Shown here one piece after another: positions 1 through 32,251 of a stretch of DNA of 32,251 nt. The notes under the pieces are model-generated. The model was not told where the DNA came from and searched no databases. It saw only the letters and a program-made list of their open reading frames with translations. The DNA lies in the IMG/VR virus record IMGVR_UViG_3300017757_001866, positions 1 to 32,251 of that record; one strand, written 5' to 3'. Position 1 is the stretch's first letter. The number at the start of each line of letters is the position of its first letter. Source of the stretch: a virus. The position numbers were made by a program, and so were the translations under genes.

Positions 1-456
1 GCAAAAGAAGTGATTACACATTTTGCAAAAAAAGAAAATAGATATTCTGTTCCTACGGAATGTGGTTATAGAGAAATTTTGACCATAAAACCGTTTGGGC
101 AATTAGTATCAAAATTTGATACGGGTAATTCAGGTATGCCAGTTATACATGCTGATAAGTATAAGGTAAATGGTAAAAAAATTACTTGGTCTTTATTAGA
201 CAAAACTATTACAAGCGATATTATTCGTAAAGAAGAAATCAAAGTTGGTGGTTTAAGAGACTATGACGAGACCAGATATGTGGTAAAACTAGATGTTGAC
301 TTTGCAGGTGGGCATTATAGTGATGTGGAATTTACCATAGATAATAGGGAAGATAGAACACCTATTCTACTTGACCGTGAATTTATGAAAAGATTAAATG
401 TCATGGTAAATCCACAAAGAAAATATGTAATAACAACCAAATACAGCCTTGACTAA
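1..456 (+). CDS. Retropepsin-like (RimK-associated, Zn_protease family) protein, 5' end outside window
   Basis: The reading frame is open from the first base, so the true start is probably upstream; an in-frame GTG at 10 has no properly spaced ribosome site. An Asp-Thr-Gly motif (SKFDTGNSG, about residues 34-42 counted from that GTG) is followed by a beta-rich stretch, then a C-terminal segment (TPILLDREFMKRLNVMVNP) that resembles the Zn_protease/RimK-linked family (PF05618), whose fold is that of pepsin-like retropepsins. Members are often encoded beside ATP-grasp ligases and are thought to be aspartic peptidases. No RimK partner is visible here, but it could lie upstream. The family call rests on motif spacing only; the substrate is unknown. 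Confidence 0.65.
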   Translation, partial: AKEVITHFAKKENRYSVPTECGYREILTIKPFGQLVSKFDTGNSGMPVIHADKYKVNGKKITWSLLDKTITSDIIRKEEIKVGGLRDYDETRYVVKLDVDFAGGHYSDVEFTIDNREDRTPILLDREFMKRLNVMVNPQRKYVITTKYSLD

Positions 457-477
457 ATCATAGTTTTGTGTTATATT
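449..477 (+). promoter_or_regulatory. sigma70-type promoter (TTGACT-17-TATATT)
   Basis: The -35 TTGACT (449-454) and -10 TATATT (472-477) are separated by exactly 17 bp, with a TGt extended -10. The -35 overlaps the stop codon of the upstream gene. Predicted transcription starts near 484, just before the gene at 495, so the leader would be very short. Confidence 0.6.
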
Positions 478-494
478 ATTGATAAGGAGTGAAT

Positions 495-821
495 ATGAAA
501 AATGTAAAAATAATTCGTCTTTCAACAGGCGAAGATGTAATCGGCGATATCGAAGTAAAAGATAAACAAGTAATTGTAAAACAATCATTTGTATTAATAC
601 CAAGACAAGGACAACCAGGTGGTCCTGTTCAATTAATGTTGTCACCATGGCAACCATATACAGACGACAAAGAAGTTGTAGTTGATGAAAACAAAGTAAT
701 CACAATGATTAATCCTAAAAAGGATATCTTGGACAACTACACACAAAATACCTCTGGTATTATTAAAGCTTCACCGTCACAATCTAAACTAATTACTGAA
801 ACTAGTCTGCCTAAACTTTAA
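495..821 (+). CDS. Small beta-rich, possibly LSm-like phage protein
   Basis: I place the start at ATG 495 because AAGGAG at 484-489 sits five bases upstream; an in-frame GTG at 489 overlaps that ribosome site and is unlikely. The 108-residue product begins MKNVKIIRLSTGEDVIGDIE and alternates short hydrophobic and charged segments, as expected of an all-beta protein. This opening resembles small Sm/LSm-like proteins common in marine T4-like phages, but I cannot confirm the fold. The stop codon abuts the ATG of the ferredoxin gene, so the two are probably cotranscribed with the polymerase. Function unknown; RNA binding would be the first guess if the fold holds. Confidence 0.7.
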   Translation: MKNVKIIRLSTGEDVIGDIEVKDKQVIVKQSFVLIPRQGQPGGPVQLMLSPWQPYTDDKEVVVDENKVITMINPKKDILDNYTQNTSGIIKASPSQSKLITETSLPKL

Positions 822-1160
822 ATGATTAGTGTCTATTTCGAAAGAGATGGCAGTAAGATTAAGGTTGATGTAGAAGAGGGTTCTACTTTGATGGAGGCTG
901 CCAAGTATAATTCACATGTGGATATTCCAGAAATACCTGCTGATTGTGGAGGCGCTTGTGCTTGTGCCACTTGTCATGTATATATTGATGAAAGGTGGCT
1001 TGCCAAAATAGAAAAGATAGATTATAATAGTCCCGAATTAGATTTACTTGAATACGATAAAGACTTTAACGAAAAGACCAGTAGATTATCTTGTCAGATA
1101 ACTCTTGGTCCTGAACATGATGGATTAATAGTGAAATTGAGGAAACATGAACTTTTATAA
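822..1160 (+). CDS. [2Fe-2S] ferredoxin, adrenodoxin type
   Basis: This 112-residue protein carries one [2Fe-2S] cluster and should act as a soluble one-electron carrier. Cluster ligands are visible as C42, C48, C51 and C91, in the pattern C-x5-C-x2-C-(about 39)-C with the surrounding DCGGACACATCHVY. That spacing is adrenodoxin-like (bacterial Fdx type), not the C-x4-C-x2-C of plant and cyanobacterial PetF. The gene starts immediately after the preceding stop and overlaps the polymerase start by 14 bp, so translation is probably coupled. No dedicated reductase is in the window. Possible acceptors (host Fe-S assembly or monooxygenases) are inference. Confidence 0.9.
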   Translation: MISVYFERDGSKIKVDVEEGSTLMEAAKYNSHVDIPEIPADCGGACACATCHVYIDERWLAKIEKIDYNSPELDLLEYDKDFNEKTSRLSCQITLGPEHDGLIVKLRKHELL

Positions 1161-3636
1161 AAATGTAATAGAACACCGTGGTAAATTACTTATTCGTGGC
1201 ATACATGATGGCAAAGACTATAAAGAAAAGATAGACTTTGGTCCTACTATGTACGGATTGACACAAGAACATTCTGTATATAAAACTCTACAAGGTCAGT
1301 TTCTAAAACCTATTGAGTTTACAAACATTAGTGCCGCTCGTAAATTTCGTAAAGAAGTGGCGACAGCAAACTCTCCTATTTACGGTCTCGAAAGATACCA
1401 TTATCAATACATTGGCCAAGAATATCCTGCCGACATTGAGTGGGATAAAAGTTTAATTAAAATCTTTACACTTGATATTGAAACTACTTGTGAAAATGGT
1501 TTTCCAGATGTAGAAAATCCACAAGAAGAAATCATTTGTATATCTATAAAGAACCAATCTAACAAACAGATTATTACATGGGGTGTCGGTGACTTTCATA
1601 CAGATAGAACAGATGTTACCTATGTAAAATGTAAGAACGAAAAACAATTGATGTTTGAGTTTATGAAATTCTGGATTAAAAATCATCCAGATGTTATCAC
1701 AGGTTGGAACACCAAGTTTTTTGACTTACCATATTTAATGAATAGAATTAAACTGGTTGCAGGTGATAAAGTTGCAAACAGAATGTCGCCTTGGAATATG
1801 GTCAACAGAGGCGAAGTTGTCACACACGGCAGACCTCAAACAGTTTACAATTTATATGGTATTGCCATGTTAGATTATCTTGACTTGTATAGATGGTTTA
1901 TTCCAACAAGGCAAGAGAGTTATAGACTTGACTTTATTGGTGAACTAGAACTTGGTCAAAACAAAAACGAAAATCCATATGCAACATTTAAAGAATTTTA
2001 CGAGAAAGATTATCAAAAGTTTGTAGATTACAATATTCAAGATGTTGAGATTGTTGACGCATTAGAAGATAAACTTGGTCTTATTGACTTATCATTGACC
2101 GTTGCATATGAAAGTAAAGTAAACTATGATGATATATTCTCACAAGTTAGAGTATGGGACACATTGATTGCAAATCATTTAATGCAAAAGAATATATGTG
2201 TGCCACCAAGAGAAGAGCATAGTAAAGAGACAAAATACGAAGGCGCTTATGTTAAACCACCTATCGTAGGTCAACACAAGTGGATTGTTTCATTCGATAT
2301 CAATTCACTATACCCACATATTATTATTCAATACAATATTTCGCCAGAGAAAATTCTAGGTTCATCATCACATGGTATTAATGTGAATAAGATGTTAGAA
2401 GGAACGACACCACTTGACTATCTTAAAACAGAGGGCGCTTGTATCACTCCTAATGGTGCCAAGTTTAAAAACGATAGTCAAGGGTTTCTTCCTGAAATGA
2501 TGGAAAAAATGTACAATGACCGTGTTGTTTTCAAACAAAGAATGTTGAAAGCAAAGGCAGAGTATCAAATTAATCCAACTAACGATTTAAAGAAAGAGAT
2601 TGCTAGATGTCACAATATTCAATGGTCTAAAAAGATTGCCTTGAATTCAGCTTATGGCGCAGTTGGTAATCAATACTTTAGATACTATGATGTAAGACAA
2701 GCAAGTGGTATTACCACAGCAGGTCAATTTATTATTCGTCAAGTAGAAACTAAAATGAATGCCTATCTAAACAAAATATTACAAACACAAGATAAGATAG
2801 ATTATGTTGTTGCGTCTGATACTGATAGTATCTATGTCACACTAGACAAACTTGTAGAAAAAACTTGTAAAGGTAAAACAAATGACCAGATTGTAGATTT
2901 TCTTGGTAAAGTTTGTGATACTAAATTAGAACCTGAAATTGAAAAGTGGTTTGCCGAGTTAGCAGATTATTCAAATGCATTTAAAAATGCCATGGTTATG
3001 AAACGAGAAGTAATCGCCAACAAAGGTATATGGGTTGCAAAGAAAAGATACATGTTAAATGTTCTTGATGACGAGGGTGTTAGACTTGCTGACCCTAAAC
3101 TTAAACTTATGGGTATCGAGGCAGTTAAATCATCAACGCCTGGTGTTTGTCGTGTTAAGATTAAAGAGGCAATCAAAACCATTATGGGTAAAGAAGAAAC
3201 AGATTTACATAAATTGATTGCAGATTTTAGAAAAGAGTTTTTCAAATTACCTGCCGAAGAGATTGCGTTTCCTAGAAGTTGCAATAACTTAAAGAAATAC
3301 AAAAGTAGTAGTAGTATTTTTATGAAAGGCACACCAATCCATGTGAAAGGTGCATTGGTTTATAATCATCAAATAGATGAGTTTGGTTTACAAGGTAGAT
3401 ATCCTTATATTCAAGAGGGAGATAAGATTAAATTTATCAAATTAAAACCTGCTAATCCATTTAGATATGATGTTATTAGTTATATTACAACACTACCAGA
3501 TGAGTTTAATTTGAGACCATATATTGATTATGATACTCAATTTGAGAAAACTTTTCTTGACCCTATGAGATTTATACTTGAAGCAATTAATTGGAAAGCA
3601 GAACCAGTTGCTACTTTGGAGGCATTTTTCGGATGA
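1147..3636 (+). CDS. 43: Family B DNA polymerase (T4 gp43-like)
   Basis: Replicative polymerase with 3'-5' proofreading. Exonuclease motifs are visible: LDIETT with D110 and E112 (Exo I), GWNTKFFDLPYL (Exo II) and YNIQDVEIVDA (Exo III). The polymerase motifs follow in order: motif A FDINSLYP with D384, motif B KKIALNSAYGAVGN near residues 495-508, and motif C ASDTDSIY with D558 and D560. At 829 residues it is a little shorter than T4 gp43 (about 900) but all catalytic motifs are intact. A GAGGA ribosome site precedes ATG 1147, which overlaps the ferredoxin gene. It should work with UvsX, gp41 and gp61 encoded further along. Confidence 0.97.
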   Translation: MNFYKNVIEHRGKLLIRGIHDGKDYKEKIDFGPTMYGLTQEHSVYKTLQGQFLKPIEFTNISAARKFRKEVATANSPIYGLERYHYQYIGQEYPADIEWDKSLIKIFTLDIETTCENGFPDVENPQEEIICISIKNQSNKQIITWGVGDFHTDRTDVTYVKCKNEKQLMFEFMKFWIKNHPDVITGWNTKFFDLPYLMNRIKLVAGDKVANRMSPWNMVNRGEVVTHGRPQTVYNLYGIAMLDYLDLYRWFIPTRQESYRLDFIGELELGQNKNENPYATFKEFYEKDYQKFVDYNIQDVEIVDALEDKLGLIDLSLTVAYESKVNYDDIFSQVRVWDTLIANHLMQKNICVPPREEHSKETKYEGAYVKPPIVGQHKWIVSFDINSLYPHIIIQYNISPEKILGSSSHGINVNKMLEGTTPLDYLKTEGACITPNGAKFKNDSQGFLPEMMEKMYNDRVVFKQRMLKAKAEYQINPTNDLKKEIARCHNIQWSKKIALNSAYGAVGNQYFRYYDVRQASGITTAGQFIIRQVETKMNAYLNKILQTQDKIDYVVASDTDSIYVTLDKLVEKTCKGKTNDQIVDFLGKVCDTKLEPEIEKWFAELADYSNAFKNAMVMKREVIANKGIWVAKKRYMLNVLDDEGVRLADPKLKLMGIEAVKSSTPGVCRVKIKEAIKTIMGKEETDLHKLIADFRKEFFKLPAEEIAFPRSCNNLKKYKSSSSIFMKGTPIHVKGALVYNHQIDEFGLQGRYPYIQEGDKIKFIKLKPANPFRYDVISYITTLPDEFNLRPYIDYDTQFEKTFLDPMRFILEAINWKAEPVATLEAFFG

Positions 3637-3725
3637 CCTTGACATTAGCAATACTTTCTGTTATAATGATACTATTATTACCAACACTTTTATTATGGAT
3701 GTGGAATGACGAAGACCCTAGATAG
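3633..3725 (+). CDS. 30-residue single-TM peptide
   Basis: The ATG at 3633 overlaps the polymerase stop as ATGA, and GGAGG at 3618-3622 lies ten bases upstream. The product begins MTLTLAILSVIMILLLPTLL and ends in the acidic tail WNDEDPR, so it is one hydrophobic helix with a short charged end. It also overlaps the start of the next gene by 20 bp. The coding sequence coincides with a near-perfect promoter, so part of the sequence constraint may be regulatory. No homologue is recognised; a small inner-membrane protein is the simplest reading. Confidence 0.5.
   Translation: MTLTLAILSVIMILLLPTLLLWMWNDEDPR
3639..3667 (+). promoter_or_regulatory. Consensus sigma70 promoter (TTGACA-17-TATAAT)
   Basis: Both hexamers match the bacterial consensus exactly: TTGACA at 3639-3644 and TATAAT at 3662-3667, with a 17-bp spacer and TGt extended -10. 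Transcription would start near 3674, upstream of the gene at 3706. It would make the DUF4338-like gene and the halogenase independent of the polymerase message. Confidence 0.75.
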
Positions 3726-4806
3726 AGAACAGGCGCTACATGTTGCCAATATATTCTCCGATTACTTTGATAAGTTTAGTCGTATAGACCAGTATATGCG
3801 TGACCAGAAAATGGCACAAATAGAAACTATACCGACTTCTCTTCCTGGTATGGGATTAGATACAGAATTATTTGATGACTTTACCATGTCGCCACAAGTT
3901 ATGGATTTACAAATGGTAGAACTAGATAATCACACATGGGACACTTGTATTAATATGATATCAAGTCATAGTAATATGGTCAGTATTCCAGGTAAAAGTT
4001 TAAAACTTGCAGTAAAAGAAATGAATACAGGCAAGTATGTTGGCTTTATGAGATTTGGTTCGCCAGTTATTAACATGAGACCTAGAAATGTTTTATTAGG
4101 TAATGTACCCGACTTGCCAGTATTTAACAAGACTGCTATTATGGGTTTCGTTATTGTACCAGCACAACCGTTTGGTTTTAATTATCTTGGTGGTAAATTA
4201 TTGGCTGCCTTATGTTGTTCACATCAAGTAAGAGAGATGTTGAATAAAAAGTATGATATGAATTTAGTTATGTTTGAGACCACAAGTTTATATGGTAATA
4301 GTAAATCTGCTAGTCAGTATGATGGTATGAAACCTATGTTAAGAAATAGAGGTTTAACTGATAGTGATTTTATACCAATGATACACGGTAAACCATTCAA
4401 AGATATGTTGGCATATGTTGAAGATAAGATTGGTGTTTTTATTAAAGAAGACGCTTCAAGTAGAAAGTTAAAAATTACAACTGCTATACAAGGTCTAATT
4501 AAAAAAGCACTAGATGGTGATGACCTAGAAAAATTTAAATCTACAATTGCAAATGCTAAAAAACTTACCGAACAGAAAAGATATTATGTATCTAACTATG
4601 GTATAGAGAACTATATAGATATAGTAAATGGTAAAACAAATGAGATTGTCAAAGCACCAAACTATGATAGATTCCATGACAATGAACTGATAGAATGGTG
4701 GCGTAAGTTAGCAACAAAAAGATTTGATAAACTACACGGAGAAGGCCGTTTAAGAAATGACCTAGAAGTGTGGACTAAAGATAGTCAGATAGATATTATA
4801 AGATGA
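3706..4806 (+). CDS. DUF4338/DruA-like protein of unknown function
   Basis: A 366-residue protein placed between the polymerase and halogenase genes. Residues 112-200 contain GFMRFGSPVINMRPRN, then a hydrophobic strand ending in FVIVP, a helix beginning FNYLGGKLLAAL, then LVMFETTSLYGNSKSASQYDGM. This order resembles the core of the DUF4338 family, which includes DruA of the Druantia anti-phage system (gfgspvl, rflilP, lvETfvd, G-cYkaanW). The match is from memory of the profile and is remote. Residues 1-80 and the lysine-rich C-terminal third show nothing recognisable. The start at 3706 has only a weak ribosome site; ATG 3796 is an alternative. A DNA-related role is inferred from the neighbours. 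Confidence 0.75.
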   Translation: MTKTLDREQALHVANIFSDYFDKFSRIDQYMRDQKMAQIETIPTSLPGMGLDTELFDDFTMSPQVMDLQMVELDNHTWDTCINMISSHSNMVSIPGKSLKLAVKEMNTGKYVGFMRFGSPVINMRPRNVLLGNVPDLPVFNKTAIMGFVIVPAQPFGFNYLGGKLLAALCCSHQVREMLNKKYDMNLVMFETTSLYGNSKSASQYDGMKPMLRNRGLTDSDFIPMIHGKPFKDMLAYVEDKIGVFIKEDASSRKLKITTAIQGLIKKALDGDDLEKFKSTIANAKKLTEQKRYYVSNYGIENYIDIVNGKTNEIVKAPNYDRFHDNELIEWWRKLATKRFDKLHGEGRLRNDLEVWTKDSQIDIIR

Positions 4807-4825
4807 TAAATAAAGGAAATTATAT

Positions 4826-6448
4826 ATGTCAAAACCACAAATAACAATTGTAGGCGGAGGTACTGCCGGCCTTATAACTGCTCTTATTTTAAAAGTAAGA
4901 TTAGAAGCAGATGTAAAAATGATAGTACCAAACGATATTGGTATTATAGGTGTTGGTGAAGGCTCAACCGAACATTGGGCAACTTTTATAAAATTCATAG
5001 GCGATACTTTAACTAACAGTTTAATTAAGACCAAAGGTACTATTAAATCTGGTATTATGTTTGAGGGTTGGACACCAAATCGTGGCGATTACATTCACAG
5101 TATTTTTGGTGACTATACTAACAAAGTAGGTATGTCAGATTTTATCGCTACTAAATTTATGGGAGATGGTTGGACAAATAGAGATTTTATAGGACCAGAA
5201 TTAAATCAAAATGTTATTGCTGATTACTATGGTCCAGACCAAAAGAGACAAGAAGCTGGTGGTTATTTTCAATTTCATTTTAATACAAATGAACTAAACA
5301 AATATTTAACTGAACAGGCTAACAATTGGGGTATAGAAATTGTAGATGATAAAGTCCTTGAAGTTATGCAAGATGAAACAGGCATATCAGAGGTAAAAGG
5401 TGAGAAAGATAATTATAAATCAGATTTTTGGATTGACAGTACAGGTTTTAGAAGAGTATTGATGACACCATTAGGTGCTAAGTGGGTATCATATGGTGAT
5501 ATGTTACCACTAAAAGAAGCAATTGCTTTTCCTACAAAAGAATTAGATTATTATCCAATGCACACACAAGCATTAGCAATGAAGGCCGGTTGGAAGTGGA
5601 GAATACCTACTTATGGCAGATTTGGTAATGGTTATATTTACGATACAAACTTTATTACTAAAGACCAGGCATATGATGAAGTGTGTCAATTAATGGAAGA
5701 AGATGTTGAAATTGGTAAACATATCAAATTTACTCCAGGAAAATTAGATAAAGTAGCAATTAAAAATTGTGTTGCAATAGGCCTATCAGGTAATTTTTTA
5801 GAACCATTAGAAGCAACATCAATAGGTTCATCTATTCAACAAGCATTTTCTTTAATGCACCTTTTAATTGATGGTAAATTATCAGATTACGATAGAGAAG
5901 AATATAACAAAGGTACAGATATTCTTTTAGACAACATGAGAGATTTTGTGGCTCTACATTATATTAATGAAAATAGAAGTAGTGATTTCTGGAAACATTG
6001 TGCTACACTACCTAGACCAGAAACACTTAAAACAATGATGACAATATGGAAAGAAAGACCTATGACAGGATTGGACATGGCAAGAATATATGGCCAAACT
6101 GAATATTTAATGTTTTCAGAAACCAACTTTAATCATATAGCTTATTTTCATGGTCTTCTAACGAGTGAAGTCTGTAAAAAATACACCGAAAATATGAATA
6201 GTGGGTTAATAGAGGGGGTATATCAGGTGGAATACCAAAAGAATTTACAGTTTAGGTTCAGAGAAAATACTAGTATTGATGTCGGTATCATTCCACATGA
6301 AGACTATATAAGAGAGTTGCATAGGTTAAACGGCGACTATAAATCAATAAAATACCATTATTTTTTAGACAGGTATAATAATATGAAGATGACACCTATT
6401 CCTTCAGATAAGGATTATGTTGAACATTCCACCATTGACAAAAGCTAA
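4826..6448 (+). CDS. Flavin-dependent tryptophan-halogenase-family protein
   Basis: A 540-residue FAD enzyme of the PrnA/RebH family, which use FADH2, oxygen and halide to halogenate an aromatic substrate. The N-terminal dinucleotide motif is VGGGTAG (residues 9-15). K74 in TIKSGIMFEGW fits the catalytic lysine (K79 of PrnA). GWKWRIP matches the diagnostic WxWxIP motif, and GNFLEPLEATSI holds the conserved Glu (E346 of PrnA). An AAGGAA ribosome site precedes ATG 4826. These enzymes need reduced flavin from a reductase, none of which is visible here, so the host would have to provide it. The true substrate is unknown. Related genes are known from marine T4-like phages. Confidence 0.92.
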   Translation: MSKPQITIVGGGTAGLITALILKVRLEADVKMIVPNDIGIIGVGEGSTEHWATFIKFIGDTLTNSLIKTKGTIKSGIMFEGWTPNRGDYIHSIFGDYTNKVGMSDFIATKFMGDGWTNRDFIGPELNQNVIADYYGPDQKRQEAGGYFQFHFNTNELNKYLTEQANNWGIEIVDDKVLEVMQDETGISEVKGEKDNYKSDFWIDSTGFRRVLMTPLGAKWVSYGDMLPLKEAIAFPTKELDYYPMHTQALAMKAGWKWRIPTYGRFGNGYIYDTNFITKDQAYDEVCQLMEEDVEIGKHIKFTPGKLDKVAIKNCVAIGLSGNFLEPLEATSIGSSIQQAFSLMHLLIDGKLSDYDREEYNKGTDILLDNMRDFVALHYINENRSSDFWKHCATLPRPETLKTMMTIWKERPMTGLDMARIYGQTEYLMFSETNFNHIAYFHGLLTSEVCKKYTENMNSGLIEGVYQVEYQKNLQFRFRENTSIDVGIIPHEDYIRELHRLNGDYKSIKYHYFLDRYNNMKMTPIPSDKDYVEHSTIDKS

Positions 6449-6463
6449 CTAGTAGTGTATATT
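6435..6463 (+). promoter_or_regulatory. sigma70-type promoter (TTGACA-17-TATATT)
   Basis: TTGACA at 6435-6440 lies inside the last codons of the halogenase gene, and TATATT at 6458-6463 follows after 17 bp. Transcription would start near 6470, giving a short leader that includes GAGGTG before the uvsX ATG at 6488. Confidence 0.7.
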
Positions 6464-6487
6464 ATAACAAAAGTGAGGTGAAAAAGT

Positions 6488-7516
6488 ATGAGTAATTTTT
6501 TAACAGATATTATTAAGACAACAGGCAACGAATACGCCACATTGGCTAAAGACGGTGTTGCCGGAGGAGATGTGAGTGGATTTATCGACACAGGTTCGTA
6601 TTCATTCAATGCTCTTCTATCGGGTTCCATTTATGGTGGCCTGCCAAACAGTAGAATTACGGCAATCGCCGGTGAAGCTGCAACAGGTAAAACATTCTTT
6701 GCATTAGGTGTTGTTAAGTCTTTTTTAGAACAAGACAAAGAAGCAGGTGTGATTTACTTCGAGAGTGAAAATGCAGTTTCTAAAGACATGATTGAAAGTC
6801 GTGGTGTAGATAGTAGTAGAATAGTTGTAATGCCAGTTTCAACAGTACAAGAATTTAGAACACAATCAATCAAAGTCATTGAAAAATATTTAGAACAACC
6901 AGAGGGTAGTAGAAAACCTATGATGTTTGTATTAGATAGTTTAGGTATGTTATCTACTACAAAAGAAATGGAAGATACGGCTGCTGGTAAAGAGACAAGA
7001 GATATGACAAGGTCACAAATTGTTAAATCTACTTTCCGTGTATTGACTTTAAAACTAGGTCAAGCAGGTGTTCCTATGATTATGACCAATCACACATATG
7101 ATGTAATTGGTTCTATGTTCCCACAAAAAGAAATGGGTGGCGGTTCAGGTTTGAAGTACGCTGCTTCATCAATCATCTATCTAGGTAAACGAAAAGAAAA
7201 AGAAGGTACCGAAGTAGTTGGTAATATTGTACATTGTAAAAATTATAAGTCCAGAATAACAAAAGAGAATGCTCAAATTGATGTAAGACTATCATACAAA
7301 CAAGGTTTAGATAGACATTATGGTCTGTTAGAACTAGGTGAAGAGTGTGGTGTGTTTAAGAAAGTATCTACTAGATATGAAATGCCAGATGGCACAAAAG
7401 TATTTGGTAAATCTATCAACACAGAGCCTGAAAAATATTTTACAAAAGAGGTATTGGATAAGATTGATGAACATTGCAAACAAAAATTTACCTACGGACA
7501 AGACGAAGACGAGTAG
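6488..7516 (+). CDS. uvsX: UvsX recombinase (RecA/Rad51-like)
   Basis: Strand-exchange protein for recombination-dependent replication and repair. The Walker A motif GEAATGKT is at residues 62-69, preceded by [17 protein letters not shown], as in T4 UvsX. Walker B is the hydrophobic stretch ending FVLDSLGML with D150. A conserved stretch [20 protein letters not shown] follows, matching the UvsX loop region. At 342 residues it is slightly shorter than T4 UvsX (about 390). The gene has its own promoter and a GAGGTG ribosome site, and is followed closely by a small unknown gene and the helicase. The acidic tail GQDEDE is typical of recombinases. Confidence 0.95.
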
Positions 7517-7523
7517 ACCATTT

Positions 7524-7796
7524 GTGTTCGTAGAAAACGAACATGAAGACACAACTTGTATCAAACTTACCGAAGGCGATTACAAAGACATAATCTATAA
7601 GTATGGTAAAGTAGGATTTGGCAAAGATGAAAAGCCAGATGGCACCTTGCCTGTAATATTTGACTATACTGTATTAAGAAATCCACATGATAAGGATATA
7701 CTTGACAATCAGGCATTTATAGATTATATTGGTGATATACTTGTAGAAGTATTAGATGAACAAATTAAAAATGGGACGGCGATAGAAAGTGAATAA
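7524..7796 (+). CDS. Conserved small phage protein between uvsX and gp41
   Basis: The start is uncertain. GTG 7524 gives a 90-residue protein beginning MFVENEHEDTTCIKLTEGDY and lies just after the uvsX stop; ATG 7467 would overlap uvsX by 50 bp. The part upstream of 7524 mirrors the uvsX coding frame, so I prefer the GTG, although its ribosome site is weak. The protein is acidic and mixed alpha/beta, with YGKVGFGKDEKPDGTLPVIFDY in the centre and a helical end FIDYIGDILVEVLDEQI. I do not recognise a domain. Its stop overlaps the helicase GTG start, so it is likely cotranslated with the replication genes. Confidence 0.75.
   Translation: MFVENEHEDTTCIKLTEGDYKDIIYKYGKVGFGKDEKPDGTLPVIFDYTVLRNPHDKDILDNQAFIDYIGDILVEVLDEQIKNGTAIESE
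7702..7730 (+). promoter_or_regulatory. Candidate intragenic promoter for gp41 (TTGACA-17-TATATT)
   Basis: A consensus TTGACA at 7702-7707 and TATATT at 7725-7730 are spaced by 17 bp inside the preceding coding region. Transcription would start near 7737, about 50 bases ahead of the helicase GTG at 7789. Being in coding sequence it could be chance, but it has the same geometry as the intergenic promoters here. Confidence 0.45.
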
Positions 7797-9147
7797 TAGA
7801 ATTGAAGCAACTATATTAAGTAATCTCTTCTTCAATGAAGATTACACAAGAAAGGTTTTACCTTTCATCAAAGAAGACTACTTTACAAATAGAACTGAAA
7901 AACTATTGTACGGCGAAATATATAAGTTTGTTGATAAGTACAAAAACAATCCTACTAAAGACGCCATTCTCATAGAACTTAATCAGAGAAAAGATATTAA
8001 TGAAGAAGAACATACTGCCATAAGACATATGGTTGTAGGTTTAAGTGAAGAAGAAGCCGAACCACAATGGTTGTTAGACACAACAGAAAAGTTTTGTAAA
8101 GACCGTGCCGTTCACAATGCTGTATTATCTGGTATTACTATTCTTGATGGTAAAGATAAGAAACAAACGGCAGAGGCAATACCACATATTCTATCAGAGG
8201 CATTGGCCGTTTCATTTGACAAGTCAGTAGGTCACGACTATGTTGAAGACGCAGATAAAAGATTTGAATGGTATCATACCAAAGAGAAGAAGTTTCAGTT
8301 TGACCTAAATTATTTCAATAAGATTACTAAAGGTGGTGTTCCAAGTAAAACTTTGAACATTGCTCTTGCCGGCACAGGCGTTGGTAAATCTTTGTTTATG
8401 TGTCATGTAGCTGCTAGTTATTTACTCCAAGGTCTAAATGTATTATATATCACATTAGAGATGGCAGAGGAAAGAATTGCAGAAAGAATAGACGCTAATC
8501 TATTCAATGTCACTATGGATGACCTACATGATATGCCTAAACAATTGTATGATAACAAAGTTTCTCAATTGAATAAGAAGACAACAGGCAAGTTAATCAT
8601 CAAAGAATATCCTACAGCGTCTGCTCATACAGGCCATTTTAAATCTTTGATTAATGAACTTGCCTTAAAGAAATCATTTAAACCAGATGTTATTTTTATT
8701 GACTATTTAAATATATGTTCATCAAGTAGATTTAAAGGTGGTAATATATCATCTTACTTCTATATCAAGGCGATTGCTGAAGAGTTAAGAGGTCTTGCAG
8801 TAGAACATAATGTACCTATATTTTCTGCCACACAAACAACAAGAACTGGTTTTGTGAGTACAGATATTGGTCTTGAAGATACTTCCGAATCCTTTGGTCT
8901 TCCGGCAACTGCTGACTTTATGTTTGCCTTAATGTCAAACGAAGAACTAGAAGCACTAGGTCAGATGAAAGTAAAACAGTTGAAGAACAGATATAATGAC
9001 CCTAGTATCAACAGAGCATTTATTGTTGGTGTTGACAGAGCAAAAATGAGATTGTATGATGTTGAACAAAACGCACAAAACATTGTAGATAGTGGTCAAG
9101 TTAAGAAAGAGGACGCTTACGATAAGTTTAGTGATTTTAAGATATGA
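7789..9147 (+). CDS. 41: Replicative DnaB-type helicase (T4 gp41-like)
   Basis: Hexameric 5'-3' replicative helicase of the DnaB/RecA superfamily, partner of the primase gp61 encoded near the right end. The 452-residue protein has an N-terminal helical domain opening with NNRIEATILSNLFF, as in DnaB-like proteins. Walker A AGTGVGKS is at residues 194-201 after NIAL. ITLEMAEERIAERID is the DnaB H1a-type segment, and VIFIDYLNIC gives Walker B D305. The start is GTG 7789, overlapping the previous stop by eight bases. The 3' end overlaps the next gene by four bases (ATGA). Confidence 0.95.
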   Translation: MNNRIEATILSNLFFNEDYTRKVLPFIKEDYFTNRTEKLLYGEIYKFVDKYKNNPTKDAILIELNQRKDINEEEHTAIRHMVVGLSEEEAEPQWLLDTTEKFCKDRAVHNAVLSGITILDGKDKKQTAEAIPHILSEALAVSFDKSVGHDYVEDADKRFEWYHTKEKKFQFDLNYFNKITKGGVPSKTLNIALAGTGVGKSLFMCHVAASYLLQGLNVLYITLEMAEERIAERIDANLFNVTMDDLHDMPKQLYDNKVSQLNKKTTGKLIIKEYPTASAHTGHFKSLINELALKKSFKPDVIFIDYLNICSSSRFKGGNISSYFYIKAIAEELRGLAVEHNVPIFSATQTTRTGFVSTDIGLEDTSESFGLPATADFMFALMSNEELEALGQMKVKQLKNRYNDPSINRAFIVGVDRAKMRLYDVEQNAQNIVDSGQVKKEDAYDKFSDFKI

Positions 9148-9740
9148 GATATTTAGAAATAGATAATTTTTTAGATGAACAACAAAAGAAGGCTGTATGG
9201 TATGAACTAGAGGCATTTAATAATAAAGACTATCTTGTCAATAGTAATAAAGAAGATTGGACAACTACAACAGATGAGGTTACAGGAGAAAAATTAGCTT
9301 CTTCGTTTAGAATGTTTCCTAATATAGTTTATTCAGATGTAGGTTTTGATGTGTCACCTATATGTAGAGTAAGATATAAATTACATGAAACAGTAAAAGA
9401 AGTTGCAAAAGGTATACCTGATTTTAGAAATTTTGCCTCTTGTGAAAGTTGGTCTACTATTGCACATTACTATGAAGAAGGTGGTTTTTATAAACCTCAC
9501 ACAGACAGAGCCATGTTTACAGCACTCTTATGGTTGGCAAAAGACCAATCGAAGTTTGAAGGTGGAGATATAAAATTTGCAGACTTAAATGAAACATCTA
9601 AATTTGCAGACAATAAGGTGTTGGTCTTTCCATCATTTTTATTACATGAAAGTACAGCAATTAAATTCAAACAACCGGAGACAAAAGGTTTTGGTAAAGT
9701 CACATTATCTTACTTCTTCACAACTCACTTTGACAAATAA
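9144..9740 (+). CDS. 2-oxoglutarate/Fe(II) oxygenase, prolyl-4-hydroxylase-like
   Basis: A 198-residue double-stranded beta-helix dioxygenase. The metal triad is visible as H119-x-D121 in FYKPHTDRAMFTALLWL and H168 in FPSFLLHESTAI. A basic residue near K185 in GFGKVTLSYFF sits where the 2-oxoglutarate-binding Arg/Lys is expected. The start overlaps the gp41 stop (ATGA), so it is coupled to the replication operon. Such enzymes hydroxylate or demethylate proteins, nucleic acids or small molecules; the sequence does not fix the substrate. It is not closely similar to the second oxygenase at 10009. Confidence 0.88.
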   Translation: MRYLEIDNFLDEQQKKAVWYELEAFNNKDYLVNSNKEDWTTTTDEVTGEKLASSFRMFPNIVYSDVGFDVSPICRVRYKLHETVKEVAKGIPDFRNFASCESWSTIAHYYEEGGFYKPHTDRAMFTALLWLAKDQSKFEGGDIKFADLNETSKFADNKVLVFPSFLLHESTAIKFKQPETKGFGKVTLSYFFTTHFDK

Positions 9741-10009
9741 TGCCTAGAAAAACACAAAAAGTAAGATTTCATAAAGGCGACAAAAGACCAGGAGGAAATG
9801 TCATTAAAAAACTAACATATACCACATCACCAGTAAAAAGAAAATCTAAAATCGTATGGCAAGTACACGAAAAACCTACCGATAATGTAGTTGGTGAATA
9901 TTATTTTGAAGAAGACGCACAACATTTATGTGACTTTCAAAATAAACATCAAGTATGGTTAGTTAATGGTGGTATTCCCAAGTTTCTTCATAATTTTAGG
10001 TTCGTTTAA
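9740..10009 (+). CDS. Small basic hypothetical protein
   Basis: An 89-residue protein starting at an ATG that shares its A with the upstream stop, and ending one base into the next ATG. The N-terminal 35 residues are strongly basic (MPRKTQKVRFHKGDKRPGG). The rest contains a WQVHEKPTDNVVGEYYFEEDAQHLCDF segment that resembles a short beta-hairpin plus helix. No known domain is recognised. It is sandwiched between two dioxygenase genes with no gap, which suggests coordinated translation. Nucleic-acid binding is only a guess from charge. Confidence 0.75.
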   Translation: MPRKTQKVRFHKGDKRPGGNVIKKLTYTTSPVKRKSKIVWQVHEKPTDNVVGEYYFEEDAQHLCDFQNKHQVWLVNGGIPKFLHNFRFV

Positions 10010-10587
10010 TGAAAACCCAATGGATATTTCCAACACCAGTATATTATACTATGTTGGATGATGAAGAAGTCCAAACAGAAATCAATAATAAAATTCATAA
10101 AGTTAACTTTGAATATGGACCTAAATCATGGGGTAAAACTCATATGATTACAACCAATTTTCAAGGTGAATTTAATTGTGTGATAGAAGAACTACAATTA
10201 AACAAACTAAAAAAGGAAATTGGATTTCATTTAAAGCAATTTATAAATGATACTAATTCAAGATTGCCTAAAGATTTTAAGATTACGGAATCTTGGTTTT
10301 CTAAATTTAATAAAGATGATTTTGGTCACATACACAATCATAGTTTATCAGATGTATCTGGTGTCTATTACTATAAAACAAATGGTGAAGATGGTAGTAT
10401 ATTCTTTGAGAATCCTAACGACACAGCAAGTTGTTTTGATTTAACAGTACCACAAACAGATAGATTTTATCACAAACCTGAAGTAGGTAAACTTATATTA
10501 TTTCCACCATATTTAAGACATGGTATATTAAAAAATACTACTGATAATGATAGAATTACCATATCTTTTAATCTAAAATACGCTTGA
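10009..10587 (+). CDS. 2-oxoglutarate/Fe(II) oxygenase, TIGR02466-like
   Basis: A 192-residue protein of a second dioxygenase subfamily. It opens with MKTQWIFPTPVYYTML, typical of the TIGR02466 family, whose members begin with a FPTPV-like strand. FGHIHNHSLSDVSGVYYY supplies the proximal metal ligand (H109 or H111). PYLRHGILKNTTDNDRITIS supplies the distal H171 and the Arg R182 for 2-oxoglutarate. This subfamily is common in marine T4-like phages, and its substrate is unknown. It is the last gene of the tightly packed block; about 50 bp of spacer follows. Confidence 0.88.
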   Translation: MKTQWIFPTPVYYTMLDDEEVQTEINNKIHKVNFEYGPKSWGKTHMITTNFQGEFNCVIEELQLNKLKKEIGFHLKQFINDTNSRLPKDFKITESWFSKFNKDDFGHIHNHSLSDVSGVYYYKTNGEDGSIFFENPNDTASCFDLTVPQTDRFYHKPEVGKLILFPPYLRHGILKNTTDNDRITISFNLKYA

Positions 10588-10618
10588 CTTAATACTTAAT
10601 ATGATGTAAAACTCTTCT

Positions 10619-10626
10619 TATAAATA
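10619..10626 (+). promoter_or_regulatory. T4-type late promoter box TATAAATA
   Basis: An exact match to the T4 late consensus. It lies only 15 bases before ATG 10641, so the expected start site (about 10632) would fall inside the AGGAGAG ribosome site at 10631-10637. It may be a chance match, or produce an almost leaderless message. A weak TTGACT at 10584-10589 lies just upstream but lacks a good -10. Confidence 0.35.
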
Positions 10627-10640
10627 TATGAGGAGAGCAA

Positions 10641-11906
10641 ATGTTAAACAAGCAACAATCACATCTTATAGAACAAGCTTCTGCTAAGGCAGGAGGTAAA
10701 CTCGAATTCAATATAAAGAAATCGACAAGTAGAATTGTTGTTTACTTTATTAGGGCTTCAAATCGAGCAGACGCTAGACGAAATGTACAGAACCACCTAA
10801 AGGCACAAAAGGTAGTTGTACAAGAGAGAAAGACTAGTCTGTCTAGTGAAAACATTACAGAGTTTACATTAGGTAATTTTACAGTAAGACTTGTTTATAA
10901 ACCTATGTCAGGTGGTATGACAGAGACCACATTAAACTCGACTATTACAGAATTAATACCTTGCATTGCTTTTTTGAATGGTTGTAAAGAGAGAAATCCA
11001 GAGAAACTATATGAAAAGATATTAACATATCCTCAAAAACAAGCTTGTTATCTTGGAAATGACCAAAAAGCAGGTGTAGATTTCATAGAAGATATGCCAA
11101 GGTCTTCCAAGTTTATGGAGAAGATGAAGAACGCAGTTGCTATTACAAAGTTTCTTGAAGATGAAGATAAAAATAAAAAGATTACAAAGGTATTCTGGAC
11201 TTATAGAGCCAAACCTGATGGTGTACCAAAAAATTCACCTGCTGATATAGTTTTATTCTTTGCTGATGGTTCTATTCTCGGGGTGTCCTTGAAGGCTGGT
11301 GGTGAGAGTACAAAAGAACCTCTATTGAACACATATGTAAATAGAGTGTACTACCATTTCGAACCTTCAGGTACGCAGATTAAAAGATTAAAAGAGGACT
11401 TGTATAAAAATACCTATTCTAAAATACCAGGTATTACAAGTAAATCATATGATGAGGGGTCAGAAAGACCAAATACTTTTAATGCATTAGAGGCTTTTGA
11501 AAGAGACAACTTGTCTATGTATGAAAAATACTATGACGCTAACTTGGCTATTATCAGAAACAAATTAATCTATACAATGACCAAAGACTTTGAGACATTT
11601 AAGAAGTATTGTAGAAGTGAGATACTTAAACAAAGTGATGTTCCAGTTATCATAATTAAGGCTGTAAATGACACATACAGAGAGATGAAAGATAGTAATA
11701 GATTGAATGTATTATTAGCAAAAGCGACAAGTATAGAGGGTATGGTATCTATTTCATCTAAACAAAACTTCGATATTAGAATAAAACGGTATAGTGAAGT
11801 GTTAGGAACCATGAATATGGCAGTCCGGTCTAATAAAGTTGGTGTGGAACACAAATTAGGACAATTTTTCAACTTGGCTGTGAAGTATAATGGTTTAAGT
11901 GGATAA
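10641..11906 (+). CDS. Possible PD-(D/E)XK-fold nuclease
   Basis: A 421-residue protein with a strong AGGAGAG ribosome site. The segment SPADIVLFFADGSILGVSLK (residues 199-218) has the spacing of a PD-(D/E)XK core: D202 in motif II and K218 in motif III, with Ser instead of the usual acidic residue before L-K. Preceding helices with acidic residues (E96, E104) could supply the first metal ligand. Apart from this core I recognise nothing. The C-terminal half is helical and lysine-rich. It is the first gene of the nucleic-acid enzyme cluster that runs to 16514. Alternative reading: a structural protein with a chance motif. Confidence 0.8.
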   Translation: MLNKQQSHLIEQASAKAGGKLEFNIKKSTSRIVVYFIRASNRADARRNVQNHLKAQKVVVQERKTSLSSENITEFTLGNFTVRLVYKPMSGGMTETTLNSTITELIPCIAFLNGCKERNPEKLYEKILTYPQKQACYLGNDQKAGVDFIEDMPRSSKFMEKMKNAVAITKFLEDEDKNKKITKVFWTYRAKPDGVPKNSPADIVLFFADGSILGVSLKAGGESTKEPLLNTYVNRVYYHFEPSGTQIKRLKEDLYKNTYSKIPGITSKSYDEGSERPNTFNALEAFERDNLSMYEKYYDANLAIIRNKLIYTMTKDFETFKKYCRSEILKQSDVPVIIIKAVNDTYREMKDSNRLNVLLAKATSIEGMVSISSKQNFDIRIKRYSEVLGTMNMAVRSNKVGVEHKLGQFFNLAVKYNGLSG

Positions 11907-11946
11907 ATATAATTGTGATTTATTTATGGAATTGATGAAAAAAGGC

Positions 11947-11975
11947 TTGACAATGTTGAATTTTTTTGGTATAAT
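11947..11975 (+). promoter_or_regulatory. Consensus sigma70 promoter (TTGACA-17-TATAAT)
   Basis: TTGACA (11947-11952), 17 bp, TATAAT (11970-11975), with TGg extended -10: both hexamers are perfect. It lies in the 90-bp gap before the ligase-like gene. Transcription would start near 11982, about 15 bases before ATG 11997 and just ahead of GAGGA, so this probably drives the whole enzyme cluster. Confidence 0.8.
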
Positions 11976-11996
11976 GGACAAAATTGAGGAAAGAAA

Positions 11997-13211
11997 ATGT
12001 TTAGTTTTAAAGGGTTCCTATCAAGTGGAACAAATACACATCTCGAACACCTAGAAGACGATATAATAAATCGTGGTTCAAAAGGTGGCGAAAACGCAAT
12101 TAACTTTTTAAAGTCAACTAGAAATATGTTGGCCGGTTCTGTGGGCGGTAAGCTCAATGTAACCGTTAAGTGGGACGGAGCTCCTGCCATTGTTTGTGGT
12201 GTAAATCCAGAAAACAATAAATTCTTCGTTGGTACTAAATCAGTATTCAATGTCACTCCCAAAATAAATTATACAGTAGCGGACATCAATCGTAACCATT
12301 CAGGCGTAGTTGCAAAAAAACTAAAAGTTTGTTTGAGTGAGTTAAGTAGAGTAGGTATTACCGACATATTACAAGGCGACCTATTGTTTACAGATGATAC
12401 TAAATCGGTCACAATAGATGGTGAAAGTATGATTTCTTTTACACCTAATACAATCACATATGCAGTACAAGCTTCTAGTGGTGTTGGTAAAAAGATTGCT
12501 CGTGCTAAAATGGGTATAGTGTTTCATACTCGTTATAGTGGTAAAACAATGGACAAACTAAATGCTAGTTTTGGATCCGTAAAAGGTTCTACATCAAGTA
12601 GAGTTTGGATGGCTTCTGCTCAATATAAAGATACATCTGGTTCAGTAATGTTCAATAAATCTGAACTTGCGGCTTTTGATAATCAAATAAAAATGGCTCA
12701 AGGCTCTTTATCAAAAGCTGCCCCTATACTAAACGAAATGTCAAAGACAAGTCAAGACGCAAACTCGGTTGGTTACAGATTAAAAACTTACTTCAACATG
12801 TATATTAGAACCACAAAAGGTGGTATGGAAAAAGTTTCAACAATGCAAAAACAATTTGCTGACTACTATGAAAATATGTTGCAAGCAGAAATAGACAGCA
12901 GAAAAACACCAAAAGGTCAAGAGAAATTTATTAAACAGAAAAAAGAGGGTTTGGACTTTATCAAAAGAAATCAACAAGCATTATACTTTGCGATTGCAAG
13001 TCATATCACATTAGCAAATTGTAAAAATACTTTACTACAAAAGATGAACCAGATACAGAGTATCGGTAACTTCATTAGAACATCAACAGGTTATAGAGTG
13101 ACAGCACCAGAGGGTTATGTTGCAGTTGATAGAGTTGCTGGTGCAGTTAAACTGGTTGATAGATTAGAATTTAGTAGAACCAATTTTACATTACCAAAAG
13201 GATGGAATTAG
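11997..13211 (+). CDS. Ligase-like nucleotidyltransferase (KxDG motif), conserved in marine T4-like phages
   Basis: A 404-residue protein with a GAGGA ribosome site. KWDGAPAIV (K58, D60, G61) matches motif I of covalent nucleotidyltransferases (DNA/RNA ligases, capping enzymes), in which Lys takes the AMP. KFFVGTKSVFN follows like motif Ia, and LQGDLLF (residues 125-131) is placed like motif III. The later segment GIVFHTRY may form motif IV. This supports a ligase-superfamily fold, but motif V is not clear. The N-terminus MFSFKGFLSS followed by NTHLEHLEDDI resembles capsid-targeting-like N-termini of neighbours but lacks the terminal Glu. Substrate unknown: RNA or DNA end joining is inference. 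Confidence 0.85.
   Translation: MFSFKGFLSSGTNTHLEHLEDDIINRGSKGGENAINFLKSTRNMLAGSVGGKLNVTVKWDGAPAIVCGVNPENNKFFVGTKSVFNVTPKINYTVADINRNHSGVVAKKLKVCLSELSRVGITDILQGDLLFTDDTKSVTIDGESMISFTPNTITYAVQASSGVGKKIARAKMGIVFHTRYSGKTMDKLNASFGSVKGSTSSRVWMASAQYKDTSGSVMFNKSELAAFDNQIKMAQGSLSKAAPILNEMSKTSQDANSVGYRLKTYFNMYIRTTKGGMEKVSTMQKQFADYYENMLQAEIDSRKTPKGQEKFIKQKKEGLDFIKRNQQALYFAIASHITLANCKNTLLQKMNQIQSIGNFIRTSTGYRVTAPEGYVAVDRVAGAVKLVDRLEFSRTNFTLPKGWN
13196..13202 (+). promoter_or_regulatory. Ribosome site that decides the adenylate kinase start
   Basis: AAAAGGA lies eight bases before GTG 13211 but directly abuts the in-frame ATG 13202, which could not use it. This favours the GTG and a product beginning MKSFKDYIFE. 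Confidence 0.65.
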
Positions 13212-13786
13212 TGAAGAGTTTTAAAGATTATATATTCGAAGCGTTAGGTAGAAAACGAATTATAATGATAGGTGGTCCAGGTTCTGGTAAATCTACCTAT
13301 TCAGAAATTATATCTAAAGAACTAGAGATACCACATATCTATACTGGTGACATGATGAGAAAGTTGGCAAAGACAGATACACCAGATGGTAAGAAAGTAA
13401 AAGAATTATTAGCGAAAGGTGAATTTGCACCTACACCTATTGTTATCAAAGCAGTAAGTGATAGACTAGAACAACCAGACGCACAAAAAGGTTACATCTT
13501 TGATGGTTTTCCAAGAAGTGTAGAACAAGCAGAGAAGATGAAAACCGCTGATATAAAATATGACTATGTAATTAACCTAGTCGTATCAGAGGAAGAAGTT
13601 ATTAAAAGGTTAACTGCTAGAGGTAGAGCAGATGATAAACCAGAAATTATTAAGAAAAGAATTAAAGTGTATCACGAACTAACTGCTCCATTATTACAAC
13701 ATTATAAAGATGAGATAATAAATATTAAAGCAGAGGGTGGCACACCAGAGGGTATAGCAAAAACTATAATTAGTAAAGTAAAATGA
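13211..13786 (+). CDS. Adenylate kinase-like NMP kinase with CTS-like N-terminus
   Basis: A 191-residue NMP kinase that should convert AMP and ATP to two ADP (or a related NMP). The P-loop GGPGSGKS is at residues 21-28, followed by YTGDMMR, FDGFPRS (D98) and an Arg-rich RLTARGRADDKPEIIKKR. This order is that of adenylate kinase with a short lid. I choose GTG 13211 because AAAAGGA at 13196-13202 is eight bases upstream. From there the N-terminus MKSFKDYIFE|A carries a ten-residue extension matching the T4 capsid-targeting pattern, with an I-F-E cleavage site. It overlaps the preceding stop by one base and the next gene by four. Cleavage after E10 would leave the kinase domain intact. Confidence 0.9.
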   Translation: MKSFKDYIFEALGRKRIIMIGGPGSGKSTYSEIISKELEIPHIYTGDMMRKLAKTDTPDGKKVKELLAKGEFAPTPIVIKAVSDRLEQPDAQKGYIFDGFPRSVEQAEKMKTADIKYDYVINLVVSEEEVIKRLTARGRADDKPEIIKKRIKVYHELTAPLLQHYKDEIINIKAEGGTPEGIAKTIISKVK

Positions 13787-14478
13787 AAAATTTTGACGAC
13801 ATAAGATTTCAAGACCTACAAGAAGGCTTGTACGATAAAAATATATTCAAGGCATTCTTCCTTGCAGGTGGTCCAGGTTCTGGTAAATCATTTGTGACTA
13901 AAGGTGCATTTGGTGGAACAGGATTAAGAGTTATTAATTCAGATAATGCATTTGAAATGTCATTGAAAAAAAATAATCTATCTCTTAAAATGCCTGAAGA
14001 TGAGGCAGAGGCTAGAGATATTATTAGAGACAGAGCAAAGGCTATGACTGGCAATCAAATGGACTTATCAATCAAAGGTAGATTAGGTATGGTCATTGAT
14101 GGTACTGGTAGAGATTACGATAAGATTAAATCACAGACGGCACAGTTAAGACAATTAGGTTATGATTGTTATATGATATTTGTCAACACAAGTTTAGATG
14201 TTGCATTAGAAAGAAACGCAAAAAGAGATAGAACTGTACCAGAATATATTACAAGAAAATCATGGTCGGCAGTACAAGCCAATATTGGTAGATTTCAAAA
14301 CCTATATGGTATGTCTAATATGATTATTGTTGACAACAGTAAAAATGAGAAAGAACTTACAACAATTGTTATGAATAAAGTTGATAAGTCAGTTAGAAGA
14401 TTATTAGGTAATAAAATTCAGTCATACACAGCTAAAAGATGGATGGCAACAGAAAGAAAATTAAAGAGAAGAACATGA
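13783..14478 (+). CDS. P-loop kinase (polynucleotide kinase/zeta-toxin-like)
   Basis: A 231-residue P-loop protein. Walker A GGPGSGKS is at residues 29-36, followed by VINSDNAFE with D54 placed as the catalytic acid of PNK/zeta-type kinases. MVIDGTGRDY fits a substrate-binding strand, and R144-x3-R148 plus R150 form a lid-like arginine cluster. The tail is basic. The N-terminus MKNFDDIRFQDLQE|G ends in an L-Q-E site, like its neighbours. The start overlaps the previous stop as ATGA. Phosphorylating a nucleic-acid 5' end would pair with the ligase-like gene upstream, but a zeta-type sugar kinase activity is equally compatible with the motifs. Confidence 0.85.
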   Translation: MKNFDDIRFQDLQEGLYDKNIFKAFFLAGGPGSGKSFVTKGAFGGTGLRVINSDNAFEMSLKKNNLSLKMPEDEAEARDIIRDRAKAMTGNQMDLSIKGRLGMVIDGTGRDYDKIKSQTAQLRQLGYDCYMIFVNTSLDVALERNAKRDRTVPEYITRKSWSAVQANIGRFQNLYGMSNMIIVDNSKNEKELTTIVMNKVDKSVRRLLGNKIQSYTAKRWMATERKLKRRT

Positions 14479-16514
14479 GATTACTAGAAAGCATTATTGA
14501 TATACCGAGAAAGAACTATGCGCCAGCAGTATTTGATGACGCTGATACTTCTAATCCTAAAATCAAACCTAGTGTTGTTGTATTGATTAACAAACAACTA
14601 GAGATGTTTGAAGAAGAATATCCTGTTTTAAAAGTTTCTCTTATTGGTTCTATTCTTACAAAGAGATATAGAAATGACGCAGACTTGGATTTAAATGTAT
14701 TGTTTGATGTACCTGCTGATAAGCAAGAAGAAGAAAGATTAAGACTATCTAAAAAGTATTTGTCTGTAAGTAATCCAGATAACATTCAAGGTAAATTAAT
14801 ACCTGGTACTAAACACCCTATCAATTATTATTTTATAACTGATAAAAAAACTTATGATGACCAAAACAAAAAGGCAGACGCCGTGTTTGACATTGAGGGT
14901 AATAAGTTTGTAAAAAGACCAGAAGATTTTAAGTTTGATGTTAATGTTTATATTGCAGACTTCAATAAAAAAGTACAAGAGTTAGATGTAGTCAAAGGTG
15001 AAATGAAAAGAGATATCATTGACTATGATGAACTAAAAGAATTACAACCAGATGATATTCTAAACTTACAAGAAAAGATTAATGAGAAATTAGAAGAGAT
15101 AGAAGATAGTATAAAAGATATTATCAAAATTGGTGATGGCATTGACGCAGATAGAAGAGCAGCCTTTGATACAGATATGACACCAGACCAAATACAAAAG
15201 TTTGGCATTAAGAATAGATTACCTAAAAATGTGGTCTATAAAATGTTAGAGAAATACCACTATCTTGCTTTCTATAAGAAGTGTAAAAAGATTTTAGATG
15301 ATGGTGAGGTAACAGACGCAGAGATTGATAGTCTCAAAGAGGCAAAAAGTAAGACAGTTGCATTTACATTTGGTAGATTTAATCCACCTACAATTGGTCA
15401 CGAAAAACTTATTAAGAAAGTTAAGTCGTTATCAACAAATGACCATAAAATTTATTTAAGTAGAAGTAATGACCCTAAAAAGAATCCATTAACTCCTACA
15501 CAAAAACTATCTTATATGAAGAAATTGTTTCCTGCTCATGCAAGAAATATAGAAATCAATAAGACTAATATGATATTAGATATTGCTACCATGTTGCATA
15601 ATAAAGGTTATACAAGCATAACAATGGTTGCAGGTTCAGATAGAGTAAGAGAATTCGAAACTATACTAAAGAAATATAATGGTGTATCATCAAGACATGG
15701 TTTATATGACTTCGAAGATATCAAAGTTGTATCTGCTGGTGAAAGGGATCCTGACGCCGAGGGTGCCACAGGTATGAGTGCTAGTAAGATGAGAGACGCA
15801 GCTTCAAAAGGTGATTTAGATAGTTTCAAAAAAGGATTACCAAATAGTACATACGCACAAGCCATGATGAAAGATGTTAGAAAAGGTATGAATTTAGCGG
15901 CTAGTTATGTACCTGAAAATAGAATAGTATCATTAAAAGAATTTGAACAACAACAAGTAAGAGACCTTTATATCAGAGAACAAATCTTTAACATAGATGA
16001 TAAAGTAAAATACAATGACATAGAGGGTAAGGTTGTTAGAAGAAGTACGAATTATGTTGTATTAGAAGATACTAATAATAACATGCATAAGGCATGGATA
16101 TGGGATTGTACACCTATTGCAGGTGATAAAGAGGCAATCATTAGAGAATACAACACTAATATTGATTATGGATTTGAGGCAGTATCTAAACCAGACACTA
16201 AAAAGATGAAAGGTTTTGCCGAGTGGAACAATGAAAGTTATGATATAGGTCAAGATTATGCACAACACACAATGAAAATGACACCAGGCCAAGATGGATA
16301 TGACCCTAAACATAAGGGTGATAACTACAAACCATCTAAATCTGGTAGTGGTAAACCAGTCACAACTAGACCAGAGACTACTGATATATCTAAAAAAGAT
16401 ATCAAAGAATGGTCATCTTCAAAATCCACAATAGATAAATATAGAGAAAGATATAAAGAACATTGGAAGGCCAAGTTAAATGAGGTTGTCCAAAAAATTC
16501 TGGAGAAACTATAA
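14475..16514 (+). CDS. Pol-beta-type nucleotidyltransferase fused to NMNAT/cytidylyltransferase domain
   Basis: A 679-residue multidomain enzyme. I place the start at ATG 14475 (ATGA overlap, GAGAAG upstream) rather than the in-frame ATG 14439. Residues 55-75 hold LIGSILTKRYRNDADLDLNV, the G-S-x10-D-x-D signature of Pol-beta nucleotidyltransferases, with a further Asp in DVNVYIAD. Residues 296-309 (AFTFGRFNPPTIGH) and 434-440 (MSASKMR) are the GxxxPxxxGH and ISSTxxR motifs of class I adenylyltransferases such as NMN adenylyltransferase. A SH3/KOW-like segment (NIDDKVKYNDIEGKVVRR) follows, then a low-complexity tail. The two nucleotidyltransferase activities in one chain suggest NAD or nucleic-acid end chemistry. 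Confidence 0.88.
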   Translation: MRLLESIIDIPRKNYAPAVFDDADTSNPKIKPSVVVLINKQLEMFEEEYPVLKVSLIGSILTKRYRNDADLDLNVLFDVPADKQEEERLRLSKKYLSVSNPDNIQGKLIPGTKHPINYYFITDKKTYDDQNKKADAVFDIEGNKFVKRPEDFKFDVNVYIADFNKKVQELDVVKGEMKRDIIDYDELKELQPDDILNLQEKINEKLEEIEDSIKDIIKIGDGIDADRRAAFDTDMTPDQIQKFGIKNRLPKNVVYKMLEKYHYLAFYKKCKKILDDGEVTDAEIDSLKEAKSKTVAFTFGRFNPPTIGHEKLIKKVKSLSTNDHKIYLSRSNDPKKNPLTPTQKLSYMKKLFPAHARNIEINKTNMILDIATMLHNKGYTSITMVAGSDRVREFETILKKYNGVSSRHGLYDFEDIKVVSAGERDPDAEGATGMSASKMRDAASKGDLDSFKKGLPNSTYAQAMMKDVRKGMNLAASYVPENRIVSLKEFEQQQVRDLYIREQIFNIDDKVKYNDIEGKVVRRSTNYVVLEDTNNNMHKAWIWDCTPIAGDKEAIIREYNTNIDYGFEAVSKPDTKKMKGFAEWNNESYDIGQDYAQHTMKMTPGQDGYDPKHKGDNYKPSKSGSGKPVTTRPETTDISKKDIKEWSSSKSTIDKYRERYKEHWKAKLNEVVQKILEKL

Positions 16515-16864
16515 TGAAGTCATTAAAAGAGTGGGATAATATAGACGAGAAGTGTGAAGAGTGTATATTCGAACATGAGAGTGAGCCTTTAGAAGAGGCT
16601 GAACATCAAGGTAAGAAAGTCACACTAAACAATCCTATGAGAACTCCAGGTGGACCTAAAAAGTTTGCCGTATATGTGAAAAACGAAACCGGTAATGTGG
16701 TCAAAGTCACATTTGGTGACCCTAATATGGAAATCAAAAGAGACGACCCTAATCGTAGAAAAAATTTCAGAGCCAGACACAATTGTGAGAATCCTGGTCC
16801 AAAAACTAAAGCTAGATATTGGTCTTGTTATCAATGGAGAAGCGGAGCAAAGGTAGACAACTAA
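16514..16864 (+). CDS. Cys/His/Arg-rich conserved phage protein with CTS-like N-terminus
   Basis: A 116-residue protein with GGAG at 16502-16505. Its start shares one base with the upstream stop. The first third is acidic (MKSLKEWDNIDE, then CEECIFEHESEPLEE). The second half is a compact segment: NPMRTPGGPKKFAVYVKN, VTFGDPNMEIKRDDPNRRK, then FRARHNCENPGPKTKARYWS, with two Cys and a His. This block recurs in marine T4-like phages and looks like a small folded domain, possibly zinc-binding. Function unknown. I-D-E (residues 10-12) and several later acidic sites could be prohead-protease targets, so an internal virion protein is plausible. Confidence 0.8.
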   Translation: MKSLKEWDNIDEKCEECIFEHESEPLEEAEHQGKKVTLNNPMRTPGGPKKFAVYVKNETGNVVKVTFGDPNMEIKRDDPNRRKNFRARHNCENPGPKTKARYWSCYQWRSGAKVDN

Positions 16865-16865
16865 A

Positions 16866-19394
16866 ATGAAAAAAATAAGCGCATACAGAAAGACATTCTC
16901 CGAGGCTTTACAACAAGTCAGAGAGCCTATTAACGAATTTAAAAAAATGACAGTCACATTCAAATCTATGGCTGATATGTCAAAGGCCTCAACTGACTTA
17001 GCAAAACAAGGTTTTACGATTGACGCAAAAGGTATGGTTATGAAAGTAGATGGTAAAGGTGCAGACCTTAACAAGTATGCTACAGACCTTAAAAACTTTT
17101 ATCATGCTTCAGTAAGAGCAGAGAGTTATGCCATTGATGAAAGCGCTGACGAAGATAATTACGACCCTATTACAGAGGCTTGTTGGGTAGGTTGGACTCA
17201 AAGAGGCATGAAAATGAAAGGTGGTAAACAAGTACCTAATTGTGTCAAAGAAGAAATGACAAATGAGGAACTTGAACAAGACTACAATGAAAATGTTGAT
17301 GATTATTTCAAGTCTAAACTAGACGCAAAACAAATTCAAAATTTAAAAACTGTATGGTCAAGAAAGAACGCAAGTGATATTACACCTGCTATCAAGAAAA
17401 TGCTTAAAGCAATGGATGTTCCAACACAACTTGCTATTAAACATGCAAACATCAATCAGATTTCAAAACTAATTGAAGAGAATGAAGACCTAATAGATGA
17501 AAATTTTAGTAAAGCACAACTAGATAAATTAGCCAAAGAGTATGAAAGCTTGAGAGGCAAAAGAATATCTATGGATAATGCAAACAAATTAAGAAAAATG
17601 TTTGACAAGATACCTGATAGTGCATTAAAAGATTTAAAGAACAAAAAGATACCTTTCTTATCAGCCATGGCATTATCAAGAATGGTACAAAAAGGAATGA
17701 AGTTAGAAGATTGGGTGCCTGCTTACGAAGATGTAATCAATGAGGGTACTGGTACTATTACTAATTTCAGAAACGATAGAGAAGTCACTAACATGATGTC
17801 TTTAGCAAAACAACACGGCGTCACAGCAACATTAGTTGGTTCTGGTGCAGGTGCAAAGGTTATGTTAAAAGGTAACATGAGAAAAATATTAGACATGCAA
17901 TTAGCCGCTCAAAGAAACGGTCTAAAAGCTGAAGAAATATTATTTGTAGAAGTAAAAGAGGAAGAAGAACTACCTAAAAAGGTTGCTAAGAAGAATGAAC
18001 CTGACCAAATTGCTGATACAGAAACGAAAAAAGAAGGTGGTGACGCAGAGAAATTAAAGTCTGAACTTGAAAAGAAAGACGCAGAAATCAATGCTCTAAA
18101 AACTAAAGCAGAGACAGAGAAAGCTAAAGTTGCCAAAAAAGAAACAGAGAAGTTGGTAAATCCAGAAACTGGTGAGCCATTACTTCAAGTTGGTATTGCA
18201 TACAAACATCTTAAAGATAAGATGATGAAACAAAAAGAAGCCGTTAAAGAAATGTGGGAAGAAAATCTTAATGAATTTTCAACTCAACAAATTAAAATGG
18301 CATATGGTATCTTAAATGACCCTAGATATAAACAAGGTAATTATTCAGGTGCAGTTAAGGCTATTGAGAAACTTGCAACAGGTTTATCTAAACATAAAGA
18401 TGTTGCTAACGCATTAAAAAGAGCAAATGAAGCCTATGAAAATATGTCAAAAGATAAAGCATATGCAATTGGTATGTCAACTGCTAAAAAGAAATTCAAT
18501 GATGAAAAACCATTAGAGAAATCTACTATCAAAAAAGGACATGAGATTGCTGATAAACTTCTAGGTAAGAAAGAAGATTTAGACGCACAACCACAAGACA
18601 AAGATGTTAAGTCAAAAGATGGTACTCAACCTAAAAAGTATTATAAAAATTTATCAAAAGATACTAAAGACAGTAGAGCAAATCACTTTGCTAAAAAAGA
18701 TACAACTAAAAACGATAACAGTCCAGCACCTGGTGATAAAGACGCAGAAACAAAACCGTCTCAATTCACACAAAAGTACAAGAAGATGTATGGTGAGGGT
18801 AAGATGTCACAGATTGACGCCATGCAAAAAGATGGTAAGTCATCAAGTGAGATTGCTAAGTTAATGAAGTTACCGTTGAGAGTGGTAAAATCAATTCTTG
18901 GAGAACATGTTGAACATCCTGCTAAACAGATGTTCGAACAAATAGAAGGATTGAAAAACAAAGCAGAAAAATCTGGAATGTCATACGGTATTCTAAAAAA
19001 AGTTTACGATAGAGGCATGGCCGCTTGGAGAGGTGGACACCGACCAGGTACTACACAGCAACAATGGGCTTTCGCTAGAGTAAATTCATTCATAACAAAA
19101 TCCTCTGGAACATGGGGTGGTGCAGATAAAGATTTAGCTGCTAAAGTAAAAGGTGAGAGTTTAGAAGAAGCAAGTCTATATGCTTTTAAAGAATATGAAC
19201 CATCACAATCTTATGAAGCAAGTAGAGATATGAAAAATGTTGAAGACGCAATTAAAAGAGCGGGTGGTAGAATTAAAAGTAAAGAAAAACCTACACAAAG
19301 AGAACCAAATGCTTCATTTGAAATTGAAACAGGTAATCCTAATGCAGTTAAAGCTGCTATTAAAAAGGCAGACCCCGAATTTAATGTAGATTAA
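16866..19394 (+). CDS. Large multidomain internal/virion-associated protein with DUF5824/DUF5872-like C-terminal part
   Basis: An 842-residue lysine/glutamate-rich protein. Modules in order: a basic start (MKKISAYRKTFSEALQQVRE); a small alpha/beta unit (25-75); EACWVGWTQRGMKMKGGKQV near 104-123, a Cys-containing motif frequent in marine phages; a helical part (130-290); a second alpha/beta unit (about 295-350); a coiled coil (about 385-430); and a region with KKVYDRGMAAWRGGHRPGTT (about 710-730) matching the DUF5824/DUF5872-type motif, followed by FARVNSFI. Linkers end in I-D-E (212), I-N-E (293), L-N-E (470) and L-E-E (768), fitting prohead-protease sites. Function unknown. Confidence 0.85.
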   Translation: MKKISAYRKTFSEALQQVREPINEFKKMTVTFKSMADMSKASTDLAKQGFTIDAKGMVMKVDGKGADLNKYATDLKNFYHASVRAESYAIDESADEDNYDPITEACWVGWTQRGMKMKGGKQVPNCVKEEMTNEELEQDYNENVDDYFKSKLDAKQIQNLKTVWSRKNASDITPAIKKMLKAMDVPTQLAIKHANINQISKLIEENEDLIDENFSKAQLDKLAKEYESLRGKRISMDNANKLRKMFDKIPDSALKDLKNKKIPFLSAMALSRMVQKGMKLEDWVPAYEDVINEGTGTITNFRNDREVTNMMSLAKQHGVTATLVGSGAGAKVMLKGNMRKILDMQLAAQRNGLKAEEILFVEVKEEEELPKKVAKKNEPDQIADTETKKEGGDAEKLKSELEKKDAEINALKTKAETEKAKVAKKETEKLVNPETGEPLLQVGIAYKHLKDKMMKQKEAVKEMWEENLNEFSTQQIKMAYGILNDPRYKQGNYSGAVKAIEKLATGLSKHKDVANALKRANEAYENMSKDKAYAIGMSTAKKKFNDEKPLEKSTIKKGHEIADKLLGKKEDLDAQPQDKDVKSKDGTQPKKYYKNLSKDTKDSRANHFAKKDTTKNDNSPAPGDKDAETKPSQFTQKYKKMYGEGKMSQIDAMQKDGKSSSEIAKLMKLPLRVVKSILGEHVEHPAKQMFEQIEGLKNKAEKSGMSYGILKKVYDRGMAAWRGGHRPGTTQQQWAFARVNSFITKSSGTWGGADKDLAAKVKGESLEEASLYAFKEYEPSQSYEASRDMKNVEDAIKRAGGRIKSKEKPTQREPNASFEIETGNPNAVKAAIKKADPEFNVD

Positions 19395-19408
19395 GGTTTT
19401 TTTATATT

Positions 19409-19903
19409 ATGAAAGAAGTGGTACGGCATTGTTATGCAAAAGGTAATGTAATATATAAAAGTAGAATTTTAAAATACAAACCTTTTCCATATAAAATGAT
19501 ATATCATGTGATGGATTTGATACAAGAAAATTTGACACCTGAACTATTAAAAGGTAGAAAAAAAGTAATGTATCCTAATGATGTAAACAATGTAAAGTAT
19601 TATGGACATTGTTACCATGCGTCACAAGCTTTATATTATTTAATTGATACTGACAGCTTAATAGGTGTTAGTGCAAAAGATTATAGAGGTGAAAAACATT
19701 GGTGGTTACAAGACGGTAATCAAATCTTTGATGTAACCTCTGAACAATATTTCTCGGTAGATAAAAAACCACCTTGGAATACTGGTAAGAAAACAAAATG
19801 GTATGGTTGGCAAGAAAGACCTCAACAAATATCATTAAATTTAATGACTAGCGTTTTGAAAGATAGACTAGTTAAAGACGAAACAGTAAATAAAGGAAAC
19901 TAA
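19409..19903 (+). CDS. Transglutaminase/papain-like Cys-His-Asp fold protein
   Basis: A 164-residue protein. The arrangement YGHCYHASQALYYL (C68), then EKHWWLQD (H97), then FDVTSEQY (D108) gives a Cys-His-Asp triad in the order and spacing of transglutaminase-like and NlpC/P60-type hydrolases. It is a motif-level inference, not a family match. The N-terminal 60 residues are basic. The ribosome site is weak, and the gene is separated from the previous one by a short T-rich stretch. It could modify a host or capsid protein, or be an inactive relative; the sequence does not tell which. Confidence 0.75.
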   Translation: MKEVVRHCYAKGNVIYKSRILKYKPFPYKMIYHVMDLIQENLTPELLKGRKKVMYPNDVNNVKYYGHCYHASQALYYLIDTDSLIGVSAKDYRGEKHWWLQDGNQIFDVTSEQYFSVDKKPPWNTGKKTKWYGWQERPQQISLNLMTSVLKDRLVKDETVNKGN

Positions 19904-19904
19904 A

Positions 19905-20240
19905 ATGTCATATTTAAATCATAAACCAGGTTCTTTGGAAGAGATTATCAAAGAGAAATCACAACACATGAACGATAGTGCTTATCAAGACCTGTTTAAA
20001 AAAGAACTACAAAAAGCTGGTAAAGGTATCGGTGCAATGTCTAACGCAGAAAAGACAGCATTCTTTAATAAATTAGATAAAATGCACAAAGGTAAGAACG
20101 AAGATACTAGAGATATGGTGAGAGAACCAGATGAGAAGACTAAAAAAGAAGCAGAACAAAATAAGAACAAAAAAACTACTGATACTGGTTCAAAACCTAC
20201 TGAAATAGATACAAAACCAGAGATTTCTTACAACAAATAA
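19905..20240 (+). CDS. Small charged phage protein, possible virion-associated
   Basis: A 111-residue protein that follows the previous stop with a one-base gap and has GGAAAC upstream. It begins MSYLNHKPGSLEEIIKE, has a helical motif FKKELQKAGKGIGAMSNAEK with AFFNKLDKMHKG, and ends in a K/E/T-rich low-complexity tail. The FxxxLxxxGK...EKxxFFNxLD pattern recurs in marine T4-like phage virion genes, but I cannot assign a function. Its position in the internal-protein block makes a virion-associated role the first guess. Confidence 0.75.
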   Translation: MSYLNHKPGSLEEIIKEKSQHMNDSAYQDLFKKELQKAGKGIGAMSNAEKTAFFNKLDKMHKGKNEDTRDMVREPDEKTKKEAEQNKNKKTTDTGSKPTEIDTKPEISYNK

Positions 20241-20262
20241 GCAAAAAAGGTGTTTTTTTCGC
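20241..20262 (+). terminator. Weak A/T-tract hairpin terminator
   Basis: GCAAAAAA-GGTG-TTTTTTT-CGC forms a small A:T stem with a G:C base and a bulged C. It directly follows the stop at 20240 and precedes the -35 at 20263, a compact terminator-promoter junction. The stem is weak, so efficiency is doubtful. Confidence 0.45.
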
Positions 20263-20291
20263 TTGCCTTATGTGTAACCTTGTGTTATAAT
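20263..20291 (+). promoter_or_regulatory. sigma70-type promoter (TTGCCT-17-TATAAT)
   Basis: TTGCCT at 20263-20268 and TATAAT at 20286-20291 with a 17-bp spacer and TGt extended -10. Transcription would start near 20298, ahead of the nucleotidase ATG at 20318 and its AAAAGG. This isolates the HAD gene from the virion block. Confidence 0.6.
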
Positions 20292-20317
20292 ATAGTCATA
20301 ATAAAAAAGGATACACT

Positions 20318-20803
20318 ATGAAAAATTTACCAAGAATATACCTCGATATGGATGGTGTTCTATTTGACTTTGTAAAGAACATTGAAAAGACTACTGGTCT
20401 TACAATTGACCAATGGACTAAACTTGGTAGAAAAGAGCGATGGGACCCAATCATTGCTAACAAGAAATTTTGGTCAGACGGACCATGGTTAGCAGAGGGT
20501 AAGAAACTATTTGCCTTTGTCAAGAAATACAATCCACATATATTAAGTGCATATGTAGAACATGCTCACGACCCTAATTGCATTCCAGGCAAGAAGAAGT
20601 GGGCTATGAGAAACACTGGAATACCTAGTAATAAAATCAATCTAGTAATGAGAAGTCAGAAAAAGAACTATGCAAGTCCTGGTTCTATACTAATTGATGA
20701 TTACGAGAAGAATACCAAAGAGTTTACCCAAAGAGGTGGAACTGGTATTACATTCAAAACTGCCTCACAAACCATTTCCGAGTTGAAAAAACTAGGCTTT
20801 TAA
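20318..20803 (+). CDS. HAD-superfamily 5'(3')-deoxyribonucleotidase-like phosphatase
   Basis: A 161-residue HAD-fold protein. Motif I is YLDMDGVLFDF with nucleophile D10 and acid D12. Motif II is ILSA (S77), a Lys in the KINLV/SQKKNYA stretch gives motif III, and ILIDDYEKN with D127 and D128 is motif IV. The overall layout resembles the NT5C family, which removes phosphate from deoxynucleoside monophosphates. Such enzymes adjust nucleotide pools in phage infection. It has its own early-type promoter and sits upstream of a late-promoter gene, so its timing should differ from the next gene. The phosphatase call is good; the substrate is inferred. Confidence 0.87.
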   Translation: MKNLPRIYLDMDGVLFDFVKNIEKTTGLTIDQWTKLGRKERWDPIIANKKFWSDGPWLAEGKKLFAFVKKYNPHILSAYVEHAHDPNCIPGKKKWAMRNTGIPSNKINLVMRSQKKNYASPGSILIDDYEKNTKEFTQRGGTGITFKTASQTISELKKLGF

Positions 20804-20813
20804 ATTTCCCCCT

Positions 20814-20821
20814 TATAAATA
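20814..20821 (+). promoter_or_regulatory. T4-type late promoter TATAAATA
   Basis: Exact match to the T4 late box in the gap before the structural-like gene at 20878; the expected start near 20828 gives a leader of about 50 bases with AGGGAGAG before the ATG. The best placed of the four late boxes. Confidence 0.75.
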
Positions 20822-20877
20822 GTAGTACGATATTAAAAATTGAGTACCTATTTAACAACTAAAAGGGAGAGAATAAT

Positions 20878-21159
20878 ATGTCAAGTTGGGGAATTACAGA
20901 CAACGCCGCTAACAGTCCATTATGGGCAGCTGCAAGTCTTAAAGTAGAGGGTAGTACCTCTAATAGAACTGCTTTATTTGAAAACGCTTCTGCTGGTACC
21001 TTTATTACAGGTGCTACGCATGGTTTATTCAATTATGCAGACAACGAAACACAATCAGGTGCTATCGCACATGTCGGTTGGAATTTAAAAACAACTGGTT
21101 CAGGTGGTAGAGCAGGTAGAGTACAATATACTACTCTAGTTGCAATGTCTGGTTACTAA
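20878..21159 (+). CDS. Small structural-like virion protein
   Basis: A 93-residue protein with few charged residues, rich in Gly, Ala, Ser, Thr and Asn, beginning MSSWGITDNAANSPLWAA. Its C-terminal GWNLKTTGSGGRAGRVQYTT is a pattern I associate with small marine T4-like phage structural proteins. It is framed by an exact late promoter and a strong hairpin, with a strong AGGGAGAG ribosome site, so it should be produced separately and in quantity late in infection. No catalytic motif. A capsid decoration or tail component are both possible. Confidence 0.8.
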   Translation: MSSWGITDNAANSPLWAAASLKVEGSTSNRTALFENASAGTFITGATHGLFNYADNETQSGAIAHVGWNLKTTGSGGRAGRVQYTTLVAMSGY

Positions 21160-21170
21160 TAAGTAAAATC

Positions 21171-21200
21171 GTATAGGCGGCTCCTCGGGGTCGCCTATAT
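21171..21200 (+). terminator. Strong hairpin (terminator or 3' stabiliser)
   Basis: TATAGGCG (21172-21179) pairs perfectly with CGCCTATA (21192-21199), and the loop side adds CTCC/GGGG partial pairing. It starts 12 bases after the stop at 21159. The downstream bases are AT-rich without a long T-run, so it may act as an mRNA-end stabiliser as much as a terminator. Confidence 0.7.
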
Positions 21201-21216
21201 ATTATTAATAAAGTGA

Positions 21217-21252
21217 TTGCGTCAACTGGCGCAAGTAGAATTCCCGAAAGGG
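21217..21252 (+). other. Structured 5' leader (two small hairpins)
   Basis: TTGCG (21217-21221) pairs with CGCAA (21230-21234). CCC-GAAA-GGG (21243-21252) forms a three-pair stem with a GNRA-type tetraloop just before AAAGGAG. They lie in the leader of the gene at 21268. Confidence 0.4.
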
Positions 21253-21255
21253 TTT

Positions 21256-21262
21256 AAAGGAG
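21256..21262 (+). promoter_or_regulatory. Ribosome site deciding the 21268 start
   Basis: AAAGGAG lies five bases before ATG 21268, favouring that start over in-frame upstream alternatives. Confidence 0.75.
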
Positions 21263-21267
21263 AAAAA

Positions 21268-21729
21268 ATGGCAGATAAGAAAATAACACAGTTAACTGAC
21301 CTTGGCTCAGCCTTGGCTCAGGCAGACTTGTTTCACATTGTGGACGACCCAAGTGGAACACCAATCAACAAATCAGTAAGTGCAGAAAATGTTTTCAATA
21401 ACATTCCTACATGGATTGGTTTAAAACAAGCTTCACAAGCTATCACAGGTGATGGTTCAACAGTAAGTGCAATTAGTGTATCGGAATCAATTACAGAGGT
21501 AGTAGCAACATCAGCTGCTGCTCCTTGTACATTGGCAAACGGCGATAACGGTCAAATCAAAACAATCATTAATACTTCAGCAAGTGGTACAAATGATGTA
21601 GTGATTACACCAACTTCATTGAATGGTCACACTACTATTACATTAAATGCTCCAGGCGAAACGGTAACTTTAATGTATAAGAACTCAAACTGGAATATCA
21701 TTGCAGGCCACGGTTACACAGTAGCCTAA
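21268..21729 (+). CDS. Virion/tail-fiber-like protein
   Basis: A 153-residue, low-charge protein starting at ATG 21268 (MADKKITQLTDLGSALAQAD). This opening (K-x-T-x-L...ADLF-IVDD) is typical of N-terminal segments of phage tail-fiber or head-fiber proteins. The rest is repetitive, Thr/Ser/Asn-rich and predicted beta (SAISVSESITEVVATSAAAP). A final GETVTLMYKNSNWNIIAGHG resembles the end of short beta-helical fiber tips. It follows the small structural-like gene and lacks its own late box, so it may depend on readthrough from 20814. Head-fiber or tail role is inference. Confidence 0.75.
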   Translation: MADKKITQLTDLGSALAQADLFHIVDDPSGTPINKSVSAENVFNNIPTWIGLKQASQAITGDGSTVSAISVSESITEVVATSAAAPCTLANGDNGQIKTIINTSASGTNDVVITPTSLNGHTTITLNAPGETVTLMYKNSNWNIIAGHGYTVA

Positions 21730-21743
21730 TTAGGAGATAAATT

Positions 21744-21965
21744 ATGATTGATTTAGAAACATTACAAAATGAAAAGGCACTATTGAAAACTGAATTTGAT
21801 AAACTAAATGCAGAGATAAAAAAGGTTGAATATGATTTAGGTACTATGAGAGCAAACTTAAATGCTTTACATGGTGCTGTTCAACAGAATGATAAGTTTA
21901 TTAATATGTTGAAACCTAGTGATGACGAAGAAGCCTTAAAACAAAGTGTGGCGGAAGTTAAGTAA
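21744..21965 (+). CDS. Short coiled-coil protein
   Basis: A 73-residue protein with an AGGAG ribosome site. Residues 5-48 show heptad-like leucine spacing (LETLQNEKALLKTEFDKLNA), followed by a short acidic tail. No domain is recognised. It sits directly before a block of genes with CTS-like starts, and may be an assembly or scaffolding accessory, but nothing in the sequence proves it. Confidence 0.7.
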   Translation: MIDLETLQNEKALLKTEFDKLNAEIKKVEYDLGTMRANLNALHGAVQQNDKFINMLKPSDDEEALKQSVAEVK

Positions 21966-22097
21966 ATGAAAAAATTTAAAACTTATATAAATGAAAAAGT
22001 TTTAGAAGACTTCGAGGAAGATAATGTCAAACCTGAAAAGGCAGATAAAGAAACCGAGAAGAAAGAAAATAACGAGGAAAAAAATGAAAACATTTAA
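21966..22097 (+). CDS. 43-residue peptide with CTS-like start
   Basis: A small ORF starting at ATG 21966, immediately after the preceding stop. The product begins MKKFKTYINE|K, ending in an I-N-E site, followed by an acidic, lysine-rich tail (KVLEDFEEDN, then E/K/N repeats). Its 3' end overlaps out of frame with the start of the next gene. After cleavage only about 33 highly charged residues would remain, like a small internal peptide. The ribosome site is poor, which is why confidence is moderate. Confidence 0.5.
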   Translation: MKKFKTYINEKVLEDFEEDNVKPEKADKETEKKENNEEKNENI

Positions 22098-22527
22098 ACA
22101 GCATATCAAAGAAGACCATCAAGGTAAATATGGTGCTGGGCAAGTGGGTACAACGACAAGTGTATCACCCGAAGATAGTAATATCGGTGCTCACAACATT
22201 GACAATCCTGATGTTCTTAAAAAAGTAAATGCTTTTGTAGGTGCAGTAGGCAATCAAGAATATATGAATTGTGAAGCGGCTGTTAATCAACTACGAGAAA
22301 AATTACAAACAATTGGTTTAAGCTTTGAAGTCCCTGCTATTAAAGAGGACAAAGGTACAATCAATTTAGAAGTGACACAATTCGGCGGAAGATTTGGTAA
22401 AGACATTGACGGTTCCGATATTAATGATGACGGTATTTCTCATAGAAAAGAGGGCGGCCTAAAATTGCAAGTGCAATACGAAACATTAAGTACAGGAACA
22501 TCTAAAGTCTTTGCAAAGTTAGTTTAA
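22084..22527 (+). CDS. Hypothetical protein with CTS-like N-terminus
   Basis: A 147-residue protein. I choose ATG 22084, which has GAGGA (22074-22078) five bases upstream, over more upstream in-frame starts. It opens MKTFKQHIKE|D with an I-K-E site, then a Gly/Ser/Thr-rich linker. The middle (DVLKKVNAFVGAVGNQEYMN) is helical, and the end contains beta-like segments (LEVTQFGGRFG, KLQVQYETLSTG). No domain is recognised. It belongs with the other CTS-like proteins. Confidence 0.75.
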   Translation: MKTFKQHIKEDHQGKYGAGQVGTTTSVSPEDSNIGAHNIDNPDVLKKVNAFVGAVGNQEYMNCEAAVNQLREKLQTIGLSFEVPAIKEDKGTINLEVTQFGGRFGKDIDGSDINDDGISHRKEGGLKLQVQYETLSTGTSKVFAKLV

Positions 22528-22546
22528 TCTAACAGAGTAAAGTGAA

Positions 22547-22909
22547 ATGTTCAAAGAGATAAACAATGAGAATTGGTTATTATATGCACAACACACATAT
22601 GATAACCCGACTTTAGAAAAAGAAGTCGAATTTTATGATGACTTGAAGAGGTTTAAATACCTCAAAAGGTTATTTCGTAGATATAAAATAACCCATGAGA
22701 TGAAAATTCGTTTGGTATTAAACCATATCGTTGTATTATCTAATGTGTTTGGTGTAGAAGGAGCAATAACGCTATTGTTATTTAAGATAGATAAAGAATA
22801 CTGGCCGATTTTAAAAGCTATATTTAATTATCTTGACTATCTATACCCACATGAATTTATTGACATGGAAGCAGATAGAAATACAGAGGAAATGTTAACA
22901 CAATTATGA
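22547..22909 (+). CDS. Conserved hypothetical protein (helical, 120 aa)
   Basis: A 120-residue, all-alpha looking protein, rich in Tyr, Phe, Lys and Leu. Segments such as RFKYLKRLFRRYKITHEM and IRLVLNHIVVLSNVFG recall proteins of marine T4-like phages that I cannot name. It starts at ATG 22547, and its stop overlaps the next gene's ATG by four bases. Translational coupling with the next gene suggests they act together. No catalytic residues are evident. Confidence 0.8.
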   Translation: MFKEINNENWLLYAQHTYDNPTLEKEVEFYDDLKRFKYLKRLFRRYKITHEMKIRLVLNHIVVLSNVFGVEGAITLLLFKIDKEYWPILKAIFNYLDYLYPHEFIDMEADRNTEEMLTQL

Positions 22910-23382
22910 GTAGAGCAATTGATTTTTTAATAACTTATCGTGTTGTCAAAATGCTGGTAACTCCGTTTGAAAAAACAGAGGCATTTAAAAGAGGCATTAT
23001 AGATAAAGATGGTAAGACATTGAGACCTATGAAGACCATTAAAACTGGTTCAGATAGAAAACATTATACTATGCTTCATAGATTTGTATTTAATCTGAAA
23101 AGAATATTGAGAAAGGCCGGTCTAGGCAGTAGATTAGGAACTTTTGGTGTTGCATTAGCATTACTTATCAAAGAAGATAAACAATATGCTGATTACAAAG
23201 ACGCCATAGAGAGTGCCATCATAAAGCATTTAAAAGAAGAAAATCTTTATGATGAAATTTTAAACGAAGTTAGAGAAATACCAGAGATAAACGCAGAGCC
23301 ATATATGACTTGTTTCGGCATAGACATATATGAAAAAGACGGCGAACTGGTTTCGGAGTACGATTATGCCAAAGCATTATAA
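22906..23382 (+). CDS. Conserved hypothetical protein (158 aa)
   Basis: A 158-residue protein starting as ATGA overlap with the previous stop. The N-terminus (MSRAIDFLITYRVVKMLVTP) is followed by a basic central part (SDRKHYTMLHRFVFNLKRIL). An acidic C-terminus ends EKDGELVSEYDYAKAL. I recognise the general look from marine T4-like genomes but not a function. The central basic helices could bind nucleic acid or membranes. Confidence 0.8.
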   Translation: MSRAIDFLITYRVVKMLVTPFEKTEAFKRGIIDKDGKTLRPMKTIKTGSDRKHYTMLHRFVFNLKRILRKAGLGSRLGTFGVALALLIKEDKQYADYKDAIESAIIKHLKEENLYDEILNEVREIPEINAEPYMTCFGIDIYEKDGELVSEYDYAKAL

Positions 23383-23683
23383 AGAAATGATTGATGAAAT
23401 AATTAATAAGATGAGTGAAGACGCCCCAGCTAATTCTGTTGCAGGTGGCGGTGTTGACATGAATCCAAATGGTAAAAAACCAAAAGAAAAAAAACCTGAC
23501 ATTCTTAAAAGACTTGGTAAAAACATCAAAGAGAACAATGATAATAACAATGTTGTTTTAAAAGGTGTATTAGATAAGATTACCAAGATAGAAACCGCCA
23601 TAGATGGCGAAGAACAAAAGATAGAGTTTGTTGAAGATGTTGAAGAGTACAAAACCTTTAAAGATAAATACAACAATGACTAA
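23366..23683 (+). CDS. Small charged protein, possible internal protein
   Basis: A 105-residue protein. ATG 23366 with GGAG at 23355-23358 (seven bases) is preferred to in-frame upstream starts; it overlaps the previous gene by 17 bp. It opens MPKHYKEMIDEIINKMSE|D and contains PANSVAGGGVDMNPNGKKPK, a Gly/Pro-rich linker. The rest is charged and helical. The N-terminus has I-D-E and M-S-E, similar to but looser than the MKxFK CTS-like pattern. Confidence 0.7.
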   Translation: MPKHYKEMIDEIINKMSEDAPANSVAGGGVDMNPNGKKPKEKKPDILKRLGKNIKENNDNNNVVLKGVLDKITKIETAIDGEEQKIEFVEDVEEYKTFKDKYNND

Positions 23684-23888
23684 AAGTTTTAAAGAATATA
23701 TGGGTGTCACAGGTGTTAGAATTGGTGGCGTAGATAACGCACACCCTATGGCCTCTCTTGGTGATACACCACCAAAAGGAACAGGCAGTAGAGATAATAG
23801 AGGCGTTGGTTTGAACGCAAGTAAAAATAAAAAAGATACACCTTTGTATAAGTATTTACAAAAAAAAGGTGTAATAAAAAAGGATTAG
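23676..23888 (+). CDS. Small protein with MTKSFKEYM start
   Basis: A 70-residue basic protein, start ATG 23676, overlapping the previous stop by eight bases. It begins MTKSFKEYMGVTGVRIGGVD, sharing the S/K-F-K-x-Y core of the CTS-like N-termini but lacking the final Glu. A Gly/Asn-rich centre and a basic end (YKYLQKKGVIKKD) follow. Unknown function. Confidence 0.65.
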   Translation: MTKSFKEYMGVTGVRIGGVDNAHPMASLGDTPPKGTGSRDNRGVGLNASKNKKDTPLYKYLQKKGVIKKD

Positions 23889-23889
23889 T

Positions 23890-24471
23890 ATGGAACTAGT
23901 AATAGGTTTAGCAATAAAATTTTGGATGTGGACAGTTTTAATTGCTTTAATAATTTTAGGTTTTGTTATCAATTTGTTTGATAAAAAGAAACCTAAATGT
24001 CACACATTCTCATTCGGAGATTATCCGTTAATGAAACCTTTAAAGATTGCCACAAAGGGTAAAGGTTTTTTCAAAATGATTTTAATGTGGATACTCGGTG
24101 TTAGACATTGGGAAATCGCAAAAGATTTTGAATACACATTAAACGGAGAGAAATTCGTTATACCAGCAGGTTTTAAATTTGATGGTGCAAGTATACCAAA
24201 ATTCTTGCATCCGTTTTTATCACCAGTTGGTGTGCTTTTAATAGGTGGACTGGTACACGATTATGCTTACAAGTTTGAGACACTATTAAAAAAAAATAAG
24301 ACAGATACATTAGGTACTATATCTCAAAAGAGAGCAGACGAAATCTTTAGAGACATTGGTATCGGAGTAAATGGTTTCTATCTTATGAACTACTTAGCTT
24401 ACTGGTCATTAAGACTTGGTGGTTTTATGGCGTGGAATAAACACCGTAAAGTCAACGCTAAGATTAAATAA
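23890..24471 (+). CDS. DUF1353-like protein with N-terminal TM
   Basis: A 193-residue protein. Residues 6-28 form a hydrophobic membrane segment. The remaining part contains FVIPAGFKFDGASIPKFL and GLVHDYAYKF, matching the DUF1353 core (VP-GF-TDxAS-P ... HDxLY) seen in phage proteins of unknown function. D98 and the HD pair (H123, D124) resemble a metal-binding site. It directly precedes the small TM gene and spanin-like pair, suggesting a role around the envelope or lysis. Whether it is an endolysin is not shown by the sequence. Confidence 0.82.
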   Translation: MELVIGLAIKFWMWTVLIALIILGFVINLFDKKKPKCHTFSFGDYPLMKPLKIATKGKGFFKMILMWILGVRHWEIAKDFEYTLNGEKFVIPAGFKFDGASIPKFLHPFLSPVGVLLIGGLVHDYAYKFETLLKKNKTDTLGTISQKRADEIFRDIGIGVNGFYLMNYLAYWSLRLGGFMAWNKHRKVNAKIK

Positions 24472-24491
24472 AATAAAAAGGAGGTTCAAGT

Positions 24492-24650
24492 ATGAACTGG
24501 ATAATGTCAAGAGTAAAAGAGATGTCAAGTTGGTCAGGCGCAGGTTTGATTGGTCTTGGTGCAATGATTATATTAGGAGGTCCGTTTGTTAACATGTTAG
24601 CATGGGCGGCCGTTGTTTGGGGAATTATATCCATAGTAAAAAAGGACTGA
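24492..24650 (+). CDS. 52-residue two-TM protein, holin candidate
   Basis: ATG 24492 is preceded by AAAAAGGAGG (24476-24485), a strong ribosome site. The product opens MNWIMSRVKEMSSWSGAGLI and continues with hydrophobic segments split by GGPF, then a KKD end, so one or two membrane helices with a short basic tail. It sits upstream of the spanin-like pair. Small size, TM content and position fit a holin or antiholin, but sequence alone cannot separate these from other small membrane proteins. Confidence 0.75.
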   Translation: MNWIMSRVKEMSSWSGAGLIGLGAMIILGGPFVNMLAWAAVVWGIISIVKKD

Positions 24651-24654
24651 TTGG

Positions 24655-25119
24655 ATGGGAATTAGATTATTTTTTATAGGACTTATAGTCACCGCCTTAG
24701 CCGGCGGTGGCTTCTATGTTATGAAGTTGCAAAAAGATAATGCAATTTTAAAAGCAAATGCTATTAAGTTAGAGAGTGCTGTATCTGAACAAAAAATACT
24801 AATAGAAAATCAAAAAAAAGACTTTGAAGCCATACTAACGGCTAACAAAGAACTGAATGAATTAATGGGTAAATTGAAAACGGATTTTGCCGAACTAGAT
24901 AAAAGATTTAATAAGAAAAACAGAGACATTGGTTTACTTGCAATTGAAAAAACAAAAGTAATTGAAAGAATAACTAATAGTGCTGGTGATAAAGCTGCGA
25001 GATGTATTGAAATTGCAAGTGGTTCACCACTAACGGAGAAAGAGATTAATGCTACAAAGAAGTCTGAAATTAATGCAGAGTGTCCTTCTATTGCTAATCC
25101 TAACTACATTCCTTACTAG
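24655..25119 (+). CDS. Rz-like inner-membrane spanin candidate
   Basis: A 154-residue protein: residues 3-22 are a membrane anchor (RLFFIGLIVTALAGGGFYVM), followed by a long coiled coil (about 25-100) and a C-terminal part with two Cys. This layout is that of Rz-type i-spanins, which disrupt the outer membrane in the last step of lysis. The 3' end overlaps, out of frame, an o-spanin-like lipoprotein gene, a classic Rz/Rz1 arrangement. Homology to T4 PseT.3 is not evident, so the call rests on architecture. Confidence 0.75.
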   Translation: MGIRLFFIGLIVTALAGGGFYVMKLQKDNAILKANAIKLESAVSEQKILIENQKKDFEAILTANKELNELMGKLKTDFAELDKRFNKKNRDIGLLAIEKTKVIERITNSAGDKAARCIEIASGSPLTEKEINATKKSEINAECPSIANPNYIPY

Positions 25120-25429
25120 TTGTAGTAGTGTAAAAGAATTAAGCATATTTAAAGAAGAAGTACCAAGAGCAAAACTTAATTTAGAAAAACCAACTCCATT
25201 ACAAATGGAGAAAATTCAATGGCATATTATCACAAGTGAAAATGCCGCTGAAGTGTTTGCTAAATTAGAAAAAGATGGTATAGACCCGGTGTTATGGGGT
25301 TTGACAGATAAAGACTTTGAAATGTTAGCTAAGAACTTTGCACAAATAAGAAATAAAATGGTAGAAACAAATGCCATACTAGAAAAGTACCAAAAATACT
25401 ATGAAAGTGAAGAGGTAAAAGATGAGTAG
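25049..25429 (+). CDS. Rz1-like lipoprotein (outer-membrane spanin candidate)
   Basis: A 126-residue protein that begins inside the previous gene in another frame. Its N-terminus has basic residues, a hydrophobic core (SVLLLLILTTFLT) and the lipobox LTSC with C25, so a lipoprotein is predicted. The mature part is charged and helical, with a proline-containing stretch (EKPTPLQMEK). It is longer than typical Rz1, which makes the spanin call less firm. The 71-bp overlap with the i-spanin candidate supports it. GGAG lies ten bases upstream of ATG 25049. Confidence 0.75.
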   Translation: MLQRSLKLMQSVLLLLILTTFLTSCSSVKELSIFKEEVPRAKLNLEKPTPLQMEKIQWHIITSENAAEVFAKLEKDGIDPVLWGLTDKDFEMLAKNFAQIRNKMVETNAILEKYQKYYESEEVKDE

Positions 25430-25877
25430 ACCAATATCGGTAGATGACAACACAGCTGTTGCAATGCCAATTAGGAATATGCTCGCTATAATCGGTGCTG
25501 TAGCCGTTGGCGTATGGAGCTATTTCGGTATAGTAGAACGCCTAAACATATCAGAAACTAAAATAACATTATTAGAAAAAGATTTAGTACAAGCAACAGA
25601 AATGTTAGTAGTTGACTTGGAAAAGAATACAGAGTTTAGAATTAAATGGCCAAGAGGTGAAATGGGTAGTTTACCTGCCGATTCCGAGCAATTTATGTTG
25701 ATTGAGGATTTATATAAGACCGTGGAAAAGATGGAAGAACACATTGAAGGTATGATGAACAACAAATTAGAAATCGGTTTCTTAAAAGAACAAATGAATA
25801 AGGCTAAAGAAGATATTGAAAAACTAAAAGACGCAGACAGAGAGATTGTCTATAAGAACGGAAACGGAACACACTAA
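25422..25877 (+). CDS. TM-anchored coiled-coil protein
   Basis: A 151-residue protein. After a short N-terminus (MSRPISVDDNTAVAMPIRN) comes a single TM helix (about 20-36), then a short region with KNTEFRIKWPRGEMGSLPAD and a C-terminal coiled coil (about 90-140). The FRIKWPRGExGxLP motif is familiar from marine T4-like phages. Overlaps the previous gene by eight bases and the next by one. Function unknown; membrane or virion role likely. Confidence 0.8.
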   Translation: MSRPISVDDNTAVAMPIRNMLAIIGAVAVGVWSYFGIVERLNISETKITLLEKDLVQATEMLVVDLEKNTEFRIKWPRGEMGSLPADSEQFMLIEDLYKTVEKMEEHIEGMMNNKLEIGFLKEQMNKAKEDIEKLKDADREIVYKNGNGTH

Positions 25878-26095
25878 TGATTGAAACAATTGTAGCGCTA
25901 CTTATGATTGTAAATAATGAAATTAAGGAGCATAGAATCCAAGACACTATGTCAATTTGTCTCAAAGGAAAAAGGATAGCCGAGAGACAAATTAAAGCCA
26001 ACGGTAGTGTACAGTATTCTTGTATAAAATCCAAGGCTGAGCTGGAAACAAATATTGACGGTTCGGTTGGAATTAAAGCTCTGATACTTGAATAA
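25877..26095 (+). CDS. Small hypothetical protein
   Basis: A 72-residue protein with an overlapping start (TAATG) after the coiled-coil gene. The first 13 residues are hydrophobic (MIETIVALLMIVN), and the remainder has two Cys (SICLKG, YSCIKS). It may be anchored or exported through this short hydrophobic start, but it is too short and acidic there for a confident signal-peptide call. No homologue recognised. Confidence 0.65.
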   Translation: MIETIVALLMIVNNEIKEHRIQDTMSICLKGKRIAERQIKANGSVQYSCIKSKAELETNIDGSVGIKALILE

Positions 26096-26103
26096 CTTAA
26101 TCG

Positions 26104-26111
26104 TATAAATA
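26104..26111 (+). promoter_or_regulatory. T4-type late promoter TATAAATA
   Basis: An exact late box nine bases after the stop at 26095. The expected start near 26118 would give a 120-base leader for the exported protein gene at 26238, with small possible hairpins such as TGTG-ATTTAA-CACA and CATA-ATAC-TATG. Confidence 0.65.
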
Positions 26112-26237
26112 TAATTAATAACCTACACATAATAATATTGTGAAAGGATCCACAAGGATTGCATAGATTTTGCATGGGTACTTTCATAATACTATGATGA
26201 ATGATATGTGATTTAACACATTTAGGGAAAAACAAAC

Positions 26238-27071
26238 ATGAAAAGACTATTTACAGGTCTTTTATTATGTTTCGTAATGGGATTTACACAAGTGACATTT
26301 GCGGACACCACTTCAAATGGTGCCACGACCAACGCACAAACTAATACTAGTGGCTCTAACACTACCATTTCTGGTGGTTACAGCCAAGAAGCAACAACCA
26401 CATACCAAAGTGGTTCGTCTAGCAATACCACATCATCAACAACAAATACTACTAACGCCTATTCAGGTGACACTAGAGTGGTATCTTCAGCTTCATCTCC
26501 ATCTATGTCAGCAATGTCACAGGATTTATGTGTAGTAGGAATGAGTGCTGGTGTATCTACATTTGGTGTAGGTTTATCAGGTGGTACATATAGAACAGAT
26601 GAAAATTGTGAAAGAATAAAATTAAGTAAAGTTTTAAATGACCTAGGAATGAAGGTGGCGGCTGTGTCAATCCTTTGTCAGGATCCTAGAGTGTTCTTTG
26701 CAATGGAACAATCCGGGACACCATGCCCCTTTGAAGGCAAAATCGGAGCAGACGCAAAAGCACAATGGAAATTGTATGGTAAGTTAAGACCAGACTATGA
26801 CCAATATACAGAAAGATTAAAAGTTGTTCAAAAGGCAGACAAGATAGAGGCTAAAAGAGTTGAAGAAGAAAGAATAGAAGCAGAGAAAAAGGCCGAAGAA
26901 GAAAGAATAACAAGACTTAAAAAAATTGAAGAAGATAAAAAAAGATTATCAACAGAAATAGAGAATGAAGCATGGAATGATGTTGATAAAGAAACAGTTA
27001 GTGAGGGTGTTGTCGAAAAAAAGTCAGAAAAAAAAACTTCAATCACCAATTTCAACGGGAACGGGAGATAA
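26238..27071 (+). CDS. Exported Ser/Thr/Asn-rich protein
   Basis: A 277-residue protein with a clear signal peptide (MKRLFTGLLLCFVMGFTQVT, cut near FA|DT). Residues 23-90 are low-complexity Thr/Ser/Asn/Gln. A Cys-containing folded middle follows (DLCVVGMSAGVSTFGVGLSG, then SILCQDPRVFFAMEQSGTPC). Residues from about 200 on form a highly charged helix rich in Glu/Lys. AGGGA precedes ATG 26238 and a late box lies upstream. It should reach the periplasm or beyond late in infection. Its function is unknown; it may be related to envelope remodelling or superinfection exclusion (inference). Confidence 0.82.
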   Translation: MKRLFTGLLLCFVMGFTQVTFADTTSNGATTNAQTNTSGSNTTISGGYSQEATTTYQSGSSSNTTSSTTNTTNAYSGDTRVVSSASSPSMSAMSQDLCVVGMSAGVSTFGVGLSGGTYRTDENCERIKLSKVLNDLGMKVAAVSILCQDPRVFFAMEQSGTPCPFEGKIGADAKAQWKLYGKLRPDYDQYTERLKVVQKADKIEAKRVEEERIEAEKKAEEERITRLKKIEEDKKRLSTEIENEAWNDVDKETVSEGVVEKKSEKKTSITNFNGNGR

Positions 27072-27078
27072 ATAAATT

Positions 27079-27198
27079 ATGGATTATGATACCATTAGCA
27101 TTATTATTTGGAGTAGCATTGTAATATATGGCGCATACAAATTTTATATGTGGGTGCATAGCCTTAATCCTTACGATTTTAGCGACAAGTCAAAGTAA
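27079..27198 (+). CDS. 39-residue TM peptide overlapping the next gene
   Basis: ATG 27079 with GGAG at 27064-27067. The product begins MDYDTISIIIWSSIVIYGAY and has one predicted TM helix and a short polar tail. It overlaps the start of the exported gene at 27128 in another frame. Supported by ribosome site and TM pattern only; coding status is uncertain. Confidence 0.4.
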   Translation: MDYDTISIIIWSSIVIYGAYKFYMWVHSLNPYDFSDKSK

Positions 27199-28903
27199 GG
27201 CTGAGACAGCAACCACAGGAAACTTATTACCTAACGCAGGTGATGGCGTAAACACGAATGTACAATCATCTAATTCAACGATAGATGGTATAGATAGTGC
27301 TACAGGATTCACACTTAACGGTATAACAGATTTCTCACAATCATATAACGAACTAGAGGCACAAGGTACTGGTACAGTATCAGCCTCTGGTACACTTGTT
27401 GATATCACAACAACAACTCAATCAGGAAACTCTCATACAACCACAACCACATCTTTAGATGGTGGTGTAAACTTAACTGCTGTCACAGAGGTGCAAAACT
27501 GTGAGTGGTCAGGTTCATCAAGTCAATGTGGTCAAGCAACAAATGGTAGAGATACCTTTTCAACAACTATCAAAATATTAGATGTAGATGGTTCAACTCT
27601 AGTAACCACTACACAAACAAGAAATAATGACGCTGGTTATAGAGACCAATCACACACATATACAGATACAGCAATTCATACTGGCGAGGGTGCTAGAGGT
27701 TGGGATTGGCAATGGCAAGGTGTTGATGGTAATAATCCTAGTGATACAGGCGCAGTAGGTCCTAATTTAATAGGTGCAAGTTTAACTGCCACATTATTAG
27801 ACATTAATTACACACCTATTTCCGAAGAGACACAAGAAGAGATTGAAAATGTCAATGAGAAAATTGTTGAAGTAGAAGAAATACTTGAAGATTTACCACC
27901 ATTAGAAGAGATGATAGAGTTTGAACAAATTACTCTATTACCACCAGTTATGGAAATAGAAGAGATAGAGATAAAAGAAATTAAAATAGAAGAATTCAAA
28001 GAGATATTTGAGACCAATTTTAAAGAGGTCTTAATAGAAGAGAATTTGATTGAAGAATTCGAAACTCAATTAATAGAGGAGAGTATTACAGAGGAAGAAT
28101 TCTTTGAAGAGGTGTCTAGTATGATGACGGCAGGATTTAAAGAAGAATTTGAAGAGATAAAAGCACCTCCTATGGAAGAAGAGATAGAAGAAACTAAATT
28201 CGAAGAAACAACAATCGTGGAGGAAGAAAATGCAATAACAACCCCAGCTAAGGAAGAGGAAATTCAAGAAGAGAAAATTGAAGAAACAAATTCACAAGAA
28301 GAGGGAGAAACGAATGCTACTAACAACACAGAGGAACCTGAAACCACTAACACACAGGAAACTGTACAAAGTAATGAAGAAGATGAGACGACTGGACAAG
28401 AGGACGAAACTGTACCTACTAAACGAGAGGTGGATGAGACTGAGGAAACAGAAGGACAGACGGAGAAGGAGAGCAATGTCGAAACTGTGGAAGATAAATC
28501 AGAATTATCTATTAAAGACGGGACAGTTGATACCAAAGTTAGCAGCATAACCGAAAAGGTTGCAAGAATAATTAAGAAATTAGAAGCTAAATTAAAAAGA
28601 GTTGATGATAAGTTAAATGCGACTGCCTATGTACTGGCTGTAGGTTTACAATCAACCCAGCCAGACATTGGCGAATATATAAATAAAAGAATATACGGTA
28701 ACCAAAAAAAATTGATTGGAATACCTAATGATGATTTCTTTGACAATATAAATAGAATAGAACAGCAACAGATATATACAGAGGTATCCTTAACGGCCTA
28801 CACAAGTAATGACCCAATTGCTGTACAAAACCGTCTCTTAAACGAGATAGATTTTAAAAAGAATAAACTAAAGGCAGAAATAGCCGCATTAAGGAGTAAT
28901 TAA
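27128..28903 (+). CDS. Exported protein with an extremely acidic central region
   Basis: A 591-residue protein. The N-terminus (MAHTNFICGCIALILTILAT) is a signal peptide, probably cut at SKA|ET. Residues 26-230 are beta-like and Thr/Ser/Asn/Gly-rich (e.g. WQWQGVDGNNPSDTG). Residues about 230-470 are extremely Glu-rich with repeated I-E-E-like units. The C-terminal 120 residues contain a basic coiled coil (IIKKLEAKLKRVDDKLNA) and an alpha-helical end. The ribosome site is weak, so the start is less certain than the frame. Unknown function. Exported and highly acidic, it may bind cations or envelope components; this is inference. Confidence 0.8.
   Translation: MAHTNFICGCIALILTILATSQSKAETATTGNLLPNAGDGVNTNVQSSNSTIDGIDSATGFTLNGITDFSQSYNELEAQGTGTVSASGTLVDITTTTQSGNSHTTTTTSLDGGVNLTAVTEVQNCEWSGSSSQCGQATNGRDTFSTTIKILDVDGSTLVTTTQTRNNDAGYRDQSHTYTDTAIHTGEGARGWDWQWQGVDGNNPSDTGAVGPNLIGASLTATLLDINYTPISEETQEEIENVNEKIVEVEEILEDLPPLEEMIEFEQITLLPPVMEIEEIEIKEIKIEEFKEIFETNFKEVLIEENLIEEFETQLIEESITEEEFFEEVSSMMTAGFKEEFEEIKAPPMEEEIEETKFEETTIVEEENAITTPAKEEEIQEEKIEETNSQEEGETNATNNTEEPETTNTQETVQSNEEDETTGQEDETVPTKREVDETEETEGQTEKESNVETVEDKSELSIKDGTVDTKVSSITEKVARIIKKLEAKLKRVDDKLNATAYVLAVGLQSTQPDIGEYINKRIYGNQKKLIGIPNDDFFDNINRIEQQQIYTEVSLTAYTSNDPIAVQNRLLNEIDFKKNKLKAEIAALRSN
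28678..28685 (+). promoter_or_regulatory. Possible T4-type late promoter TATAAATA (intragenic)
   Basis: An exact late box inside the exported-protein gene, 218 bases before ATG 28903. It could serve the two membrane coiled-coil genes; an intragenic chance match in AT-rich DNA is equally possible. Confidence 0.3.
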
Positions 28904-29310
28904 TGAAGAATTTAATGGACAAACTTTCAACTTACGCTGCTCTCGTAGGTGTAATTGGTGCTATTGGTGGCGGCTTTTATACATGGGGCGAATTCAATAC
29001 AAGACTATCAGCAATCGAAGGTAAAAAATCAGCAACATATGATTTGTCAGGTATAAGTCAAAACAGCGAAGCAATTGCTGTCGTTGAAGAAAAAATTGGT
29101 AAACTAGATTTATCTGGTATTGCAATTGTAGAAAAATCTTCTAAAGATAATACAAAGGCAATCGAAGAGAACGAAGAGTGGATTGAAGAAGTTGAAGTTA
29201 AAACAAATAATGTTGTCAAAGACACAGCAGTATTAAGTAAAGAGCTTGAACTTTTAAAATTAGAATTAGAAGAACTTAAGCTTAAAGCAAAAAATCCGTT
29301 GAGCCAGTAA
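28903..29310 (+). CDS. N-terminally anchored coiled-coil protein
   Basis: A 135-residue protein with AAGGAG six bases before ATG 28903. TM residues lie at about 10-27 (TYAALVGVIGAIGGGFYTWG), and the rest is a long coiled coil (about 45-130) ending KLKAKNPLSQ. It is followed immediately by a coiled-coil protein with the TM at the opposite end. Function unknown; membrane scaffolding is inference. Confidence 0.8.
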   Translation: MKNLMDKLSTYAALVGVIGAIGGGFYTWGEFNTRLSAIEGKKSATYDLSGISQNSEAIAVVEEKIGKLDLSGIAIVEKSSKDNTKAIEENEEWIEEVEVKTNNVVKDTAVLSKELELLKLELEELKLKAKNPLSQ

Positions 29311-29314
29311 GAAA

Positions 29315-29752
29315 ATGTTGAACGAGCAAGGTCAACAGACTTCCGAAATCAAAGTCGAAATCGCAGGTATCAAAAAAGATATTGAGAATGTAAAAGGTCT
29401 TAATAGTAGAATTGATACGGCTATTGATAAACTTACAGATGTATCTACATCTATTAAGCAAATGCTTGCTGTTCACGAAGAGAAAATCCAGAGACAAGAA
29501 CAAATTGATGAGATTATCTTTGATAAACTCAAAGAGAGGGCTGGAGAAATTGATAATGTACATAGAGAATTATCAAAAGAAATCCAACATGTAGAAAAGC
29601 GATTACTTGTAGAAATTAAGCAACTCAAGCTTGACATTGGCGGGAGAGTTGGTATACTAGAGAAATACAGATGGTTGATTATGGGTGGTGCTTTTGTTAT
29701 AGGTTGGTTTATTGCCTTAAACGGTTCAGAAATATTATCCATGATGAAGTAG
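29315..29752 (+). CDS. C-terminally anchored coiled-coil protein
   Basis: A 145-residue protein, mostly coiled coil (residues 5-110), with a C-terminal membrane helix (WLIMGGAFVIGWFIALNGSE). Weak ribosome site, but a clear frame. It follows the N-anchored coiled-coil gene by four bases. The pair could form an antiparallel or complementary membrane complex, but this is untested. Immediately downstream of its stop lies the structured terminator. Confidence 0.8.
   Translation: MLNEQGQQTSEIKVEIAGIKKDIENVKGLNSRIDTAIDKLTDVSTSIKQMLAVHEEKIQRQEQIDEIIFDKLKERAGEIDNVHRELSKEIQHVEKRLLVEIKQLKLDIGGRVGILEKYRWLIMGGAFVIGWFIALNGSEILSMMK
29631..29658 (+). promoter_or_regulatory. Low-confidence intragenic promoter (TTGACA-16-TATACT)
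   Basis: TTGACA (29631-29636) and TATACT (29653-29658) with a 16-bp spacer and TGg extended -10 lie inside the preceding gene. A transcript started here would run about 140 bases into the terminator, the size of a small RNA. Confidence 0.25.
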
Positions 29753-29812
29753 ACCTCCAGCTGGAGCGGTTCTGTTGAAAAAACAGCGCCGGAATGGCGG
29801 AGGTATTTTTTT
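29753..29812 (+). terminator. Branched terminator / structured RNA element
   Basis: Directly after the stop codon, ACCTCC (29753-29758) pairs with GGAGGT (29799-29804), enclosing CTGTT-GAAAA-AACAG (29772-29786) with a CGG/CCG extension, then a seven-T run (29806-29812). This is a rho-independent terminator-like layout with unusual inner branches. Confidence 0.7.
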
Positions 29813-29813
29813 C

Positions 29814-29833
29814 GCTGGAAAGTTTTTTCCAGC
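29814..29833 (+). other. Perfect eight-bp hairpin before primase promoter
   Basis: GCTGGAAA (29814-29821), loop GTTT, TTTCCAGC (29826-29833). It lies between the T-run of the terminator and the -35 at 29835, so it may reinforce termination or act as a small regulatory structure. Confidence 0.55.
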
Positions 29834-29834
29834 A

Positions 29835-29863
29835 TTGACAATCTGGTCAGTTTAGTGTATATT
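29835..29863 (+). promoter_or_regulatory. sigma70-type promoter (TTGACA-17-TATATT)
   Basis: TTGACA (29835-29840), 17 bp, TATATT (29858-29863). Transcription should start near 29870, so the in-frame GTG 29866 would lie upstream of the message; this supports the ATG at 29896 for the primase. Confidence 0.7.
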
Positions 29864-29895
29864 ATGTGTATATCGAATATTATGAGAAAAGTGCT

Positions 29896-30900
29896 ATGTC
29901 CAGTTATATTGATTTAAAATTTATAGATGAACTATCTTTAAGATTATCACAATTTAAGAAGAAAGGTGATTACCTTTTTAACTTTAGATGTCCTCATTGT
30001 GGTGATTCCAAGAAGTCCAAAACAAAGGCGAGAGCTTATTTCTATCGTATAAAGAACGATATGTTTTTCAAATGCCACAATTGTGGTGAGGGTCAAAATC
30101 TACAAAACTTTATAAAGTATATTGACCCTAGTATGAGTGAAAGATATACTTTAGAACGATACAAAGGCTCTGCTCCTTCCACGCAAAAACCTAAGTTTGA
30201 TTTTAAACCAGTCAAATTTAAAGACACAGGTGTGTTAGATAACTTGAAGTCTATTAACGACTTACAAGACGACCATCCTGTGAAGAAATATATTTTAAAG
30301 AGAATGATACCTAAAGAGTATTATTCAAAACTTTTTTTATGTGATAAGTTTATGTCGTTTGTTAACATACACAAACCAGGAACTTTTCCACATACAAAAG
30401 GCGAACATCCTAGATTGATAATACCTTTCTATGATGTTAATGGTGATGTCTTTGCCTTTCAAGGCAGAGCATTTGGTAAAGAACAACCAAAATACTTAAC
30501 TATTAAACTAGACGATACTAAAGATAAAATTTATGGTTTAGAAAACCTAAATCTTCAACAACATATTCACATTGTTGAAGGTCCTATTGATAGTATGTTT
30601 ATAGATAATAGTATAGCGTGTGCTGGTGCTGACTTAAAATTTGACAGAGTGACGCCTGAAAATATAACATATATATTTGATAACGAACCTCGAAACAAAG
30701 AGATTGTTAAAAGAATGTATGATATTGTAGAAGAAGGATTCAACCTTGTCGTGTGGCCAGATGACATGCGACATAAAGATATTAATGATTTAATTATTTC
30801 AGGAATGAGTAAAAACGAAGTAAGCAATCTTATAAGTACCAATACTTATTCTAAACTCGAAGCTGTCGCTAAACTAAACTACTTTAAGAAGTGTAATTAA
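29896..30900 (+). CDS. 61: DNA primase (T4 gp61-like)
   Basis: A 334-residue primase. I use ATG 29896 because the promoter start near 29870 excludes GTG 29866. An N-terminal zinc finger is visible: FNFRCPHCGDSKKSKTKARA followed by FFKCHNCGEGQNL (four Cys). The middle has a TOPRIM-like part: EGPIDSMFID, with the conserved Glu of the TOPRIM fold, and IFDNEPRNKE, with the D-N replacing D-x-D. VVWPDDMRHKDINDLI further supports it. The finger plus TOPRIM order fits the gp61/DnaG class. It should make RNA primers and pair with the gp41 helicase. Confidence 0.93.
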   Translation: MSSYIDLKFIDELSLRLSQFKKKGDYLFNFRCPHCGDSKKSKTKARAYFYRIKNDMFFKCHNCGEGQNLQNFIKYIDPSMSERYTLERYKGSAPSTQKPKFDFKPVKFKDTGVLDNLKSINDLQDDHPVKKYILKRMIPKEYYSKLFLCDKFMSFVNIHKPGTFPHTKGEHPRLIIPFYDVNGDVFAFQGRAFGKEQPKYLTIKLDDTKDKIYGLENLNLQQHIHIVEGPIDSMFIDNSIACAGADLKFDRVTPENITYIFDNEPRNKEIVKRMYDIVEEGFNLVVWPDDMRHKDINDLIISGMSKNEVSNLISTNTYSKLEAVAKLNYFKKCN

Positions 30901-30911
30901 AAGGGAAAACA

Positions 30912-32251
30912 ATGGTAACAAATGATATAATAAATGTAAAGAAAAGAAACGGCAGAGGTTTAGAAGAACTCAATATTGAAAAGATACACGAAATGGTAGA
31001 ATATGCCTGTGAAGACATTACAGGTGTTTCAGCTTCACAAGTTGAGATGACTTCTGGTCTTCAATTTTATGATGGTATGACAACAGATGAAATTCAACAA
31101 ATTTTAGTAAAGTCGGCTTCAGATTTAATTTCTCTTGATAATCCTAATTATCAGTATGTGGCTGCCAGATTATTACTTTACAGTTTAAGAAAACAAATCT
31201 TTCGTAGATTGTGGGACCACCCACATATTTTTGACCATGTTAACAAATGTGTAGAAATAGGAATGTATGACGCAGACATACTTACTCAATACGATAAAAA
31301 AGATTTCGATAGAATGGAAAATTGGATTACTCACGAAAGAGATTACGATTTTACATATGCAGGCCTACGACAGGTCATAGACAAATACCTTGTACAAGAT
31401 AGAAGCAATGGCGAAGTATATGAAACACCACAATTCATGTACATGATGATTAGTGCTACTATATTTGCAAAGTATCCAAAGAATAAAAGGATGAGTTATG
31501 TTAAAAAATATTATGACGCAATTTCAAAATTTAAAATCAATATTCCTACGCCTGTTATGGCCGGTGTTAGAACACCTATTAAGCAGTATGCTAGTTGTGT
31601 CTTGGTTGATGTTGATGATACTCTTCCATCTATTTTCAGTAGTGATATGGCTATTGGTAACTATGTTGCTCAAAGGGCTGGCATTGGTATTAATGCCGGA
31701 CGAATTCGAGGAATCAATTCCAGAATTAGAGGCGGTGAAGTCCAGCACACAGGAGTTGTACCTTTCCTCAAGAAATTTGAGGCAACGGTCAAGTGTTGTA
31801 CTCAAAACGGTGTTAGAGGAGGTAGTGCAACGGTTCACTTCCCTATTTGGCACAAAGAAATAGAAGACATTATTGTATTAAAAAACAATAAAGGAACAGA
31901 GGATAACAGAGTTAGAAAATTAGATTATTCAATTCAGTTGTCTAAATTATTTTATGAAAGGTTTATAAATGACGAAGACATTACACTCTTCTCACCACAC
32001 GAAGTACCAGAACTTTATGAGGCATGGGGAAGTGAAGAATTTGACGAACTGTACCGAACAGCAGAAAGAAAAACAAGTGTTAGTAAAAAGAAAGTGTCAG
32101 CACAAACATTGTTCTTCGCCATGCTTAAAGAGAGGGCAGAAACCGGTAGAATTTATATAATGAATATCGACCATTGTAATACTCATTCAAGTTTTAAAGA
32201 CAGAGTTTACATGTCAAATTTATGCCAAGAGATTACATTACCAACAACACC
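30912..32251 (+). CDS. nrdA: Ribonucleotide reductase large subunit NrdA (class I), 3' end outside window
   Basis: The frame is open from ATG 30912 (AAAAGGGA upstream) to the edge of the window, 446 codons with no stop. It begins with an ATP-cone-like part (VKKRNGRGLEELNIEKIHEM). PTPVMAGVRTP and YASCVLVDVDD hold the first redox cysteine region (E. coli C225 equivalent). MSNLCQEITLP contains the active-site N-x-C-x-E triad (E. coli N437, C439, E441). The second redox Cys and the C-terminal tail lie outside. It should supply dNTPs with an NrdB partner, expected downstream. Confidence 0.95.
   Translation, partial: MVTNDIINVKKRNGRGLEELNIEKIHEMVEYACEDITGVSASQVEMTSGLQFYDGMTTDEIQQILVKSASDLISLDNPNYQYVAARLLLYSLRKQIFRRLWDHPHIFDHVNKCVEIGMYDADILTQYDKKDFDRMENWITHERDYDFTYAGLRQVIDKYLVQDRSNGEVYETPQFMYMMISATIFAKYPKNKRMSYVKKYYDAISKFKINIPTPVMAGVRTPIKQYASCVLVDVDDTLPSIFSSDMAIGNYVAQRAGIGINAGRIRGINSRIRGGEVQHTGVVPFLKKFEATVKCCTQNGVRGGSATVHFPIWHKEIEDIIVLKNNKGTEDNRVRKLDYSIQLSKLFYERFINDEDITLFSPHEVPELYEAWGSEEFDELYRTAERKTSVSKKKVSAQTLFFAMLKERAETGRIYIMNIDHCNTHSSFKDRVYMSNLCQEITLPTT

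Follow-up and report, generated by a model that had tools for sequence, protein, structure and literature searches.

Several otherwise unrelated proteins encoded in a 32,251-nucleotide stretch of viral DNA (the window) begin with nearly the same short segment, and this observation, made in an earlier note on the sequence, is confirmed, with every listed start and sequence found in the window. We consider it highly probable that the segment is a T4-type capsid-targeting and prohead-protease tag carried by an unexpected cargo of nucleotide enzymes. The presence of a putative T4-type capsid targeting sequence (CTS) on such enzymes is well supported by the sequences compared, and by analogy with T4 this marine T4-like phage probably packages an adenylate kinase (ADK), a kinase and a nucleotidyltransferase and delivers them with its DNA. 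The packaging reading had already been put forward in the earlier note: modular tags, an invariant junction Glu, a spread over at least 43 families, and cyanophage virion data that include an orthologue of one window enzyme speak for it, whereas two of its supposedly cleavable members and one of its cut sites did not hold.

In T4, the first 10 residues of the internal protein (IP) IPIII are enough for packaging, the gp21 cut falls after L/I-x-E, and the virion ejects both the IPs and Alt into the host (PMC9026906). If the window tag acts in the same way, it would bind the prohead core and draw its protein into the assembling head, where a gp21-type prohead protease would cut after the Glu and leave the enzyme free inside the capsid, ready for ejection along with the DNA. 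Besides the ADK, the cargo would include the P-loop kinase, the nucleotidyltransferase/NMNAT-like enzyme, the DUF5824 protein and several small proteins. Ahead of phage gene expression, such proteins would probably modify the host's pools of nucleotides, NAD or RNA, or block its defences.

Tagged and Tag-like Genes in the Window

The features are listed below; genes are named by their first position, and an arrow marks a cleavage site.

11997..13211, plus strand: DUF6267 protein with the start MFSFKGF; no Glu site
13211..13240, plus strand: 10-residue tag MKSFKDYIFE of the ADK; predicted cut before Ala11
13211..13786, plus strand: adenylate kinase (PF00406, Pfam E 1.7e-43), proposed packaged cargo
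13783..13824, plus strand: 14-residue tag MKNFDDIRFQDLQE of the P-loop kinase; predicted cut before Gly15
13783..14478, plus strand: AAA_33/zeta-toxin-type P-loop kinase, from domain and homologue searches
14475..14489, plus strand: putative short tag MRLLE before SIIDIPR of the nucleotidyltransferase, from the tags and Glu of its relatives
14475..16514, plus strand: nucleotidyltransferase and cytidylyltransferase/NMNAT-like protein, from its domains; orthologues in virions
15333..15347, plus strand: internal LKE↓AK junction between the two domains of the 14475 protein; Ala codon at 15342
16514..16597, plus strand: 28-residue propeptide MKSLKEWDN...EPLEE of the 16514 protein; predicted cut LEE↓AEHQGK
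16866..16904, plus strand: 13-residue tag MKKISAYRKTFSE, then A, of the DUF5824 protein, from its relatives' junctions
21966..21995, plus strand: 10-residue tag MKKFKTYINE of a small acidic protein, in exact T4 register
22084..22113, plus strand: 10-residue tag MKTFKQHIKE, near-identical to the T4 gp61.1 start MKTFKEFIKE↓D
23366..23419, plus strand: possible propeptide ending MSE↓DAPAN, resembling the sister-phage gp23 site and mature arm
23676..23888, plus strand: start MTKSFKEYMGV, tag-like, not cleavable

Among the members proposed earlier, 13211, 13783, 16514, 16866, 21966 and 22084 end in a Glu site. The starts of 11997 (MFSFKGFLSSG) and 23676 have none, in the window copy or in most relatives, and both are rejected as cleavable tag bearers. 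The start of 23366 is of another kind.

The 10-residue starts of 13211, 21966 and 22084 stand in exact register with the T4 CTS. Those of 13783, 14475, 16514 and 16866 are of other lengths, each closing with a gp21-type site, hydrophobic-x-Glu, where the domain begins; lengths run from about 5 to 28 residues, 13783 and 16866 lying in the longer, IPI-like range and 14475 (5) and 16514 (28) beyond the T4 range. The CTSs of T4 IPI (MKTFKEFTSTTTPVSTITE, then A), IPII and IPIII (both MKTYQEFIAE↓A) resemble the window tags in being N-terminal, of 10–19 residues, with an MKT[FY]..F start and an [IL]xE↓A end; unlike them, the window tags vary from 5 to 28 residues and may have Phe or Met at P3.

Invariant Junctions before Unrelated Domains

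Among homologues in four families the P1 Glu is invariant at the domain boundary while P2 and tag length vary, which argues for the T4-type tag. In the ADK homologue set (A1), F4, E10 and A11 are invariant and P2 and P3 variable; 28 of 30 satisfied a rule demanding E↓A or E↓V at the end of the tag, and in the remaining two the Glu precedes a different residue. The kinase homologues keep L12, E14 and G15 despite indels of 2–6 residues upstream, with Glu at P1 and Leu or Ile at P3 in 47/47. The 16514 family has a conserved site [LI]xE↓[AS]EYQGK at residue 28 (P1 Glu in 16/16, Ile or Leu at P3, Ala or Ser at P1'), and on this conservation the 16514 protein is probably cut at LEE↓A; the cut at IDE↓K given in the earlier note is rejected, most relatives having IDK. 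A short tag form, MKSLKQFIEE↓K, is carried by L084.

In the 14475 family P1 is Glu in all 26 sequences, and one domain occurs with differing tags: MKQFKDYIKE↓S, MYKKFKDYIVE↓S and MKTFKE↓S in relatives, MKNFSSFLTE↓A and MRFRQFIIE↓A in the orthologues of S-CREM2 and S-SZBM1. The LKE↓AK junction between the two domains recurs directly after the tag in another protein (L230, MKTYKNLIKE↓AKGKT). DUF6267 is tagless in S-SZBM1 (MAKNTHLEHLEDD) and fully tagged elsewhere (MYSFKQYLNE↓AKNTHLEHLEDE). That the same domain is found with, without or with another tag in the DUF6267 and 14475 families is a further ground for the T4-type reading. Relatives of 16866 keep the E↓A junction (MSRYRKTMSE↓A, MTRYTKTMAE↓A), and one DUF5824 homologue (L294) carries the tag MKTFKEHIKE↓A. 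The tag is modular and lineage-specific, ends in hydrophobic-x-Glu, and lies directly before unrelated domains.

Distribution across Viral Contigs

One DNA pattern encoding the tag matches at least 120 stretches in viral contigs, against 1 match for a control with the tag codons in reverse order. The 85 matches read represent 43 unrelated families of proteins, which include T4 IPIII as well as homologues of five families from the window; this spread, too, favours a T4-type tag. Among the enzymes or enzyme-like proteins so tagged are ADK, cytidylyltransferase, RNA ligase, ART and glucosaminidase. The sister contigs G001 and G002 point the same way, with a gp21-type protease and a gp23 whose site reads FLSE↓A or FMSE↓A. 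HTVC008M, too, has such a protease and a gp23 whose site fits; the strict pattern has no gene-start match there. gp21 is absent from the window, a 32 kb fragment, and not detectable in 7 of 14 long tag-bearing contigs, which may themselves be fragments.

We regard as unlikely a reading in which the segment chiefly lets gp21 recognise and remove it, or imitates the end of the gp23 propeptide (FGSFLTE↓A), on structural core or shell parts that are retained in the head. Such a role would fit the ungapped alignment of T4 gp61.1 with T4 gp23 over 37 residues across the gp23 cleavage site, as well as the gp23-like arms that follow the site in 23366 and in two tagged contig proteins, L275 (MKTFKEFIRE↓AAPTNSTGSGV) and L299, but the enzymes named above are unexpected as structural parts, and the T4 IPs and Alt are ejected (PMC9026906).

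Tagged Proteins in Virions

In the published mass spectrometry of S-CREM2, 5 of 6 tag-bearing proteins are detected in virions compared with 52 of 218 overall (Fisher P 0.003), the orthologue of the 14475 enzyme being among them; the S-SZBM1 data place the 14475 orthologue in virions of that phage too. An NMNAT is likewise reported in S-SCSM1 virions. The virion proteomes found include none from a pelagiphage of this type and none with the ADK. Proteins 191 and 192 of S-SZBM1 have perfect tags, yet are not among the 30 detected proteins, and looser tag patterns, with no significant enrichment among virion proteins (P 0.09 and 0.26), are rejected as predictors of virion presence. The virion NMNAT/cytidylyltransferases and kinases of these three cyanophages are the same enzyme types as in the window, with tagged 14475 orthologues; the available parts of the reports differ from the tag reading in mentioning no tag and in listing co-purification of non-structural proteins as a possibility.

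The kinase homologue in phage Atu_ph07, gp53, lies inside a cluster (CDS 31–76) with 29 virion proteins; this placement, together with the tagged S-CREM2 proteins in virions, supports the T4-type tag. gp53 adjoins about ten proteins that start M[RK]Wx[QD]LxE, and nine other tagged proteins of this phage gave nothing above the Pfam cut-off. The cluster is like the window in that the kinase homologue and its neighbours have a start in common, here the 8-residue M[RK]Wx[QD]L[TN]E, and unlike it in the tag sequence, which suggests that tags follow the core of each phage lineage.

A role outside the head, such as docking to the replication complex or to a host factor, with virion detection due to contamination, appears improbable. 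The cluster does sit between the replication genes gp41 and gp61, and the cyanophage authors allow co-purification, but the junction fits gp21 specificity with P1 Glu invariant and P2 variable, tagged proteins are enriched in virions, and known packaged T4 proteins bear the same tag.

The Adenylate Kinase and Its Start

The GTG start at 13211, chosen in the earlier note on ribosome-site spacing, is upheld: an AGGA sits 8 nt upstream of it, and the corresponding codon in relatives is ATG. The ATG at 13202 has no usable ribosome-site spacing and is rejected on this and on the relatives' starts. The domain is confirmed by the invariant P-loop GGPG.GKST, DGFPR and GR.DD in the homologue alignment. 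Homologues in isolate phages are divergent ones only, most aligning from residue 15–17.

That the segment belongs to the folded enzymes is very improbable. An AlphaFold model of the ADK, whose lowest-confidence stretch is the tag, has a helix at residues 4–11, and for a few chains of eukaryotic ADKs the alignment begins at residue 8–11; against this, the solved bacterial ADKs, M. tuberculosis and E. coli enzymes among the matches, align from residue 13–17 (about 15), mostly at their own residue 2–3, the Pfam model begins at residue 19, the identical segment type precedes unrelated folds, and DUF6267 does without it in S-SZBM1. The tag as a piece of the ADK fold, which the earlier note had named as grounds for refutation, is rejected on the alignment of solved structures, and its position outside that fold in turn supports the T4-type reading.

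Tests against Chance

The T4-register pattern M..[FYLW]..[FYHW][ILVFM].E, whose letters were picked in part with data already in view, matches 3 of 40 window genes (13211, 21966 and 22084), where column shuffling expects 0.25 (P = 0.0003). Inside the genes it matches 1 of 8,941 positions, and no Met segment there out of 254; the tags of other lengths fall outside it. This exact register above chance is a further support of the T4-type tag. Chance or composition can be dismissed almost entirely, for although MK starts are frequent in AT-rich genomes, which would make MK-F-K starts common, the shuffle and internal rate contradict it, as do the strand control (98 plus-strand ATG-start matches, most of them ADK, and 0 minus-strand in 1.22 Mb) and the reversed-codon control.

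Known Systems and Implications

Several packaged or tagged phage proteins invite comparison. To our knowledge, the tag of T4 Alt is not of the MKxF type. Alt, an ADP-ribosyltransferase, is a packaged enzyme with a 7-residue N-terminal propeptide removed by gp21 (PMC9026906), and in this it resembles the window cargo, while differing in enzyme class. The T4 IPs are small, specialised (anti-restriction) proteins, whereas the window cargo includes housekeeping-type nucleotide enzymes; without their tags, 13211, 21966 and 22084 showed no grouping with T4 IPII/IPIII and no homology of the mature parts. T4 gp61.1 shares with 22084 both its tag and the gp41–gp61 location and, unlike the enzyme cargo, is a short protein; the literature searched gave no mention of it among internal proteins. 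Ejection proteins of phage P1 are reportedly processed by a prohead protease, with different motifs and propeptides. Those of phiKZ and SPN3US are, like the window proteins, packaged and bear propeptides cut by a gp21-related protease (PMC9026906), but their cleavage motifs and propeptides are others. An open-licence search for 'capsid targeting sequence' gave no title on marine phages or cyanophages.

Should the tag prove to be a packaging label, genomes alone would suffice to list injected proteins, cyanophage virion enzymes now unexplained (NMNAT, SAM hydrolase, kinase, Cas9-like nuclease) would gain a mechanism, and metabolic genes usually placed in phage replication would act at time zero; lineage-matched tags could also serve to load proteins into phage heads. 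On balance we lean towards a broader view, in which the ten-residue start would be a general address label by which T4-superfamily phages, marine ones included, load dozens of unrelated families, window phages bring in, at infection, a kit for processing nucleotides, NAD and RNA ends, cargo is predictable from sequence, and some cargo copies the gp23 site and mature arm. In 23366 the site likely lies at MSE↓DAPAN, and the region resembles the sister-phage gp23 sequence MSE↓AAPTNSTGSGV, with shuffle P = 0.001 for G002 and 0.053 for G001.

Tagged proteins as predicted cargo

Short N-terminal tags resembling the T4 capsid targeting sequence (CTS) behave as modules, end at gp21-type junctions (known or predicted cut marked here by a slash), are widely reused and are enriched in one virion proteome. 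The mechanism itself is already known, being that of the T4 CTS, by analogy with which the tag would bind the prohead core and be cut by gp21, and the cargo would be ejected along with the DNA. Such cargo would here include adenylate kinase, a P-loop kinase and a nucleotidyltransferase with an NMNAT-like domain, for which early control of nucleotide/NAD pools or RNA repair would fit as a guess. A 2022 review regards the CTS as possibly a general route by which T4-like phages package varied proteins, and in the open-licence papers searched we found no report of a CTS in marine phages or cyanophages, or on such enzymes.

Gene starts and members in the window

The gene order in the window, a 32 kb IMG/VR virus record, is DNA polymerase, UvsX, gp41 helicase, the tagged region and gp61 primase, which is similar to that of Pelagibacter phage HTVC008M (Kyanoviridae); the tagged genes lie between gp41 and gp61, an interval that in T4 contains gp61.1. 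At 4826-6448, between DNA polymerase and UvsX, is the gene for a protein whose cyanophage relative carries a tryptophan halogenase annotation, and 26238-28903 encodes two proteins with signal-peptide-like starts and Ser/Thr- or Glu-rich stretches.

All the starts listed in the earlier note are found in the window sequence. For adenylate kinase, GTG 13211 is the likely start, because it is preceded by AGGA at a distance of 8 nt, the corresponding codon in relatives is ATG, and the rejected candidate, ATG 13202, overlaps the ribosome site. The membership proposed earlier needs amendment: the proteins at 11997 and 23676 lack a Glu site and drop out as cleavable members, the 16514 protein is more likely cut at LEE/A (residue 28) than at IDE/K, and the best-supported member, the nucleotidyltransferase gene at 14475, had been missed. 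The protein at 23366 may be processed at MSE/DAPAN, where the surrounding residues are similar to those of the cleavage site and arm of gp23 in a sister phage.

The T4-register pattern, M..[FYLW]..[FYHW][ILVFM].E, matches 3/40 window genes, against a mean of 0.25 in column-shuffled N-termini (P = 0.0003); since the choice of letters in the pattern was made partly with the data in view, this and the other P values are exploratory. The pattern is absent from the 254 internal Met segments of the window (0/254), and one of 8,941 internal positions matches it. T4 IPII and IPIII (MKTYQEFIAE/A) and gp61.1 (MKTFKEFIKE/D) fit it, and IPI has a longer form, MKTFKEFTSTTTPVSTITE/A.

The tag as a module

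An alignment of 25 adenylate kinases keeps F4, E10 and A11 without exception, whereas the residues preceding Glu are variable and one-residue gaps fall on either side of it. Alignment to solved bacterial adenylate kinases begins at residue 13-17, which in most cases pairs with residue 2 or 3 of the solved protein; the AlphaFold model is least certain over residues 1-10, a short helix ahead of the first strand. In 17 kinases of the 13783 family, L12, E14 and G15 are invariant despite gain or loss of 2-6 residues immediately upstream. The 14475 family starts MRLLE/S in the window and MKQFKDYIKE/S, MYKKFKDYIVE/S, MKTFKE/S and others in relatives, all continuing SIIDIPR. DUF6267 begins directly at the domain in S-SZBM1 (MAKNTHLEHLEDD), follows a tag in two compared loci (MYSFKQYLNE/AKNTHLEHLEDE in L081, MKSFKKYIAE/ASGKNTHMTHIED in L238) and has an MFSFKGF start lacking Glu in the window (11997). 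Over distinct contexts, Glu precedes the predicted cut in 47/47 kinases, 26/26 members of the 14475 family and 16/16 of the 16514 family, and in 28/30 adenylate kinases under an E/A-or-E/V rule (in the remaining two the residue after Glu is Ile or Glu). Position P3 holds Leu, Ile or Phe, with Val or Met in rare cases, and P2 varies more freely. Variable tags on constant domains are what a removable address with a protease site would look like. By eye, VKWDGAPA in the window DUF6267 protein (11997-13211) resembles the KxDG motif of nucleic-acid ligases.

A DNA pattern of tag codons plus Ala matches at least 120 IMG/VR stretches, and a control with the tag codons in reversed order matches 1. Among the matches listed, 85 tag matches make up 43 families, 37 of which have at least one match no more than 15 codons from an upstream stop; these listed matches include T4 IPIII, DUF6267, cytidylyltransferase, DUF5824, DUF5661, DUF6321, DPBB and glucosaminidase, RNA ligase-like and PARP/ART-like proteins (these last two with Pfam matches below cut-off). 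Five families of the window also have homologues among them (11997, 14475, 16514, 16866 and 22084). In one locus (L230) the tag MKTYKNLIKE/AKGKT sits directly on a cytidylyltransferase domain, and its junction recurs inside the window 14475 fusion protein (SLKE/AKSKT), a hint that this protein may be cut a second time at that internal site.

Tagged proteins in virions

Mass spectrometry of cyanophage S-CREM2 virions identified 52 proteins (PMC10665884). The tag pattern occurs on 6/218 S-CREM2 proteins, five of which are in the virion list (one-sided Fisher test, P = 0.003; 0.12 expected from column shuffling); narrower letters ([FY], [FYHW], [IL]) give 3/3.

Tagged proteins in the S-CREM2 virion list
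SAM hydrolase: MKDFDSFLEE
gp13: MKDLHSFLTE
APH-like kinase: MKRFDAFLTE
gp136: MQTFSMFFSE
Cytidylyltransferase gp154: MKNFSSFLTE

The S-SZBM1 cytidylyltransferase (MRFRQFIIE/A) is also virion-detected (PMC9146016). Homology links both enzymes to the cytidylyltransferase part of the window 14475 protein, whose gene neighbourhood is shared with S-SZBM1. S-SZBM1 proteins 191 and 192 have perfect tags, yet are not among the 30 virion proteins of this shallower set, and tagless DUF6267 homologues were undetected in virions of either phage. A virion-detected S-CREM2 protein annotated as a Cas9-like nuclease (OR473000, 7704-10313), from a run of tagged genes (gp12-gp15), carries LRFASFMAE/A about 25 residues from its start.

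Prohead protease and fusion junctions

T4 gp21 cleaves after L/I-x-E (PMC9026906). The 32 kb window contains no gp21 gene; gp21 is encoded by two sister contigs with the same genes as the window, and by HTVC008M, Melnitz, Atu_ph07, Aeromonas phage 65 and T4. At the position of FLTE/A in T4 gp23, gp23 of these relatives has FLSE/A or FMSE/A, and gp21 itself starts MKLISE/E. Among long tag-bearing contigs gp21 was found in 7/14, and the other seven may be fragments.

The Atu_ph07 homologue of the window kinase, gp53, falls by GenBank order within the cluster CDS 31-76, which encodes 29 virion proteins (PMC6102473), and adjoins about ten proteins that start M[RK]Wx[QD]LxE. The eleven-gene run gp53-gp63 (L003, 2488-13596) has one common 8-residue start on nearly all members, many of which appear interrelated (common LYRGM/YRGMK segment); Pfam finds no domain in most. 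In the Atu_ph07 protein AUZ94865 (11260-13596) the kinase is fused behind another domain at SEVTE/GVNDKHIF, the same Glu-Gly junction as in free-standing kinases, which suggests that the fusion protein is cleaved there.

Resemblance to the gp23 cleavage site

T4 gp61.1 (NC_000866, 18966-19130) begins with a perfect CTS-like segment, and 37 of its residues form an ungapped alignment with gp23 that spans the gp23 cleavage site and includes the NI..G.TSGAV...GP arm, with a score matched by 0/2000 shuffles; judged from this likeness, it seems to be an internal head protein that has gone unrecognised. Tagged proteins in two compared loci (L275, 1016-1351, and L299) and at 23366 in the window run on into a mature arm like that of gp23 (AAPTNSTGSGV), so that they look like copies of the major capsid protein in cleavage site and arm alike.
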